Source: Acidobacteriota bacterium
Lineage (GTDB): Bacteria; Acidobacteriota; Terriglobia; Terriglobales; Acidobacteriaceae
Length of the DNA: 64,000 bases
NCBI GenBank assembly: GCA_019351975.1
Contig: JABBOG010000014.1
Coordinates: 1 to 64,000 of the forward strand
Reading direction: 5' to 3'
Part shown: positions 1-64,000 of the stretch, piece after piece
How positions within the stretch are numbered: position 1 is the stretch's first letter
How the letters are laid out: every line of letters starts with the position of its first letter
Position numbers and translations under genes: made by a program
The notes under the pieces: model-generated
What the model was told of the DNA's origin: nothing
The model's input: only the letters and a program-made list of their open reading frames with translations
Databases searched by the model: none

Positions 1-1142
1 GCAGCGTCCACACGGGAACCCCCAAACGTCATGCATCGGGCTGCGCCGGTCAGATCCATGCTATTGCAGCGATAAACGGTCTGTCTCGGCGCATGCCCTC
101 TGTAAGCTATCGACAAGCGGCGCCCACAACGAGCGCAAGTGAGGAAGCCAGATAGCAATGCCGCTCCACCTCGTCCCGATTTAATATCCCCGACTTTGCT
201 ATAAGCGTTGGCAGCGATCTGTTTCTGGTTACGCTCAAACTCTTCCCAGTCTATATAGCCCTTGTGGTGATCTTTGATGAATACTTCCCAGTCGTCGAAG
301 GGCTTGCCATGGCCGTAGCTCCGGTGCGCTCGACCATCCTGAATCACAGTCCGCTTCTCGCTCTTGCCGTACACATACACTCCAGCATAGAAGGGATTCT
401 TGAGAACTGAGATCACGTTTCGGTAGCGTATCAGCGTCCAGTCGAACGACACCAGAGTCCGGCCATCGGAGGGCCGCGGGAAGTGGATCTTTGCTGCCCG
501 CAACGCCAGAAATACCTGTCGCGCACTACCGATTTCACGGAAGCGCGCAAAGACCAGCCGAATCACTTCCTGCAGGCGTTGATCAGGATCGAAATCCAGA
601 CCAAGCACACGATGCCAGACATAGCCTATCGGCACGCTAATTCGTAACTCTCCGCGCCTGGCCTTGGCGCGAGATGCCTCCAGCATCCGAGAACGCAGTA
701 CGCTCAGTTCAAATTCGCTGATACTCCCCTTCATGCCTAGTAGCAACCGATCGTTGGCGCGACACGGATCGTATACGCCGTCCGGATCAATCACCCGCGC
801 CTCAACCAGACCACAAAGTTCCTGCAAATGATGCCAGTCGCGTCCATTTCTTGCGAGCCGGGACGCGTCCAGACATAGCACAGCGCCAACCTCTCCGGCG
901 CAAAGCCAGGCCACCAGCTTCTCAAAACCCGGCCGGGCTACCGTCCCACTGGCGGAACGGCCAAGGTCGTCGTCAATCACCTCTATATCACGAAAGCCCA
1001 AACGTCTGGCTTCGCCGACCAGATCGTACTGCCGTCGCTGACTCTCGAGATCCATTTGGACCTGTGCCTGGGTCGACTGCCGGACGTAGACCACGGCCTT
1101 GCGTTTGAGCACCACTGCAGGCAAGAGTTCAGCGTTGATCAT
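1..1142 (-). CDS. Serine site-specific recombinase, partial (C-terminus beyond left edge)
   Basis: My reverse-strand translation is open from an ATG at 1142 to the window edge, about 380 residues with no stop. The N-terminus has the serine-resolvase catalytic context VVYVRQST (Ser about residue 23), followed by DDDLGRSASG and a DASRLARNGRDW segment typical of the resolvase domain. A recombinase domain (IPIGYVW-like, VLKNPFYAGVYVYGK) and a zinc ribbon (LTCARCGRRLS, YRCNSM) follow. It is a large serine recombinase, which cuts and rejoins DNA through a phosphoserine intermediate. Its ATG overlaps the TGA of the upstream small gene (ATGA), so the two are probably translated together. It resembles the y4b-type recombinase plus small-protein pairs of rhizobia. 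Substrate sites are not visible. Confidence 0.88.
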   Translation of the reverse strand, partial: MINAELLPAVVLKRKAVVYVRQSTQAQVQMDLESQRRQYDLVGEARRLGFRDIEVIDDDLGRSASGTVARPGFEKLVAWLCAGEVGAVLCLDASRLARNGRDWHHLQELCGLVEARVIDPDGVYDPCRANDRLLLGMKGSISEFELSVLRSRMLEASRAKARRGELRISVPIGYVWHRVLGLDFDPDQRLQEVIRLVFARFREIGSARQVFLALRAAKIHFPRPSDGRTLVSFDWTLIRYRNVISVLKNPFYAGVYVYGKSEKRTVIQDGRAHRSYGHGKPFDDWEVFIKDHHKGYIDWEEFERNQKQIAANAYSKVGDIKSGRGGAALLSGFLTCARCGRRLSIAYRGHAPRQTVYRCNSMDLTGAARCMTFGGSRVDA

Positions 1143-1696
1143 CGTTGGCCTCCTGATCTGCGCCTCCGGCGGCCAACATCAAAAGGTGGCTCAGGCAACT
1201 CAGCGCTCGCGCCCTCTGCGATGGATTCATCCCGGAAAGCTGAACTGAGGTAAACGCCAGGCTGCTCTGGCGCGGTGTCACGGGCAGCACCTGAAGCGGC
1301 CGCCGAATGATCTCGCAAGTTGGATTCATCGCACTCCTCCTGAACGAGATTGGAATCGTTAGAGGAGTTTCCTCGCAAACCGCGCTCAACCAGCCGATGA
1401 TGCAGTTCTCGCAAAGCGGCTAAAGAGACTCGCGGTTCACCAAGCTTCATACCCACGCAGACTACCGGATCCAACATCCATGCGGGAACTGTCGTGACCA
1501 CGCCAGAGCCGTCGTCCACATGGACTACACCCCCTGGGCCGCGTCGTTCGGTATCTCGATAGTGAACCTTCTGCCCGAAAAGCGGATGCCATCGATAGTG
1601 AACCTCTAATTCCTGACCGACATGGGCGGAATGTCTGGGGAATCGCGCTCGGCCGGCGCAACTGGACCCACATCGGTCATGAGAAGGCCGGACCAC
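1139..1696 (-). CDS. DUF5372-like small protein coupled to recombinase
   Basis: The core, roughly residues 25-110 (HYRWHPLFGQKVHYR, VVHVDDGSGVVTTVPAWMLDP), resembles the short DUF5372 proteins encoded immediately upstream of serine recombinases in other bacteria. Its function is unknown; the recurrent pairing suggests an accessory role in recombination. The stop overlaps the recombinase start by ATGA. The listed start is a GTG with no clear ribosome site. The first 20-25 residues lie antisense to an IS66 transposase remnant, so the native 5' end has probably been replaced or lost at a junction near 1610-1630. The C-terminal third is Ser/Ala/Arg-rich and looks disordered. Both the start and the family name are tentative. 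Confidence 0.55.
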   Translation of the reverse strand: MVRPSHDRCGSSCAGRARFPRHSAHVGQELEVHYRWHPLFGQKVHYRDTERRGPGGVVHVDDGSGVVTTVPAWMLDPVVCVGMKLGEPRVSLAALRELHHRLVERGLRGNSSNDSNLVQEECDESNLRDHSAAASGAARDTAPEQPGVYLSSAFRDESIAEGASAELPEPPFDVGRRRRRSGGQR

Positions 1697-1755
1697 GCGT
1701 AGCAGCTATCCTCTCCATCGTCGAAACCTGCCGCCGACTCAACATCCAGTCCGCG
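1624..1755 (+). pseudogene. IS66-family transposase 3' remnant
   Basis: Reading from 1624 in frame gives GRNVWGIALGRRNW, then HIGHEKAGPRVAAILSIVE and TCRRLNIQSA. This matches the C-terminal region of IS66 TnpC transposases (ALGRKNWL..GS..AG..AAIL..VESCRR). Only about 44 codons remain. The homology stops exactly where the IS21 left end begins (TGATCAGCG at 1756), so IS21 insertion or a deletion cut it. The left limit, near 1610-1630, meets the antisense DUF5372-like gene. This was recognised by eye. Confidence 0.6.
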
Positions 1756-1804
1756 TGATCAGCGACACTTATAGTTCTTTGCTGGCGACAATTATTTCTC
1801 CCTG
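1756..1804 (+). repeat. IS21 left inverted end
   Basis: A 49-base stretch from TGATCAGCG to TATTTCTCCCTG. It aligns without gaps to the reverse complement of 3973-4020, with identical blocks GATCAGCG near the tip and TATTTCTCCCT at the inner edge and several mismatches between. It lies directly upstream of istA, as in IS21 elements. Confidence 0.72.
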
Positions 1805-1855
1805 TTGGAAGTGAGGTTGAGACGATGCTGGAAGCGCTTGGAGAGCGCCTTTCGC

Positions 1856-3092
1856 ATGGTGACAGACCAGCAGATAAGGAGGCTATACAAATTGTCAAAC
1901 ACTGAGGATACGCAGGCGATAGCGGCGTCGAAGGCTGGCATGGATGTTAAGACGGCGCGGAAGTATCTCCGCTCCCGTCGTTTGCCGGGTGAGTTGAAGG
2001 CGGACCGTCACTGGCGAACGCGGCGGGACGAGTTCGCTGAGGTCTGGCCGGGGATCGTGGAGCAGATCCGGACGAACGCTGGGCTGGAAGCGAAGACGAT
2101 CTTTGCGGCGTTGCAACGGACGCATCCGGAGCGGTTTCCCAACGGCCAGCTGCGGACGCTGCAGCGTCGGATCAAGCGCTGGCGGGCGAGCGAAGGGCCG
2201 GCGCAGGAGGTGTACTTCGTTCAGGAGCATCGTGCCGGCGAGTTGTGCGAGTCGGACTTTACGCACATGACGAAGCTTGGGATCACTATTGGGGCGAGCC
2301 GTTCGCGCATATGGTGTACCACTTCGTGCTGACGTACTCGAACTGGGAGACGGGCACGATCTGCGCGTCCGAGAGCTTTGCGAGCCTGAGCGAAGGGTTT
2401 GAGAACGCTCTATGGGAGCTGGGCGGGGTGCCGCTGTTGCATCGTACGGACCGGATGACGGCGGCGGTAAACAACCTGTCGGAGCAGGTTGATTTTCAGA
2501 AGAACTACCAGACGTTGCTGCGGCGCTATGATCTCGAAGGCCGTCGGATCCAGACGGGCCGGCCGAACGAGAACGGCGATGTGGAGCAGCGCCACTATCG
2601 GCTCCACCGGGCGATGGATCAGGCGTTGCTGCTGCGCGGCAGCCGCGAGTTCGCGGCATTGGACAAATACAGGGTCTTCCTCGGCGAGCTCTTCAATCAA
2701 CTCAACAGCGGGCGCAAGGCACGGCTGGCTGAAGAGATGGAACAGCTTCGTCCTCTGCCGGGCCGGCGTCTGGATACGGTGAAGCGTGTGCGCTCACGGG
2801 TAAACACCGGCAGCCTGATCGTGGTGGAACGAAACAGCTACTCGGTCAACAGTCGCCTGATCGGCGAGATCGTGGAAGCGCGTGTGTTCGCCGATCACCT
2901 GGAGGTCTGGTACGGCGGCCAGAAGATGGAGCAACTGCCACGTCTGCGCGGGCGTACAAACTATCGCATCGACTACCGGCATATCATCGACTGAAACGCT
3001 GCGAGCAGGTTCCGGAGATCGTCGACGTTCCCATCCCCGAGGTGGCGCTCAGCAGCTTCGACCAGTTGTTGTGCCAAGGCGGTGTGCTATGA
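1856..3092 (+). pseudogene. istA: IS21 transposase IstA, frameshifted and internally deleted
   Basis: The N-terminal part (MVTDQQIRRLYKL, KAGMDVKTARKYLRS) is the helix-turn-helix region of IstA. The DDE catalytic core begins at DFTHMTKLGITIG. At 2291-2294 the run has four G where family members read through as TIGGEPF; one lost G shifts frame, and the protein continues in another frame as GEPFAHMVYHFVLTYSNWETG. That frame ends at a TGA (2992-2994) after NYRIDYRHIID. Family members continue there for roughly 100 more residues. The usual C-terminus (EVALSSFDQLL) reappears in a third frame just before istB, indicating an internal deletion. Its TGA overlaps the istB ATG. A sequencing error could explain the first lesion but not the second. 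Confidence 0.82.
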
Positions 3093-3952
3093 GCCATGTG
3101 ACCGCGGAGTTGACGCAGAACCTGAAACAGCTGCATCTGCCCACCGTGCGGCAGTGCTACGAAGAGGTTGCCCGGCAGGCCGAACGCGAGTCGCTCAGCT
3201 ATGAGCGCTATCTCCGCGAGCTGATCCAGCGCGAGTGCGAGGAGCGGCAGGAGAACCGCATCGTCAAGATGCTGCGCGAGTCGCAACTGCCGCTCGAAAA
3301 GACGCTCGGTGCCTTCGACACGAAACGGCTTCCTGCCAAGGCCGCACGGCAGATGCGGTCGTTGCTCGACGGCGGCTTCCTGGAGCGGAACGAGAACGTC
3401 CTGGTGTTCGGCAACCCGGGCTCGGGCAAGACGCATATGCTGCAGGCCGTCAGCCAAGAACTGGTGCGCCAGGGCCGGCGCATGCTCTTCACCACTTGCG
3501 AGATGCTGGTGAAGGATCTGCTGATCGCCAAGCGCGACCTGAAGCTGAGCAGGCTGATCAAGCGGTACTCAAGATATGAAGGCATGGTGATCGACGATCT
3601 CGGCTATATCCGTCAGACCCGAGAAGAGATGGAAGTGGTCTTTACGCTGCTGGCCGAGCGGTATGAGCGCGGCAGTGTGCTGCTGACCAGCAACCTGCCC
3701 TTCTCCAAGTGGGAAGGCATATTCAAGGACCCGATGACGACGGCCGCGGCTATCGACCGGCTTGTGCATCACAGCGTCATCGTCGAGCTCAATGTCCCCA
3801 GCTACCGACTGGAACAGGCGCGTCAAAACGTCCAGACCGTCGACCAGCCCCACGCTGAATCCTCTTCGGATGAACCGGCTTCCGGCTCCGGGCTTCGCCC
3901 TGCGCCTCCAGCCAGTTCACCCGAGCTCTATGAAGATGTCGTCAGCAGCTAA
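3089..3952 (+). CDS. istB: IS21 helper ATPase IstB
   Basis: 287 residues of the DnaA/DnaC-like AAA+ family that chooses target DNA and stimulates IstA. A Walker A motif GNPGSGKT lies at about 108-115, Walker B VIDDLGY near 168, and the sensor-like LLTSNLPF near 200. The start was chosen because its ATG overlaps the istA stop (ATGA), the usual IS21 arrangement, and because the reading frame upstream of it has no istB homology. All ATPase motifs are intact, so this gene may still be functional while its partner is broken. The C-terminal 40 residues (ESSSDEPASGSG) look low-complexity. Confidence 0.9.
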   Translation: MSHVTAELTQNLKQLHLPTVRQCYEEVARQAERESLSYERYLRELIQRECEERQENRIVKMLRESQLPLEKTLGAFDTKRLPAKAARQMRSLLDGGFLERNENVLVFGNPGSGKTHMLQAVSQELVRQGRRMLFTTCEMLVKDLLIAKRDLKLSRLIKRYSRYEGMVIDDLGYIRQTREEMEVVFTLLAERYERGSVLLTSNLPFSKWEGIFKDPMTTAAAIDRLVHHSVIVELNVPSYRLEQARQNVQTVDQPHAESSSDEPASGSGLRPAPPASSPELYEDVVSS

Positions 3953-3972
3953 TGGCGGTAAAGGTCGTTCGT

Positions 3973-4020
3973 AGGGAGAAATAGTTGTCGTTGATGGGAA
4001 AGAGTAGTTGACGCTGATCG
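3973..4020 (-). repeat. IS21 right inverted end
   Basis: Imperfect inverted copy of 1756-1804: it reads AGGGAGAAATA at its inner edge and CGCTGATC at its tip. It lies 20 bases after the istB stop. IS256-type coding sequence resumes directly beyond it. Confidence 0.72.
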
Positions 4021-4648
4021 GCGTTGCGCAGAGCGGCTATCGGCAGATCCTGGCGGTGAGCGAAGGCGCCAAGGAAGACAAGGCGAGCTGGACGGAGTTC
4101 CTGCGCGGGTTGAAGGAGCGCGGACTGAAGGGCGTCGAGCTGTTCGTGTCGGACAAGTGCCTGGGGCTGGTCGAGAACTTCGCAGACTTCTATCCCGAAG
4201 CGAAGTGGCAACGCTGCGTGGTGCACTTCTATCGCAACGTGTGGACGGCGGTGCCGACTGGCAAGGTCAAGGAAGTAGCAACGATGCTCAAGGCCATCCA
4301 CGCCCAGGAAGATGCCGAAGCGGCGAAGCAGAAGGCTCGCCTGATCGTTGAAAAGTTACGGGCGATGAAGCTGGCCAAGGCCGCCGAGATCGTCGAGAAC
4401 GGCATCGACGAGACGCTCAGTTACTACAGCTTGCCGCCGGAACACTGGCGATGTCTGCGCACCAACAACCCGCTGGAACGACTGATGCGCGAGATCCGGC
4501 GACGAACGCGAGTCGTCGGGGCCTTCCCGACGGCAACTCGGCGCTGATGTTGGTGGCCGCACGACTCCGGCATGTAGCCTCGACCCGATGGGGAACCAAG
4601 CGCTACCTCCAGATGGACCGGCTCGCCAAGATCGTCGCCATCGCCTGA
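4021..4648 (+). pseudogene. IS256-family transposase, 3' half with frameshift
   Basis: The sequence reads GVAQSGYRQILAVSEG, KEDKASWTEFLR, GLKGVELFVSDKCLGL and EAKWQRCVVHFYRNV, then HWRCLRTNNPLERLMREIRRRTRVVGAF. This is the C-terminal half of an IS256/Mutator-type DDE transposase, including the second catalytic Asp (SDKCLGL) and the acidic Glu of NPLER. The N-terminal half with the first Asp is absent, replaced by the IS21 right end. After VVGAFP one base is missing near 4529; the canonical tail DGNSALMLVAARLRHVA and TKRYLQMDRLAKI continues in another frame to a TGA at 4646-4648. It is inactive. Confidence 0.85.
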
Positions 4649-4652
4649 CATT

Positions 4653-4686
4653 TTTGCTCTTGTCCCCCATGGGGGACAAGAGCAAA
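4653..4686. repeat. 34-bp perfect palindrome after IS256 remnant
   Basis: Two 16-base arms (TTTGCTCTTGTCCCCC and its complement) flank a central AT, giving a perfect 34-bp palindrome five bases after the IS256 frame ends. It may act as a transcription terminator or be part of the IS256 end. A candidate element terminus (GTGCGAAAGTTTCTGGACAC) lies at about 4733-4752. Confidence 0.75.
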
Positions 4687-4776
4687 TCAACCCCAACCCA
4701 ACAACCTTCCTCAGTCATGACTCAAAGAGAATGTGCGAAAGTTTCTGGACACTACCCGAGCGACTGAGTAGCCCGC

Positions 4777-4875
4777 TTACAGCGTCCCCTCCACAATCAG
4801 CCGCCGCTCATCAGCACTCCGTCTCCGACGTGGAGACCGTAACGACAACCCAGCAGTACGCGCTGCTTCCGACAT
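4777..4875 (-). pseudogene. Possible IS66 orfA (TnpA-like) 5' fragment
   Basis: Reverse-strand reading from ATG at 4875 gives MSEAARTAGLSLRSP then RRRRSADERRLIVEGTL and a stop. The RRRRS..ERR.IVE.TL string matches the start of IS66 orfA/InsN proteins, which bind the element ends. It breaks off about 20 bases before the presumed IS256 terminus, so IS256 insertion may have truncated it. The match is short and made by eye. Confidence 0.42.
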
Positions 4876-5019
4876 GAAGCCATCATCTCGGAACCCATTC
4901 ACCCTGTACACACGGCCAACACCACGCGCTTACGGCGCAGAAGTGACCCACCTTTTACTAGCTGCTCGAAAGCGCCAGGCTTCACAGTCTCGATCCTGAG
5001 ATAACACAAGGGTAGTTCA

Positions 5020-6456
5020 CTAAAAGGCTTTGTACACAAGATCGGGCGCTGGGTGGCTAAGCAGTAGCGAAAACACAAAGGCCAATAACGCGAAGGCCGA
5101 CGCATAAATTGTTCGAGCATAACGCCCCTGCATCCATGGCCCGTCTGCGTTTGAAGGGCGGAGAATTAGATCGCGTAAACTCTCCCATGCCGCTAGGACA
5201 ATTGTTGATGCAGTCCAAACGCCTAGCCATACATCAAGCCATTGTATTGGGCTCAGACTTGTTGCCATGGTATTCAATTGAATCCAAGAGGACCAAAACC
5301 AGAACAGAGTGAACGCAAACCACGTAAATGTCAGACCACGGCTGAGACTGAGATAGACGTAACTCATGCAGAGCGATTTATATCGATTGCGGCCTAACAG
5401 GTTCCCAAGCCATATTTGCCAGAGCTTGTTGACGGCAACGCCGCCACCTTGAAGCAAGCCGAATACCATGAATTCAGAGGTGCGACCGTGCCAGACACCC
5501 ACTAGAAAAAAGGTCACAAAAAAGCTAAAGACACCGAGATAAGGCATGATCTTTTTAGAAGATACTCGGCGCATCAACGTCATGAGAAGGGGATTGTAGA
5601 CATATGTCTTCAGCCAGACTGAAAGAGTAATATGCCAGCGACTCCAAAAATCGATAAATGATGTTGCAGAGAATGGCCTATCGAAATTCTCGGGCAGGCG
5701 TAACCGCATCAAACGCGCGAACGCGAGCACGATATCGATGTAGCCGGAAAAGTTGCAGTATAGAAAGAACGGATATAGAACCGCGGTCTTAAAGGCCGCG
5801 AAGGCTTTCAAGGAGAGAGGTAGAGGTTGGCTCAAAGCGGCAATAGCATCCTGGTGGGCCGAAAAGAGCAGCATTGCTGCAATATTTACTTTGACGAATC
5901 CCCTCAGGATGCGTTCTATCTGGCTACCTATAACTCGTGGCCCAAGTGCTAGAGGATTTATTGCAAATTGATCGCGAGCGAAGTCATCATACCGCTCAAT
6001 CGGGCCACAAATAAAAGTAGTGAAGTTAATCACGTACGTTAGGTAAAAAAATGGTGTAATACGCCGTGGTTCTGCATCCTCCCCTGTTTCAATAATGAGG
6101 TGTAATACACGAAAGAAGATGTAAGAGAGACCTAAAACGAGATAAGGGCGACTGAGAAAGGTGGCTGACGGAAGGAATGTGTATCGCTTCAGCCATGCGT
6201 ATCCTAGGATCACGGCGATGACACAAGCGACCATAAACCGTGAAAATCCACGCTGTAACGCAAAGATACTTACATAACCGAGTACTAGGAAGCCCATAAG
6301 CGGCAAGAGCGCTGTAGGGTTTGGAGCTAAAAGAAAGATAAACACCAAGCTTGCAATCAATAGGATAATTGACCGCCACATCGGCCCGCGACGCAAATTC
6401 ACGAGGATGGTCACCGCAATACCGAAGCCTACGAATTGAATAGAAGCTGTGTCCAT
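5020..6456 (-). CDS. MBOAT-family O-acyltransferase (AlgI-like)
   Basis: 478 residues, strongly hydrophobic, with about ten predicted membrane segments. Diagnostic MBOAT/AlgI motifs are present: GPIERYDD (about 151-158), FSGYIDI (236-242), WSRWHITLSVWLKTY (His about 275) and GVWHG (322-324, with the presumed catalytic His323). Members transfer acyl groups from a cytoplasmic donor to extracytoplasmic polymers, as AlgI does with alginate and DltB with teichoic acid. It lies 2 bases downstream of the SGNH gene, matching the AlgI/AlgJ type of pairing. With the ACP and FkbH genes upstream it forms a putative polysaccharide acylation module. The acyl group and acceptor are unknown. It is the last gene of the long leftward operon. 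Confidence 0.88.
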   Translation of the reverse strand: MDTASIQFVGFGIAVTILVNLRRGPMWRSIILLIASLVFIFLLAPNPTALLPLMGFLVLGYVSIFALQRGFSRFMVACVIAVILGYAWLKRYTFLPSATFLSRPYLVLGLSYIFFRVLHLIIETGEDAEPRRITPFFYLTYVINFTTFICGPIERYDDFARDQFAINPLALGPRVIGSQIERILRGFVKVNIAAMLLFSAHQDAIAALSQPLPLSLKAFAAFKTAVLYPFFLYCNFSGYIDIVLAFARLMRLRLPENFDRPFSATSFIDFWSRWHITLSVWLKTYVYNPLLMTLMRRVSSKKIMPYLGVFSFFVTFFLVGVWHGRTSEFMVFGLLQGGGVAVNKLWQIWLGNLLGRNRYKSLCMSYVYLSLSRGLTFTWFAFTLFWFWSSWIQLNTMATSLSPIQWLDVWLGVWTASTIVLAAWESLRDLILRPSNADGPWMQGRYARTIYASAFALLAFVFSLLLSHPAPDLVYKAF

Positions 6457-6458
6457 TA

Positions 6459-7619
6459 TTACTTACCTGCCAAGGGCGACTTTGCGGACGATAGTAGTGT
6501 CTGATTGTTAGGTCTGAGCTGTGGGATTGCACCGGCTGTTAGCTGCTTTGCGAGTAGCGCCGAGATCATTGCTTGACCCGCGGCATCTGGGTGCCCGTCA
6601 GTTGGATAGTAATGCTCCTCAGATCCGGGAATGAGACTAAAGTCAGGGAGTATGTCGATATAAGTTCCACCGTGCTTTTCTATGATCGCCCGCACTTCTC
6701 TATCGAGTTTGTAAGGATCGAAACCGGCTGGCTGTTCTTTCATCGATAGAACCGCTGCATGAACCCTGCTCGGAACGAAGACAGCCGCGAAAGGGATGTG
6801 AGCAGCGTTTGCTTTTCCCTCGATCTGGGCCGCGTAACCGTCGAATTCAATCAGGTGATTCTGCCAATCCCGATTGAAGTTTGCACGCAGATAATTGGGT
6901 GCGTTTGCGCCTACTATATAAAGCTTCGCGTAAGAGGTTGGGCTCTTGTACATGTAATAAGCTAGGAGGACAGCAGTGCGTGAATCCTTGGCATAGCCAA
7001 TGAGACGATGAATCAGACTTTTAGGCTTTGGGTCCTCCTTTGGCGGGAGCAACTCTGAGGACAGTTCCACATCGCGCGATGTTAGGACCCACAAGATCAG
7101 ATCAGGTTTCGCGGCTATGATTTCTGGGAAGCGCAGCAGTACATCGTGAGGTGTCCCGTAGGACATACCTTCGTTATAAATTTGGATGGGGTGTCCGGAG
7201 ATATGTGTGAGCACTGGCGGAAGTAGGGCTGCGAAGGTTTTATCTTGAGCGACGCGTGCACCCATCGCGATTGAGGAGCCTGTCAATACAATGCGATAGG
7301 TTCCAGGAGGCTTGTTACCGCACTCATAGCCAGCCCGATGTCCGCAACTATTGAAGCGGTATGTAGTTAATGGGGTTTCCGGCAGCTTTTCCAAACACAC
7401 GCTGTTCGGCTTGCCGCGAACTCCCGTAGCAGGATCGTAGATTAGACAATCGGTGATCTCAGTCGTGGTCTTTGGAAAGAGAAAGTGAGCAACAACTTCT
7501 GTTCCTAAGCCCATGGTCAACACCGTGAGTAGGCTCAGAATCGGCAGGATAAACCAGTCCCGCGTTGGTAGTTTAGGTTCTTTTTTGTCAGGATGAGCGG
7601 TCGCGCCGTGTTGACTCAT
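6459..7619 (-). CDS. Membrane-anchored SGNH/GDSL-like acyl-transfer protein
   Basis: 386 residues: a short polar N-terminus, one membrane segment (about 22-46), then an exported SGNH-hydrolase fold. The nucleophile block reads VLTGSSIAMG (Ser115 or Ser116), and the C-terminal catalytic pair reads TDGHPDAAGQ (Asp341, His343). By analogy with AlgJ/AlgX and PatB it probably takes the acyl group relayed by the neighbouring MBOAT protein and places it on the polysaccharide in the periplasm. Its ATG overlaps the stop of the FkbH gene (ATGA), showing tight coupling. A secreted esterase removing the same group is the alternative. Confidence 0.72.
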   Translation of the reverse strand: MSQHGATAHPDKKEPKLPTRDWFILPILSLLTVLTMGLGTEVVAHFLFPKTTTEITDCLIYDPATGVRGKPNSVCLEKLPETPLTTYRFNSCGHRAGYECGNKPPGTYRIVLTGSSIAMGARVAQDKTFAALLPPVLTHISGHPIQIYNEGMSYGTPHDVLLRFPEIIAAKPDLILWVLTSRDVELSSELLPPKEDPKPKSLIHRLIGYAKDSRTAVLLAYYMYKSPTSYAKLYIVGANAPNYLRANFNRDWQNHLIEFDGYAAQIEGKANAAHIPFAAVFVPSRVHAAVLSMKEQPAGFDPYKLDREVRAIIEKHGGTYIDILPDFSLIPGSEEHYYPTDGHPDAAGQAMISALLAKQLTAGAIPQLRPNNQTLLSSAKSPLAGK

Positions 7620-9553
7620 GCTGGGGTTCTCTCCAATGTTTTAAAGGCAATATGTGAGATCAGCTTCATGGGTGGCCTTTGGGGGTTGGCTTCATTTACT
7701 AGAAGCTTCCAATAGCTTGTGCCGTCCTGAGCTTCATCGACTTTAGAAAAGCCCAGTCGCGCATAGTGGTCGGAAACCATCTTATTTTTTGCGGTAGGAC
7801 GATAGGTTCCTGTTACTGTATCGATTCCCACGGCGTTCGCGTGTTGGAGCAGTTCGGCTAAGACCATATGTTCTACTTTTCGTCCGAGAACGCGGCAACT
7901 CATGAGCCATGTATCGATGTTCCAGATATTTTTTTGCGCCTCCGGACGGCAGATGAGCACACTGATCATCCCATTGTCACCAAATCTGTCAGCCAAGCGG
8001 ATCTGCATCGCAAGGACCTCAGGATCTTCAGTAATATCGGCTATCTGCGGCTCTGTGTATCGGCGGGTTGTTAGGTTATATTGGTTGGATTTATTGATGA
8101 GTTGAACGATCCGAGTTCGTCCTGAAGCGTCGAACGGCATGAAGGTGATTGTCATGTCAAGAGCTTCTAAGTATTCATCCATGTCGCCGGCACTGTGCTT
8201 TAGAGAGGCGCGTTTCGCGTTATCAGCATAGGCTGAAGCTCGTGTCAGGTCTTCATCTGTCAACGTCACCGCTTCAAAATAGCCTGCTGCCGAAAGAGTT
8301 CTGACGTAATAGGCGGGATCTTCTGGTAACTCTGGTACAGCAACTTGAGGAAGAAATTGTCGTACAAGGTCTCGTTCGACGGGATTGTCATCCATGAAAA
8401 CTATTGAATCAAGGCTTAGCGACAATTCCTCTGCAATAGCTTTGATATTTGTGGCCTTGTCATTCCAGTTGGCCTGGAAAACCGTGAAATGATGTAGCCT
8501 TAAGAGCATCTCGGGATGTGTTTCGAAAGGAATTCGGGCAGTTTCGTCTGTGTTTTTTGAAGACACGGCAAGGATGATACCTCGCTGTCTGAGGCCCAGG
8601 GCAAATCGTTGAACCGCCAGATGTGCCTCCCCTCTGGCATCACCCTGGGCGATTTGAATACCCTCTACTCCGTCATCTCCGATAATGCCGCCCCATACAG
8701 TGTTATCCAGATCAAGAATCAAGACCTTGCGACTTTTTCCGCGCAATGCGGCTAGGATGCGCGCGACATGGTCGGCATAAAGAGGAACAAAATCACAGGA
8801 GAAAGGAATTTTAGCCATGTTCCAAAGGTCGGGTGCATGCCAGTTGGAGAGGCCGACACACTCTGCGACGCCTGAGACATCGAACAAAATGTCGCCAGAT
8901 TCATTAACGAAGGCCGCAAGCTCGCGGTTAATACCATCTATTAGGTTTCGCAATGTGCCAGGTAAGTGCCTGTCTAGACTACCGAAGAGGCTTTCAACGG
9001 GCATCGCAAAATTTTGAAAGATGCAAACGGCTTTTGAATGAGCCTTGATCCCATCACGAAGAGTCTTGAGATAAGCGATTGCAGCGCTAATGGTAGCTGT
9101 TGAGGTCTCCAATTCTCCAACAGATAGTTGGAGCGGGAGCGAACGGAAGTCGATTGCTAAAAGAACAGCGTCTAGGTTGCTGTTATTGATAATGGAATCA
9201 TGAGTGAGTGCCTGCTGCGCAACTTGATCGTAAGGCGGGACGATCAAGTCAAGTGCAATTCCGTGCCTCGCCGCAGTGGCGATGAGCGCAGGCGTGATCA
9301 GCTCAGTCGTAGAGTTACTCAGAAGACCGAGACTAAAAGGCGTCAGAGGTGCCAGGTTGCTTGATGGTGCTTTCTTCTCCATGACTGAGGCTAACCGAGT
9401 GAGTTGATTGAGATTCAAGGAGAACGAAGCTATGGACTGAATCTCGAAACCCGAAGTCCATTCAGAGGCGGATATGCGCCGCAGACGCGCAGAGAAATCA
9501 GAAGGCGATGGCGGTAACCACTGTAGCTCTGAATATAGTGAGTTCAAATGCAT
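7616..9553 (-). CDS. FkbH-type HAD-IIIC protein
   Basis: 645 residues in three parts. Residues 1-265 form an SGNH-like or substrate-binding region. Residues 275-420 are the HAD domain, with motif I LDLDNTVWGG (Asp281, Asp283), motif II SSKN (331-334), Lys366 in NDKATNI and motif IV MDDNPVERD (387-395). The C-terminal 150 residues are GNAT-like. Characterised FkbH proteins take a glyceryl unit from 1,3-bisphosphoglycerate, dephosphorylate it and load it on an acyl carrier protein. An ACP gene sits just upstream, so that reaction is the leading guess here. Neighbouring SGNH and MBOAT genes suggest the unit goes to the exopolysaccharide rather than to a polyketide. The donor identity is inference. 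Confidence 0.82.
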   Translation of the reverse strand: MHLNSLYSELQWLPPSPSDFSARLRRISASEWTSGFEIQSIASFSLNLNQLTRLASVMEKKAPSSNLAPLTPFSLGLLSNSTTELITPALIATAARHGIALDLIVPPYDQVAQQALTHDSIINNSNLDAVLLAIDFRSLPLQLSVGELETSTATISAAIAYLKTLRDGIKAHSKAVCIFQNFAMPVESLFGSLDRHLPGTLRNLIDGINRELAAFVNESGDILFDVSGVAECVGLSNWHAPDLWNMAKIPFSCDFVPLYADHVARILAALRGKSRKVLILDLDNTVWGGIIGDDGVEGIQIAQGDARGEAHLAVQRFALGLRQRGIILAVSSKNTDETARIPFETHPEMLLRLHHFTVFQANWNDKATNIKAIAEELSLSLDSIVFMDDNPVERDLVRQFLPQVAVPELPEDPAYYVRTLSAAGYFEAVTLTDEDLTRASAYADNAKRASLKHSAGDMDEYLEALDMTITFMPFDASGRTRIVQLINKSNQYNLTTRRYTEPQIADITEDPEVLAMQIRLADRFGDNGMISVLICRPEAQKNIWNIDTWLMSCRVLGRKVEHMVLAELLQHANAVGIDTVTGTYRPTAKNKMVSDHYARLGFSKVDEAQDGTSYWKLLVNEANPQRPPMKLISHIAFKTLERTPA

Positions 9554-9618
9554 ATCATCCTTCGATGTGCTGTATAGCGAAGATCGTTAGAGGCTGGGTG
9601 ACCGATTGAGTTGGCGGT

Positions 9619-9861
9619 TCATTCGGTGCGGGATTGGATTAGAGTCGCCAGATCACCGACTGTTTCCAATCTCCCTACGTCGGAGGCGGAGAGTTTGATG
9701 TTGAATTTCTTTTCAACTGTGATGATAAGCCGAATATGGGAAATGCTATCCCATCCTTCGATATCTTTTGCAGTCGTCTCGGGTGTAATTTCCGTCGAGT
9801 CAAGATCAAAGACATCATCAAAGATTGCGTTTAGGTGTGCATAAATCTGGGCTTGGTTCAT
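9619..9861 (-). CDS. Acyl carrier protein
   Basis: 80 residues, the usual ACP size. It contains the 4'-phosphopantetheine attachment motif GWDSISHIRLI with Ser39, followed by helices EKKFNIKLSASDVG and VGDLATLI. The protein is acidic, as ACPs are. It lies directly upstream of the FkbH-like gene on the same strand (65-base gap) and is far from any fatty-acid synthase gene. It is therefore probably a dedicated carrier for the acyl unit used by the FkbH/SGNH/MBOAT cassette. A phosphopantetheinyl transferase must act in trans. Confidence 0.88.
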   Translation of the reverse strand: MNQAQIYAHLNAIFDDVFDLDSTEITPETTAKDIEGWDSISHIRLIITVEKKFNIKLSASDVGRLETVGDLATLIQSRTE

Positions 9862-9919
9862 AAGTAACAGTTCCTCACTATTGGAAGACGAATCCTAAAG
9901 CTGACTGTAGGGTATCTTT

Positions 9920-10942
9920 TTATGGAGAGTAGACACGAACATATGCTACTTCCATATTTGCCTGATCAGGCATTTGGTTTGTAGGCCAACCGCCTCCCAG
10001 GCCCAAATCGACGATGGGGTAAAAGGGTTGGTGCATGATTGCAGGCGTTGGTGTGCTATAGAGTAAAGCGCCGTCGCAGTAGAATGACATTGTGGCGGCT
10101 GTCCAAAGCATTCCAAATGTGTGAAAACCATCGGACAGGTCATCTACTTTAGCGAGGTGGTGTGCAGGCGTAGATCCGGGAGGGGTCCAGTCATGTAGGG
10201 TGGTGTTGATGTATTGCGGTGCAAACATATAAGACTCGACTATATCGATCTCTCCAGCTGGAGCGTGTTGGCTAAGAGCGTTGGAATTAAGTAGCCAAAA
10301 TGCTGGCCAGGAGCCAACCGCCTTAGGAAACCTCGCTTTCATCTCAAAGTATCCATACTTTTGAGAAAAACCATTGCCATTTGAATCGACAGTCGCAATG
10401 ACTCCGGAGTACCAAGCCCCGTTATGTTTTTGTAAACGGATATTGAGCCCTCCACCAGGAAGCAGACTGAAAGGGTCTTGTCCAGGTGGATCATTGATGC
10501 CTGCCATGAACGTTGGCGTATTTGGAGATGAAGTGTCAGTGAGGCAGCATTGCACTGCGTGCGTATACCACCGTGCGCCGTTTGTGTTTGTATCCGACAA
10601 ATCCAACGATGAGAAATCATCCTCAAAAGTGAGGTGATAGCCTACCGGGACACTACTTGTGTGCGGGATATGAGGGGCCGCAGCGAAGACAACATCTTTG
10701 ACTTGCCGCTGAAATCTACCAGAGAATGGCATGACGATGGCGAGACCCACAGCCAAGCACATTAAACTTCTGCCTAACGTAGTTTGTAGAAAAGCAGCCT
10801 GGGAAGGACAGATAAGGGGATGCTTGGGGTTGATGACGCACCTCCATTGATGTAGGTTGAAGAACGTTGACTGTTTTCTCTCTGAGCATGCATCTTCAAG
10901 GCTTCGCAAGAATGATGGATGATCTATTGCAATTAGCTTCAT
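9920..10942 (-). CDS. Secreted or anchored GH16 glycoside hydrolase
   Basis: 340 residues as listed. After a hydrophobic segment (MCLAVGLAIVMPF, 61-73) comes a GH16 beta-sandwich: LTFEDDFSSLDLS (about 104-116), YGYFEMKARFP (197-206) and the catalytic GEIDIVES (Glu231, Asp233, Glu236; the ExDxxE signature). GH16 enzymes cleave or transglycosylate beta-1,3/1,4-glucans and galactans. In a Wzx/Wzy locus such a glycanase usually trims or releases the polymer. The long start overlaps the upstream glycosyltransferase by 47 bases and has no ribosome site; an ATG at 10762, just before the hydrophobic segment, may be the real start. Confidence 0.85.
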   Translation of the reverse strand: MKLIAIDHPSFLRSLEDACSERKQSTFFNLHQWRCVINPKHPLICPSQAAFLQTTLGRSLMCLAVGLAIVMPFSGRFQRQVKDVVFAAAPHIPHTSSVPVGYHLTFEDDFSSLDLSDTNTNGARWYTHAVQCCLTDTSSPNTPTFMAGINDPPGQDPFSLLPGGGLNIRLQKHNGAWYSGVIATVDSNGNGFSQKYGYFEMKARFPKAVGSWPAFWLLNSNALSQHAPAGEIDIVESYMFAPQYINTTLHDWTPPGSTPAHHLAKVDDLSDGFHTFGMLWTAATMSFYCDGALLYSTPTPAIMHQPFYPIVDLGLGGGWPTNQMPDQANMEVAYVRVYSP

Positions 10943-11882
10943 AATGTAAAATTCGTGTGCGGCGTTGGCTCCACCCCCACGTGACCTTCTCTACCAGCCT
11001 TTTACCGTGTTGTTGAAAGTGATACGCCATCCGACTGCGAACAGACATACGAATGTTGAAAGGTTCAAGGCTTGGATGTCGAGTCAAAGCATCTCTGTAA
11101 GGGATGCACTCTTCTTGAGTCCAAGGTGGAAACGCGCCATTCCATGGCTTTGGGCTGGACATAAAGTGCTTAATTCGCGGTCTTATTCTCGATTCAACGC
11201 GGGAGTTGCTCATGAAAACTGGATAATTCCAAGCTAAAGATAGTGGAAGACGCTTGTTGACGCTGACGATATTGAGAGCGTCTTGATCAGGAAATCGATT
11301 CCCTTGAGCCGAACTCCTAAATTGCTCCCAAGCAGCAGATCCAGTCTCATCCCAACCAACCCTATTGATTCGCAAAACGCCGCTATTGAAGTAGCGAAGT
11401 GATTGCTCATGCGTAAGTCCAATAGAGAGCAGATGGCGCGATAGATCCCGACTTTGTGGACTTGAGTCCGCGAGGAGAAAAGTCATAGGATCGTTTGCTG
11501 CTAGAAATTGTCCATCAGGTACGGCGGCATCGATCAGTGGATCAATGGAGTCGAGGATATGAACGTCTCCATCGAGGTATAAATACTGCGTGTACTGCTG
11601 CGGCACGAAGCGGTTGAGAAATAGTCGTGCCAACATGCTTGTCTGGTTTTCGATCAGGCTGCTGTCGACGGGCTGCAGGCCTATCTGCTCCTGCCTGCAA
11701 ATCGGCGCGAAGATTCGCTCCGTTTCTTCATCTAATCCAAAGCAGCAGATGATTACGTCTGCCTTCGAACGAGATGCATGAAACCTAGCTTGCATTGCAC
11801 TCACGAGAGTCGGAAAGAGATATTTTGGATCCGTCGTGTAAACAACACAACATTCAGGAAGTTTTGCAGTTTGCTCGATCAT
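10896..11882 (-). CDS. Glycosyltransferase, GT8-like
   Basis: 328 residues. The metal-binding motif YLYLDGDVHIL (Asp104-x-Asp106) and the late segments FPDQDALNIV and KHFMSSPKPWNG match the family 8 layout, where HxxGxxKPW binds the diphosphate. GT8 enzymes are retaining transferases using UDP-sugars. No membrane segment is evident, so it is probably cytoplasmic, adding a sugar to the lipid-linked repeat unit. The start codon overlaps the flippase stop (TAATG). The donor and acceptor cannot be read from sequence. Confidence 0.72.
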   Translation of the reverse strand: MIEQTAKLPECCVVYTTDPKYLFPTLVSAMQARFHASRSKADVIICCFGLDEETERIFAPICRQEQIGLQPVDSSLIENQTSMLARLFLNRFVPQQYTQYLYLDGDVHILDSIDPLIDAAVPDGQFLAANDPMTFLLADSSPQSRDLSRHLLSIGLTHEQSLRYFNSGVLRINRVGWDETGSAAWEQFRSSAQGNRFPDQDALNIVSVNKRLPLSLAWNYPVFMSNSRVESRIRPRIKHFMSSPKPWNGAFPPWTQEECIPYRDALTRHPSLEPFNIRMSVRSRMAYHFQQHGKRLVEKVTWGWSQRRTRILHYEANCNRSSIILAKP

Positions 11883-13393
11883 TATGCGATATCCGGTGCG
11901 AAGTTCTGCTTATGTTTAAAGAGTAAAAGAACCTTTTCAGCGACCATAGATTCGATCCCCGAAGGTGAGCCCACGGCAATCCATAAGCTGTAAAGTGTAG
12001 CAATGTATGTAGTAGCGCCTAGGAGGACAGTTGCCGCGGTTGCCGAACCAAGCTGCATTGGACCTGTAAGATGAGCAAGTTGCGGAGCTATGAGGGCAAG
12101 TATTACAGCCATGGCCCCTACACTTAGAATGCTCCGCCACGGAGCGATAATCTGCTGGATTATTGAAAGTGTAATCAATCTGCGAACAATGATCATTGAA
12201 TATATGACTGATGAAAGCTCTGACACGCCGCGAGCCATGATGATTCCCATGAATCCATATTTCAGAGCACCGAAGACGACCAAGGGTAGCTTAATCGACA
12301 ACTCCAGAAGATTATGCTTCAAGAATATTTCGGTCTTTCCAAAGGACATGACTAAGGGGCCTAGGGGAGCTGCGAAGAGAGTAGGGATAAGGCTAATAGC
12401 GAGCCAGCGCAAGAGAGTTGCAGAGCCAATCCATTTTTCTCCAAAGAATAATCTGACGAATGCCTCTGCCATAAGACTTTCGCCGATGAGAATCGGCAAA
12501 CCAAATGTCACGATCGCCCGGCAACTACTCTGGTAGCTGTTGCGTAGACGATCCGGTACTTCGCGCAAGACAGAGAATGCGGAGAGCAGTGGCCGCATGA
12601 TGGGGCTCATGAAAGCGAGTAAGGGGATATTCGCAGTGTCGTTAGCGGCTGTGAATAATCCCAATTCCGATCGCGAAGCTATTTTCCCCAGAATCAGTCT
12701 ATCGGCCTGCCAGTTTAATGAACTGACTACCTGTGCCGCGGTGATCCATCCCAAAAATCCGGAAAAAGCAGATAACTTGTCTAGGCTGAGTCGTGGCCGA
12801 TATGGGGCCAGAAAGTAAGATGTACCTGTCGAAATAAGAGGTGCCAATACTGTTCCCACAGCAATGGACCAATAGCTGTGGGTCGTAATCGCGATTGCGA
12901 TAGCAGAGGTGAATGCGACTAGTTTTCCAGCTAACTCCATGATGAAGTCAGGAGTAAAGTCGAAATTTCTCGAGAAATCTGCAATGCGAGGACTAACAAG
13001 GCCTCTGCTTGCTGGCGCGAGGCTAAGGGCACACACAAGCACTAAGAGGCGTTTATCCGCATAAAAATGAGCAAATGGCCAGCTTACAAGACAGACTATC
13101 GTACTAAGTGCAAAGCCGCGTAAAAGGCCAAGAGTAAAAGCAGTGTCATAGTGGTGTTCGTCGACATGCTTTAGCCGAACGAGCGCTTGACTTAGTGGTA
13201 ATTCCAAGGCGGCTTCAACGATATAGATAACCGTCATGGCGATGGCTACCAACCCAAAATCTTTAGGCTGCAGAAGATGTGCCAGCACAACCATCGTTGC
13301 CAGATCAACTACTCGAGATACAAGGCGTGCACCTACCGTCCATGTACCCCCAATCGCAGTTCGACGACCAACAACTGATTCCTTATCATTCAT
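11882..13393 (-). CDS. Wzx-like polysaccharide flippase
   Basis: 503 residues with about 12-14 hydrophobic segments. The N-terminus, GGTWTVGARLVSRVVDLATMVVLAHLLQPKDFGLVAIAMT, is characteristic of the polysaccharide transporter / MATE-like exporter superfamily (LPKDFGL motif). It should move the undecaprenyl-linked repeat unit across the inner membrane. The length fits family members (about 480-510). The gene is translationally coupled to the downstream GT8 gene. With a Wzy-like gene at 24590 it supports a Wzx/Wzy mechanism. A ligand other than polysaccharide is unlikely in this context. Confidence 0.87.
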   Translation of the reverse strand: MNDKESVVGRRTAIGGTWTVGARLVSRVVDLATMVVLAHLLQPKDFGLVAIAMTVIYIVEAALELPLSQALVRLKHVDEHHYDTAFTLGLLRGFALSTIVCLVSWPFAHFYADKRLLVLVCALSLAPASRGLVSPRIADFSRNFDFTPDFIMELAGKLVAFTSAIAIAITTHSYWSIAVGTVLAPLISTGTSYFLAPYRPRLSLDKLSAFSGFLGWITAAQVVSSLNWQADRLILGKIASRSELGLFTAANDTANIPLLAFMSPIMRPLLSAFSVLREVPDRLRNSYQSSCRAIVTFGLPILIGESLMAEAFVRLFFGEKWIGSATLLRWLAISLIPTLFAAPLGPLVMSFGKTEIFLKHNLLELSIKLPLVVFGALKYGFMGIIMARGVSELSSVIYSMIIVRRLITLSIIQQIIAPWRSILSVGAMAVILALIAPQLAHLTGPMQLGSATAATVLLGATTYIATLYSLWIAVGSPSGIESMVAEKVLLLFKHKQNFAPDIA

Positions 13394-13458
13394 AGATTAT
13401 TCCGGTTCTAGTATCAGACAATGGATAGTGACCTCCCGTGAGTGAGGAAGCGGACTTC

Positions 13459-14628
13459 TTAGGCAACTTCGTCATGTCGCATCTGGACTGTTGCTGGAGT
13501 TCTTGACGGTTTGTTGGCTTCTAAGTAGATAGCTTCATAATCTTGTAGGAGCCGCTGTACATTGAAGATCTCGGAACCACTCTTTGCCGCCGCACGTAAA
13601 GCGTTTCTTACTGGTTCGTCAGACATTAGCGTCCGCAGTTCTGCCGCGAGTTGGTCAGGTCGACCTGGCTTGATCAAACGCCCCGCGCGTCCAAACTCCA
13701 GCATCTCAGGAATGCCCCCAACGTCTGTGGCAACTATTGCACAACCTGCCGAGCGTGCTTCACCGATTGATAGTCCGCACGGTTCTGCGTACGATGCCAA
13801 TACATAAATGTCGGCCTTTTCCATGAGGGAGCGAGGGGCAGGGAGGAAGCCAAGGAAATGCACCCGATCTTGAAGGTGCAGATTGGCAGATTGTTGTTCC
13901 AGCTTCTCGCGATCAGGACCTTCCCCTGCGATGTAAAGATTCCAATGAGGAAACTCAGTGGTCAGAGTTGCAAATGCATCGATGAGATCGAATACTCCCT
14001 TACGACGATGAAGCCCATTAGCAGCCACGATGCATGGCGAACTGACTTCAAGAACCCTGCCGTCATTCATAAAACCATCTCGCGGAGATTGATCGGGGGC
14101 ATTCATAACCATGCAGAGGGCCCTTCGGTTGTAACCCCTTTTCAGGAGCTTGTCGTATTCAGCTTTGCTCACAGCTACAACGCGAGTGCCGAGTCGCATA
14201 ATCACCGAATGCTTGTCGAAGGAGTTGTGAACTGTCGTGATGAGGGGCACACCAGACAGTAGTGACGCAATATAACCTACAAATGCGCTACTCATCATAT
14301 GAGCATGGATTGCAATTGGGCGCGTCTTTCGTGCCATGAATGTCAACTTCCATGCAGCACGGAGAATCGCTAAGGGGTTTCTTTGCTCGTGTGGCATCAC
14401 AACGTGCTGAACGCCATACTGTTCGAGCAAAGGTACAAAGGTGCCACCCGCACTGATGACCGTGACATCATAGCCGGATCTTGCTTGAACGCAAGCAAGA
14501 TCCACAGCAACATGGACATTGCCATTCGCATAGCCACAGTGCTTAAGGATGTGGATAACTCGCATCGAAGCGGTACTGCGGGGTACCGCTGCTGTCGAGA
14601 CAGGGTGAAGGGTGCTGGACGTGGGCAT
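13459..14628 (-). CDS. Glycosyltransferase family 4
   Basis: 389 residues from the ATG at 14628, preferred over 14718 because GGAGC lies seven bases upstream of it. The GT-B fold is recognised by MRVIHILKHCGYANGN at the N-terminus, CIVAANGLHRRKGVFDLIDAF in the middle, NLYIAGEGPDREKLEQ for the nucleotide-sugar site and the EX7E motif EPCGLSIGE followed by ARSAGCAIVATDVGGIPE. These are retaining transferases working in the cytoplasm on lipid-linked acceptors. This is one of three GT4 genes in the locus. The sugar specificity is unknown. Confidence 0.87.
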   Translation of the reverse strand: MPTSSTLHPVSTAAVPRSTASMRVIHILKHCGYANGNVHVAVDLACVQARSGYDVTVISAGGTFVPLLEQYGVQHVVMPHEQRNPLAILRAAWKLTFMARKTRPIAIHAHMMSSAFVGYIASLLSGVPLITTVHNSFDKHSVIMRLGTRVVAVSKAEYDKLLKRGYNRRALCMVMNAPDQSPRDGFMNDGRVLEVSSPCIVAANGLHRRKGVFDLIDAFATLTTEFPHWNLYIAGEGPDREKLEQQSANLHLQDRVHFLGFLPAPRSLMEKADIYVLASYAEPCGLSIGEARSAGCAIVATDVGGIPEMLEFGRAGRLIKPGRPDQLAAELRTLMSDEPVRNALRAAAKSGSEIFNVQRLLQDYEAIYLEANKPSRTPATVQMRHDEVA

Positions 14629-14724
14629 GCGAGTAGCTCCAGTATTACATGGTTTCAGTTTAAATCTTAGCGATTTGCCAGGAGAGGAGAGTTGGAGGCA
14701 CGCAGGGTACCCGGGCACTAAACC

Positions 14725-15423
14725 TCATTGAACGTGTTTGCGATGAGGATTCTTATAGTGGAACAGCGCTGTTGCGCGGATCTTATCGGGATCACAAGGT
14801 TCATTTGTGTGAATTGAGCGATACCCCCAAAAGAAGTAGATATTTCCGGGCTTCATCTTTATCCGCATCGGCTGTAGGTGTCTAGCGCTGACCCGATTTC
14901 TCAGGAGCTTCTGCGTTATCGGGTTATCCAAAAGTACCTTATCAAAAGCATTAGCAATGTAGGTACTGCGTATCGTCCGAGTGTTCGGATACATTAGCAA
15001 GTCTCCGGCGAGGCCGTCCGCCGGAATATGAATCGGGATGAGCGCCGTAACAACGTACGAATCGTAATGAAATATCAGCGAGTTCTTCTGGCCTGTGGAT
15101 CCAGATAAACATCGAAGGACCTGATAGAACTCCTCTTTATCAGCTGGATTCCCGGTGCCCTGCTCATATAAGTCATAAATTAACCGATTAAAATCTTCTG
15201 AATGGGCGAGTTCCTCTAGCCCAGATCCGGCGACGGCATCAGGGCCGTTGAAGTGAACATACTCATTACCAGCATTCCTGATTGCGTCACTCACGAACGA
15301 CTGCATCCTAGTTAGGTCGGAGGGTTGAACATAGTTAGGGATGCACGCGAACCCCTTCGTATCAAGTTCGCTGACGAGTTCAAATACCTGCTGCGGCGTT
15401 ACCTGGGGGACTGAGATTGTCAT
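14725..15423 (-). CDS. Fe(II)/2-oxoglutarate dioxygenase-like (PhyH type) protein
   Basis: 232 residues. A plausible metal triad is visible: HYD (His119, Asp121) and SIHTNE (His205), with Arg216 in KIRATALFHY placed where the 2-oxoglutarate carboxylate is held. This spacing is that of phytanoyl-CoA-dioxygenase-like enzymes. Such enzymes hydroxylate or otherwise oxidise small molecules or tailoring substrates. It sits inside the exopolysaccharide locus between a GT4 and the initiating transferase, so it may modify a nucleotide sugar, an acyl substituent or the glycan. No specific substrate can be named. The assignment rests on motifs seen by eye. Confidence 0.65.
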   Translation of the reverse strand: MTISVPQVTPQQVFELVSELDTKGFACIPNYVQPSDLTRMQSFVSDAIRNAGNEYVHFNGPDAVAGSGLEELAHSEDFNRLIYDLYEQGTGNPADKEEFYQVLRCLSGSTGQKNSLIFHYDSYVVTALIPIHIPADGLAGDLLMYPNTRTIRSTYIANAFDKVLLDNPITQKLLRNRVSARHLQPMRIKMKPGNIYFFWGYRSIHTNEPCDPDKIRATALFHYKNPHRKHVQ

Positions 15424-15510
15424 GTTGGCTCCTTCGTTAAGCCTGGATTTAGCAAATGCGTGGTTTGTTCGAGGATGCGGTTACTGGATATCGGCATAAC
15501 TTCTCAAACG

Positions 15511-16974
15511 CTAATAGGCACCCTCCGAAAGCAAGATTGTCTTAATCGTGCGAAGAAGTATGTACGTATCAAGAGAGAGCGACCAGTTTCGCACATAGTA
15601 GTCGTCAATCCGTGTCCGAAGTTCATAAGTCGTATTATTTCTTCCGCTCACCTGCCATAGACCGGTAAGTCCCGGAGTAACCAGCTGATACTGAACAAAG
15701 CTGTCTCCATACTTTTCGACCTCCGCGTTTACTATGGGTCTAGGTCCAACCAAGCTCATCTCTCCACATATGACATTCCATAACTGAGGTAGCTCATCGA
15801 GGCTGGACTTACGCAGGAGATTACCAACTATAGTTACGCGGGGATCATGTTTCAGCTTATGATCTCTTTGCCATTCTTGATCAAGCTCAGGATTAGATTC
15901 TAAGTGAGATCGTAAGATATCGTCCGCGCCCACTAACATAGATCTGAATTTCCAAACTCGAAATGGCTTATTGTTCCTACCGATGCGTAACTGCCCATAA
16001 AAAATAGGGCCTCTGGATCCTAATTTCACAGCTACACAAATGAGGAGCAACAGTGGGGAAAGCAGTGCAGCTATCGCAAGTGATACGACGACGTCAAAAC
16101 TCCTCTTACAGAAGCGCGGCCAGAAAAGTCCCAACCGTTGATCTAACTTCAATGTAAGGACGCCACATATGTCTTTTGCGCTAACAGAAAGACTTCGTAA
16201 GCCAAAAAGATCTGGAACTATTAATACGTTCTTATAGTCTTTTACGTGTTGCGACACGACGCGCCGCACTGATTCGGCACCGGCCGTAGGCATTGCGATG
16301 AGTGCATATGCTCCCGGATAAACTGCCCCTACAGTTTGCGCCTGAGAGATGCTTCCAAATAGAACGTCACAAGGAAGAGACGTATCAACTTCATCACCCA
16401 AGCATTCGCTAGAGTCGAGAAGAATGGCAACCGGTCGAAGACCGAGACGTGGATGTCCTTTCAGCAGATTCAACATGCGGACGCCAGCCTCATGTTCGCC
16501 TAATATTACGGTAGCAATGCCCCACCATGGCCGTTTTGCGCAATACCCTCGCAGAAGACGCCGGCTCACCGGTACTAAAAGGATAGTTAGGATCCATGCG
16601 AGTCCAAAAACAATTCGCGAAAACATTAGGCCAGTCTGCAGAAAAAATGAGATCGCGATCAGAATGAAAAAGCTTATTGTCGATGCCCGTAGGATGATTC
16701 TAAATTCATCCGTAGGTGAGCATGCAATACCAGGGTATAAACCGGAAAAAGCAAACACGACCAGGAAAACCAGAACAGCGGGTGCGAATGCGAGCCAGTC
16801 TCCTAATATGAAGTGTGCATGGAACACATATCTCGTGAGAACCGCCAGTGAACCTGCGGCACCTAGCGCGAGAAGATCTGCGAAAACTATGCTTCCATAA
16901 GTTAACCATCTGCTCGATGGGTGGTTTAATACTAATGGATATTGTGTTGAGGCCACGACGGAAGATGTACCCAT
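15511..16974 (-). CDS. Undecaprenyl-phosphate sugar-1-phosphate transferase (WbaP-like)
   Basis: 487 residues. Four or five N-terminal membrane helices are followed by a Rossmann-like loop domain ([18 protein letters not shown]). The catalytic bacterial sugar transferase domain starts near 290 ([22 protein letters not shown]), with [29 protein letters not shown] and [11 protein letters not shown]. This enzyme starts repeat-unit assembly by moving a hexose-1-phosphate onto undecaprenyl phosphate. The full WbaP topology, rather than the short PglC form, is present. The gene lies near the centre of the locus. Galactose or glucose is the usual sugar; which one cannot be told here. Confidence 0.92.
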
Positions 16975-17046
16975 TTGAGGGCTCCAAAAGTGAAGTGTTA
17001 AGGTGCGGGAGAATGTGAGTCTGACGGTAGTTTGTCAGATAAGAAA

Positions 17047-18276
17047 TTACAAATGCGACTCTGCTACTATGTGATCGTTGAAGGGAGTGGAGCTAACAGT
17101 AATTACTGATATACCTACGGCGCGTTCCAATATCCTCTCGAAGCCAGCTAAAAATTTTGCCTCAGAAAATTCAGATGCTCGGGCTCGCAATTCACATTCT
17201 TGGAACTTGTGCTCTCTCATCTCAAAACGGTGGATCGCCTCTGCAAGACCATGTTCAGTCGGTTCGTCGTAGAAAACTGCTGTGTCATCTGTCATGGAGT
17301 CCAGAATTCCACCGAGCTTGAAAGCTACAACAGGGCAACCACAAGCGATAGCCTCAACTGGGACGATTCCAAAGTCTTCTACTCCAGGGAAGAGTAGGGC
17401 ACGAGCCTGAGAATAAAATACTGTGAGCATTTCATCGCTTGCGAAACCAATAAACTCTGCATCCACACTCAGCGATGTTGATAACCTCTGCAGCGATTCA
17501 GTCTCAGGCCCCTTGCCCACGACACGCAGTTTGCGCTTGGTGATGGCGCAAGCCCTGATAGCATGCTCAATCCGTTTGTAGGGAACCAATGCTGATACTA
17601 CGAGGTATCGGTCTCCGGCATCTCTCTTACATCCCGAAAAGCGTTCGGTATCGACAGGGGGTGCGAGAACTTCAGCTTTTCTCCCATAGATACGCAGCAC
17701 GCGTTCCGCAACGTAAGTCGAGTTTGCGATAAAGAGATCAACCCTCCCGCAAGTCATGGTGTCATAAAACTGTAATAGTTTGACCAGGGGACGAAAGAAC
17801 ATGTATGAAGCGAAGCGTCCTACACGCTGCGGCCCGAAATAATCATCAAAGAGATCCCACGCATACCTCATCGGTGTATGGATGTAACAGATATGAAATG
17901 GTCGAGATTTGAGTGGACGCCTCACCATCGCTTTCGCGACAGCATGGGAAGTAGAAATCACCAATTCTGTGGCATGTGCTTTCGTCATCTCAGCAAACAG
18001 CGGATAAAAAGGAAGATAATTACGATATTTACGGGGAGCTTGTGGCATGTATTGGAGTAGGCTAGTGTGGATAACCCTAGCTTCAATGGTGTTAGAAGTG
18101 GACCCAGATATATGAAGCAACGTCCACAATGGGGCTTGAGGAAATCTCTTGCAGAGAAGTTCCAAAACCTTTTCCCCTCCCCGCATACCAGTAAGCCAGT
18201 CATGCACGAGTGCCACACGACCACTATCCGCTTTCGTTTGCAACCCTTTGTCGACTTCATTGGGGAACTTGATCAT
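17047..18276 (-). CDS. Glycosyltransferase family 4
   Basis: 409 residues, GT-B fold. The N-terminus VALVHDWLTGMRGGEKVLELL and the later ICYIHTPMRYAWDLFDDY are typical of a common mannosyltransferase-like GT4 group found in exopolysaccharide loci. The EX7E motif is EDFGIVPVE, followed by AIACGCPVVAFKLGG. Its ATG overlaps the stop of the upstream GT4 gene (ATGA), so the pair is co-translated. It probably adds one residue of the repeat unit. The sugar is unknown. Confidence 0.88.
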   Translation of the reverse strand: MIKFPNEVDKGLQTKADSGRVALVHDWLTGMRGGEKVLELLCKRFPQAPLWTLLHISGSTSNTIEARVIHTSLLQYMPQAPRKYRNYLPFYPLFAEMTKAHATELVISTSHAVAKAMVRRPLKSRPFHICYIHTPMRYAWDLFDDYFGPQRVGRFASYMFFRPLVKLLQFYDTMTCGRVDLFIANSTYVAERVLRIYGRKAEVLAPPVDTERFSGCKRDAGDRYLVVSALVPYKRIEHAIRACAITKRKLRVVGKGPETESLQRLSTSLSVDAEFIGFASDEMLTVFYSQARALLFPGVEDFGIVPVEAIACGCPVVAFKLGGILDSMTDDTAVFYDEPTEHGLAEAIHRFEMREHKFQECELRARASEFSEAKFLAGFERILERAVGISVITVSSTPFNDHIVAESHL

Positions 18277-19397
18277 AGGAGGTTACTCCTCTGCATTGAT
18301 CTTCCAAGCTTTTCCTGTTTAGCAGTTGCTCCCAATGAGGCGTGGAGCACTTGAAGCGTCTTATCTGCGGCGACGTCCCAAGTAAATCTCTCACTCTGCT
18401 GTAAAGACGGTACAAACGGAACCGAACAGTCCTTCGCAAGACTGAATTTGACTGCTTCGACGAACTGATGAGGAGCGAGTGGGTCAACGTATAACACGGC
18501 GTCCCCTCCAACTTCTGGCAACGAAGAAGTGTTTGAAGCGATACACCTAACACCACAGGCCATCGCCTCCAATAATGGCAATCCAAAACCCTCCGCAAGG
18601 GACGGAAATACGAAGAGGCTGGCACCGGAGTACAGCCCAGCGAGATGCTCGTCTGGCACATACCCCGTGTAAAAGACACGCGGCAAATCGCTTGCCGTAG
18701 CTTGCTGGCCATAAATGTTCGTGTCGGCCTTTGGTCCAGCGAGCACGAGCCAAATATCATCGCTGAGAACTGCTTGAAGGGAAGACCAGGCCTTCAGCAT
18801 CGTCTCCGTGTTTTTCCTCTTTTCTTGGGACGAGAGCATCAGGATATATCGAGGAGATGGAAGCGCTAAAGCGTGTCGTGCCCCACGAATCTTCTCGTCA
18901 CTGGCCCTTCCTCGAACATGACACCCATTGGCGACTACTGTAATGTCATCGGCGTCGCGTCCCAACTTCTCAACAATCCTACTTTTTGTAAACGTCGACA
19001 CGGCGATGAGGTGTACAGCCTGCAAAGCAAGTCTGCGCATGACGAGACCGTACCACTGTGCATATGCATCGCTATACCATTCGGGATGCTCAATCGGAAA
19101 TATGTCATGAAACGTAACCACCTGACGAGCGTACAAGAGCGGGCCTGAAGCATTCGGCGACCAAAGTAATCTACCCTTACTTAACCATGGTAGAACTGAC
19201 TGCTCCCAAAGATGTCCAGTCACACCGCCGGTAGATGTAGGAGTAATAACATCAAGCTTTTCAGAAAGACGCGAAACAATCTCATGAGCGTATCTTTGCA
19301 CGCCTGTGAGTTTCTGTAACTGAAATCTTCCATTCACGACAATCTCTCGCCTAGATGGCTGCTTCCGAAGTAGATTGTCAAATCCGGGGGATATCAT
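18273..19397 (-). CDS. Glycosyltransferase family 4
   Basis: 374 residues. GT-B signatures include VTFHDIFPIEHPEWY, the mid-protein RYILMLSSQEKRKNTETML and the C-terminal EGFGLPLLEAMACGVRCIASNTSSLPEV, which holds the EX7E motif. AAGGAG lies four bases upstream of the chosen ATG. It is the first gene of a small coupled pair (next start overlaps its stop) and follows a 250-base gap from the Wzc gene. A separate promoter there is possible. Donor and linkage are unknown. Confidence 0.88.
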   Translation of the reverse strand: MISPGFDNLLRKQPSRREIVVNGRFQLQKLTGVQRYAHEIVSRLSEKLDVITPTSTGGVTGHLWEQSVLPWLSKGRLLWSPNASGPLLYARQVVTFHDIFPIEHPEWYSDAYAQWYGLVMRRLALQAVHLIAVSTFTKSRIVEKLGRDADDITVVANGCHVRGRASDEKIRGARHALALPSPRYILMLSSQEKRKNTETMLKAWSSLQAVLSDDIWLVLAGPKADTNIYGQQATASDLPRVFYTGYVPDEHLAGLYSGASLFVFPSLAEGFGLPLLEAMACGVRCIASNTSSLPEVGGDAVLYVDPLAPHQFVEAVKFSLAKDCSVPFVPSLQQSERFTWDVAADKTLQVLHASLGATAKQEKLGRSMQRSNLL

Positions 19398-19510
19398 GGA
19401 ACTCCTTTAAACGTTTATAGGCAAGCTAAGTATTTTCAGGAAGGTAAGGAACGACGTGCGTGTCTTTGAGATCTATGCTGACGGAGCCGAATTTGAATTG
19501 CTATGGAGCA

Positions 19511-19591
19511 CTAGTCTCTTCTCTCGAAACGGACCTGCACCGCGAACATGCCGGGTTTCTCTGCAATCGTATGATGGGTGAAATTGTTCAT
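19511..19591 (-). CDS. Possible 26-residue peptide between Wzc and GT4 genes
   Basis: A short frame, MNNFTHHTIAEKPGMF... ending ERRD, begins with ATG at 19591. A good ribosome site, GGAG, lies six bases upstream. It sits on the operon strand in the otherwise empty 250-base gap between the autokinase and the glycosyltransferase pair. No family is recognised. It could be a leader peptide, a small regulator, or chance. Confidence 0.28.
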   Translation of the reverse strand: MNNFTHHTIAEKPGMFAVQVRFERRD

Positions 19592-19647
19592 CACTATCTC
19601 CGATATCTAAATAAATCAATGACAGATAAATAATTACAAGGAGACAT

Positions 19648-21831
19648 TCATGCTGCACCTTTCCTTGATATTGGTTTGTAATATGTTTGATACGGCTTGT
19701 AGCTTGAGCTCATCTCCTGCTCGACACGGTTTAATACGACTCCTAGAACTTTTGCACCAATCCTGTTGAGCGTGAGTAGCAATCCACTTACCGCTTGCCG
19801 ACTAGTTTCACCAGCTTGACAAACTACGATAACTCCATCTACGAAACTGGCGATCTGTATTGGTTCGGCAAAGCAAAGCATTGGTGGAGCGTCGATGAAG
19901 ATCATGTCATAATCGGGGACAGCGGCAGTTACGATCCGTTCGACTGCTCGCCCCACTCCTTCGTAAACTCCTGCGCCTCCCTGACCTGCCGTGATCAAAT
20001 CTAGCCGAACGCTTCCAGGGACTAGTTGCCGCAATTCAGAGACGGGAGTACTTCTGATTACGGCATCTGCGATGCCATATGTATTCTTGAGTTGAAAGAT
20101 TTCGTGCTGCGAAGGACGGCGCAAATCAGCATCGATTAAGAGGGTCTTATAGCCCTGTCGTGCATGAGACGCCGCTAGGTGTGCGATGCATGAAGATTTG
20201 CCCTCTCCTTGTTGTGCGCTGGTAACCAGAATCGTCTTCAAGTGTTGATTGATCCGTGTCATGCAGATTGTTGTCAAAAGAGCATTTGCCGATTCTTCAT
20301 AGAAGTTAGAAGAGTTAAACCAAGGCTCTTGTCTGGTTGCCAGACCTGTTTTCACGACTTCGATCGATCGCGTACGGCGAGGAGACAGTTCGTTGCGGCG
20401 CTGGACATGTGGCAAAATTCCAATAACATCAATGCCAATCTCTCTACGTGTCTGTAGCGGATCACGGAGGCTCTTATCAGACATGTCTGCAAGTAAAACA
20501 GCGATCATAGATAAAAGCATGGAGAGTAGAAAGCCAAGCCCGATGAAGATCCGCTTATTTGGGAACACGGGTTGAAGTTCAGGACGGGCCTCATCCGCAA
20601 TCCTCACATCACTTCCTTGGAACGCCCCGTTGATCCCAACCTCCTTCACTTTACGGAAGAGCTCAGAGTAGAGGTTTTTGTTGGATTCGGCTTCACGCTT
20701 CAACTCCTGGTATTGGAGTGAGTTTGCGTTAAGAGCGTCTGACTGTGCCTTGCTTTGGTCCAACGCAGAACGCACCAGTTGCTCATGATGTGCGGCTTCG
20801 TCGTACTCTACTTCTATACGCTTGCCGATCTCGACCTGCATTGCATTATATTGACGAGTAACTTCTGAGAGTGCATTCTCGGCTTTCTTGTACTCGGGAT
20901 TCGCTGGACCATACACAGTCTTCACGGCGTCCATGTTCGCTTGGGATGCGTGGACCTCGTCTTCCATCTTGCTTAAGGTCGTAGCCTGCGGCGATACTTC
21001 CAGCGCTGCCAGCGATCCGGATCGAAATGCACGAAGATCTACCTCTTTCTTCATGCGATCATTTTGAGCTTCAGTAAAGTCCGTATTCAGTTGCTGCAAG
21101 CGTGCAGCGAGGATGCTAGTTTTTTCATCTGAGTTGATGACCCCGAGTTGCTTTTCGAATGCAGCAACGGCAAGCTCGGAGTCATCCATGCTCTTTTTTA
21201 GTTCGCTCAGCTGTTTTTCCATAAAGGCCGATTCATCCATTGCAGCGTGTGCTCTAAGATCTCGCCCACGAACGATATAGGATTCGGCAACTGCGTTCGC
21301 AATATCAGCAGCCCGTCTAGCGCTACTTGAGTGATAGCTTATGTCGATCAGAAAACTGTTAGGCGGATGTATTACACTGAGCCCCTTGAGGGACACAGGT
21401 GCATCAGAGGCTTTCATGCCTGTTGGAACGCCAGATTGATTATCGCTGGCCATAAGACCGAATTGCTGAGCGACGGGACGTAAGACGACGTCAGATAGAA
21501 TCTGCTGTAGCTCTGTGGTGAAATATTCATCGGCCTCTCCAGTGCCTGTTCCATTTACGGTGTTCTCACCGATCAAGGTAGAAGGTAGTCGAAGATCGAC
21601 CGCTAGAACTGCAGTCGACTCGTAAACAGGTTTCAGCTTATAGGCGAGGACGGTGGCGAGAGTTGTACCCAAGATAACGGTGATTACAATCTTGAGCCAT
21701 GCTTTGCGTAGTATCCAAAAATAATGGCCAAGGCTGAGGATTTGCTCTTGTGGGTGTGCCTGAATCGTTTGCACCGCTGCGAGTTCACTCGGGTGCTTAT
21801 ACAAAGACGGCAGTGTAGATTTCATTGTCAT
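19648..21831 (-). CDS. Wzc-like polysaccharide co-polymerase / BY-kinase
   Basis: 727 residues. An N-terminal Wzz domain with membrane segment LKIVITVILGTTLATVLAY is followed by a long periplasmic coiled-coil region (about 180-420) and a second membrane segment near FIGLGFLLSMLLSMIAVLLA. The cytoplasmic kinase domain has Walker A QGEGKSS (about 542), Walker A' LLIDADLRRPS (about 564) and Walker B MIFIDAPPM (about 647). The C-terminus carries a Tyr cluster (YKPYQTYYKP), the usual autophosphorylation tail. It controls chain length and export with the Wza-like protein encoded just upstream. Kinase and anchor domains are fused, as in proteobacterial Wzc. Confidence 0.93.
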   Translation of the reverse strand: MTMKSTLPSLYKHPSELAAVQTIQAHPQEQILSLGHYFWILRKAWLKIVITVILGTTLATVLAYKLKPVYESTAVLAVDLRLPSTLIGENTVNGTGTGEADEYFTTELQQILSDVVLRPVAQQFGLMASDNQSGVPTGMKASDAPVSLKGLSVIHPPNSFLIDISYHSSSARRAADIANAVAESYIVRGRDLRAHAAMDESAFMEKQLSELKKSMDDSELAVAAFEKQLGVINSDEKTSILAARLQQLNTDFTEAQNDRMKKEVDLRAFRSGSLAALEVSPQATTLSKMEDEVHASQANMDAVKTVYGPANPEYKKAENALSEVTRQYNAMQVEIGKRIEVEYDEAAHHEQLVRSALDQSKAQSDALNANSLQYQELKREAESNKNLYSELFRKVKEVGINGAFQGSDVRIADEARPELQPVFPNKRIFIGLGFLLSMLLSMIAVLLADMSDKSLRDPLQTRREIGIDVIGILPHVQRRNELSPRRTRSIEVVKTGLATRQEPWFNSSNFYEESANALLTTICMTRINQHLKTILVTSAQQGEGKSSCIAHLAASHARQGYKTLLIDADLRRPSQHEIFQLKNTYGIADAVIRSTPVSELRQLVPGSVRLDLITAGQGGAGVYEGVGRAVERIVTAAVPDYDMIFIDAPPMLCFAEPIQIASFVDGVIVVCQAGETSRQAVSGLLLTLNRIGAKVLGVVLNRVEQEMSSSYKPYQTYYKPISRKGAA

Positions 21832-21900
21832 GCCTCAAAAGATGCTTCAGAAAGATAGGCTCATAGTTGAGAGCGGATAAAGATGACTCGAGCGAGAGAT

Positions 21901-22893
21901 TCACTGCACTAAAGCAAAGCCCGCAGCAGCTTGGCCCACACCTGTCATTTGCATCAAGAAGCTCGTTGCCATTTTTTTGCCTGTACTTGTTGGCACATAA
22001 AGAATATCGTCGGCTCGAAGTGCGATATCTGGAGCTTTATGAGCCATGATCTTATTGAGCTGTATGGTCACTTCTTCACGGTCGGTTCCCGTTGCTTTCC
22101 TGCGGTAGATATATGCTGTATGGGCGCTGAACGGTGCTAGTCCCGAGCTGAGGCTAATAGCTTTTATTACTGTCATTTCAGCGTCGTTCTGCATGGAATA
22201 CATTCCAGGGCGAAGTACGTCGCCCGCTACAAAGACCTTTTCTCCCTCAGGAACTCTAATGTCTTCACCGCCGTATAGTTTTAGATTCAAGCTTGGCGAT
22301 GCACCTGCGATAAGGTCATGTGCTGAGATCTCTTGAACATAACCAGGTTGAGTTCCATGTGCTCCTGTTACAAGAATCTCTCCACCTGCGGTCGGGCTCA
22401 GGCCGCCTGCCATTGCAATGGCATCAAGCAAAGTGACGTTCCCAGTAACCTGAAATGTTAATGGATGGATGACGGCTCCAACAAGACTAACTGGGCGACT
22501 TCGGTATTCAAGTACTGAGACGGTGACAATAGGGTCCGTCAATATTTGTTCGTGGATGAGAGCCTGACGTATTTTTTCTGTCAATGCTATAGGAGTCGCG
22601 CCAGCCACGGTGATCGGTTTTGAGAGGAGCGGTAGTGTCAACTTGTCATCGGCATCCACGCGAAAGTTTCTGGTCAATTCAGGACAATCTGAGACAGTGA
22701 TCTCGACCATGTCATCAGGGCCGAGCGCTCCGGCCGGCAAAATAGTTTGCATGTTTTGCCGCAGTTCTGTACGCACTGTGAGCCCTGGGGTGTTCTGAGC
22801 TATAGCTATCGCAGCGATGAGCTGGAAAACGCAGAGCAACGAGCTCAAACGATTAATGCGACGGGTTGTTTGACGGAAAGCTACAGAGCGCAT
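21901..22893 (-). CDS. Wza-like polysaccharide export protein
   Basis: 330 residues from the ATG at 22893, chosen because it precedes a signal-peptide-like stretch (SSLLCVFQLIAAIAIAQ) and has AGGT upstream; an in-frame ATG at 22959 also exists. The Poly_export domain starts at LGPDDMVEITVSDCPELTRNFRVD. SLBB segments follow (PVSLVGAVIHPLTFQVTGNVTLLDAIAMAGG; KVFVAGDVLRPGMYSM). It should be the outer-membrane/periplasmic export channel for the polymer. The lipobox Cys of classical Wza is not obvious. It is first in the wza-wzc pair. Confidence 0.88.
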   Translation of the reverse strand: MRSVAFRQTTRRINRLSSLLCVFQLIAAIAIAQNTPGLTVRTELRQNMQTILPAGALGPDDMVEITVSDCPELTRNFRVDADDKLTLPLLSKPITVAGATPIALTEKIRQALIHEQILTDPIVTVSVLEYRSRPVSLVGAVIHPLTFQVTGNVTLLDAIAMAGGLSPTAGGEILVTGAHGTQPGYVQEISAHDLIAGASPSLNLKLYGGEDIRVPEGEKVFVAGDVLRPGMYSMQNDAEMTVIKAISLSSGLAPFSAHTAYIYRRKATGTDREEVTIQLNKIMAHKAPDIALRADDILYVPTSTGKKMATSFLMQMTGVGQAAAGFALVQ

Positions 22894-22959
22894 TACATTA
22901 CCTGCTTGTACAGTGTTGGCTTTCGGGTTGTCGAAGGATCCAGAAGAGAATAATCGCAT

Positions 22960-23301
22960 TCAGTTTTAGCCAAGCTCCGCCATTTTTGTCCCAAAAGCAT
23001 TTCCGTGTATAGGAAAAGAGCCGCTTGGGCAAGTTGTGGATGCATAGCGAGTATGCAGGGTTTTGCCTTCGGCTATATCGTCTATAGACCACAATTGAGG
23101 GATTTTAGCGGTGGGTTCACGATCGGATCATGCCATACTCAATCTTAGGTTACCCCGAGATTACGGCTGAGGGATTCAGTAGGTTACTTATGGATGAATT
23201 AACTGCTCCCGCGCGGTGTGAATCACTATCGCGCATGCTTTACCGAGAATCTTCAGCGCGGTTACTTGCTCCCGTCCAGTCGCTGTCGCTCCTGACACTA
23301 C
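22960..23301. other. Non-coding stretch upstream of the wza-like gene
   Basis: No convincing gene is present in these 340 bases. The side nearest the wza-like gene should contain its promoter, but I cannot point to a clear -35/-10 pair. The other side follows the end of the GT2 gene; no strong terminator hairpin was seen. Confidence 0.5.
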
Positions 23302-24267
23302 TTAGAGGTCTTGTATGCGTGTTGGATGAATTTCGTTGTCAAGCAGATCACGCCATGCCTTCAGGTTTCCTTGGAGTCTACCTTTACGATCGACGAACGG
23401 CTCAGGATTTAGGCACTTTACCAGGTTTTTAGCGGAGCGACTTACCATGCTTGATATGGCGTAGCTCCAAGAAACGCTACGCTTTCTGGCCAGATATAGG
23501 GGATTTGCCACTTGCGAGTAACCGAGACGCACGCCCGACTGACGCCCACCCTTGACGCCGAGGTGCACGCCGTAAGCGTCACTAATCTTCACAACTCTCC
23601 CATAGATTGATAATTGCCTTGAGAAATCTACGTCTTCATACCATCCATACAAAGGAAGAGCTTCATCGAAACTCAGGTGATGTTCTCGGATGGGTGTGAG
23701 CCGAAGAGCCATATTACATCCATACGCATTGAATACGTTGAGCACTTGTCTCGGACGAATCATCGCGGTATCGACACCTAGAACAGCTTGAGCGTCTTCG
23801 AATGTCAATCCTGCACTGTTGATTCCATCGGCTACGACGTGACCCGTGGCTACAACCACATCTGAATGAGTTGTGAAGATGTCGAGGATTCGTGAAACAT
23901 AGCTTGAATGGAGATAGAAGTCGTCATCCAGAAATAGGATAATGTCTTCGTCAGGTAAGGCTCGAAGTATTGTATTTCTTTGTCGTGTGAGACCTGACGA
24001 ACTCTGCAGGAATCGCACCTGTGGGAAGACTACTTGAAGATCTCCGATGTCTTGCGGGCCTGTATACGCGACAATGATTGAGTCCGGAGCGCTGGACTGC
24101 TCATTGAGATGCTGCAATGTATCGCGAAGGACGGACGGACGACCGCGTGTCGCTATACCTATCGCAATGCGAAGTGCTGAGGTTTTATGCGAGCGGTGCG
24201 TTCCGGTCATATTTCCATTCAACGCCATAGCCTCTGACGCCAGTGAATCGGCGATTGCGCTGCGCAT
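23302..24267 (-). CDS. Glycosyltransferase family 2
   Basis: 321 residues from ATG at 24267, selected because GGGAGG lies six bases upstream; an upstream ATG (24309) lacks such a site. The GT-A fold is shown by IAIGIATRGRPSVLRDTLQHL at the N-terminus, EDIILFLDDDFYLHSSYV (DxD metal site) and GWYEDVDFSRQL (catalytic ED region). It is probably inverting and cytoplasmic, adding a sugar to the repeat unit. No membrane helix is evident. It diverges from the polymerase gene at 24590. Confidence 0.85.
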   Translation of the reverse strand: MRSAIADSLASEAMALNGNMTGTHRSHKTSALRIAIGIATRGRPSVLRDTLQHLNEQSSAPDSIIVAYTGPQDIGDLQVVFPQVRFLQSSSGLTRQRNTILRALPDEDIILFLDDDFYLHSSYVSRILDIFTTHSDVVVATGHVVADGINSAGLTFEDAQAVLGVDTAMIRPRQVLNVFNAYGCNMALRLTPIREHHLSFDEALPLYGWYEDVDFSRQLSIYGRVVKISDAYGVHLGVKGGRQSGVRLGYSQVANPLYLARKRSVSWSYAISSMVSRSAKNLVKCLNPEPFVDRKGRLQGNLKAWRDLLDNEIHPTRIQDL

Positions 24268-24309
24268 TCTTGACCTCCCAAGATATTTGCTTGAAGTATA
24301 GGACAACAC

Positions 24310-24589
24310 CCCAAAAATAATACGCCATCATTTTGGTGGCCAATCGAATTGGTGGCAAAGCGCGGAAGTAATTACCGTACCTTAAGCTGTATCACTTCAT
24401 TTTCTTCGCGACCGGTACCCCTAAATTTTATTAGGGCGATTGGTTCCTATCTCACACATACAGGTATGATGACTATCACACGATTCTAGTACGTGCTGCG
24501 CTTTAACCCGCTGCTGGAGCGATTGGTTCTAGCAGCGAACGATGGCAGATAGTACCGAATGAAACGTCTCTAGAAAGGGAAGAGAACTC
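24310..24589. promoter_or_regulatory. Divergent promoter region with repeats
   Basis: This 280-base gap separates the leftward GT2 gene from the rightward polymerase gene, so both promoters should lie here. GCGATTGGTTC occurs twice (24436-24446 and 24519-24529). The second copy lies inside an inverted repeat CGCTGCT...AGCAGCG (24509-24515 and 24531-24537). A small inverted repeat, CCCTAA...TTAGGG, lies near 24419-24436. These look like protein-binding sites or leader structures; no known regulator motif is recognised. Confidence 0.45.
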
Positions 24590-26044
24590 ATGGTGACAGC
24601 CTCAACTCTACCGGTTCTCCTCTTGATCGCGATATTATGGCGGATCACCAAGGGTGAAATGCTGTCCATCGTGCTATTTACATCGGCCTTCAGCGCGGCC
24701 TCGGCTTTAAATCTTGGTCCCCTTGGTGTAGAACCATGGCTGTTAGCATTTATGATTTGCATGTTCTTCAAGTTGGCACTGGGCACCCCAACTTTGAAAT
24801 TTCCACCCGGGTTGAACAAAACTGCATTTGTCTTGCTAATTCTTTTTGTTCTGTACGCGATAGGGAGCGCCATTACAGCGCCGTATCTCTTCCAAGGGGT
24901 TACGGTGGTCCGGTCGGGCATTATCGCCCCGCTCACCTGGAGTACTTCGAATCTTGCGCAGAGTTTTTATCTTGTAGTTGCGGCTTTGCTCTACGTCCTG
25001 ACGCTGTCCAAACCACTGGAAGAACTTGAGAGTGCCGTGCAGTGGTATATACGCGCTTGTGTCGCAGCGAGTCTCATCGCGATGTATCAACTTGCGAATG
25101 CTGTACTCCACATTCCCTATCCGACACAGGTCCTGTATTCGAACCGTACTTACGTCATCTATAACGCATACAAGATCGGTGGAATGTGGCGTTTAAACGG
25201 CCCGTTCTGTGAAGCTTCGGAGATGGCGAGCTTTTTAATTGTGGGTATCGCACTGCTCGGGTGGGAGTTGTTGACAACGCCTTTGCGTTTGAAGCGTGTC
25301 GCATATTTTATTCTGATGATCACCTCTTTATTGATGACACTCTCTAGTCTGGGATATGCAAGTTTGATCATCATGACGCTCGTCGCGATGTTCTTCTACG
25401 GATATTCGGTTCTGAGACGCGGCATCTCACCTACTAAATTCATTCTTGCGCTCTCTTTAGTTGGCAGCGTCACAATATTCTGTACTTTGAGCACGAAAGG
25501 GGTCGAGACCGTAAACAAGGTAATCGCATCGACCCTTATTGACAAGTCGAACAGTGATTCATATAGAGAGCGGACGGCGACGCATGTATTTGCGCTACAA
25601 ACACTTGAGCAAACTGACTATGTAGGCGCCGGGTGGGGGAGTTTGCGTGCCTCCGGATTAGCTTACATTTTACTGGGAACGGTTGGCTTGCCAGGAAGCT
25701 TGTTATTACTATCATTTTATCTATCTTTGTTTCGGCCGCTTCTTCGTCGGCGTTCGTCTATTTTGGGAGACCAGCACTTCGAATTTGGTTCTATCAATGG
25801 TAGGGAGTTGTTCTCCAAATCACTCTTCTCGGCAACCATGCTTTTGTGCGCGATGCTCATTGCTGGATCAGAACCTGTTACTCCTATCTTATGGGTTTTG
25901 TTCGGCATTGCTACGGTTGCTCAATCTCAGCATGCGACAGTCGCAGTATACGGAGAAGAGGTTTTTGCCGGCGGTGGGAGTAACCCTCTCTCCCGAGTCA
26001 CAGCATTGGGGTTGTCGACTCGGCCCTATACACGAAAAACTTGA
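24590..26044 (+). CDS. O-antigen ligase/polymerase-like membrane protein (Wzy candidate)
   Basis: 484 residues with roughly 10-12 membrane helices and one larger loop after about residue 290 (STLIDKSNSDSYRERTATHVFALQ). The loop ends in GAGWGSLRASG, which resembles the Wzy_C/O-antigen ligase periplasmic region with its conserved Arg and Gly. Such proteins polymerise flipped repeat units or ligate them to lipid A. In a locus with a Wza-Wzc exporter and a Wzx-like flippase, polymerase is the better guess. GGAAGAG lies upstream of the ATG. The N-terminal start lacks a cytoplasmic tail. Confidence 0.8.
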   Translation: MVTASTLPVLLLIAILWRITKGEMLSIVLFTSAFSAASALNLGPLGVEPWLLAFMICMFFKLALGTPTLKFPPGLNKTAFVLLILFVLYAIGSAITAPYLFQGVTVVRSGIIAPLTWSTSNLAQSFYLVVAALLYVLTLSKPLEELESAVQWYIRACVAASLIAMYQLANAVLHIPYPTQVLYSNRTYVIYNAYKIGGMWRLNGPFCEASEMASFLIVGIALLGWELLTTPLRLKRVAYFILMITSLLMTLSSLGYASLIIMTLVAMFFYGYSVLRRGISPTKFILALSLVGSVTIFCTLSTKGVETVNKVIASTLIDKSNSDSYRERTATHVFALQTLEQTDYVGAGWGSLRASGLAYILLGTVGLPGSLLLLSFYLSLFRPLLRRRSSILGDQHFEFGSINGRELFSKSLFSATMLLCAMLIAGSEPVTPILWVLFGIATVAQSQHATVAVYGEEVFAGGGSNPLSRVTALGLSTRPYTRKT

Positions 26045-26148
26045 CCGCATGTACAGCAACTGCTCATCTCAGCAACTGGCCAGCAGGCTTTTAGTGCATC
26101 AGTTAAGTGCCTCAAAATAGGGCGAAATAGAGTGAGGTTTAAAAAGCA

Positions 26149-27363
26149 GTGACGTCCACAATCTCAATGCCGACCAAGATACCGCGCTTTTATGCGCCGG
26201 AACTAGATAGTCTGCGGTTCCTCGCATTCCTTTTTGTCTACTGTCGGCATGTAACTACGAGTTATGGAACTGCGCGACACCAGATGGCCGCGCTGCCAGC
26301 CGTCATTTCGAATGTCGGCGGAGGAATAAATCAGCCAAGCTCGCTGTCTCCTATGTTGCTGCGGATCCAAAGTGCAGCAGGAGCTTTCGACTTTGGTGTC
26401 TGCCTGTTTTTCTTTTTAAGTGCGTACCTTATCACTCGTTTACTGCTCATCGAAAAGCACAACACGGGAGCCGTAAACATACCAGACTTTTACTTGCGCC
26501 GAACGTTGCGTATCTGGCCGCTATATTTTGTTTTTTTAGCTTTTGTTGCCGTGTTTAGGCACCACCTTCCAAACATCACGTGGCCTCGCATTCTTGCGAG
26601 TGTATTCTTTGTGGGAAATTGGCCGGCAGTTTTCAACGGTTGGGCAGCTTCCCCTATTGATGTCTTGTGGAGCGTCTCTGTGGAGGAACAGTTTTATCTC
26701 GTGTGGCCTCACTTCGCGAAATGGGGAAAGCGCGGCGTGCTCGCTGTCTCATTGATCATGGTGCTCATATCGGTGTGTACGCTTGTATACCTTGGTAGCC
26801 GTCCGCAAATTTTGAATAGCAGGGTATGGGCCAATACGTTTGTGCAATGTATTTTCTTTGCTGGCGGTGCAACGGCAGGAGTCTATCTCAAGCCCGAGCG
26901 ATACACTATCTCTCGCATTGTTCGGATACTCCTGTTTGGAGCAGGTTTTGGATGTTGGCTGGTGGCGTCGATGGCATGTCATTTGGCTCGTGAGATTAGT
27001 CCAGGTCCAGTAAGTTTATTATGCGGATATGCACTGGTATTGACTGGGATCCTTTTTATCTTCATGTCGTTCGCGAATCTGAATCACGTCTATCTGCCAC
27101 GGATTTCGATCTATCTCGGCAAAATATCATACGGACTGTATGTGGTACATGTCTTAATGTTGGAGCTTTCCATCGCGGCCGTCCATCACTTTATTGTCAT
27201 GAAGGCGGGTAAGCATCCGCCTCTCATTGTGCTGCATCTAGTGAGCTCAGTGTGTGCCTTGGTGGCCACTATCGTCGTTGCGAGTGCCTCATATAAATGT
27301 TTAGAGTCACCCTTTTTAGTCCTAAAGAAGCGCTTCACGCTTGTCGCATCACGCCCTGTTTGA
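26149..27363 (+). CDS. Acyltransferase 3 (OafA/NodX-like) membrane protein
   Basis: 404 residues, about ten membrane segments. The signature motifs are FYAPELDSLRFLAFLFVYCRH (the RFLAFxxVxxxH region with the essential His), FDFGVCLFFFLSAYLITRLL, FYLRRTLRIWPLYF and WSVSVEEQFYLVWP. The family moves acetyl or other acyl groups from cytoplasmic donors to sugars at the membrane. It is therefore a second, independent acylation activity in this locus, beside the MBOAT cassette. The start is GTG at 26149; an ATG at 26167 is an alternative. Confidence 0.92.
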   Translation: MTSTISMPTKIPRFYAPELDSLRFLAFLFVYCRHVTTSYGTARHQMAALPAVISNVGGGINQPSSLSPMLLRIQSAAGAFDFGVCLFFFLSAYLITRLLLIEKHNTGAVNIPDFYLRRTLRIWPLYFVFLAFVAVFRHHLPNITWPRILASVFFVGNWPAVFNGWAASPIDVLWSVSVEEQFYLVWPHFAKWGKRGVLAVSLIMVLISVCTLVYLGSRPQILNSRVWANTFVQCIFFAGGATAGVYLKPERYTISRIVRILLFGAGFGCWLVASMACHLAREISPGPVSLLCGYALVLTGILFIFMSFANLNHVYLPRISIYLGKISYGLYVVHVLMLELSIAAVHHFIVMKAGKHPPLIVLHLVSSVCALVATIVVASASYKCLESPFLVLKKRFTLVASRPV

Positions 27364-27403
27364 GATATGAGGGGACCGAAAGCTATTGCACATCTAGAGA
27401 AAA

Positions 27404-27493
27404 TGGCGGAGGGAGAGGGATTCGAACCCCCGTAGCCTGTTAAGGCTAAGCGGTTTTCAAGACCGCCTGTTTCAACCACTCACACATCCCTCC
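27404..27493 (-). tRNA. tRNA-Ser (TGA anticodon)
   Basis: Reverse-strand cloverleaf: acceptor GGAGGGA pairs with TCCCTCC, followed by discriminator G and encoded CCA. The anticodon loop reads CTTGAAA (anticodon TGA). A long variable arm (AGCCTTAACAGGCT) is typical of tRNA-Ser, and the T arm has GGTTCGAATCC. It ends the exopolysaccharide locus; its 3' end points toward that locus. Confidence 0.96.
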
Positions 27494-27771
27494 GCGTTGG
27501 AGACGGAACCCCCAGCCGCGTCGTAATTAAGAGTAGCACCAAAGCTTTAACCGCCCAACCCATCGACGCTCACCAATGTTTTGCGTGACGGCACTAGTCC
27601 TGGCCGTCAAACATCAAAATCAAGGAAAACCAACATATGACGTAGTCATCGGGAAGATTTTCCTCGGGAAGCATCATTGTCAATGCTGCACGGGGAATGA
27701 ACCGGGAGTTATTTTCGCGAAACATTGTTTGAACGATTCAGGTCAAGCTGCGCCGTGAGCCGGTTACACTC

Positions 27772-27797
27772 CTCTACCTCGTAGAAACGAGGTAGAG
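27772..27797. repeat. 11-bp perfect hairpin
   Basis: Arms CTCTACCTCGT and ACGAGGTAGAG surround a four-base AGAA loop. No T-run follows on either strand, so a classical intrinsic terminator is not supported. Confidence 0.6.
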
Positions 27798-28208
27798 CAT
27801 CTCTCGGTGCAATAGACCCTTTGAAAGAGTCAACTTCGGTGGAGCGAGTGGTTCTGAAATATAGCCTTAGCGCGATCCAGGTGCATACAGAAGTGGCGCT
27901 CGAGCCGACGGAAAGCCAGGGGGGAGTGGCGTCCTGCGCGTTGAAGTTGCTTTCGGTCTGGGCAGCCAAAGGACGCGCTTCTGAAGGCCGTTGCGCGGCG
28001 CCGCGCTCCAACCCAAGCCCTTCTTCTTCGTTGGATCAGCGCCGGAGGCAATTCCGGCATCGCCATCTGCTCACAGCGTAGCTATGTCAGGTTCAACCGC
28101 CTAACACTCCAGCAGTCCTGGAACGACCGCAAACCACCTCGTCAGCAGTGACCCCACTTCCAACCCCTGAATGTCTGCTCCCAAAGCCCTTGCGAACACT
28201 CATTACGT

Positions 28209-28240
28209 ATGTATCCACATAAAAGAGTTTGTGGATACAT
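28209..28240. repeat. 11-bp inverted repeat
   Basis: Arms ATGTATCCACA and TGTGGATACAT flank a ten-base A-rich loop about 125 bases upstream of the small gene at 28364. It could be an operator for a dimeric regulator or a leader hairpin. Confidence 0.55.
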
Positions 28241-28363
28241 GACGCTGCCCCTTATCAACAACAACTACCATTACCCGCGTACGAGGAGAATGAATTTCGG
28301 CACGTAAGTGATACCATAGATTGTTGCGGCAAAAGAGCCGTATGAAAAGCGAGGAGTTATATC

Positions 28364-28591
28364 ATGGCAAAGCGCCGCGGTAATCCCAATTGGGGAAAGC
28401 CGGAGCCGATCGGCCCCGTTGTTCCAACTATTACGTCATTCGAGCAGGTAGTGAAGGAATACAAACTAACTCCTGACCAATACGTTCGGTCGACACGCTT
28501 GCGGGAGTGGGCGCGCCGAAACAAGAACTCTAAATACATCCCTGAGGCGCTGTTGGAAGCTTGGGGTTTTGAGATCGAATCTACTCTTTAG
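28364..28591 (+). CDS. Small protein of unknown function, 75 residues
   Basis: A good ribosome site (GAGGAG, seven bases before ATG) supports expression. The first 20 residues are basic and Gly/Pro/Asn-rich (MAKRRGNPNWGKP), and the rest appears helical (SFEQVVKEYKLTPDQYV, LREWARRNKNSKYIPEALLEAWG). The predicted charge and the N-terminal tail could suit nucleic-acid binding, but that is only inference. No family is recognised. It lies 61 bases upstream of ribBA on the same strand and may share its transcript. Confidence 0.62.
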   Translation: MAKRRGNPNWGKPEPIGPVVPTITSFEQVVKEYKLTPDQYVRSTRLREWARRNKNSKYIPEALLEAWGFEIESTL

Positions 28592-28652
28592 TCACAATTG
28601 CAAGATAATAGAGTGTTGCCCAAACCTTTCACCCTCATAATACTTCTAAACT

Positions 28653-29867
28653 ATGGCACCTAAAGTGAACGGTCTAGTCGATGTCGCAGAAGCGTTGGCC
28701 GAGTTTCGCGGTGGCCGAATGATTGTTCTCGTCGACGACGAGGACCGTGAGAACGAAGGGGATCTGGCGATCGCAGCTGAGTTCTGCACGCCCGAAGCCA
28801 TCAACTTCATGGCAAAGTTTGGCCGCGGCTTGATCTGTCTGACATTGACGGAGGAGCGCGCCGATTACATGCGTCTCGGTCCTATGACCCAGGCCAATAC
28901 TTCGCGCTTTGGCACCGCTTTCACCGAGTCTATCGAGGCTCGCGAGGGCGTGACCACAGGTATCTCGGCGGCTGATCGCGCACATACGATACGGGTTGCT
29001 ATTAGTCCGAACTCTTCGCCAAATGACCTCGCTCGTCCTGGCCATGTCTTTCCACTCCGCGCGCGCAAGGGTGGGGTGCTTGTTCGAGCCGGTCAAACGG
29101 AGGCATCTGTGGATCTCGCGCGCATGGCTGGCCTTATTCCCGCAGCCGTCATCTGCGAGATCATGAACGACGATGGAACCATGGCGCGCGTTCCGGACCT
29201 ATTGCAGTTTTGCAAACGCCACGATCTCAAGATGCTCACCGTGGCGGACCTCATTCGATATCGCATGGCCAATGAACGTTATGTCCACCGCGTAGCGGAA
29301 GGTGTTCTTCCTACGGTGCACGGCCAGTTTAAGTTAATCGCTTACGAGAGTGACATCAAGACTTCCGGGTACGAACCGGGAGCGCAGGATGAATCACATG
29401 TTGCTCTTACATTTGGAGATCTGTCCGCCGCGACTGCCGTGGACGACCCCATTCTTGTACGCGTCCATACCCACTGCCTTGCAGGTGATGTCTTCGGTTC
29501 AACAGCCTGCGACTGCCGCGCGACCGTTGAAGCATCTCTTCGTGAGATCGCGAAGGAGGGACGCGGAGCGCTGATCTACCTGCATCACACACAACGCGGA
29601 TTCACAATAGATCGGTCGGCCCATCCTCCGCTGCTATGCATCCATCGCTCGGAGCGTGTACGTGCCTCTGAGCGTACGGGGTCACCTGATCAGCGTATCT
29701 TGCGTCAAGTCGGCTTAGGAGGTCAAATTCTTTCGGACCTGAACATTCGCAAGATACGTCTTCTTACCAATCAACCTACACATGTTCCCGCACTTCAGGG
29801 CTTTGGCATCGAAATCGTTGAACGTGTGCCAATCGAACTCAGGTCTGAGCCGATGCCCGCACTTTAG
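28653..29867 (+). CDS. ribBA: RibBA: DHBP synthase fused to an atypical GTP cyclohydrolase II domain
   Basis: 404 residues. The N-terminal RibB half (about 8-205) is canonical: [11 protein letters not shown] (28-38), [11 protein letters not shown] (99-109), RPGHVFPL (128-135) and [15 protein letters not shown]. It converts ribulose 5-phosphate to dihydroxybutanone phosphate for riboflavin synthesis. The C-terminal RibA half keeps the zinc cysteines (Cys275, Cys286, Cys288 in [16 protein letters not shown]) and the later LLTNQP and EIVERVPI blocks. The usual RQEGRGIGL is HHTQRGFTI (311-319), and the helix with the RAYxLQD segment is replaced by an unrelated, shorter stretch. GTP cyclohydrolase activity is therefore doubtful. 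The end overlaps the convergent HAD gene by 29 bases. No FMN riboswitch precedes it. Confidence 0.9.
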
Positions 29868-30492
29868 TGGGTGCGAGTAGCCAGTCCAATCCCATATCTG
29901 CCATTGATTGTAGAAATGCGTCGTACCTTCTATAGGTGATCGCGGCCATGCCAACGCCTCTTGCCGCAGCGACATTTTCTTCTTTGTCATCAATAAACAG
30001 GATCTCGCTCTCAGGCGTTCCCAGTCCTATCGCTGCATATCGGTAGATAGCGGGATCAGGCTTGACCATGCCAAGCCGATGCGAAAACGTGTGATGTGTG
30101 AAACCGGCGAGCCAGGGGAAACGAGCGAAGATGCCCGCTTCCATGGCATCACCAAGGTTTGATAATATGCCCGTTTTGATCTCTGCCGAATGTAAGTTTG
30201 CCGCCCATTGGATCATTGGCATATTGGGTTGGGTCCAAAGCTTGTTGTCGAGCCGAATCAGCGCATCGAGATCCTCTGCACTCAGCGGCCTATGCAGATC
30301 TTTCGCCACATCTTCCCAGAAGGACAGGCCACGCAGCGTGCCACGATCGTATGCTTCGCGATGACTCCAATAGGCCACTTGCAGCGCCGGCTCATCGATA
30401 TCCAAGATTTGCTCCATCTCCCTCTGCGCCTCCGGATCGGGTGGCCCACTGAGTACCCTACCGTAGTCAAACAAAACCGCCGTGATCTTCAT
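29839..30492 (-). CDS. HAD-superfamily hydrolase (HAD-IA, YihX-like)
   Basis: 217 residues from ATG at 30492, which has AGAGGA a few bases upstream. Motif I is LFDYGRVLSG, motif II GILSNLGD, and motifs III/IV are MVKPDPAIYRYA and ILFIDDKEENVAAA. Motif I lacks the second Asp, as in YihX-type sugar-phosphate phosphatases, which are still active. A helical cap lies between. The likely role is cytoplasmic dephosphorylation of a small metabolite; the substrate is unknown. Its 3' end overlaps ribBA tail to tail. Confidence 0.85.
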   Translation of the reverse strand: MKITAVLFDYGRVLSGPPDPEAQREMEQILDIDEPALQVAYWSHREAYDRGTLRGLSFWEDVAKDLHRPLSAEDLDALIRLDNKLWTQPNMPMIQWAANLHSAEIKTGILSNLGDAMEAGIFARFPWLAGFTHHTFSHRLGMVKPDPAIYRYAAIGLGTPESEILFIDDKEENVAAARGVGMAAITYRRYDAFLQSMADMGLDWLLAPTKVRASAQT

Positions 30493-30577
30493 CGCTTTCC
30501 TCTCCAATGCAATCCATTGTAGGCGCTCTATCCGTCGAAGAGGCTTCCCGGTACCATGGGAGTGGCCGAAGTAGCGT

Positions 30578-31750
30578 ATGAATTTCTCTGAAAGAACGAA
30601 TTGGAATCTCGAAGTAAGCGACTTCGCTGCACGCGTGCGCGCGCACCGCGACTCGGGTCGTGATCTCTTGGATCTGACCAGCTCTAACCCAACCGGATGT
30701 GGCCTCTACTACCACCCAAACATGCTCGTTGCACCTGTCGAAGATCCACCTCCGCTGCGGTACGAGCCCGTATCGCTCGGCACGCCAAGCGCTCGATCAG
30801 CCATTGCGAAGTACTATCTGGACGGTGGCTGTGCCGTTTCTATTGAGGATATCTGTCTCACAACCAGTACGAGTGAAGCCTACAGCTTCCTGTTTCGTCT
30901 GCTTTGCAATGTCGGCGATGAGGTATTGGTTGCGCGCCCCAGCTATCCGCTCTTTGAGTACATTGCCAAGCTCGATAACGTTGTACTACGGGAATATCCT
31001 CTCCTCTATGATCCCAATGATGACCTCCCCACCGGTCGCGGCTGGACCATAGATCTCCATACGCTGGAAGCTTCCATCACCGCGAAGACGAAAGCTGTCG
31101 TCGTTGTCCACCCCAACAACCCAACGGGGCATTTTGTCTCCGCGCAGGAGCGCGAAGCGCTTGAAGCAATGTGTGCCGAGCATCAGCTTGCGCTGATCGT
31201 CGATGAAGTCTTTCTTGACTATGCTTTCACGCCAGCAGTTCAGAGCTTTGCCGCAGCCGTACCGCCGTGTCTCACCTTTGTGGTCAGTGGGATCAGCAAG
31301 GTCTGCGCTCTCCCTCAGATGAAGGTCTCCTGGATGATCGCTCTTGGCCCGCAATCACTCGTGAGAGAGGCCATGCAGCGAATCGAGGTAATCGCCGACA
31401 CCTTTTTGTCGATGAATACTCCATCACAACTTGCCCTCCCGCATTGGCTCGCATCGCGCCACTCGTTGCAACGGCAGATTCGCCAAAGGACAAGCGTAAA
31501 TCTTCGCGCATTGGACGAGCGTCTTGTGAGCACGACAGCACAAAGACTGGCTCTGCAGGGCGGCTGGACGGTCGTGTTGCGCGTACCTCGGACGGTGCAG
31601 GGAAGAGACTTCGCAGACGCAGCTCTCGGCGCCGGTGTGCTGGTCCAGCCCGGTCACTTCTATGGGCTCGATGAAGGCCGTATCGTAATGAGTCTGCTCA
31701 CCCATCCACAGATTTGGCTGACCGGGCTGCGACATCTGCCCATTGACTGA
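30578..31750 (+). CDS. PLP-dependent aminotransferase, class I/II
   Basis: 390 residues, fold type I. SNPTGCGL near 37, RPSYPLFEYIAKL (120-132), HPNNPTGHFVS (178-188) and IVDEVFLDYAF (207-217) are class I/II motifs. The Schiff-base lysine is Lys241 in VSGISKVCALPQMK. The family transfers amino groups between amino acids and 2-oxo acids, and the VCALPQMKVSW form resembles alanine/aromatic-type aminotransferases common in Acidobacteriota. The exact substrate is unclear. It stands alone, divergent from the HAD gene with 85 bases between starts. Confidence 0.88.
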   Translation: MNFSERTNWNLEVSDFAARVRAHRDSGRDLLDLTSSNPTGCGLYYHPNMLVAPVEDPPPLRYEPVSLGTPSARSAIAKYYLDGGCAVSIEDICLTTSTSEAYSFLFRLLCNVGDEVLVARPSYPLFEYIAKLDNVVLREYPLLYDPNDDLPTGRGWTIDLHTLEASITAKTKAVVVVHPNNPTGHFVSAQEREALEAMCAEHQLALIVDEVFLDYAFTPAVQSFAAAVPPCLTFVVSGISKVCALPQMKVSWMIALGPQSLVREAMQRIEVIADTFLSMNTPSQLALPHWLASRHSLQRQIRQRTSVNLRALDERLVSTTAQRLALQGGWTVVLRVPRTVQGRDFADAALGAGVLVQPGHFYGLDEGRIVMSLLTHPQIWLTGLRHLPID

Positions 31751-31852
31751 ATACCTTGTTGGTGCTTGGCGAAGATATATCTTGACGACAGGATAGGGTC
31801 CGACGCATGATCTTACCCAGTAGTATTTCGAACGTATGTTGAAAGAGATAGC

Positions 31853-32017
31853 ATGACAATGCATCGGCACCAGGTGAATTCACATCGGCCACCGTCTACC
31901 CGGATGCTGTGGGTAACTTCGGTCTCAATCATCGCAATGACCATCATGATGTTTCTCCTGGCACACAGCATGGTGCGCCATCACTTCTTTAGTGGTAGCC
32001 GTTTCCTGCATCATTGA
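31853..32017 (+). CDS. Possible 54-residue His-rich single-span membrane peptide
   Basis: The frame starts MTMHRHQVNSHRPPS and has one hydrophobic span (MLWVTSVSIIAMTIMMFLLA, about 18-37), then a basic, His-rich tail (VRHHFFSGSRFLHH). Eight of 54 residues are histidine. An AAAGAGA ribosome site lies just upstream. It sits between the aminotransferase and tRNA-Val in a gap with no other gene. A small membrane protein, perhaps metal-related, is possible; no family is recognised. Confidence 0.42.
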   Translation: MTMHRHQVNSHRPPSTRMLWVTSVSIIAMTIMMFLLAHSMVRHHFFSGSRFLHH

Positions 32018-32106
32018 GGCACGGGGCGTCGCGGTTCGAACGGAGGCATTGTTCCTACATTGCTACAATCGCTGGAATCGCCTACACTGGTCTTCGTGCA
32101 ACAAGT

Positions 32107-32183
<77 letters not shown>

Positions 32184-32352
32184 CTTCGCTCTATCAAAGC
32201 AATGCAAAAACCTTCCGTTTGGTCCCGTTGCTAATGGCTCTAGCGATCTGAAGCGAAACGCAAGTCCTGCGACGAAATCCAATCATCCTTGCTTCACGAT
32301 CTACCGCGTCCGATTCAGCGTTTCTTAAGGTTGCTCGATTATCCTTAGTAGC

Positions 32353-33714
32353 ATGTCGAGAACGACCACGTTGATGATGGTGCTGGCTGGAGTCGTGCTT
32401 TGCGGAGGTGCCAATCACTGCCGTCCCATAGAAGCTCAAGCTGTACCTCAACCAGACTCCCAAGCGCCGGAACACTTCACTCTCGATGAAGTGATTCACT
32501 TGGCGGAAGCAAATGAGCCACTATTTGCCGTGGCCGCTGCCGACGCCCGCGTTGCTGCGCTGCAGCGCAAAGACGCGCAAGCGGACCTACTCCCAAGCGC
32601 ATCGGTCCATAACGGCGTCATTTACACAGAGCCGAACGGTCAGTCAAACCGTATAGGGCAAACGGCCAATCAACCTTCACCGGTATTCATCCAGAACAAT
32701 GCCGTGCGCGAATACGCGAGCCTTGGGGCGTTGAATGAAACGATTGGCTTTAGCAAATTAGGCGCGTTGCGGCTGGCGGATGCGAATCTCGCAAGGGCGG
32801 ACGCTGAAGCTGAAGTGGCTCGTCGAGGATTGGTCGCAACCGTCGTCAATCTTTTCTACAGCGTTGTGTCACAGGCTGATAGGGTTCTGATCGCAGAGCA
32901 GGCGCTCGATGAAGCGACTCACTTTGTAACGATCGCCCAGGATCGGGAGCAGGCTCGTGAGGCGGCCCACGCAGATGTCATCAAGGCTCAGATTCAGCAG
33001 CAGCAACGTCAGCGGGAGGTTAGTGACGCCCACTTGGCTGCAGAGAAATCCAAGCTGGAACTGGCTGTTCTGCTCTTTCCTGATCCCTCCAGACCCTACG
33101 GTCTTACCCTTGACCCCAAGCCGGCTTCACTGCCTGATAAGGTTGCCGTGGAGCAAGCCGCCCGCTTGAACAACCCTGAAGTGCGCAGCGCCATGGCCTC
33201 GTTGCGACAGGCACAAGCGCAGACATACGCCGCGCGCGCAGCACTTCTGCCAGAGCTTGGCATCAGTGCAACCTACGGCATCGACGCTCCGGAGCTAGCC
33301 GCACATGGCCCGGATAACACCAAGAACCTCGGCTATGCGGGTAGTGCGACGCTCAGCATACCTGTTTGGGATTGGCTTACCGGAGAGCGCAAGATCAAGG
33401 AGTCGAAGATTCTTCAGGGCGCAGCGAAGGTCACCGTATCCAATGCGCAACGGAGAGTTCTTGCCGATCTGTCAGAGTTCTATGCAGAAGCGATGACGGC
33501 GCAATCGGAATTGGCCTCACTCGATAAAACCGTTGTCGATTCGAGGGAAAGCCTTCGCCTCACGGACCTTCGCTATACCGATGGAGAGGGAACGGTCTTC
33601 GAAGTCGTCGATGCGCAGAACACTCTCATCGCAGCGGAAGTGGCGCAAATCGACGGCAAAACGCGGTATCAATTGGCGCTAGCGCAACTGCAGACACTTA
33701 CGGGGAAACTTTGA
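32353..33714 (+). CDS. TolC-like outer-membrane efflux channel
   Basis: 453 residues. A signal-peptide-like start (MMVLAGVVLCGGANHC) is followed by two OEP repeats: FTLDEVIHLAEANEPLF near 45 and a second copy beginning LNNPEVRSAMASLRQAQAQTYAARAALLPELGISATYG. Long Ala/Gln-rich helices fit the TolC barrel-tunnel fold. It is the first gene of the operon; the adaptor begins four bases after its stop. It should form the exit duct for the tripartite pump. The substrate is unknown. Confidence 0.9.
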   Translation: MSRTTTLMMVLAGVVLCGGANHCRPIEAQAVPQPDSQAPEHFTLDEVIHLAEANEPLFAVAAADARVAALQRKDAQADLLPSASVHNGVIYTEPNGQSNRIGQTANQPSPVFIQNNAVREYASLGALNETIGFSKLGALRLADANLARADAEAEVARRGLVATVVNLFYSVVSQADRVLIAEQALDEATHFVTIAQDREQAREAAHADVIKAQIQQQQRQREVSDAHLAAEKSKLELAVLLFPDPSRPYGLTLDPKPASLPDKVAVEQAARLNNPEVRSAMASLRQAQAQTYAARAALLPELGISATYGIDAPELAAHGPDNTKNLGYAGSATLSIPVWDWLTGERKIKESKILQGAAKVTVSNAQRRVLADLSEFYAEAMTAQSELASLDKTVVDSRESLRLTDLRYTDGEGTVFEVVDAQNTLIAAEVAQIDGKTRYQLALAQLQTLTGKL

Positions 33715-33718
33715 GACC

Positions 33719-35005
33719 ATGACGATCTGGAAGACACATGTGAAGAATATCTGTTCAGCGCGTAGAGCCAGCATCCTCGCGCTTGCAACCTTGGCCATCT
33801 GTGCTGGTTGCAAAGGCGGTTCGAACGAGCCATCGGACATACCGGTTGCAGTGCAGGCGGAGCATCCCCACGTCGGCCCTATCTCCGAGGAGATTGCCGC
33901 GGACGCAGTGCTCGCTCCCATGTCCGAGGCGGCTCTATCTCCAAGAATCAGTGCTCCAATTCGTGCAGAGTATGTGCAGCGTGGTGCTCACGTTCATCGG
34001 GGCGAACTTCTACTCGTCCTAGATGATCGCGATCTTCAAGGCGCTGCATTAGATACAAAAGGTGCCTTGGCCACCGCAGAAGCAGCCTTCGCTACCACGA
34101 CACAGGCAACCATTCCTGCAGATCTACAACGTGCAAACCTCGATCTTGCGACCGCCAAAATCAACCTCGAAGTCGCATCGCAGACAGCCGCGGATCGAAG
34201 AAAACTCTTCGCCCAGGGAGCACTTCCAGGCCGTGACGCAGACATCGCCGCCGCCGCCGCCGTGCAGGCGCAGGCGACTTACGATACCGCCAAAAAACGC
34301 CTCGACGCTGTTTTAGCAACCACGCAAGCCTCTGATGCGAAAGCCGCGCAAGGTCAATTGACTGCTGCTCGCGGACGTTTCATGAACGCTCAGGCACAAG
34401 TTAGCTACGCAACGTTTCGCAGTCCCATCGACGGCATAGTCACAGATCGCCCTTTGTTTCCGGGTGAGACTGCGCCCGCAGGAACACCCGTCATCACCAT
34501 CATGGACACTTCCTCGCTCATCGCGAAGCTGCACATCACGCAAGCGGATGTGCAGCAACTTAGACTTGGCGACAAAGCAGACGTATTTGTCTCAGGCATT
34601 GAGCAGCCGGTCGAAGCCGCAGTCTCCCTTATCAGCCCGGCGCTCGATCCCGGCTCTACCACGGTCGAAGTCTGGCTTAAGCTCGCGAACGCAGATGGTC
34701 GCCTGAAGGCAGGGACAGCTGTGCATGCGAGGATTCGTGGAACAACGATTCAGAACGCAATTACGATACCCATCGGTGCACTGCTTCCCGCTCAAGGTGG
34801 CAGTAACGCCGTCATGATCGTTGGCCCCGATCATGTCGCGCATCAGCGATCTGTGACAGTTGGTATCAGGACGCCCGAGACTGCGCAAATCCTCAAAGGT
34901 CTTTCACCACTCGACAATCTAATCGTCGAAGGTTCCTATGGCCTAGACGATGGAACGAAAGTTACCTTGGAGAGCACGAAACCGGACAAGGAGGACACCA
35001 ACTGA
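33719..35005 (+). CDS. RND efflux periplasmic adaptor (membrane fusion protein)
   Basis: 428 residues. The N-terminus ILALATLAICAGCKGG looks like a lipoprotein or Sec signal. The lipoyl/barrel-sandwich part (ISAPIRAEYVQRGAHVHRGELLLVLDD) is split by a coiled-coil hairpin (about 100-210) and completed by SYATFRSPIDGIVTDRPLFPGETAPAGTPVITIMD. A beta-barrel domain (AKLHITQADVQQLRLGDKADVFV) follows. This is the usual HlyD/AcrA order. It links the RND permease to the TolC-like channel. Its stop overlaps the permease ATG (TGATG), so the three genes form one operon. Confidence 0.9.
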   Translation: MTIWKTHVKNICSARRASILALATLAICAGCKGGSNEPSDIPVAVQAEHPHVGPISEEIAADAVLAPMSEAALSPRISAPIRAEYVQRGAHVHRGELLLVLDDRDLQGAALDTKGALATAEAAFATTTQATIPADLQRANLDLATAKINLEVASQTAADRRKLFAQGALPGRDADIAAAAAVQAQATYDTAKKRLDAVLATTQASDAKAAQGQLTAARGRFMNAQAQVSYATFRSPIDGIVTDRPLFPGETAPAGTPVITIMDTSSLIAKLHITQADVQQLRLGDKADVFVSGIEQPVEAAVSLISPALDPGSTTVEVWLKLANADGRLKAGTAVHARIRGTTIQNAITIPIGALLPAQGGSNAVMIVGPDHVAHQRSVTVGIRTPETAQILKGLSPLDNLIVEGSYGLDDGTKVTLESTKPDKEDTN

Positions 35006-38000
35006 TGGCCTTGCATCCACCACCTCATTCCAGTCAGCATCATGTAGAGTCAAGTGGCTTCTGGCTTTCAAAGTCCATCAGAACGGTTTTCTTTTTTGCT
35101 CTGGTTCTTACATTCGCGGGTATATACGCCTTCTTTCAAGTACCTATCGCTGTCTTCCCTGAGACAAACTTTCCACGGGTCGTTATCGGTGTCGACAACG
35201 GCGTAATGCCAGTGGAGCAGATGCAGGTAACGATCACAAAACCCATAGAAGATGCTGTCAACAGCGTTCCAGGTCTTACGGTCGTTCGATCCACCACCAG
35301 CCGCGGATCGGCTGATATAAGTCTGTTCTTCGATTGGTCCGTAAATATGTTTCAGACCCTCGAACTGGTCAACGCAGCAATCAGTCAAGTGCAGCAATCG
35401 CTCCCAGTCACGGCCAAGATCACGACAAACCGTCTTACATTCGCATCTTTCCCGATCCTCGGATATAGCTTGACCTCCGATACCATTCCGCAGACAGAGC
35501 TATGGGAGTTAGCCACATACGTTCTAAAACCTCCACTGAATCGCGTGCCCGGGGTGAGCACAGTCGTCATCCAGGGTGGCAGAGTCCCAGAGTTCCACGT
35601 TGTGCCAAACCTCGCTCGACTCCAGACGTCTGGCGTCACCATGCTGGATCTCACCAACGCGATCCAGACCTCGAACATCATCGACTCCCCCGGACTCTAC
35701 AACGAAGATCATCAACTTGTTCTCGGCCTCGTGGGTGCGCAGGCCCATGACATTGAAGGCATACGGCAGCTTACTGTCAAGACAACGGCTGGTGGCGCGC
35801 CTGTGCGCGTAGGCGATCTGGCGACGGTAGAGCCTTCAACCATGCCTGCGTACACCGCCGTCTTCGCCAACGGTAAACCGGCGGTACTCCTGAACATCTC
35901 ACGTCAGCCCAGGAGCAACACCGTCGCGGTTGCGGATGGAGTTGCCGCAGAGATTCAGCAGCTTCAGACGAAGCTGCCCAAAGGTATTGTTCTTCAACCC
36001 TTCTACGATCAGTCGCAGCTTGTGCGCGAGAGCATTCGCAGTGTTCGCGATGCAATCCTGATCGGTCTCGTGCTTGCATGCATCGTGTTGTTCTTGTTTC
36101 TGCACGACCTGCGCTCATCGCTGATCGCAGGCTTGGTCATCCCTGTTACCGTCGCGGTAACGGTATTGTTCCTGTGGATCTTTGGCCTGAGCTTCGATCT
36201 GATGACCCTCGGCGGCCTCGCTGCCGCAATCGGCCTCGTGATCGATGACGCGATCGTCGTCGTCGAGAATATCGTGCTGCACAGAGACTCCGGTGAGAAC
36301 AGGGTAGAGGCTGTGCGCAAAGCGCTGCACGAGATCGCTCATCCGCTTATTGGTTCCACCATCACGCCAGTCGTTGTCTTCCTGCCCCTCATCTCTGTCT
36401 CGGGCGTCACGGGCAGCTTCTTCCGCGCTCTGGCCCTCACCATGACGGTCGCACTGCTCACGTCGCTGCTTCTCGCAATGACGTGGACACCTGCCCTCGC
36501 GATGGTTGTACTGCGCGATTCCGATAGCGCGGCCAAACGGTCGGAGGAACAAGCTGGCTCTACACCTGATCTCGAACCTTCCGAACCAGAGAGCAAAGGC
36601 CTGCTAGGACGCGTCCTACATCTTCATCGCACCGTGCTTGAAGGCTCACTGAATCGCCCGATTTGGCTAGGTGTGGCTTGTCTCTGCCTTGTGGTTGCAA
36701 CGTTCTTTGCATATCGCGGATTGGGTTCAAATCTCTTGCCAGAGATGGATGAAGGTGCGTTTATCCTCGATTACGTCATGCCTCCCGGAAGCTCAATTGC
36801 TTCAACCAACCAAGTGCTTGCCAAGGTCGAGACTATTCTGGAAAAGACCAAAGAGGTTGAAAGCACCAGCCGGCGCACCGGGTTGCAAATGGGGTTAGCT
36901 GCGGTCACTGAATCCAACACAGGGGACTTTACCGTCCGACTGACGAACAAACGCAGCCGAAACATTGAGGAGATCATGGCGGACGTGCGCTCCCAGATCA
37001 AAGCCAGAGTACCGCAGTTAGACGTAGAGCTGAGCCAGATACTTCAAGACAACATCGGGGACCTGTCCAACGCACCGGAGCCCATTCAAATTAAGCTGTT
37101 TGCAGAAGATACAAAGTTGCTCGACGATATTGGCCCACGCGTCGCCGATGAGATCAAGAAAGTTCCCGGTGTTGTCGATATCGAAAATGGCGTAGACAAC
37201 ACGCTTAGCGGTCCAGCCACAAACTTCGCTGTTGATCCCGTGCTTGCCGCCCGCTCGGGCTTTAACCCCACTGAAGTCGCTGAAGACGCTACCTCCATTC
37301 TTGATGGGCTCGCGGTGACCGATCCTCTTATCGCTAACGGCCGACCCTATACCATTCGTGTCCGCCTCGGTGATGACTATCGAAAGTCCCTTGACACCAT
37401 TCGAAACACGGTCTTCAACAGCAGTTCAGGTCGTACGGCATCGCTCGGAGCGATGTCTAACATCACACAGCTACCGCCGCAGAATGAGATTCGCAGAGAA
37501 AATCTGCAACGCCTCGTTGTCGTGACTGCGAGGCTGGAAGGATCAGATCTCGGCGGTGCGGTAAAGCAGGTGCAAGCCCGCATTGCAGCCATGCATCTTC
37601 CATCCACCGTGCGCGTGGAGTACGGTGGAACCTATCAGGAACAACAAAAATCATTCGCCGATCTACTGAGGGTCCTTCTTCTCGCCCTGGCTCTCGTCTT
37701 TGGCGTACTCCTCACAGAATTCCGTAACTTCGCCGCACCTTTCGCGATCCTCGTCTCCTCTGTGCTCTCCATCGGGGGCGTTGTGATGGCGCTCCTTATT
37801 ACCGGCACAACGTTCAACGTAGCTTCATTCATGGGACTTATCATGGTCATCGGCATCGTCGCAAAAAACGGAATTCTTCTGTTGGACGCGGACGAACGAT
37901 TTCGCACCGAAGGTGCAGGTGCTCGCGCTGCAATGCTCATGGCAGCCCAGCGCAGGCTGCGTCCCATCCTCATGACCGCCCTCGCCGCAGTCACCGGAAT

Positions 38001-38166
38001 GCTGCCTCTCGCACTGGCGCTCGGCTCTGGGTCGCAGATGCTCCAACCTCTCGCAATCGCAGTTATTGGAGGTGTCGTCATCTCCATGGCGCTGAGTCTG
38101 GTCGTGACACCCGTAATCTACTATCTGCTGACGCGCAATCATGCTCCTGAAACCGCGCAGATATGA
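35005..38166 (+). CDS. RND-family efflux permease (AcrB/MexB superfamily)
   Basis: 1053 residues, the normal length. Twelve membrane helices are expected: TM1 near 25-45, then two blocks of helices at about 335-510 and 880-1045, each after a large periplasmic loop. The TM4 motif GGLAAAIGLVIDDAIVVVENI carries the paired Asp of the proton relay, as in HAE-type drug exporters. EMDEGAFILDYVMPPGSS, in the second periplasmic half, is found across the superfamily. It drives proton-coupled export of hydrophobic compounds or metals. The substrate is unknown. The convergent two-component genes next door could sense the same stress, but divergent or shared transcription is not seen. Confidence 0.92.
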   Translation: MALHPPPHSSQHHVESSGFWLSKSIRTVFFFALVLTFAGIYAFFQVPIAVFPETNFPRVVIGVDNGVMPVEQMQVTITKPIEDAVNSVPGLTVVRSTTSRGSADISLFFDWSVNMFQTLELVNAAISQVQQSLPVTAKITTNRLTFASFPILGYSLTSDTIPQTELWELATYVLKPPLNRVPGVSTVVIQGGRVPEFHVVPNLARLQTSGVTMLDLTNAIQTSNIIDSPGLYNEDHQLVLGLVGAQAHDIEGIRQLTVKTTAGGAPVRVGDLATVEPSTMPAYTAVFANGKPAVLLNISRQPRSNTVAVADGVAAEIQQLQTKLPKGIVLQPFYDQSQLVRESIRSVRDAILIGLVLACIVLFLFLHDLRSSLIAGLVIPVTVAVTVLFLWIFGLSFDLMTLGGLAAAIGLVIDDAIVVVENIVLHRDSGENRVEAVRKALHEIAHPLIGSTITPVVVFLPLISVSGVTGSFFRALALTMTVALLTSLLLAMTWTPALAMVVLRDSDSAAKRSEEQAGSTPDLEPSEPESKGLLGRVLHLHRTVLEGSLNRPIWLGVACLCLVVATFFAYRGLGSNLLPEMDEGAFILDYVMPPGSSIASTNQVLAKVETILEKTKEVESTSRRTGLQMGLAAVTESNTGDFTVRLTNKRSRNIEEIMADVRSQIKARVPQLDVELSQILQDNIGDLSNAPEPIQIKLFAEDTKLLDDIGPRVADEIKKVPGVVDIENGVDNTLSGPATNFAVDPVLAARSGFNPTEVAEDATSILDGLAVTDPLIANGRPYTIRVRLGDDYRKSLDTIRNTVFNSSSGRTASLGAMSNITQLPPQNEIRRENLQRLVVVTARLEGSDLGGAVKQVQARIAAMHLPSTVRVEYGGTYQEQQKSFADLLRVLLLALALVFGVLLTEFRNFAAPFAILVSSVLSIGGVVMALLITGTTFNVASFMGLIMVIGIVAKNGILLLDADERFRTEGAGARAAMLMAAQRRLRPILMTALAAVTGMLPLALALGSGSQMLQPLAIAVIGGVVISMALSLVVTPVIYYLLTRNHAPETAQI

Positions 38167-38210
38167 AATGTGACCTGCGAGGAGCATGGTCAGCGAAACA
38201 TTTTGTTCTC

Positions 38211-39596
38211 TTAGGCAACGACATTCAGTCGCACCGTCACAGTGGTTCCTTGGCCCTTGACACTCTCCAGGGATATAGAACCGCAGGCAGTGTCGACGAT
38301 CGATTTGCAAATCGCAAGCCCCAGTCCGGAGCCTCCGGTATCGCGACTCCGAGACGTATCTTCGCGGTAGAACCGATCAAAGACCAGCGGTTGCGCCTCT
38401 GCCGCAATGCCAATCCCCCAGTCACGCACCTGAAGCACCGCTGCATCACCACTCCGCATCACGCTCACTTGCACCAATGCATCCTTAAAACTCGATTGCA
38501 CTGCGTTCGCGACGAGATTTGAAACTAGAATCTCAATCTGCTCCGCCGCCAGCGGAACCTGCAAACCGCGAGCAAGGTCGCTCGCTATAGCAATGTGATT
38601 ACGTTCCGCGAAGCTGAGGAGATTCTTGATCGCGCGCTCTGTAGGCGCGGCAAGTTCAGACGTAGTCTGACATCCGCTCTGTCCTTCTTCAAAACGCCCT
38701 AAAAGAAGCATCTGCGCGACAAGCTCTTCAATCCGCTGGTTATCCGCGAGAACACGTTCCAGCCCCGCCCCATATTCTTCCACTGAACGAGTTCGGAGCA
38801 TCAGCAATTGTATGCTGGACCGCGCAACGGCAATCGATGTCTTCAGTTCATGCGCCGCATCACTAACAAAGCGATGCTCTTTTTCGACCGCCTGTCTCAG
38901 TCGCTCGATCGTCTCCGACAAGGCCCGCGCGAGAGGCTCCAGTTCCCCAATCCGTAGTGCGGATTCAGGCGGGACGAACCGCAGGGAGTTTGAAGTCACA
39001 CCCGCTGCTTCCACCGCCAATGCGTGGATCGGCTCCAGCAACCTGCGTAGAAGCAGAATCATCACCACAGCTGTGATCACGAGCAACGTTAAACTAACGC
39101 CCACGTAGAAACTGACAGCGCCCAAAATCCCCGCCCACACATGGTCTAAGGGTGCAGCATAAATGATGGTTACCGGACGCTGTAGCCCAACGCCGTCATG
39201 TTCTTCGCGATCAATAATGCGCATCGCACTACGCTGATAGACCCGGTAGATACGCCCATCAACCGCTTCGTCAAAGAACCCGTCGCGACGCACCGAAATC
39301 AGTTCCTTGGGTGCCAGAGCGGACGTACCCAGAAGGCGCCCTCCCCGGTTATATACCGCGAACACATCTTGCTTCGGTACACGGAGCTCTGTCGGATCAA
39401 CCGTAACGTTGTCATCCACATCCTCCGCATCCTGAATCGCGCCAAGCAGGGAATCGGAGCGCCCCTCTAGCGTCACATCGAATGCCCGCATACGCGCTCG
39501 CCGCTCGTGCAACAACGCCGAGCCGGAGAACGCAATGGCGCACAGCAACTCTGCAACCAGCACAATCGAGATCGTCCTTCGCTTCAGTGACGTCAT
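38211..39596 (-). CDS. Sensor histidine kinase
   Basis: 461 residues. Two membrane helices (about 9-28 and 155-183) bracket a periplasmic sensor domain of about 125 residues. A HAMP-like linker follows (LLEPIHALAVEA). The dimerisation/phosphoacceptor box is VSDAAHELKTSIAVARS with His249. The ATP-binding boxes are NLVANAVQSS (N), VRDWGIGIA (G1) and GGSGLGLAICKSIV (G2). The start overlaps the response-regulator stop (ATGA-type), so the two are one operon, with the regulator first. The signal is unknown. It is convergent with the RND permease, 44 bases away. Confidence 0.92.
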   Translation of the reverse strand: MTSLKRRTISIVLVAELLCAIAFSGSALLHERRARMRAFDVTLEGRSDSLLGAIQDAEDVDDNVTVDPTELRVPKQDVFAVYNRGGRLLGTSALAPKELISVRRDGFFDEAVDGRIYRVYQRSAMRIIDREEHDGVGLQRPVTIIYAAPLDHVWAGILGAVSFYVGVSLTLLVITAVVMILLLRRLLEPIHALAVEAAGVTSNSLRFVPPESALRIGELEPLARALSETIERLRQAVEKEHRFVSDAAHELKTSIAVARSSIQLLMLRTRSVEEYGAGLERVLADNQRIEELVAQMLLLGRFEEGQSGCQTTSELAAPTERAIKNLLSFAERNHIAIASDLARGLQVPLAAEQIEILVSNLVANAVQSSFKDALVQVSVMRSGDAAVLQVRDWGIGIAAEAQPLVFDRFYREDTSRSRDTGGSGLGLAICKSIVDTACGSISLESVKGQGTTVTVRLNVVA

Positions 39597-40282
39597 GTTA
39601 GGTCTCCAGAAGGCACTGCGAGCCGGTATCCCCGTGCGCGTAATGTCTCCAGCACCATCGTCTGTGTCGTCAAGCGCAGCTTTCTGCGAAGGTTCGACAC
39701 GTGTGCCTCAATCACGTTCGAATGATGCTCCCACGTGAAGTCATACAGATGCTCAAGCAGCTCTTGCTTGGACACGATGACACGCGGTCGATGCATCAGG
39801 TATTCCAATATCCGGTACTCTGTTGGCGATAGCTCGACGGCTTCGCCTGCGCTCGTCACCGTCTGTTCCAAAAGATTCATACGAATCACACCGAAGCTCA
39901 GCGTGGATTGCGTCGCTCCTTTTCCGCGGCGAATGAGTGCCCTGACCCGCGCGATCAACTCTCCCAGATCAAACGGTTTGGTCATATAGTCATCCGCACC
40001 GGTATTCAGCAGGTCAATCGTTGCCTCGGTGTCATTGACTGCGGTCAGTATCAACACTGGCGTCGCATCGCTCCTGTACCGTAAGCGTCGCAGCACCATT
40101 TTTCCCGATACCTTCGGAATCATCAGGTCCAGGATGATGACATCGTAAGCCCCTGCGCTGCTGAGAAGAAGCGCTTCCTCTCCGTCATGCGCTGTGTCTA
40201 CCGCGTATCCAGGTCCTTCTCGCAGCGCACTCGCGATGTTCTCCGCCAAGCGAGATTCGTCCTCTATGATCAATACGCGCAT
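39593..40282 (-). CDS. OmpR-family response regulator
   Basis: 229 residues from the ATG at 40282 (MRVLIIEDE, the canonical receiver start). A GTG 27 bases upstream lies inside a long hairpin and is less likely. Receiver: EDE acidic pocket, phosphoacceptor Asp52 in ILDLMIPKVSG, Thr in LILTAVND and Lys in MTKPFDLGEL. The C-terminal winged helix (VELSPTEYRILEYLM, HSNVIEAHVSNLRRKL, TLRARGYRL) binds DNA. It is encoded upstream of its kinase. The regulon is unknown; the neighbouring efflux operon is a candidate. Confidence 0.93.
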   Translation of the reverse strand: MRVLIIEDESRLAENIASALREGPGYAVDTAHDGEEALLLSSAGAYDVIILDLMIPKVSGKMVLRRLRYRSDATPVLILTAVNDTEATIDLLNTGADDYMTKPFDLGELIARVRALIRRGKGATQSTLSFGVIRMNLLEQTVTSAGEAVELSPTEYRILEYLMHRPRVIVSKQELLEHLYDFTWEHHSNVIEAHVSNLRRKLRLTTQTMVLETLRARGYRLAVPSGDLT

Positions 40283-40306
40283 GGTTTTATGCTGCAATGC
40301 TTTTGC

Positions 40307-40340
40307 CACAAAGCCATGCTGAAGTTTGCATGGCTTTGTG
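40307..40340. repeat. 13-bp perfect hairpin between regulator and GH13-like gene
   Basis: Arms CACAAAGCCATGC and GCATGGCTTTGTG surround an eight-base loop. It lies upstream of the response-regulator start and 54 bases after the GH13-like stop. No U-tract follows on either strand. It may end the upstream transcript by another route or act as an operator or leader structure for the regulator operon. Confidence 0.62.
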
Positions 40341-40393
40341 CGAAAGATGGTAGTTGAGCATCGGCAACTGCGGAGCCGATGAAGATGATTCCG

Positions 40394-43300
40394 TCAAGAT
40401 TTTACTTTTTTGGGCACGGATGAGCTTTCGAAAGCATGACCTAGCGCCCCGATGAAGGTCTGATACTCGAACCTGCTCCGCATCAACAGATCGCTCAGCG
40501 TCACCGCCATTGATGTGAGGGGCTCCAGATTCTTGAGATGGATTGGCTCCGTTCGCGCAATGTTGATCATCTCCGGAAGCATGAGCCAGCATAGTAGTTC
40601 CTCAAACCTTTCCTGGTTGATGTACTCTACGCCCGACGCTAGGTTCACACCTGCCAGCCAGCGAACATCCGCATCTTCCCAGAACGTTTTCGTTTCAATC
40701 ACATCGCCAAAGTTACCCTGATCAATGAATCGCAGCAGCACGCTGATCTGCGCGGCGGCCTTCCATGCAGCTTCTCCCTTCAGCCCAACAGAAGAAAAAG
40801 TCTCAGCCAGAGCCCAGCGCAAATTCAGCGTATCGAAGATCTCGATCGGAGGCATACGAGACGCCAGGTTGTGAAGCACCAGCCACACCAGCACCGGGGC
40901 CCATCCTTGCTGAAGCTCGATCGCTCCTTCGCCGGGAAGTACCGTTCGTCCTGCGATCCGTAACCGTTCCGGAAGCCCCGCCACTAGCGTTGGTAGGTGC
41001 AACGAGGCAGTCGCCATCAACCCGCAAACATTCAGCTCGTCGCCCTGGAGTCCATCGCTAACCTTCGTTGGAAGGGCCGCGGTTGCTTCACTCGTCCAAA
41101 CTGAAGAACTTGATCCGCGCCCTTCAAGCTCTGGCAAGGCCAACAATTGCGTCAGAAATACATTCGCATGTCCTACGAATTCGTTGAGCCGTGGGTCGGG
41201 CGGTACACTCGCTTCTGAAAGAGCGGCCTTTTTCTTCGAGCCGCGTGCCGGCTTCATCTGAGAAGCAGCAGTACTCGAACCAGCTTGCGTAAGCTCACGC
41301 GAGAGCCGCGAGAAAAGGTCGATATTGGTGGTTGATACAGCTCCGCGCAGCGCTTCCAGCAGCGGCCTCACTTGGAGCTTGGACAGCGCCTCGTCGAGAT
41401 TATAGACACCCGATCCATTGAGCGCATCACAAAGGCGGTCCCACGGTTGCACGGCCGTTGATCGTAGCTCGCGCCAATGCAGGAGGGCCACGTGTTGATA
41501 TCCTCTCAGGCTCAGGCTCAGACCATGGTCGCGTACATCCTTCGCGCGCCGCAGGTACTCAAGTCCCGCAACGGTATCCGCATAAGCGATCACCACAGCG
41601 TCATCGTCCGGCAAGTTCAGCCCTCCTGAGAGACTCTGCTGCTGCATCGCACCGGTAGTTTTGTCCAAGAAGCCCACCGAAAAGTGAATGGTTCCGTAGG
41701 TCGATCCGTAGCTATTATTGTAAAAAATCACACCACGCTGATGTTCGAACCGATTTGAATACGCAAAGACGTTCTCATCAACGGTTCCGTCCTGCTTCCA
41801 GAAATCGTAAAGGAGAAAGTACGTGCTCTCAGCGAATAGATGACGGTTCTTCAGCAGCGGCGCAATCAACTGATCATGCCTTGCAACAAGATCCTGATTC
41901 GGATATTCGTCGATCCGTGCCTGTTTGAAATCCATTCCATAGCGTTCAGTAAAGCCTTCGATCTGGCCGTGACCAAACATGGGCAACCCAGGAAGCGTCG
42001 CCAGAAGCACACAGACGCCGAAGTATTTATCGCCCGATCCGAACTGGTCGAAGGCCGTCCTCTCATCAGGATTGCTCATGAAGTTTACGTAGCGCTTTAA
42101 GATGTCGGGGTCGAACTCTACAGTCTTTTTCAAGTACGACCGATACTTCGCGTTCTCCTCATCCCGGAGCATATTCATAAAAGCACTGTTGTACACACGG
42201 TGCATTCCGAGGGTGCGCACGAAATAACCTTCGAGCAGCCAAAACGCCTCAGCCAGCAGCAGTGTTCCAGGCACTTCCACAGCAACGCGGTCCACCACCT
42301 CACGCCAGAATTCATGCGGCATAAGCGCATTGAACGCCTCGTCCGACATCGCATCTTCTGCCCTCGACGGAATAGAGCCGCCAGCTCCCGGGACAGGGAA
42401 CCACAGCCGCTGAACGTGACGCTTCGCCAATACCATCGCGGCATCGAATCGGATGATAGGGAAGCGCCTCGCCACATTCAGAATGATCTGGATTACATGC
42501 TCCCTGACCTCGGCCTTCGAGTAGTCGAGTTGCGCCGTATCATTCCAGGCAAAAGTTGTACCATCATTGCCGTGATACACGAAGCGAGTCCTGCCGTCCG
42601 AGTGGTGTCTTAAACGGAACACAACAGCGGCATCCGAGTGATCGTAATAGTGATCCTCGATCTTGATCTCAACGCGACTATCGGTTGAAACATCCGGCCC
42701 ATCAAATGTATACACAGGAAAAGGGCTCTCATGACGGTGCAGAAACCAGTCAGGATGTTCAATGACCCAATCAGAGTCGATGCCCATGTGATTCGGAACC
42801 ATGTCGCTTGCCAGCCTGATACCCGCTGAAGCCGCATGATTTCTGAGGTGCATATACGCATCCTCGCCACCTAGATCTTCCGCGATTCGGTAATCCTTGA
42901 GAGAATAAGCGGATGCCACAGCGTCATTGTTCCCACGCAGCCGCTTGATAATGCGGGACGCCCGGCTCCGCTCCCAAAGCCCAATCAGCCATAGTCCATT
43001 GATACCGTGGTGCGCAAGCAGACGCAGCTCTTCATCTGGAATTTGATCTAGACGATGAATATGCCTGCCGTACTTCTTTGATAGCTGCTCAAGCCACACA
43101 TAAGTATTCTTCGCCATCAGAACCACAGTCGGCATCCAGGCCTGGTCGGCGCTGAACGCCTCGTATTCATTCAGCGGCGCCTGATAGTCCTGCGCGTACC
43201 GCCGCCGTCGCGTGCCATCCGGAAGCGTGATAAAGTCCTCTTCGAACCCTATAAACTCATCGCCCACAAAGCCCTCACCGCCGCGGCTCGGGTCACCATG

Positions 43301-44089
43301 ACGATGCCATACCGGGCCCGCAGGGTGAAACTGCATCCACACGGCGATCTCTTCTTCGCGCAGAACATCGACGGCTAGCAACACACGGCTCAGGTCTTCG
43401 CCTAGCACAGGCGCCCAATGTTCTCGTATATAGTCGAGCTGTCCCGTGAGCGAATCAGGCGACGCGATCATCGGCGCCTGCAGCGCCTGCAGCAGCGTAC
43501 CTAAAGACCCCGCCACTGGCGGCCTCGTCTCAAAGTACTCCGGCAGTGACGCAGTCGCTTCAGCATATGCGGTCTCAGTTTTGAGTCCCCGATCCCCAAA
43601 CAGAAGGCCAAATGAACTGAATGCTGGATTCGTATTCGCCAGCCAGAGCAGTAATAACTCTTCGAACGCAGCCTCACGGTTCGGCAGGTTTTCAGTCCTT
43701 CCGAGCAGCCAGTCCTTCGCGCTCACATCCCCCCGAAACACGGCTACGTTCGGAAACTCCTCCGTAAAGCGGAGCAGCAGCCGCTCCCGCTGCTCATCAC
43801 CGACTTGATTGCCTACAAATCGTAGTCCGTCCGCTAACACCAACGGATCCGTGTGCTTTCGATACGAGGCGATGAGCGCGTGGCTCAACTCATCGATCAG
43901 GCCCATAGCGAACAGCTGCGCCCCACTAATCGTCTTCTCCGGCCCATCCACCTCCTGCAATGCCCTCAACCGCTCTGCTAGCTTCCGGCTCGCATTCACA
44001 TTCGCAAAAATCACGTTTCCCGTATAGCCAAAAAGTAGGTCGCTCAGGTCGACACGTTCACGAATCGACCTGGAAATGTGAAACTCCAT
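40394..44089 (-). CDS. Very large GH13 (alpha-amylase superfamily) protein
   Basis: 1231 residues from the ATG at 44089, chosen for the AAGGAG six bases upstream. The first 300 residues are an unassigned helical region. A GH13 barrel follows: HGINGLWLIGLWERS, RLASDMVPNHMGIDSDW, IIRFDAAMVLAKRH (nucleophile Asp near 550), LLLAEAFWLLEGYF (acid/base Glu near 610) and FMSNPDERTAF (third Asp near 673). The last 350 residues are helical, with a Ser/Lys-rich linker (STAASQMKPARGSKKKAAL). No signal peptide is seen, so it is probably cytoplasmic, acting on storage glucan or maltodextrin. The length is far above ordinary amylases (450-700), and its subfamily is not recognised. Confidence 0.82.
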   Translation of the reverse strand: MEFHISRSIRERVDLSDLLFGYTGNVIFANVNASRKLAERLRALQEVDGPEKTISGAQLFAMGLIDELSHALIASYRKHTDPLVLADGLRFVGNQVGDEQRERLLLRFTEEFPNVAVFRGDVSAKDWLLGRTENLPNREAAFEELLLLWLANTNPAFSSFGLLFGDRGLKTETAYAEATASLPEYFETRPPVAGSLGTLLQALQAPMIASPDSLTGQLDYIREHWAPVLGEDLSRVLLAVDVLREEEIAVWMQFHPAGPVWHRHGDPSRGGEGFVGDEFIGFEEDFITLPDGTRRRRYAQDYQAPLNEYEAFSADQAWMPTVVLMAKNTYVWLEQLSKKYGRHIHRLDQIPDEELRLLAHHGINGLWLIGLWERSRASRIIKRLRGNNDAVASAYSLKDYRIAEDLGGEDAYMHLRNHAASAGIRLASDMVPNHMGIDSDWVIEHPDWFLHRHESPFPVYTFDGPDVSTDSRVEIKIEDHYYDHSDAAVVFRLRHHSDGRTRFVYHGNDGTTFAWNDTAQLDYSKAEVREHVIQIILNVARRFPIIRFDAAMVLAKRHVQRLWFPVPGAGGSIPSRAEDAMSDEAFNALMPHEFWREVVDRVAVEVPGTLLLAEAFWLLEGYFVRTLGMHRVYNSAFMNMLRDEENAKYRSYLKKTVEFDPDILKRYVNFMSNPDERTAFDQFGSGDKYFGVCVLLATLPGLPMFGHGQIEGFTERYGMDFKQARIDEYPNQDLVARHDQLIAPLLKNRHLFAESTYFLLYDFWKQDGTVDENVFAYSNRFEHQRGVIFYNNSYGSTYGTIHFSVGFLDKTTGAMQQQSLSGGLNLPDDDAVVIAYADTVAGLEYLRRAKDVRDHGLSLSLRGYQHVALLHWRELRSTAVQPWDRLCDALNGSGVYNLDEALSKLQVRPLLEALRGAVSTTNIDLFSRLSRELTQAGSSTAASQMKPARGSKKKAALSEASVPPDPRLNEFVGHANVFLTQLLALPELEGRGSSSSVWTSEATAALPTKVSDGLQGDELNVCGLMATASLHLPTLVAGLPERLRIAGRTVLPGEGAIELQQGWAPVLVWLVLHNLASRMPPIEIFDTLNLRWALAETFSSVGLKGEAAWKAAAQISVLLRFIDQGNFGDVIETKTFWEDADVRWLAGVNLASGVEYINQERFEELLCWLMLPEMINIARTEPIHLKNLEPLTSMAVTLSDLLMRSRFEYQTFIGALGHAFESSSVPKKVKS

Positions 44090-44438
44090 GTACTGCTCCT
44101 TCAAACGCGGTATGCCAAACATCCATCGTCAGTACTGACTCAACTCATTGCTTCCAAAGCAGCCGAAGGGCCTCTGCGAAACAGCTCACATTCAACCGCC
44201 GGCCCGCAATGCCTCAGGATCACGCTGGATTGCCCATCAACGAGCCCTGTCTTGAAGATACCCTGAGCGATTGCCGTATAGCGAATGTCGCTGAGTCAGG
44301 TGCCGAAAAAACTCCAACGCTATGAGAATTGCGGACACACCTCTTCAGATGCCGAACTGGCTCGCACGGTCTCGTGTATGCCTCATCAACAATCTCGCTG
44401 CCAAAGCGGTGAAGCTGCATCCTATCTATGGAGGCGAG

Positions 44439-44792
44439 ATGACCAAACTGCTTGGTGCCACATTACTTATATCGCTAACGCTCATTGGATGCTCTGCTGA
44501 GAGTCGCAGCCCTGACGCAATTCGCAACGACACTGCGAACGCCACTTCAGCCGCCACACGGGACGCCAAAGCTGTAGCTCTCGGAGTCGTGGACGGCCTG
44601 CGTCGAAAGGGAACAGTCAACATCAACAAAGCAAGCCGCGATGATTTAAAGTCGCTTCCGGGAATCACCACTTACAGCGCCGATGCGATCATCAGACATC
44701 GGCCGTATCAGGCTTCCACTGACCTGCTGCGACGCCACGTACTCACGAAGGTGGAGTACAACCGCATTGTTGATAGAATCACCGCGAGGTAG
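44439..44792 (+). CDS. Helix-hairpin-helix lipoprotein
   Basis: 117 residues from ATG at 44439, supported by GGAGG upstream; a longer in-frame start at 44322 lacks this. The N-terminus MTKLLGATLLISLTLIGCSAES is a lipoprotein signal with lipobox LIGC. The C-terminal part (GTVNINKASRDDLKSLPGITTYSADAIIRHRPY) is a ComEA-like helix-hairpin-helix motif that binds DNA without sequence preference. A surface or periplasmic DNA-binding role, for instance in uptake, is plausible but unproved. It is convergent with the polyprenyl synthase gene. Confidence 0.8.
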   Translation: MTKLLGATLLISLTLIGCSAESRSPDAIRNDTANATSAATRDAKAVALGVVDGLRRKGTVNINKASRDDLKSLPGITTYSADAIIRHRPYQASTDLLRRHVLTKVEYNRIVDRITAR

Positions 44793-44826
44793 GCTGCGCC
44801 GTCGCAATCACCCGAGAAGACCCACC

Positions 44827-45831
44827 CTAACGGTCCCGCGACGTTACAAATCCCGGAACCCACAAGAGCGCCCTCTTATACTCATTTTCGGGCAGTTCGG
44901 CCAGAGACTGCCTCGCCGCCTCGGCATACGCGCAAGCTGTATCCATTGCATAGGCAATCGACCCATGGCGATAAAGTATCTCTAGGATATCCGCATGCGT
45001 GACTCGGTTGAAGCTGCGATCAGCCAATACCATCCGAATCGCCTCACGGTCCGCGCCCGTCCCGCGCTCCAGTGCGTGGATCACTGCGAGCGTGGCCTTG
45101 CCTTCCCGTAAATCGGAAGCTGCAGGCTTACCCAGCACATCATCGTTGGCTGTCAGATCCAGCACGTCATCTACGATCTGAAACGCCAAACCCAGGTTGC
45201 GTCCATATTCCCCAAGAGTCTCCTCGAATGGACGTTCCCCTTCCAGCGCAGACGGATTCGCAATCACCGCTCCAAGCTGCATCGACACGCGAAACAGGCA
45301 GGCCGTCTTGCGATAAATCAGGTCGAAATACTCTTCTTCATTGATCAGATGGCCAAGCTTCTCCATCTGCAGCAGTTCGCCCTCAACCATCTGCTGCGTG
45401 AGCGAAATCAGTAGATCAAGGATACGAAAGTTGCGCTCTCCCAAAGCCGTCTGAAACGCCTGCATGTACAGCCAATCGCCTGCCAGCACGCACTTTGCAT
45501 TTCCCCAGGTGGTGTTAGATGACGGTCTACCCCGCCGTGTGCTCGCCTCGTCAATGATGTCGTCGTGGACGAGCGTCGCAGTGTGCAGCATCTCGACCAC
45601 AGCCCCCAGCCGGATTCTGGCCTGACTTTCACAATTCAGCGCCTTTGCCGAAAGAAGCAGAAGAAGCGGGCGGATTCGTTTGCCGCCGCCCGCAATCAAG
45701 TAGTTCGCGATATCCGTCACAACCGCCACCGGTGAGCCGGACTGTCGCGCAAACTCGAGTTCGATTGCTGCAAGATCCGGCTTTAGGAGCTCGAAGACCT
45801 CAGCCGCACTCGCGATGGAAATAGTACTCAC
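44827..45831 (-). CDS. Polyprenyl diphosphate synthase (IspB-like)
   Basis: 334 residues. First Asp-rich motif VHDDIIDEASTRRG (DDIID at 90-94) with the following Arg pair, and second motif QIVDDVLDLTAND (about 222). GGGKRIRPLLLLL near 48-60 binds isopentenyl diphosphate. These enzymes make all-trans C35-C50 chains for menaquinone or ubiquinone side chains. That product would serve the quinone used by the complex I encoded downstream in this window. Chain length cannot be fixed from sequence alone. The gene is probably monocistronic. Confidence 0.92.
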   Translation of the reverse strand: MSTISIASAAEVFELLKPDLAAIELEFARQSGSPVAVVTDIANYLIAGGGKRIRPLLLLLSAKALNCESQARIRLGAVVEMLHTATLVHDDIIDEASTRRGRPSSNTTWGNAKCVLAGDWLYMQAFQTALGERNFRILDLLISLTQQMVEGELLQMEKLGHLINEEEYFDLIYRKTACLFRVSMQLGAVIANPSALEGERPFEETLGEYGRNLGLAFQIVDDVLDLTANDDVLGKPAASDLREGKATLAVIHALERGTGADREAIRMVLADRSFNRVTHADILEILYRHGSIAYAMDTACAYAEAARQSLAELPENEYKRALLWVPGFVTSRDR

Positions 45832-45916
45832 GTTACCCTTAAGAGTAGCAGGTGGTTATAGGTGCGCGAAGGAAGAACCAGCTGCAGCAATTGTTCTAAT
45901 GTGCGCAGGATCGACG

Positions 45917-46417
45917 TTAATTAGATCGGAAATTCGTGAACTGGAGGTCGATTCCGAGATCTTTCCCGCGTACCAGCGCCATGATCTGCTGTAGCGTATC
46001 CCGGTCCTTGCTCGTCACGCGCACCGTATCTCCCTGAATACTTGCCTGTGCCTTCTGCTTTGACTCCTTGATCAGTGCGACAATCTTCTTCGCGGGCTCC
46101 GACGCTACGCCCTGTTTCAATTTAATCTTTTGGCGTACCGACGAGTTCGACGCCGGCTCGATCTTCTCGTACTCCAGATTCTTCAGCGAAACATTGCGCT
46201 TTACAAACTTCTGCGACAAGATCTCGATCACCGCCTTCAGCGTGTACTCGTCTTGAGACGCCAGCTGGACCACGTCATCGCCCTCCAGCGCAATGGTCGA
46301 CTTGGAGTTCTTAAGGTCGAATCGTGCATTGACCTCTTTCGTTGCCTGGTCGATTGCATTCTTTACCTCTTGAATATCTACTTTGCTTACAATGTCGAAG
46401 CTGTTATCGGCTGCCAT
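45917..46417 (-). CDS. yajQ: YajQ-family nucleotide-binding protein
   Basis: 166 residues from ATG at 46417, preceded by AGAGGA; an earlier in-frame start adds six residues. MAADNSFDIVSKVDIQEVKNAIDQA is the near-invariant YajQ start, and YEKIEPASNSSVRQKIKLKQG and VTSKDRDTLQQIMALVRGKDLGIDLQFTNFR match the rest. Family members bind nucleotides; in Xanthomonas the homologue is a cyclic di-GMP effector. It is cytoplasmic. Given an exopolysaccharide locus in the same window, a c-di-GMP link is attractive but unproved. Confidence 0.94.
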   Translation of the reverse strand: MAADNSFDIVSKVDIQEVKNAIDQATKEVNARFDLKNSKSTIALEGDDVVQLASQDEYTLKAVIEILSQKFVKRNVSLKNLEYEKIEPASNSSVRQKIKLKQGVASEPAKKIVALIKESKQKAQASIQGDTVRVTSKDRDTLQQIMALVRGKDLGIDLQFTNFRSN

Positions 46418-46483
46418 GGAACGTCCTCTTACCAATGAGATGCAAGTTTTGTCGCTTGTCCTATTGTGTCAGATACAAAGCTC

Positions 46484-47338
46484 TTAGGACAGCACAGCTT
46501 CGAACAGAGCGCGAAAGTTCGCCGTCGTGCATGCGGCGATCTCTTCCTCGGATACGCCCCGCAGCTTTGCCAGGAACCGCGCCGTATGCCCCACAAACGC
46601 AGGTTCATTTCTCTGGCCACGCAGCGGCGTCGGTGCGAGAAACGGCGCATCCGTCTCCACCAGAATTCGGTTCGCCGGCGCTGACGCGGCCACAGCCTGG
46701 ATCGTCACCGACTTCGGATACGTCAAATTCCCCGCAAACGAGAGATAAAACCCAGCCTCAAGCGAGCGCGCTGCCTGCTCTTCATTACCGGAAAAACAAT
46801 GCATAATCCCCGGCAGACCCGTCGCCGTCCAATGCTCGGCAATCAGTTCGAGCAGGTCCTCCCACGCATCGCTGCCCTCAAACCTGGCCTTCGCTGCGGG
46901 TGTTGCAAGCTCCGATGTGCGGCAATGAATGATGATCGCTTTGCCCACGCTCGCAGCGATCCGCATCTGCGCCACGAACGCCTCCTTCTGGACACCAGCC
47001 TCGGGATTTTGCTCATGATAGTAATCCAGACCGATCTCTCCAACCGCGATACACATCGGATCTGCCGCCAACCCGGCCATCTTCGCCAGCGCTTCTGGTG
47101 TCGCCTGCAGCGCCTCCTGCGGATGGATTCCCACCGAAGCAAAGATCCGAGGACTGTCCCCGCCGCCATCGGCAACCTCCTTCGCAATCTCCAGTGCCCG
47201 CCCCATTGTCTCGGGTCCGTCTCCAATCCCGATCGCCAATAACACAGCAACACCCGCGTTCTTCGCGTTAGAAAGAACCACCCGAAGGTCATCATAGCTA
47301 TCAAGATGGCAGTGCGAATCAATGAGTGTCATAGTCAC
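46484..47338 (-). CDS. tatD: TatD-family metal-dependent hydrolase
   Basis: 284 residues, TIM-barrel amidohydrolase relative. Metal ligands are seen in LIDSHCHLDSYDD (His9, His11), AVGEIGLDYYHE, IIIHCRTSE, IMHCFSGNEEQA and the C-terminal VETDAPFLAPTPLRGQRNEP. The family has DNase and D-aminoacyl-tRNA deacylase activities and is cytoplasmic. Length is normal (about 260-285). It lies 66 bases from YajQ on the same strand and may share its transcript. Confidence 0.93.
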   Translation of the reverse strand: MTMTLIDSHCHLDSYDDLRVVLSNAKNAGVAVLLAIGIGDGPETMGRALEIAKEVADGGGDSPRIFASVGIHPQEALQATPEALAKMAGLAADPMCIAVGEIGLDYYHEQNPEAGVQKEAFVAQMRIAASVGKAIIIHCRTSELATPAAKARFEGSDAWEDLLELIAEHWTATGLPGIMHCFSGNEEQAARSLEAGFYLSFAGNLTYPKSVTIQAVAASAPANRILVETDAPFLAPTPLRGQRNEPAFVGHTARFLAKLRGVSEEEIAACTTANFRALFEAVLS

Positions 47339-47378
47339 TCCTAGACTACAGCCTCACGTGCCGTCCGACTCAATCCAC

Positions 47379-48662
47379 CTAGATGTCTACAGGAGGAAGA
47401 TAATCGGGCAGGGATGGGAACCGCGGTTGGCGGATCTGATATCCCTTCGTCGCAAAATAGATCAGATATCCATAGCACAGCAGCACAATCACGAAGCTGT
47501 GCTGATATCCGAATCGATCCGCTAAGAAGCCTTGTATCTCCGGTATGATCGCCCCTCCAACAACCATCGTCACCAGAATTCCAGAGCCCTGGCTCGTAAA
47601 CGTACCCAGCCCTTTCAGCGACAGCGGAAAGATACACGGCCACATGACAGAGTTGAACAATCCACACGAGACAATGGCCCACATGGCAACGTGCCCATGT
47701 CCAAAGATCGTCGTAGAAACTAGCACAAACGCGCAGATCGCCACAGCGGCAAGTGCTCGTTGTGCTCGTATATAGAGGAGCGCGAACGAGCCGATAAACC
47801 GGCCAATCATCGCACCGCCCCAATATAACGAAACATAGCCCGCAGCAGCGACATGCGAAATGCTGCCCATCGATGACTGCCCCAGGAAGTTGATCAGAAT
47901 GCTTCCAATCGCAACCTCCACACCCACATAGCTGAAGATCGCCGCGGCTCCAAGACGAAGATGCCTGAATCCCCACGCGCTGCCATCGCCCACCGCTGTC
48001 AAGGAAGCCTTTTCGATGACCTCAGGCAGCGCAACAAAGCGCGTCACGATCGCAATCAGGAAAGTAAACACCGCCAGAATCAAGTAGGGAATCCGTACCG
48101 AGCGCGCCAACTGCGCCGTTGTCGCACCTGCCGCGATGAAGATAAACGCTGCTCCAACCCTTGGTGCGATGGTTGTCGCGACGGAGTTCAGGCCGCCGCA
48201 AAGGTTCAGCCGCGACGCTGCCGTCTCCGGTCTACCCAGCGCCCCGACATACGGATTGATCGCCACCTGCAACAACGCAAGACCGCTTCCCACCACAAAC
48301 AGTGCAAACAAAAATAGCGGATACGAAACTGCAAATGACGCAGGCAAAAACAGAAGGAGCCCCGCACCCATCGTCGATAACGCAGCGATAATGCCTGCCT
48401 TATACCCGATCCGGCCAACGATCCATCCCGAAGGCAGCGACATCACAAAATATGCCCCAAAAAAACACAGATCAACAAGCAGCGCGAGCACGTTCGTCAG
48501 CCGAAACAAATCCTTGAAATGCGGGATGAGAATGTCATTGAGCGCCGTAATGAATCCAATACTGAAATACAGCGCACCCATCAACACCAAAGGGACGACA
48601 TAGCTCTCTGACGTCTCACGCTGGACCGTGACGCCTGTCCCAACATCCATTCCAACAGCCAT
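47379..48662 (-). CDS. Sugar MFS transporter (FucP/GluP-like)
   Basis: 427 residues from ATG at 48662, which has GGAGAG upstream; an in-frame ATG at 48734 adds 24 poorly matching residues. Twelve membrane helices are expected. VPLVLMGALYFSIGFITALNDILIPHFKDLF is the FucP-type TM1 with its Asn-Asp sugar/proton site, followed by LFFGAYFVMSLPSGWIVGRIGYKAG. It should import a hexose such as fucose, glucose or galactose with protons. No catabolic gene is adjacent, so the substrate is open. Confidence 0.87.
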   Translation of the reverse strand: MAVGMDVGTGVTVQRETSESYVVPLVLMGALYFSIGFITALNDILIPHFKDLFRLTNVLALLVDLCFFGAYFVMSLPSGWIVGRIGYKAGIIAALSTMGAGLLLFLPASFAVSYPLFLFALFVVGSGLALLQVAINPYVGALGRPETAASRLNLCGGLNSVATTIAPRVGAAFIFIAAGATTAQLARSVRIPYLILAVFTFLIAIVTRFVALPEVIEKASLTAVGDGSAWGFRHLRLGAAAIFSYVGVEVAIGSILINFLGQSSMGSISHVAAAGYVSLYWGGAMIGRFIGSFALLYIRAQRALAAVAICAFVLVSTTIFGHGHVAMWAIVSCGLFNSVMWPCIFPLSLKGLGTFTSQGSGILVTMVVGGAIIPEIQGFLADRFGYQHSFVIVLLCYGYLIYFATKGYQIRQPRFPSLPDYLPPVDI

Positions 48663-48794
48663 GCATCTCTCCATTTCAGCTTGCAACGCTACCCCGCAGC
48701 CCGACGCAAACTGGGCCACGAAGAATGTAGGCAATCTTAGCGGTTCTCTGCATAGACGATAGCAGGCCAGATAAAATCCGCCCTATCCCAGCGT

Positions 48795-50288
48795 TTATAA
48801 CCCTGACGCTCGAACCACTCCCACAAGCGCGTTGAGCAGCAGATCAGGTGCACATCCTAACAGCGCCACGCTGGCAGCCAGGAATCCAATGACCACTTGT
48901 CCGAACACCGGCGCACGCAGCGGAGCAGCCTGCGCCTCCACATCAGCCACGTACACCCGCTTAAGCACTCGCAGATAGTAGAACAGCGAAACCGCACTCA
49001 TACCGATCGCCAGCACCACCAGCCACAGCAGCAGCATCGACCCCGGCGCTGCTGCAAGTACCGAAGTAAACAGCAGAAACTTCGCAAAAAATCCCGACAG
49101 CGGCGGAATCCCAGCCAGCGAAAGAAGGAAGATCGCAAGGCAGAAGGAAAGAAATGGCGCACGTCGGCTCAATCCGCTCAGCCCGGAGATACTGTCATCG
49201 CCATTCGCTTTTTCTGTCACGGCCAGCACGCCGAAAACCCCCAGCGTCGCCAGCGAATATGTCACTACGTAGTACAGCAGCGCCGCCAGGCTCCGCTCCG
49301 TATGCGCCACATACCCTAGCAGCATATAGCCTGCATGGGCTACAGCAGAGTACGCCATCAAACGCCGCAGACTCATCTGCGCAATCGCCGCCAGATTTCC
49401 AAGCAGCATCGAGGCACAAGAAACCAGCACAAGGATTGGAACCCAACCGCTTGTCATCCGTGTTAGCGAGGCACTTCCTTCCGCTCCCGCAAACCCCAGC
49501 ACCATCACCTGAAAGAAGATAAAGAAGCTCGCCACCTTCGAGCCGGACGCAATAAACGCCGCACTCTGTACCGGTGCTCCCTGGTACACATCCGGCGCCC
49601 AGAAGTGGAACGGAGCCGCCGCGATCTTGAACCCAAAGCCAACCACAGCCATCACCATCGCGACCATCAGAATCGGGTTGTGCGGTTGCTCATGCACCGC
49701 CATCGCGATGCCGCTCAGGGTCGTCGAATGCGAAAATCCATACAACAGGCTGAACCCAAACAACAGGAACGCTGCAGACATGCCTCCAAACAGAAAATAC
49801 TTCAACGAAGCCTCTGCGGAACGCGGACTCGCTTTATCAAACCCCGTCAAGATGTATAGCGACAGACTCAGCAACTCAAGTGAGATGAAGATTGCTAGAA
49901 GATCTTGAGCTGCCACCAGAAACAACATTCCAGCCGTCCCCAACAGCACCAGCAACACAAATTCGCCCACGTGCTCGGTAAACTGTGCCCCCACCGATAA
50001 CAACAGCACGACGATCGTCAACACCAGCAGCCCCGCCTGAACGAGCCTCGTCAGCGGTGTATCCACCATCATGCTGGTCTGGTTCATCACCGGTGCGGAC
50101 GCCATCAGCTTCCATACGGCACCAACACAGCCCGCCGCGCCGATCGCCACCGCCGCCCCGAAGCGTGCGCCCGCAGTGGCACGCCGAAATGCCACAAGAT
50201 CGCAAGCAACAACAACAAACGCCGTAAGGACGACGATGATCTCCGGCCACGCACGTTCCAGCAACTGCCCATATCCCATGACGTCCAT
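48795..50288 (-). CDS. nuoN: Complex I antiporter-like subunit NuoN
   Basis: 497 residues, about 14 membrane helices. The Proton_antipo_M core is visible: FISLELLSLSLYILTGF, SAEASLKYFLFGGMSAAFLLFG (TM7 Lys region), KIAAAPFHFWAPDVYQGAPV and SLRRLMAYSAVAHAGYMLLG. NuoN is the antiporter-like subunit nearest the quinone arm and takes part in proton pumping. The ATG at 50288 overlaps the nuoM stop (TGATG), with AGGGGGG six bases before it; an ATG at 50294 sits too close to that site. It is the last gene of the operon. Confidence 0.93.
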   Translation of the reverse strand: MDVMGYGQLLERAWPEIIVVLTAFVVVACDLVAFRRATAGARFGAAVAIGAAGCVGAVWKLMASAPVMNQTSMMVDTPLTRLVQAGLLVLTIVVLLLSVGAQFTEHVGEFVLLVLLGTAGMLFLVAAQDLLAIFISLELLSLSLYILTGFDKASPRSAEASLKYFLFGGMSAAFLLFGFSLLYGFSHSTTLSGIAMAVHEQPHNPILMVAMVMAVVGFGFKIAAAPFHFWAPDVYQGAPVQSAAFIASGSKVASFFIFFQVMVLGFAGAEGSASLTRMTSGWVPILVLVSCASMLLGNLAAIAQMSLRRLMAYSAVAHAGYMLLGYVAHTERSLAALLYYVVTYSLATLGVFGVLAVTEKANGDDSISGLSGLSRRAPFLSFCLAIFLLSLAGIPPLSGFFAKFLLFTSVLAAAPGSMLLLWLVVLAIGMSAVSLFYYLRVLKRVYVADVEAQAAPLRAPVFGQVVIGFLAASVALLGCAPDLLLNALVGVVRASGL

Positions 50289-51799
50289 CACCATCCCCCC
50301 TGACGCAAACCGCTGAACAGAGGTGATTCCAACGCGGGCCGAATGACATTCAGAAATAACTGCGGAAAGATGCCAACCACCAGGCTTGCTCCAATCAAAA
50401 GCACGGCCCCGATACGCTCGGGCATCGTAATGGGCTCGAGCGGATGCTCTAGCGCCGCAGGTTCAGTGTCCCTGCCAGCAAAGAACGCCATCTGCATCGC
50501 CCGCCAAATATAGGCCACCCCCGCAATCAGACCGATTGCGACAAAGATTACAAGTGTTGGATACGCGCGCCACACGCCCAGAACAATCATCAACTCCGCA
50601 ATAAATCCGCTGAACCCAGGCAGCCCCATGCTCGCCATTCCCGCAATCACGAACGTAAATGCGGCGAACGGCAGAGCCTTGCTCAGGTGCAACCTTCCAA
50701 GTGCCGTCAGGTCCCGCGTATGCGTCCGCGCGTAGACCATCCGTCCCACAACAGCGAACATGAGACCCGCAAGAATTCCGTGCGACACCATCTGCACAAC
50801 GGCACCGGAGATTCCAATTTGATTCAACGTCATCAGTCCAAGCAGAATGAAGCCCATGTGGCTGATGCTCGAGTACCCGATGACGAACTTGAAATCCCTC
50901 TGCACCAGCGCCACCAGCGCACCATACAAAATGCCAATCACGGCCAGCACCGCAAATACATCACGCCATGATCCCAGACCCAGAAAATGGAATCCCCACG
51001 GCCCCATCCCTAGCGGAAATAACGTCATCGCGACACGAAGACATCCATAGGCACCCAGTTTCATCACCACGCCTGCAAGCAGCATCGACGTGGCCGTTGG
51101 AGCCGCGACGTGGCCTGTAGGAGCCCACGTGTGTAGCGGCCACATGCCCGCCAGAATCGCGAATCCTGCAAATACCAACGGAAACGCCCACATCTGAAAG
51201 TGTGGTGTGAACGCGAAACCTGCGAGGTCGCCGAGAGCCAAACTCCTGGATCCTGAGGCAACATACGCAGCAATCAAACCAATCAACACCATCGCACTTC
51301 CGATGAACGAATACAGCACCAGCTTCATCGCTGCGTACTCCCGCCGCGTCGATCCCCAGATAGCAATCAGGAAGTACTTCGGAATCACGACAATCTCGTA
51401 AAACACGAACTGCAAAAATAAATCGTAGCTGAGAAATACACCGTAAACAGCTCCGATCAACAGTAAGTAGAGTGCGAAAAACTCCCTTACCCTGTGCTCT
51501 ACATTCCACGAAAACAGGATCCCGCAAACACCGATCGCGCCGGTCAACAGCAGCAGCGTCAAGCTGATACCATCCGCCCTCAGATCAAACCCAATACCCA
51601 GCGAAGAAATCCAGGACCTGTGCACCACCGTAAACATGGCTCCGGATCGATGTTCAACAAACGCCACAAGTGCAATCGAAAACGTAATCACCGCAAGCAG
51701 AAGCGCAATCACACGCGACCACGCGGCAAACCGCTGCGGCAGCAACAACAGCGCCAGCGCCCCTGCAAACGAGATGTAGATCGTCCATGCAAGCATCAT
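50288..51799 (-). CDS. nuoM: Complex I subunit NuoM, copy 2 (membrane-arm antiporter-like)
   Basis: 503 residues from ATG at 51799, overlapping the stop of the preceding nuoM gene (TGATG). NuoM motifs are present: VFYEIVVIPKYFLIAIWG (TM5 Glu), FAILAGMWPLHTWAPTGHVAAPTATSMLLAGVVMKLGAYG and FVIGYSSISHMGFILLGL. It is clearly diverged from the neighbouring copy 1, so this is not a recent duplication. Each NuoM is thought to carry one proton channel, so two copies imply a longer membrane arm. Confidence 0.92.
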   Translation of the reverse strand: MMLAWTIYISFAGALALLLLPQRFAAWSRVIALLLAVITFSIALVAFVEHRSGAMFTVVHRSWISSLGIGFDLRADGISLTLLLLTGAIGVCGILFSWNVEHRVREFFALYLLLIGAVYGVFLSYDLFLQFVFYEIVVIPKYFLIAIWGSTRREYAAMKLVLYSFIGSAMVLIGLIAAYVASGSRSLALGDLAGFAFTPHFQMWAFPLVFAGFAILAGMWPLHTWAPTGHVAAPTATSMLLAGVVMKLGAYGCLRVAMTLFPLGMGPWGFHFLGLGSWRDVFAVLAVIGILYGALVALVQRDFKFVIGYSSISHMGFILLGLMTLNQIGISGAVVQMVSHGILAGLMFAVVGRMVYARTHTRDLTALGRLHLSKALPFAAFTFVIAGMASMGLPGFSGFIAELMIVLGVWRAYPTLVIFVAIGLIAGVAYIWRAMQMAFFAGRDTEPAALEHPLEPITMPERIGAVLLIGASLVVGIFPQLFLNVIRPALESPLFSGLRQGGW

Positions 51800-53358
51800 C
51801 AGAAGTTCCGCAGTGTGAGCGCCATCTGCATAGCGGTATGGTTGACGACTCCCAGCACAAGCTGGGGATACAACCCCAGAACGAACATAAGTCCAATCAC
51901 AGGCACCAACGACAATCTTTCTCCGACGGTGAGGTCGGGAAGCTGTGCCCATACCTCAGGCAGAGCCCCGTAAAATACGCGCTGCAAAATCCCCAGAATA
52001 AAAATCGCCGTGATGAGCAGCCCCAGAACCGACAGCGCGGTAGCCCACGTCACCAGCGGAAAGGATCCCTTGAAGATCAGAAATTCACCGATAAAGCCAT
52101 TCAATCCCGGCAGCCCCAGAGAAGAGAACAACGCAATTCCCATCAAGCCTGTAAACACCGGCATCACTCTGCGGAGCCCGCCAAAGTCATTCAAGCCTCG
52201 CACTCCGCCACTTCGTTTTTCCAGCATCGCGATAAACCAGAACAACGTTGCAGCCGTCAGCCCGTGGTTGAACATCTGCAGGAAGACGCCATCCATCGCC
52301 GCGAACTTCTGCGACATCAATCCAGCATCCGTTCCCGTAAACTTTGCCACGGCAAAGATCGCCAGAATGCAATATCCAAGATGATTAATCGACGAGTACG
52401 CAAACATCCGCTTGAGGTCTGTCTGCGCCCACGCCGTATACGCTGACAGCACAATTGTGGCAACCGCAAGCCATAACAGCGGCGTCAACACATGCTGCAT
52501 CTGTACGCCAAAACACGGAAGCAAAATCCGTAGAAATCCGTACAGCCCCATCTTCGACATCGCACCCGTTAGCAGAATCGTCGTGCCCGTGGGTGCTTCG
52601 GTATACGTCAATGGTAGCCATGTATGAAAGGGGATGACTGGAACCTTAACCGCGAATCCTAAAAATACGCCAGCGAAGATCACCATCGCCGTGTGCTCAG
52701 GCGTGAGCAAGTGCCATCCCAGCCTTGCGACAATCTCCGGCATCAACCTGCCGCTCTGTGCCATCCGCCCAATATCCACAAAGTCGAAGCTCCGTGTAGC
52801 AAGGAAGATTGCCAGAAACGACATCAGCATCGTGATGCTGCCCACCATCGTGTACACCAGAAATTGCATCGCCGCCTTCGCGCTCTTCGGCCCGCCCCAA
52901 AGCCTCACCAGAAAGAACGCCGGGATCAGTCCCATCTCCCAGAAAATAAACCAATGAATGAAGCTCAGCGCTGTAAACGTCCCAAACAAGCAAGCCTGCA
53001 GCAGCAGCATCAACGCGAAGTACAACGACACCTGCCGCTCCACCTGCCGCGATGCCAACATCCCAATCGGAGTAACGATCGCGCTCAGTAGCAGCATCAA
53101 CAAGCCGAGCCCATCAATGCCAACATGATAGTTTGCGTTCAGCATCGAGATCCACGGGTGCATCTCTTGATACTGGTACCCGTTAGCCTCAGGATGAAAC
53201 CCATACCACAGCAGCAACGTCAGAGCCAGCGCGATCAAGCTGAATCCCAACGCTGTTCGACGCACCACCGTATGACTCGCCGCCCCCACTGCGAGCACTA
53301 CAATCGCGCCTGCGATGGGCACCAGCGTAAGCACCGATATCCAGGGGAAGCCGCTCAT
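51799..53358 (-). CDS. nuoM: Complex I subunit NuoM, copy 1
   Basis: 519 residues from ATG at 53358, chosen because it overlaps the nuoL stop (ATGA) and GGAGGG lies seven bases upstream. Diagnostic segments include YHVGIDGLGLLMLLLSAIVTPIGMLAS, FIFWEMGLIPAFFLVRLWGG (TM5 Glu), PVIPFHTWLPLTYTEAPTGTTILLTGAMSKMGLYGFLRI and KRMFAYSSINHLGYCILAIF. This copy looks closer to ordinary NuoM/Nqo13. It sits between nuoL and the second nuoM in one coupled string. Confidence 0.93.
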   Translation of the reverse strand: MSGFPWISVLTLVPIAGAIVVLAVGAASHTVVRRTALGFSLIALALTLLLWYGFHPEANGYQYQEMHPWISMLNANYHVGIDGLGLLMLLLSAIVTPIGMLASRQVERQVSLYFALMLLLQACLFGTFTALSFIHWFIFWEMGLIPAFFLVRLWGGPKSAKAAMQFLVYTMVGSITMLMSFLAIFLATRSFDFVDIGRMAQSGRLMPEIVARLGWHLLTPEHTAMVIFAGVFLGFAVKVPVIPFHTWLPLTYTEAPTGTTILLTGAMSKMGLYGFLRILLPCFGVQMQHVLTPLLWLAVATIVLSAYTAWAQTDLKRMFAYSSINHLGYCILAIFAVAKFTGTDAGLMSQKFAAMDGVFLQMFNHGLTAATLFWFIAMLEKRSGGVRGLNDFGGLRRVMPVFTGLMGIALFSSLGLPGLNGFIGEFLIFKGSFPLVTWATALSVLGLLITAIFILGILQRVFYGALPEVWAQLPDLTVGERLSLVPVIGLMFVLGLYPQLVLGVVNHTAMQMALTLRNF

Positions 53359-55463
53359 GCGTTGGCCCTCCACAGCAGAAGGGCCGTGAACACAATGAGC
53401 GCCACCCCAATGACCTTCAAATAACTCTGCACTCTTCCGGTCTGCAACTTCGCCAGAATCTGCCCGCTCCGAGACACGCCTTCACATCCTTCATCAAAAG
53501 CGCCATTCACCACATGGTTATCAATGAAGCTATCCATGTGCGCAAATGCGAGCGTTCCATAACGCACGATCTGTACGGCCCCATTCCAAACCCACCGGTC
53601 CAGCCATGTCGAAATTCTAGAGAACGCGATATTCGCTCGCACGAACGTCTTGTCATACAACGCGTCCATGTAGAATGCATGCCCCAACACGGCGAAGATC
53701 GCCGGAACGCGCCTTCCCAGATGGTCTGGCGCATCCGCCGCGTCAACCGGTTCGCGTCCATAGAACCACCAGCCCAGGCCAAGCCCCAAAAACACAATCA
53801 GCGACGACGAAATCATCACCGGGAACATGCCCTCGCGCGCAAACGCGCCGAAGTCTACTCGAAGCCTCGTGTCCTCTAAAAACGATTGAAACCACGGCCA
53901 CGCCGGTGTCCCCAGAAAACCCAGGAGCAGAGTACATCCTGCCAGCGTCATCAGCGGGACCGTCATCACTGCAGGGCTCTCGTGCGGAACCGGTCCATGC
54001 TCGTGCTCCATTCCAGCAGTCGCGTTGGCACCATCTCCATGCGCCTCACCAACCTCCAGCCGCGTACTCCCTGCGAAAACGTAATACATCTGGCGAGCCA
54101 TATAGAACGCCGTCAGCAGTGCTGCAAACGCGCCCATGTAGAAAGGAATCTGCGACAGATCCCAAACATGTGCCGCGTGAAGGATCTCATCCTTGCTCCA
54201 AAATCCCGAGAAGAATAGAGGAAAACCGCACAGTGCCAGCATGCCCACTGCGTACGTCGCAAACGTAAATGGCATCAGTTTCCCAAGTCCGCCCATCCGC
54301 CGAATATCCTGCTCGCCCGAGCATCCATGGATCACCGATCCCGCGCCCAGAAACAGCAGCGATTTGAAGAACGCATGCGTGATCAGATGAAACATACCCA
54401 CCGACACCCCACCAACGCCAAGCCCCATCATCATATAGCCAAGCTGCGAGATCGTCGAATACGCCAAAATCCGCTTAATGTCATACTGCGCGACCGCAAT
54501 CAGCGCACCAAAAAGGGCAGTGATTGACCCCACCCACGTCACCACCTGGAGCGCCGCAGACGTACTCACAGCCCCATGCACCAACGCATGGGCGCTCATC
54601 AGCGGGTACACTCGCGCCACCAGAAACACGCCCGCCGCAACCATCGTCGCCGCATGGATCAGCGCGCTCACAGGTGTCGGACCCTCCATCGCATCGGGAA
54701 GCCATACATGCAGTGGAAACTGCCCCGATTTACCTACAGCCCCGCAGAAGATCAGCAGCGCGATTCCTGTCGCAACGCACATCCCAATCGTCGTACGTTG
54801 TGCCACCAGATGCTCCAGCGACATCGGCTCAAGACATCCCGTGCCCCCGTTATAAAACAGCAGCGTTCCAGACTTCGAGTACAGCCAGACAATCCCGAGA
54901 AAGAACGGCAAGTCACCAATCCGCGTCGTTAGAAACGCCTTCTTCGAGGCTGCCGCAGCTCGCGGATTGCTGTACCAGAATCCAATCAACAGATACGACG
55001 TGAGCCCAACAATCTCCCAGCACATAAACAGCAGCAACAAACTGTTCGCGACAATCAGTCCCAGCATGGCAGCAGCAAACAACGCCAAAAAGCCGAAGAA
55101 GCGCGTGAAGTTTTCATCGTGCGCCATATAACCAATGCTGTAGATAAAAATCAGCAGGCCAACGAACGTCACCATCACAACCATGACCGCCGTCAGTGGA
55201 TTCAATATCCAGCCCAGAGACACCCATTCATTGCCAAACTGGAACCATCGGAAGTTCCATACCTGCAAATCGATTTGTCCCTGATTTCGCAGCAACACAA
55301 CATGCGCAAACGCCCACACTGAAAGCAGAAACGACAGTGACATCGATCCAATCGCAAGCGAAGCTGCGAGCATGCGTCCCTTGCGCTTCGTCACAGCGAT
55401 GATCCCCGCTGCCACCATTGGCAGCATGGGTATGAGCCATAGATTGCGTACGATCCAGTTCAT
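53355..55463 (-). CDS. nuoL: Complex I distal antiporter-like subunit NuoL
   Basis: 702 residues from ATG at 55463 (MNWIVRNLWLIP); the longer upstream frame has no NuoL homology. Core motifs are FMCWEIVGLTSYLLIGFWY, PLHVWLPDAMEGPTPVSALIHAATMVAAGV and KRILAYSTISQLGYMMMGLGV. A C-terminal region carries a His-rich loop (HEHGPVPHE), the amphipathic connecting-helix region and a final membrane helix. It is about 90 residues longer than E. coli NuoL (613), as would fit an extended lateral helix spanning an additional antiporter subunit. The terminal subunit of the membrane arm. Confidence 0.93.
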   Translation of the reverse strand: MNWIVRNLWLIPMLPMVAAGIIAVTKRKGRMLAASLAIGSMSLSFLLSVWAFAHVVLLRNQGQIDLQVWNFRWFQFGNEWVSLGWILNPLTAVMVVMVTFVGLLIFIYSIGYMAHDENFTRFFGFLALFAAAMLGLIVANSLLLLFMCWEIVGLTSYLLIGFWYSNPRAAAASKKAFLTTRIGDLPFFLGIVWLYSKSGTLLFYNGGTGCLEPMSLEHLVAQRTTIGMCVATGIALLIFCGAVGKSGQFPLHVWLPDAMEGPTPVSALIHAATMVAAGVFLVARVYPLMSAHALVHGAVSTSAALQVVTWVGSITALFGALIAVAQYDIKRILAYSTISQLGYMMMGLGVGGVSVGMFHLITHAFFKSLLFLGAGSVIHGCSGEQDIRRMGGLGKLMPFTFATYAVGMLALCGFPLFFSGFWSKDEILHAAHVWDLSQIPFYMGAFAALLTAFYMARQMYYVFAGSTRLEVGEAHGDGANATAGMEHEHGPVPHESPAVMTVPLMTLAGCTLLLGFLGTPAWPWFQSFLEDTRLRVDFGAFAREGMFPVMISSSLIVFLGLGLGWWFYGREPVDAADAPDHLGRRVPAIFAVLGHAFYMDALYDKTFVRANIAFSRISTWLDRWVWNGAVQIVRYGTLAFAHMDSFIDNHVVNGAFDEGCEGVSRSGQILAKLQTGRVQSYLKVIGVALIVFTALLLWRANA

Positions 55464-55571
55464 TGCATCTCGACGGAGCACTGCGTGATATCTGAAAAAC
55501 GTTGCTCCTCGATCACAAGGAACATCCTTGAATGCGTATTCGTTCCACAAAGTACATCCTGCATACGTCCA

Positions 55572-55883
55572 TCAGCCTTTCAGCGAGTCCATCTCATCTA
55601 AATTCGTCGTTTTGCTATGCCGATACACAGCGAGAATAATACTCAATCCAACCGCTGCCTCAGCTGCAGCAACGCCGATCGAAAAGATCACAAACATAAC
55701 TCCCGTCAACGCTTCAGGGTGCGGCCCATAGCGCCAGAATGCAATGAAGTTCAAATTCGCAGCATTGAGCATCAACTCAATGCCGATCAGGACCAACATA
55801 GCATTGCGCCGCGTCAACGCTCCGGCGAGTCCTACGGCGAACAACAACGCCGACAGAAACACATACCCCGTCAACGGATTCAT
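55572..55883 (-). CDS. nuoK: Complex I subunit NuoK
   Basis: 103 residues, three membrane helices. The conserved glutamates are in LVLIGIELMLNAANLNFIAF (Glu36) and IGVAAAEAAVGLSIILAVYR (about Glu75); both are essential for proton transfer in homologues. The ATG overlaps the nuoJ stop (ATGA). Length is normal (about 100). It bridges the quinone-end and antiporter subunits. Confidence 0.95.
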   Translation of the reverse strand: MNPLTGYVFLSALLFAVGLAGALTRRNAMLVLIGIELMLNAANLNFIAFWRYGPHPEALTGVMFVIFSIGVAAAEAAVGLSIILAVYRHSKTTNLDEMDSLKG

Positions 55884-56377
55884 CGTGCACCCCGCTTCTC
55901 TTCCATCGCAATCACTCCTGCTCCAATCAATGCAGCAGTCAGCAGCAACCCAATCACCTCCAGCGGCAGCACGTAGCTGCGCATCAGCGCGACACCGATC
56001 TGCTTGACCTCCGCCTCCGGCTGCACCGGCGCACCCAACGTCATCAATCCGTGACACATCGCCCACGCCAGAACCAGAAATACGCCGCCAGCAATCAGCA
56101 CTCCGGAGATCCGGACCGATGTCGGCCTGCTCTCCTGCTGTTGCGCCGCGCCGCGCGTCATCATTACGGCAAACATCGCAAGAATCGCCACGGCGCCCAC
56201 GTACACCAGAATCTGCGTGAATCCCACGAACTGCGCGTCTAATTCCAGAAATAAGCCCGCCAGTCCTACCAATCCAAGCGTCAACGACAGCACGCAATGC
56301 ACCAGGTTGCGCAGGCTCATCGCCGCCGCCATGCCAACGATCGTTACTCCAGCGAGGATCAAAAACGTGACTGTCAT
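55880..56377 (-). CDS. nuoJ: Complex I subunit NuoJ
   Basis: 165 residues, five membrane helices. MSLRNLVHCVLSLTLGLVGLAGLFLELDAQFVGFTQILVYVGAVAILAMFAVMM is the diagnostic TM2-TM3 region, including the flexible pi-bulge helix TM3 that couples quinone chemistry to pumping. The C-terminus is basic (MEEKRGAR). It lies 47 bases after nuoH and overlaps nuoK by four bases. Confidence 0.93.
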   Translation of the reverse strand: MTVTFLILAGVTIVGMAAAMSLRNLVHCVLSLTLGLVGLAGLFLELDAQFVGFTQILVYVGAVAILAMFAVMMTRGAAQQQESRPTSVRISGVLIAGGVFLVLAWAMCHGLMTLGAPVQPEAEVKQIGVALMRSYVLPLEVIGLLLTAALIGAGVIAMEEKRGAR

Positions 56378-56423
56378 CGTCTATCAATTCCAATGCAAAC
56401 CCATCTACATCCAGAGGCCCAAA

Positions 56424-57620
56424 CTAACTTGCAAACCGGTACGTCCTTACAGCCACTCGTTTCCCGCGCTTCAATCTCTGACTCAACAAATAGCACGTCC
56501 CGGCAACCAGTACTGCGACAACCACCCAACGCACAAAGCCTGCCGCCATGAAATGCCACACCCCTGCGCAAAGAATATTCACAAGCGACATCGGCAGCAT
56601 GAACTTCCACGCAAAGTTCATCAACTGATCCATTCGCAACCTTGGCAACGTCCCGCGCACCCAGATAAACGCCATGATCAACGCGAGTAACTTCACAAAA
56701 AACCAGATGTAAGAAGGGATCCATGTAAGGAATGAGAACGGCGCGGCCCACCCGCCCAGAAACAGCGTGATCGCCATCGCACTCGTCGCAAACATTCCGA
56801 GATACTCTCCCAGAAAGAACAGCGCAAACTTGAACCCTGAATACTCGATGTAATAGCCGGCGATAATCTCCGATTCGCCCTCGGGCAGATCGAACGGCGA
56901 CCGATTCGACTCCGCCGTCGCTGCAATCATGAACAGCACAAAACCCATCAGACCCCACGGCGTAAACACATACCAGTGCGGCCATATCCCCGTATACGTA
57001 GCCTGCATAGTCACGATTGTGACCGTAGAAAGTGATCCCGCCGCCATGATCACCACCACAGCCGACAACACCAGCGGCATCTCGTAGCTGATCATCTGCG
57101 CGATCGCACGCATCGCACCCAGCAACGAATATTTGCTGCGGCTCGACCACCCGGCCATAAACACCGCAAGCTCCACCATCGACCCAATCGCAAAGAAAAA
57201 CAGCACGCCCGCATTCAGGTTTGCGATCACCATATTCCTGCCAATCGGCAACACCGCATACACCAGAAACGACGCGACCACCAACAGCAACGGTGCCAGC
57301 AGATGCACCAGATGATCTGCCGAACGCGGAATAATATCTTCCTTCGTCAGCGACTTGATCCCATCCGCCATAGGCTGCAGTATCCCGAAGAACCCCGCCC
57401 GGTTCGGTCCATAACGATTCTGAATTCTCCCCAGCCCCTTGCGCTCCAGCACCGTCGTAATCGCAAACAGCAGCGGGAACACCAGCAGCACCGGCACCAC
57501 CGACAGCACCGCCGACGCAAGCGGCTGCAACGCGCCAGGCACATAGCCCATCAGCCACTGCTTCACCAACACGAAGATTTGATCTGCCGTCCCTGCCATG
57601 CGCACACTACCGTTCATCAC
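56424..57620 (-). CDS. nuoH: Complex I subunit NuoH
   Basis: 398 residues (starts at 57620, 57617 or 57599 possible; none has a strong ribosome site). Eight membrane helices. The conserved stretches ERKGLGRIQNRYGPNRAGFFGILQPMADGIKSLTKED and AATAESNRSPFDLPEGESEIIAGYYIEYSGFKFALFFLGEY are those lining the quinone tunnel. The charged residues needed for the E-channel are present. It is normal or slightly long (about 325-400). It anchors the peripheral arm. Confidence 0.95.
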   Translation of the reverse strand: MMNGSVRMAGTADQIFVLVKQWLMGYVPGALQPLASAVLSVVPVLLVFPLLFAITTVLERKGLGRIQNRYGPNRAGFFGILQPMADGIKSLTKEDIIPRSADHLVHLLAPLLLVVASFLVYAVLPIGRNMVIANLNAGVLFFFAIGSMVELAVFMAGWSSRSKYSLLGAMRAIAQMISYEMPLVLSAVVVIMAAGSLSTVTIVTMQATYTGIWPHWYVFTPWGLMGFVLFMIAATAESNRSPFDLPEGESEIIAGYYIEYSGFKFALFFLGEYLGMFATSAMAITLFLGGWAAPFSFLTWIPSYIWFFVKLLALIMAFIWVRGTLPRLRMDQLMNFAWKFMLPMSLVNILCAGVWHFMAAGFVRWVVVAVLVAGTCYLLSQRLKRGKRVAVRTYRFAS

Positions 57621-57647
57621 AAGTCAAAACGCAATCCGACCCGACAT

Positions 57648-58265
57648 CTACTTCGTTCCATCCCGCTCCACTGCTGCTGCACCCACAACTGCCGTCGCAG
57701 CAGGTTTCGCTTCAGCCGCCTTTGCCGCTGCTGCCTGACGCGCCTTCTCCCGCTCCGCAGCCAGCGCTGCATCCACAGCACCGGCCTCCGTAGGGTGGAT
57801 CTTGTTGTAATACTCATTCGACTTCGACAGTTGTTCCTTGTTCAGCAGCAATCCACCAAATCGATCCTCCGTACTTAGCTCATACACCACGTCCATCTTG
57901 ATCGCATCGAACGGACATACCTCCACGCATATCTGGCAGCTCATGCACACCGAGATATCGATGTCGAACTTCGCCGGATAAAACTGCGCCTTGCCCGTCG
58001 CATCCGGCTTCTTGTCCTTGCTCTTCTCGATAGAAATGCACTTTGGCGGGCACTCTTTCTCGCAGATCTGACACGAGACACAGCGCATCCCTTTCTCCCA
58101 ATCCTCACCGTCATACACCAGGAAAGGGAAGTCGCGCGTCGCTTCAATCTGCTCCAGCCGCTCCTCCGGATACTGCACCGTCGTCAGCCGTTCGTCATCG
58201 ACGTAGCTGCCGAAAAAATTTCGTGCCGTCTCCGTCAAACCCTTCAGAATACCTTCGCCTAACAT
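57648..58265 (-). CDS. nuoI: Complex I ferredoxin-like subunit NuoI
   Basis: 205 residues from ATG at 58265 with GGGGGG upstream; an earlier frame start adds 14 poor residues. Two CxxCxxCxxxCP motifs are present (Cys62, 65, 68, 72 and Cys107, 110, 113, 117) and bind clusters N6a and N6b. The last 45 residues are Ala/Lys/Glu-rich (EREKARQAAAAKAAEAKP), a tail not needed for cluster binding. With no NuoEFG in this operon, NuoI is the outermost iron-sulfur subunit encoded here and the likeliest electron entry point. Confidence 0.94.
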   Translation of the reverse strand: MLGEGILKGLTETARNFFGSYVDDERLTTVQYPEERLEQIEATRDFPFLVYDGEDWEKGMRCVSCQICEKECPPKCISIEKSKDKKPDATGKAQFYPAKFDIDISVCMSCQICVEVCPFDAIKMDVVYELSTEDRFGGLLLNKEQLSKSNEYYNKIHPTEAGAVDAALAAEREKARQAAAAKAAEAKPAATAVVGAAAVERDGTK

Positions 58266-58281
58266 GCAGCCCCCCACACGC

Positions 58282-59448
58282 TCACCGGTCCACCTCGCCC
58301 AGCACAATATCCACGCTGCCGAGAATAATAACGATATCAGCTACATTCTGACCAATACACATATCCTCAAGCAGCGTCAGGTTGATCAAACTCGGCGGCC
58401 GCACCCGAAACCGGTACGGATTTCCGCTCCCATCGCTCACCAGATAAAACCCAAGCTCTCCCTTCGGCGCTTCGATCCTCCCATACGCCTCGCCGGCCTT
58501 TGGCCTGAACCCGCGAATCTTCGTCCCCGGATCCATAATCGGCCCCGCCGGAATGTCTCGCATCGCCTGCTTCAGAATCTCCACCGACTCCCGCATCTCC
58601 AGCACGCGCAGCATGTATCGGTCATACACATCGCCGTGATCGCCCAGCGGTACGCGAAACGCGAAGCGCTCATAAATCCCGTACTTGTCCACCTTGCGCA
58701 AGTCGTAGTTCACCCCTGACGCCCGCGCCATCGGCCCTGAAAAGCCGGCATTCACTGCCTGCGCCGTCGTCACCACACCCACGCCCTGCGTCCTCGCCAT
58801 CAGGATCTCGTTACTCACCAACATGCGCTCAAACTCATCCAGAAACCGTGGAAACGCGTCCACCACCTTCTGCGCCTGCTGCATCCACCCCGCCGGAGCA
58901 TCCACACGGCACCCGCCAAACCGCATGTAATTGCACATCATGCGCGCGCCGGTAAGCGCCTCAAACAAATCCAGAATCTTCTCCCGCTCCCGGAACGCGT
59001 ACATCAGCGGCGTTCCACTCGCGCCCATGTCCTGCATCAGAAACCCCACCAGCGACGCGTGATTCTGTAGCCTCGTCAGTTCGCCGGTAATCACACGCAG
59101 ATACTCCGCACGCTCCGGCACCTTGATCCCCGCCAGCGACTCCACCGCCAGCGCATACGCCCAGTTATTCGTGATCGAGCAGAAATAATCCAGCCGGTCC
59201 GTATACGGCATACATCCCAGATAGCTTTCTTTCTCTGCGATCTTCTCGTGGTTTCGGTGCAGATATCCAAACACCGGCTTCAGCTTCACCACCTTCTCGC
59301 CGTCCAGCGTCACATCCATCCGAAACACTCCATGCGTCGAAGGATGTTGCGGTCCCATCGAGATCTCCAGCAACTGCCCGCCGCTGCGATCCTCTGCGCC
59401 GCTCCCCAGCAAATCCGCCGTCGTATCCGTCAGCACGCTCACTTGCAA
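58282..59448 (-). CDS. nuoD: Complex I subunit NuoD
   Basis: 388 residues. [14 protein letters not shown] near 31-44 carries the quinone-site His, and [41 protein letters not shown] and the C-terminal [39 protein letters not shown] are standard NuoD/49-kDa blocks. It is a free-standing NuoD, not a NuoCD fusion. It overlaps the nuoC end by ten bases, implying coupled translation. With NuoB it forms the quinone-reduction site. Confidence 0.96.
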
Positions 59449-60071
59449 TCCTCCGCACTCCAGTGCTCGCGTGTCCGCTGCAGCACCTCATCATGCGCCG
59501 TCGGCTCATACTCATAGTCGTCCGGATCGACATAATCCCTGCGCATCGGAAAGTCCTCGAATCCCTCCCACATCAGCAGTCTGCGCAAATCAGGATGCCC
59601 ATCAAACATCACGCCATACAGATCGAACACCTCGCGCTCCTGATACTCTGCGCTCCGCCACAGCGGCGTCAGCGATGGCAGATGCACCCCGGCCGCACGG
59701 TCCTCCGTTCGCATCCGCACAATCACCGGCCCCTCGCGCTCTGCCACGGAGTACAGGTGATACACCACCTCCAGATACCCGCCGCTCTGTGTCTTCACCA
59801 CCTCATCCACATCCTTCTCCACCCCATCCACCATCTTCTTCGTCTTCACCTTCGTGGAAATCTCTTTCACCGGCCAATCGATCCCCGTCACATTCGAGCA
59901 GTAGTCCATCCGCACCGCCGCGCCATCGCGCAAAAACTGCGCCACCGCGAACCCATGCGCCGCATCCACCAGCAGCGAATGTTGCGCCGACGGGCTTCCA
60001 TTCAGCACCATATCCACAGCGCACCCCGGCACATTCGCCTCGATCTCCTGCTTAACCGTTTCCAGGTTCAT
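59439..60071 (-). CDS. nuoC: Complex I subunit NuoC
   Basis: 210 residues from ATG at 60071, preceded by GGGGAA; an earlier start gives six extra residues. The 30-kDa signature is [49 protein letters not shown] charged insertion ([23 protein letters not shown]) lies near 82-105. It overlaps nuoB slightly. Together with NuoD it stabilises the lower peripheral arm. Confidence 0.94.
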
Positions 60072-60693
60072 TCTTCCCCGCGATCTCAATGTTCACCAGC
60101 GGCGCACTCCATACCTCAGGATTGCTCGGCGGCTCCAGATCATGCGCCCCAAACTCCGGAATCACAAACTCGCTTGCCATCTCCGCATTCAAATGCCGAG
60201 GCCGGTTTGGCCCCGTCAACTCCTGCGCATCGATCTTCCGCTGCAGCATCATAAACGCATCGATCAGCGCCTCCGGACGCGGCGGACACCCCGGAATATA
60301 CACATCCACAGGGATGTACCTGTCGATCCCCTTGAGCACGTTATACCCCTGCTTGAACGGTCCGCCCGAGATCGCGCACGCACCCATCGAGATCACATAC
60401 TTCGGCTCCGGCATCTGGTTGTACAGCCGCACCACCTGCGGCGCCATCTTCTTCGTCACCGTGCCGGCCACGATCATCAGGTCTGCCTGCCGCGGCGATG
60501 GACGAAACACCTCCGCGCCAAACCGCGCCAGGTCATACCGCGCCATCGTCGTTGCAATCATCTCGATGGCGCAGCACGCCAGCCCGAAGTTCAGCGGCCA
60601 CAAGGAACTCTTGCGTCCCCAGTTGTAAAGTTCCTGAAGCGATGTCGCCACCACACCCTGCCGCCGCAACTCACTCTTTAGCTGTTCATCCAT
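60052..60693 (-). CDS. nuoB: Complex I subunit NuoB
   Basis: 213 residues. N2 cluster ligands: tandem Cys40-Cys41 in [11 protein letters not shown], Cys about 106 in [11 protein letters not shown] and Cys about 136 in [44 protein letters not shown] is the family core. A C-terminal extension of about 45 residues ([19 protein letters not shown]) goes beyond short homologues. It passes the electron pair to quinone. Confidence 0.96.
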
Positions 60694-60741
60694 CCTTCAA
60701 AACCCTCGAACGATTCTTCACCACAGCTATCGACGCAGCGC

Positions 60742-61113
60742 TCAGGTCCACGCCAGAACATTCTTCTGAAAGGCCCACGCAAGCCCTCCAATCAGCACCA
60801 AAAGAAACACCAGCATCTCTATAGCCTGGCCCGCCGTAAATCCGCCAAACGCAACCGCAAACGGTAGCAGAAACACTGCCTCCACATCAAATATCAAGAA
60901 CACAATCGCGTACAGGTAATAGCCCGGCTTGAACTGCACCCACGCGTCTCCCGACGACGCCAGTCCGCACTCATACGTCTCATTCTTGCTCTTCCCGGAT
61001 TTCTGCGGAGAATACTTCGCGGCCCACACCTTCGCCAGCACCAGCGGTGCAATCGCAAATCCAGCCCCTCCGGCCAGCAGCACGACAATGGGGAGATACA
61101 CGTGGTTCGTCAT
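60742..61113 (-). CDS. nuoA: Complex I subunit NuoA
   Basis: 123 residues, three membrane helices. KNETYECGLASSGDAWVQFKPGYYLYAIVFLIFDVEAVFLLPFAVAF contains the conserved ECG loop and the FDVEAxFL helix. It is the first gene of the operon. A GA-rich ribosome site (AAGAAAGAG) ends about three bases before its ATG, inside the first unit of an 11-bp repeat array (61121-61186). Confidence 0.95.
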   Translation of the reverse strand: MTNHVYLPIVVLLAGGAGFAIAPLVLAKVWAAKYSPQKSGKSKNETYECGLASSGDAWVQFKPGYYLYAIVFLIFDVEAVFLLPFAVAFGGFTAGQAIEMLVFLLVLIGGLAWAFQKNVLAWT

Positions 61114-61120
61114 ACGCTCT

Positions 61121-61186
61121 TTCTTAGAACATCCCAGACGGCTTCCAGACAGCTTCCAGACGTCTTCTCAGAAAATCCCAGACGGC
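61121..61186. repeat. Six tandem 11-bp units upstream of nuoA
   Basis: Six consecutive 11-base units: TTCTTAGAACA, TCCCAGACGGC, TTCCAGACAGC, TTCCAGACGTC, TTCTCAGAAAA, TCCCAGACGGC. Units 1-2 and units 5-6 form a 22-base direct repeat with two mismatches. The 11-base step is close to one DNA turn, so copies face the same side of the helix. The array begins eight bases upstream of the nuoA ATG and lies in the nuo/kor divergent gap. Phased operator, RNA leader element or replication slippage are possible. Confidence 0.8.
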
Positions 61187-61470
61187 CCAACAACAAGTAC
61201 AACAACACTACCACTCTCTTCCGCAACCTGTGTATCACCGCGCATCAAACTAGCCTCCACCCGCCACCACGCCAAACAAAACACAAGCCAAAACCCGCAA
61301 CCGGGATAACAAGATGGATCCCTTTCGCGAACTCCTCCGGCAAACCCTCCCGCAACAGGTCTACAATTCCGAGACAGAATTCAGGAGCCCGCCGCGTTCG
61401 CCCAAACAGGGCATCTGGCTCGCAGCGGTCACACGCATCCATTGCAGCATCCGCACGGAAGGATTCATCA
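61187..61470. promoter_or_regulatory. Rest of the nuoA-korA divergent gap
   Basis: About 280 bases with no convincing gene. The korA frame stays open through it but without family resemblance. It should contain promoters for both divergent operons. I see no firm -35/-10 pair. Confidence 0.45.
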
Positions 61471-63336
61471 ATGAGCAGCAGCACCATCGCTCCAGAGAGC
61501 CAAATCGCCACACCCTCTTCGAATCACCACACCATCACCAACGACCTCTCCATCCACATCGCCACCGTCAACGGCTCTGGCTCGCAGTCCGCAAACACCG
61601 TCCTTCTCCGCAGCATCTTCAGCATGGGAGTCCCCGTCTCCGGCAAAAACCTCTTCCCATCCAACATCGCCGGTCTCCCCACCTGGTACACCATCCGCGT
61701 CAGCAAATACGGCTGGGTCGCGCGCAAAACCGACGTCGATCTCCTCATCGCCATGAACCCCGACACCGTCGCCGACGACATCCGCAGCCTCCAGCCCGGC
61801 GCCTCCCTCATCCTCGACGAAGCCCTCAAAATCACCGACCGCCGCCCCGACCTCACCTACTACACCGTCCCCTTCGATCAACTCGTCATCGCCACCGGCG
61901 CCGAAGCCAAGCTTCGCAAGCTCATCAAAAATATGGTCTACGTCGGCGTCGCCGCGCAGCTCCTCTCCATCGATCTCCCCTCCATCGAAGCCGTCGTCCG
62001 CCAGCAGTTCGCAAAGAAGCCCAAAGCCGCGGCACTCAACTGGAGCGCCGTTCAGATCGGCTTTGACTTCGCCGCCAGCAACCTCTCCAAGCACGACCCC
62101 CACACCATCGCTCCCATGAACGCCACAGCAGGGAAGATCATCATCGACGGCAACGCTGCCTCCGCCATGGGAGCCATGTTCGCCGGCGTCACCGTCGTCA
62201 GCTGGTACCCCATCACACCCTCCTCATCCGTCGTCGAACAGCTCATCGGCTACCTCAAACGCCATCGCATCGAACCCGACGGCAAAGCCACCTTCGCCGT
62301 CGTTCAGGCCGAAGACGAGCTCGCCGCCATCGGCATGGTGCTCGGCGCAGGATGGGCTGGTGCCCGTGCCATGACCGCCTCCTCCGGCCCCGGAATCTCC
62401 CTTATGGCCGAGTTCGCCGGCCTCGGCTACTACGCCGAAATCCCCGGCGTCATCTTCGACATCCAGCGCACCGGCCCCTCCACCGGCCTTCCCACCCGCA
62501 CCTCCCAGGCCGACCTCAGCTTTGTCGCCGGCCTCTCTCACGGCGACACCAAACACGTCATCCTCCTCCCCGGCACCGTCAAAGAGTGCTTCGAGTTCGG
62601 CATCCAGGCCTTCGATCTCGCCGAGCAGCTCCAGACCCCCATCTTCGTCCTCTCTGACCTCGACCTCGGCATGAACAACTGGATGTCCGAGCCCTTCGAC
62701 TACCCCACAGCCCCTATCACCCGCGGCAAAGTTCTCAACGCGCAACAGCTTGAAGAGCTCGGCGGCTTCGCCCGCTACAAAGACGTCGACGGCGACGCCA
62801 TACCCTACCGCACCCTCCCCGGCACCGACCACCCCGCCGCCGCCTACTTCACCCGTGGCAGCGGCCATAACGAGCGCGCCCAGTACACCGAACGTCCCGA
62901 CGACTACCAAAACAACATGCTCCGCCTCGCCCGCAAGTTCGACACCGCCAAAACCCTCGTCCCCGCGCCCATCCACGAAGGCACCGGCAGCGCCTCCATC
63001 GGCATCATCGCCTTCGGCAGCAGCCACTGGGCCATCATCGAGTCCCGCGACCAGCTCCACCGCGAGTCCCATATCGAAACCGACTACCTCCGCATCCGCG
63101 CCTATCCCTTCACCCCCGAACTCGACGCCTTCGTCGCCGCCCACGACCGCATCTTCGTCGTCGAACAAAACCGCGACGGCCAGCTCCTCAACCTCCTCAA
63201 AGTCGATCTAGACCCCGCCCAGATCATAAAACTGCACTCCATCCGCCACTTCAACGGCCTTCCCATCGACGCCCGCACCGTCACCCGCGCCATCGCCTCG
63301 CACGCCGCACCATCGCCCCAAGGAGCACACATCTAG
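61471..63336 (+). CDS. korA: 2-oxoacid:ferredoxin oxidoreductase, fused gamma-alpha subunit
   Basis: 621 residues from ATG at 61471 (AAGGA seven bases upstream); the frame is open far upstream but unrelated. The N-terminal gamma domain (IATVNGSGSQSANTVLLRSIFSMGVPVSGKNLFPSNIAGLPTWYTIRVS) is followed by the alpha/pyrimidine-binding domain from about 215 (GNAASAMGAMFAGVTVVSWYPITPSSSVVEQL, TASSGPGISLMAEFAGL, QADLSFVAG). A domain II/CoA-site region closes the protein. With KorB it decarboxylates 2-oxoglutarate or a related 2-oxoacid, making acyl-CoA and reduced ferredoxin. The substrate cannot be distinguished. It diverges from the nuo operon. Confidence 0.92.
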   Translation: MSSSTIAPESQIATPSSNHHTITNDLSIHIATVNGSGSQSANTVLLRSIFSMGVPVSGKNLFPSNIAGLPTWYTIRVSKYGWVARKTDVDLLIAMNPDTVADDIRSLQPGASLILDEALKITDRRPDLTYYTVPFDQLVIATGAEAKLRKLIKNMVYVGVAAQLLSIDLPSIEAVVRQQFAKKPKAAALNWSAVQIGFDFAASNLSKHDPHTIAPMNATAGKIIIDGNAASAMGAMFAGVTVVSWYPITPSSSVVEQLIGYLKRHRIEPDGKATFAVVQAEDELAAIGMVLGAGWAGARAMTASSGPGISLMAEFAGLGYYAEIPGVIFDIQRTGPSTGLPTRTSQADLSFVAGLSHGDTKHVILLPGTVKECFEFGIQAFDLAEQLQTPIFVLSDLDLGMNNWMSEPFDYPTAPITRGKVLNAQQLEELGGFARYKDVDGDAIPYRTLPGTDHPAAAYFTRGSGHNERAQYTERPDDYQNNMLRLARKFDTAKTLVPAPIHEGTGSASIGIIAFGSSHWAIIESRDQLHRESHIETDYLRIRAYPFTPELDAFVAAHDRIFVVEQNRDGQLLNLLKVDLDPAQIIKLHSIRHFNGLPIDARTVTRAIASHAAPSPQGAHI

Positions 63337-63338
63337 CC

Positions 63339-64000
63339 ATGTCCACCGCCCCCATCGCACCCGCCAAAACCAACAGCATCGGCCTCCAGGTCCTCGACTA
63401 CCGCGGCAGCAAAACTACCCTCTGCGCCGGCTGCGGCCACAACGTCATCACCGAGCGCATCCTCGAAGCCTTCTACGACATGGGCATCCAGCCCGAGCGC
63501 GTCATGAAGATGAGCGGCATCGGCTGCTCCTCCAAAACCCCCGCCTACTTCATGTCCCGCTCCTTCAGCTTCAACTCCGTCCACGGCCGCATGCCCTCGG
63601 TCGCCACCGGCGCTCTCCTCGCCAACAAAACCATGCACTCCATCGGCATCTCCGGTGACGGCGACACAGCCTCCATCGGCATCGGTCAGTTCGTCCACCT
63701 CATGCGCCGCAACCTCCCCATGATCTACATCGTCGAAGACAACGGCGTCTACGGCCTCACCAAAGGCCAGTTCTCCGCCACCGCCGACATCGGCTCCAAG
63801 CTCAAAACCGGCGTCATCAACGACCTCCCGCCCATCGACATCTGCGCCCTCGCCATCCAGATGGGCGCCACCTTCGTCGGTCGCTCCTTCTCCGGCGACA
63901 AAAAACAGCTCTCCGCCATGCTCAAGGCCGCCATCGCCCACCGCGGCACCGTCCTTCTCGACGTCATCTCCCCTTGCGTCACCTTCAACGACCACGAGGG
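63339..64000 (+). CDS. korB: 2-oxoacid:ferredoxin oxidoreductase beta subunit, partial
   Basis: Begins two bases after the korA stop, with AAGGAG upstream, and runs off the right edge at about 220 residues. TLCAGCGHNVITERI, MSGIGCSSKTPAYF and ISGDGDTASIGIGQFVHLMRRNLPMIYIVEDNGVYGLTKGQFSAT are the thiamine-diphosphate-binding KorB/PorB motifs (GDGD...N metal site). The absence of a fused ferredoxin domain at the N-terminus is normal for the two-subunit KorAB class, which reduces external ferredoxin. The C-terminus is not visible. Confidence 0.94.
   Translation, partial: MSTAPIAPAKTNSIGLQVLDYRGSKTTLCAGCGHNVITERILEAFYDMGIQPERVMKMSGIGCSSKTPAYFMSRSFSFNSVHGRMPSVATGALLANKTMHSIGISGDGDTASIGIGQFVHLMRRNLPMIYIVEDNGVYGLTKGQFSATADIGSKLKTGVINDLPPIDICALAIQMGATFVGRSFSGDKKQLSAMLKAAIAHRGTVLLDVISPCVTFNDHE

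Follow-up and report, generated by a model that had tools for sequence, protein, structure and literature searches.

The four-gene row at positions 5020-9861 of the window (the whole stretch of 64,000 nt that was analysed, positions 1-64,000 of the forward strand of contig JABBOG010000014.1 from Acidobacteriota bacterium, Acidobacteriaceae, GCA_019351975.1) probably encodes an FkbH-loaded machine for the glyceryl acylation of an exopolysaccharide that resembles the Dlt system; we put the probability of this reading at about 0.68, with every chemical step and the acceptor predicted. The scheme is one of carrier-protein-dependent acylation of an exported polysaccharide, Dlt-like, with FkbH as the loader. 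The FkbH protein would take the glyceryl group of 1,3-bisphosphoglycerate, remove the phosphate and load the acyl carrier protein (ACP) as a thioester; the MBOAT protein would use His323 to carry the glyceryl group over the membrane and onto Tyr475 in its C-terminal LVYKAF tail; and Ser116 of the SGNH protein would accept it and pass it to a hydroxyl group of the exopolysaccharide. What the sequence itself shows are the four genes, conserved as a unit, together with the putative catalytic residues, the candidate shuttle tail and the polysaccharide setting.

All four genes lie on the minus strand, according to the ORF list and the sequence, and encode a discrete ACP (80 aa, 9619..9861, PF00550), an FkbH-type HAD-IIIC/acyltransferase loader (645 aa, 7616..9553, TIGR01686 and PF21211), an SGNH-fold protein (386 aa, 6459..7619, assigned by the fold of its model) and an MBOAT acyltransferase (478 aa, 5020..6456, PF03062). 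The FkbH stop and the SGNH start overlap by 4 nt (ATGA), the gap between the SGNH and MBOAT genes is 2 nt and that between the ACP and FkbH genes is 65 nt; ORFs and sequence agree with an earlier note on this DNA, which had described four compact genes on one strand with this overlap and the 2-nt gap. The cassette closes a polysaccharide cluster of the Wzx/Wzc type, the upstream part of which (9920..27363, minus strand, Pfam) comprises GH16, GT8, Wzx, GT4s, a sugar-phosphate transferase, Wzc-like, Poly_export and GT2 genes. An AT3 acyltransferase gene (26149-27363, Pfam) lies within this cluster on the plus strand, and two scanned cluster proteins (14725-15423 and 24590-26044) have no Pfam match. 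Sugar-polymer genes also adjoin cassettes at other loci. Directly downstream of the window cassette there are apparent mobile-element relics.

FkbH proteins are known from polyketide and nonribosomal pathways (accessible part of PMC7489565), and the peptide cluster bsl is described as having a proposed FkbH domain and an MBOAT in separate roles (accessible part of PMC13122637). It is nevertheless very improbable that the FkbH and ACP proteins of the window belong to such a pathway, with the MBOAT and SGNH genes adjacent by chance or for tailoring: across 5020-27363, none of the 17 scanned window proteins has a polyketide or nonribosomal domain, sugar-polymer genes are found instead, and the cassette recurs at many other loci.

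The window ACP scores 33.5 bits against PF00550 (cut-off 20.8), and its putative phosphopantetheine serine, Ser39 (codon 9745-9747), stands in the motif W37-D38-S39 (WDS), which is invariant in 17/17 aligned cassette ACPs. The window FkbH scores 294 bits against TIGR01686, above the curated cut-off of 146.65. The landmarks of this family are the HAD DxDxT motif and a conserved C-terminal cysteine, both of which are present (D281, D283 and T285; C553). Its motifs are DLDNT (281-285), D388-D389 and MSCRVLGR with Cys553 (codon 7895-7897), and D281, L282, D283, N284, T285, D388, D389 and C553 are invariant in all 19 aligned FkbHs. Because TIGR01686 accepts FkbHs with and without MBOAT linkage alike, its score is no proof of the substrate. 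FkbH chemistry starts from 1,3-bisphosphoglycerate (PMC7489565, in the part available), and the window FkbH is predicted to load glyceryl from this compound onto the window ACP.

Regarding the SGNH protein, the score against PF13472 is 29 bits, just below the cut-off of 32.9; despite this sub-threshold score, the AlphaFold2 model (pLDDT 90.2, pTM 0.86) predicts a clear SGNH fold. Ser116 of a GSS motif (codon 7272-7274), His343 of a DGH motif (6591-6593), Cys92 and Cys100 are invariant in 28/28 aligned SGNH proteins, and the single N-terminal helix of the model (19-47) is a putative membrane anchor. In the comparison with the PDB, CgnD (8a2n) and general SGNH esterases rank above the weak fold matches PatB (8tlb, E 1.1e-3) and 3bma (E 5.4e-3), a D-alanyl-lipoteichoic acid synthetase that we take to be DltD, and the fold is therefore silent on the nearest transferase. 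Most cassette SGNH subfamilies have little or no Pfam match and were labelled SGNH-like by motif and position; profile comparison between subfamilies is weak (A1-A7 79%, A1-A5 10%, A5-A6 0.3% probability).

The window MBOAT scores 69 bits against PF03062 (cut-off 27) and carries a putative catalytic His323 in a WHG motif (codon 5488-5490) that is invariant in 30/30 aligned proteins; its model has a pLDDT of 89.9 and DltB as the top PDB match. Two C-terminal helices of the model (403-432 and 445-466) precede the hexapeptide LVYKAF (5023..5040, minus strand), which contains Tyr475 (codon 5032-5034) and has Leu, not Phe, at position 1 of an FxYxxF-type tail. In sequence this end resembles the 'acyl-shuttle' motif known from MBOAT/SGNH systems, for which motif and mechanism are given in the accessible part of PMC12148441. 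An exact [FILV]xYxxF end is found in 64 of the 68 full-length cassette MBOATs. At six of the seven loci with a tail-less MBOAT there is a separate one-helix peptide ending in [FL]xYxx[FM], and such a peptide occurs at none of the 76 loci with a fused tail. These separate shuttle peptides, from six FkbH loci, are 42-52 aa long and of membrane type. None was found at the window locus (searched from 2020 to 12553), where the tail is fused, and a search of 250 genomes from the window's family for the DltX-like peptide of locus L111 yielded only the three copies already known. A Pfam PF03062 search found no other MBOAT in the window's own genome. The shuttle motif and the likeness to Dlt go beyond what the earlier note had claimed.

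As a sign of carrier use the C-terminal tail was rejected, since FkbH-unlinked MBOATs end likewise; two FkbH-unlinked loci moreover have a separate DltX-like peptide, while the stretch examined around it contains neither an ACP nor an FkbH gene. As both the tail and the split shuttle thus occur in MBOAT loci without FkbH, neither alone shows carrier use. Similarity to DltB was also rejected as evidence: three MBOATs without FkbH score 169, 176 and 169 bits, and DltB as the best NCBIfam match of the window protein (164 bits) is therefore not diagnostic.

Among close FkbH relatives with both flanks of at least 5 kb, an MBOAT gene lies within 5 kb in 39/41 and an ACP gene in 41/41. The background is low: in 60 family genomes of ~4 Mb each, the window MBOAT as query gave 18 matches, counting its self-match (a rough density of <0.1 per Mb, more distant MBOATs possibly being missed), and the four-gene set is no chance cluster. 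Beyond the soil bacterium of the window, the cassette recurs in many other bacteria and is present in Sinorhizobium meliloti, a laboratory species open to genetic work, in which the pSymB record of some strains, e.g., 2011, contains the FkbH match unbroken; in wider FkbH samples MBOAT linkage is found in only 13/31 and 12/26. All 70 MBOAT-linked FkbHs of the tree, that of the window included, fall into one clade of 83 (SH-aLRT 98), the other 13 members of which are 10 on cut contigs and three (L032, L084 and L110) without an MBOAT within 5 kb. Four changes of the linkage label suffice when cut contigs are left out, and treating these as unlinked raises the number to 12 (against 28 on average after shuffling); a single origin of the MBOAT-linked FkbHs is enough to explain the tree. 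The distances of FkbH, MBOAT and ACP correlate over 60 loci (r 0.82-0.83; 0/2000 permutations as high).

The single clade, the co-divergence and the near-constant linkage of FkbH and ACP to MBOAT in close relatives argue against ordinary O-acetylation, in which the MBOAT would use acetyl-CoA and FkbH and ACP would serve a separate step, e.g., the making of a cytoplasmic glyceryl-bearing sugar. Some FkbH-linked MBOATs do end in FLYFQF or FIYFQF, as unlinked MBOATs do, but ACP genes are found at 0/14 MBOAT loci without FkbH (~1-1.5 kb flanks; contig-cut L138 left out), and we regard O-acetylation as improbable. The route from FkbH through the ACP, the MBOAT and the SGNH protein to the polymer, as first set out in the earlier note, is partly supported: cassette conservation, the one clade, co-divergence, the catalytic residues and a shuttle tyrosine carried by a fused tail or a DltX-like peptide fit it, and its chemistry is predicted.

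Several gene families recur near FkbH, namely MaoC (10 loci), SDR (10), a MaoC-SDR fusion (9, in six of which it directly follows the MBOAT gene) and VOC (21, of which four or more lack an MBOAT); methyltransferase genes also adjoin or sit within some cassette operons. The MaoC, SDR, MaoC-SDR fusion, VOC and methyltransferase families were named from one scanned member each. Tailoring genes beside or inside the operons are what an ACP-bound acyl donor would lead one to expect, and those of the relatives suggest that other acids are built on the ACP. At the window, too, the same machine might transfer a non-glyceryl acid, the ACP-bound glyceryl first being altered, for instance dehydrated by MaoC and reduced to lactyl by SDR, or modified through VOC C2-epimerisation or O-methylation, and both lactyl and glyceryl are among the known exopolysaccharide substituents (accessible part of PMC4432689). 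This is rather unlikely: no MaoC, SDR, MaoC-SDR fusion or VOC gene adjoins the window cassette, and a search of the genome for the MaoC-SDR fusion gave no orthologue (27 bits for the best match). These negatives hold for an assembly of 95% completeness, with apparent mobile-element relics just downstream of the cassette. In the absence of a fusion orthologue plain glyceryl is likeliest, and the substituent at the window locus would most likely be glyceryl from 1,3-bisphosphoglycerate. The term 'glycerate-like (or reduced)' chosen previously is apt, as some relatives add reductase/dehydratase genes.

No description of an FkbH-ACP-MBOAT-SGNH route was found in the literature searched on FkbH, MBOAT/SGNH, exopolysaccharide acylation and gellan/glyceryl, just as the earlier note had known of none. 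In the accessible parts of the papers found, FkbH is paired with MBOAT in peptide natural products only, and those naming the S. meliloti locus tags assign no function. According to a 2025 paper (PMC12148441, in the part available), a carrier protein sets Dlt apart from the other MBOAT/SGNH pathways, which have none; the FkbH cassette family appears to be an exception to this rule for non-Dlt pathways. The odds are slightly better than even that it represents a second widespread family of carrier-dependent envelope acylation besides Dlt, taking acyl group and energy from 1,3-bisphosphoglycerate with neither adenylation nor CoA, using acyl-tyrosine membrane transfer (fused tail or DltX-like peptide) and, with MaoC, SDR, VOC and methyltransferase proteins acting on the ACP, yielding glyceryl, lactyl and other polymer esters. 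If so, some glycerate and lactate esters on bacterial polysaccharides may originate here, exportable acids would extend beyond acetyl and D-alanine, polymer decoration would be coupled to glycolytic flux, and hydroxy-acid-ester polysaccharides could be designed (texture, metal binding, biofilm traits).

The FkbH-type proteins that make glyceryl-ACP in tetronate and methoxymalonate pathways (such as Mad7/Mad8 and Mad14/Mad12; PMC7489565, accessible part) are similar in FkbH domain, DLDNT motif and adjoining discrete ACP, whereas the partners in the cassette are MBOAT and SGNH rather than PKS genes; within the sample the MBOAT-linked FkbHs form a separate clade, in a tree without any Mad protein. 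The O-acetylation systems PatAB, AlgIJX and WssHI resemble the cassette in an MBOAT whose C-terminal part has two helices and a tail of the FxYxxF-like kind, and in an SGNH protein bearing an N-terminal helix, but are said to use acyl-CoA and no carrier protein (PMC12148441, in the part available), whereas ACP and FkbH genes stand in the row here; the window thus departs from the acyl-CoA type by its ACP gene. With Dlt (DltABCDX, D-alanylation of teichoic acid) the cassette has in common a discrete carrier protein, an MBOAT with an invariant histidine, an acyl-tyrosine shuttle motif, an SGNH protein and, at six FkbH loci other than the window, a separate DltX-like peptide. It differs in having FkbH as loader instead of the adenylating ligase DltA (no DltA-type AMP-binding protein is found among the 17 window proteins scanned, 5020-27363), in the shuttle that is fused to the window MBOAT rather than a separate DltX, in its place in polysaccharide clusters of Acidobacteria and Proteobacteria, and in the score of the window MBOAT (163.7 bits against a DltB equivalog cut-off of 375). 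Whether its tail is fused to the MBOAT or supplied by a DltX-like peptide, the cassette therefore looks like a Dlt-type carrier-dependent machine in which FkbH takes the place of DltA.

Positions 5020-9861 (minus strand) carry four genes, recognized from sequence and family profiles, that encode a discrete ACP (9619-9861), FkbH (7616-9553), an SGNH protein with an N-terminal helix (6459-7619) and an MBOAT protein (5020-6456). The ATGA overlap of FkbH with SGNH and the two-base gap between SGNH and MBOAT, described in an earlier note, agree with the sequence. The cassette forms the end of a polysaccharide cluster with Wzx, a Wzc-like protein, export proteins, a sugar-phosphate transferase and glycosyltransferases (Pfam assignments). 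An AT3 acyltransferase within this cluster (26149-27363, plus strand; Pfam) would be a second acylation system, perhaps for acetyl. The region immediately downstream of MBOAT, at the start of the contig (1-4650), reads as filled by apparent mobile-element relics (transposase/IstB-like). In the host genome (3.9 Mb in 132 contigs, completeness 95.1%) the cassette MBOAT is the sole PF03062 match and the cassette FkbH the sole FkbH match.

A genome scan for this FkbH yielded 68 relatives, 39-69% identical to it, from Acidobacteria, Burkholderiales, Bradyrhizobium, Xanthobacter, sphingomonads, Myxococcales and others. The co-occurrence elsewhere that the earlier note had proposed to survey was borne out: among close relatives with both flanks of at least 5 kb, an MBOAT gene lies within 5 kb in 39 of 41 and an ACP gene in 41 of 41 (56 and 60, respectively, of all 68, cut contigs included). 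Among 297 sampled genomes from the window's phylum, 29 contained FkbH (38 matches, of which the 37 outside the window were taken for the neighbourhood count), and FkbHs with full flanks had MBOAT in 13/31 and ACP in 24/31. In a sample of 398 genomes from the phylum of the Rhizobacter genome that holds locus L050, FkbH was found in 46 (E <= 1e-60); 40 of the 65 listed matches were taken, roughly from the best downward with several skipped, and the 26 with full flanks included 12 with MBOAT and 22 with ACP. By FkbH profile score, MBOAT accompanied 8/11 above 690 bits and 4/15 below; MBOAT linkage is thus a trait of a subset of FkbHs. Membership in TIGR01686, taken alone, was dropped as support, as it does not separate the MBOAT-linked FkbHs from unlinked ones.

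In a tree of 103 FkbHs, all 70 MBOAT-linked sequences (window included) fell into one clade of 83 rows (SH-aLRT 98), although this is a quick tree with several long branches unsure and the 398-genome sample outside it. The other 13 rows of the clade are three unlinked sequences (L032, L084, L110) and ten from cut contigs; the linkage label changes 4 times with cut contigs left out and 12 times if these are counted as unlinked. Across 60 loci, the distances computed for FkbH, MBOAT and ACP show correlations of 0.82-0.83 with one another, values that include a share from common descent of the hosts. The main alternative, that acetyl-CoA is the donor and FkbH and ACP serve something else, leaves the clade and the steady linkage unexplained. 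The proposed route, in which FkbH would load a glyceryl unit on the ACP for transfer via MBOAT and SGNH to the polysaccharide, is the more economical of the two, since all four genes have a part in it and it accounts for the regular presence of ACP and for the tailoring genes in the gene rows. Searches of open-access literature found no description of the combined route, most subscription papers, preprints and patents being outside this coverage.

FkbH also occurs in other settings. Four loci (L187, L191, L219 and, by annotation, L165) have it beside methyltransferase (family c37) and VOC genes and lack an MBOAT within 5 kb, possibly another FkbH pathway. In five others (L115, L116, L118, L133, L134) it lies near glycosyltransferases (c4) and, by reading, a flippase-like protein (c25), again with no MBOAT within 5 kb, which reads as a further role for FkbH at glycan loci. 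In L073 and L097, on cut contigs, close FkbH relatives lie downstream of a VOC-family gene and of very large proteins, some 1440 and 940-960 aa long, one of which reads like an NRPS condensation domain.

In alignments of a subset of the loci, with rows picked to span variants, the ACP WDS motif (17/17), FkbH DLDNT, D388-D389 and Cys553 (19/19), MBOAT His323 in WHG (30/30) and SGNH Ser116 and His343 (28/28) were invariant. The predicted SGNH model (pLDDT 90.2) matched CgnD and SGNH esterases in fold. The predicted MBOAT model (pLDDT 89.9), in which two helices (403-432 and 445-466) precede the C-terminal tail, best matched DltB in fold. DltB as the best profile hit of the MBOAT sequence was dropped as support, as it fails to separate cassette MBOATs from relatives.

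The gene order of the window, ACP-FkbH-SGNH-MBOAT, is also seen in Acidobacteria, Burkholderia and Caulobacteraceae; other orders (neighbour families named from one scanned member each) are MBOAT-SGNH-ACP-MaoC-SDR-FkbH (Rhizobacter, Rhodocyclales and Myxococcales loci), FkbH-MBOAT-SGNH-ACP-VOC (Bradyrhizobium) and MBOAT-SGNH-ACP-FkbH (erythrobacters, rhizobia). A MaoC-SDR fusion immediately follows MBOAT in six loci (five acidobacterial, one Caulobacteraceae). MaoC would act on glyceryl-ACP, stripping its 3-hydroxyl and yielding pyruvyl-ACP, which SDR would reduce to lactyl-ACP, and the VOC protein may invert C2; the VOC family includes epimerases.

The Sinorhizobium meliloti set (MBOAT ending FLYQGF, SGNH-like gene bearing a TonB receptor annotation, ACP, FkbH) sits on pSymB, with a VOC-family ORF upstream and capsule genes such as RkpR some 9-12 kb away; of the 76 plasmid records that contain a relative of FkbH, 40 are Sinorhizobium. 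The SGNH-like gene of locus L166 (CP050512.1, 2386-3615), annotated 'TonB-dependent receptor', belongs to family c30 (564 bits), found beside MBOAT in other loci. The FkbH frame is in two pieces (ORFs of 462 and 271 aa) in the strain 1021 pSymB record (L162), and the strain 2011 record, for one, gives a single full-length match; the split is either a strain difference or a record error.

The window MBOAT ends in LVYKAF. PMC12148441 shows self-acetylation of the MBOAT PatA at the tyrosine of an FxYxxF motif at its C-terminus, gives evidence for handover of the acetyl group from that Tyr to the SGNH partner, and places the shuttle motif of Dlt (teichoic acid D-alanylation) on a peptide, DltX. 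An exact [FILV]xYxxF end was present in 64 of 68 full-length FkbH-adjacent MBOATs. The exceptions are L072, which is cut short close to a contig end, and three loci from a single genus (L111, L112 and L114), where SGNH and MBOAT flank a gene for a one-helix peptide of 44-52 aa with the ending LVYQAF; a search for the L111 peptide in 250 genomes of the window's family found nothing beyond the three known ones. L202, L203 and L204, from another sample, combine an MBOAT without tail with a 42-50-aa peptide ending FEYRVF, LVYREF or LVYKNM. A separate peptide was found in 6/7 loci without a fused tail versus 0/76 with one (Fisher p 1.9e-8, to be taken as indicative since criteria were fixed after the first cases and rows are not independent), and not in the window. 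Among 60 loci counted as without MBOAT, one (L183) scored for the peptide; this hit looks like the end of an MBOAT truncated where the contig begins. The tail or split shuttle, taken alone, was dropped as support, as neither separates these loci from relatives. In L168 a separate 58-aa membrane peptide (8872-9048, plus strand) ending SSKFIYIDF follows an FkbH-unlinked MBOAT, and L169 has an ORF with the same tail (near 3475-3670, minus strand); both MBOATs have 389 aa, a 335-339-aa protein also follows, and the stretch examined contains no FkbH or ACP. These are DltX-like split shuttles in loci with no visible carrier system.

According to PMC12148441, no MBOAT/SGNH pathway except Dlt has a carrier protein. 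Near the L202-L204 cassettes lie SGNH-like genes (a match to the SGNH subfamily A7 profile in L203 and L204, the motif alone in L202). With these genes, a separate peptide and an MBOAT without tail, such loci thus contain the parts of a Dlt machine, with FkbH in the position of the ligase DltA.
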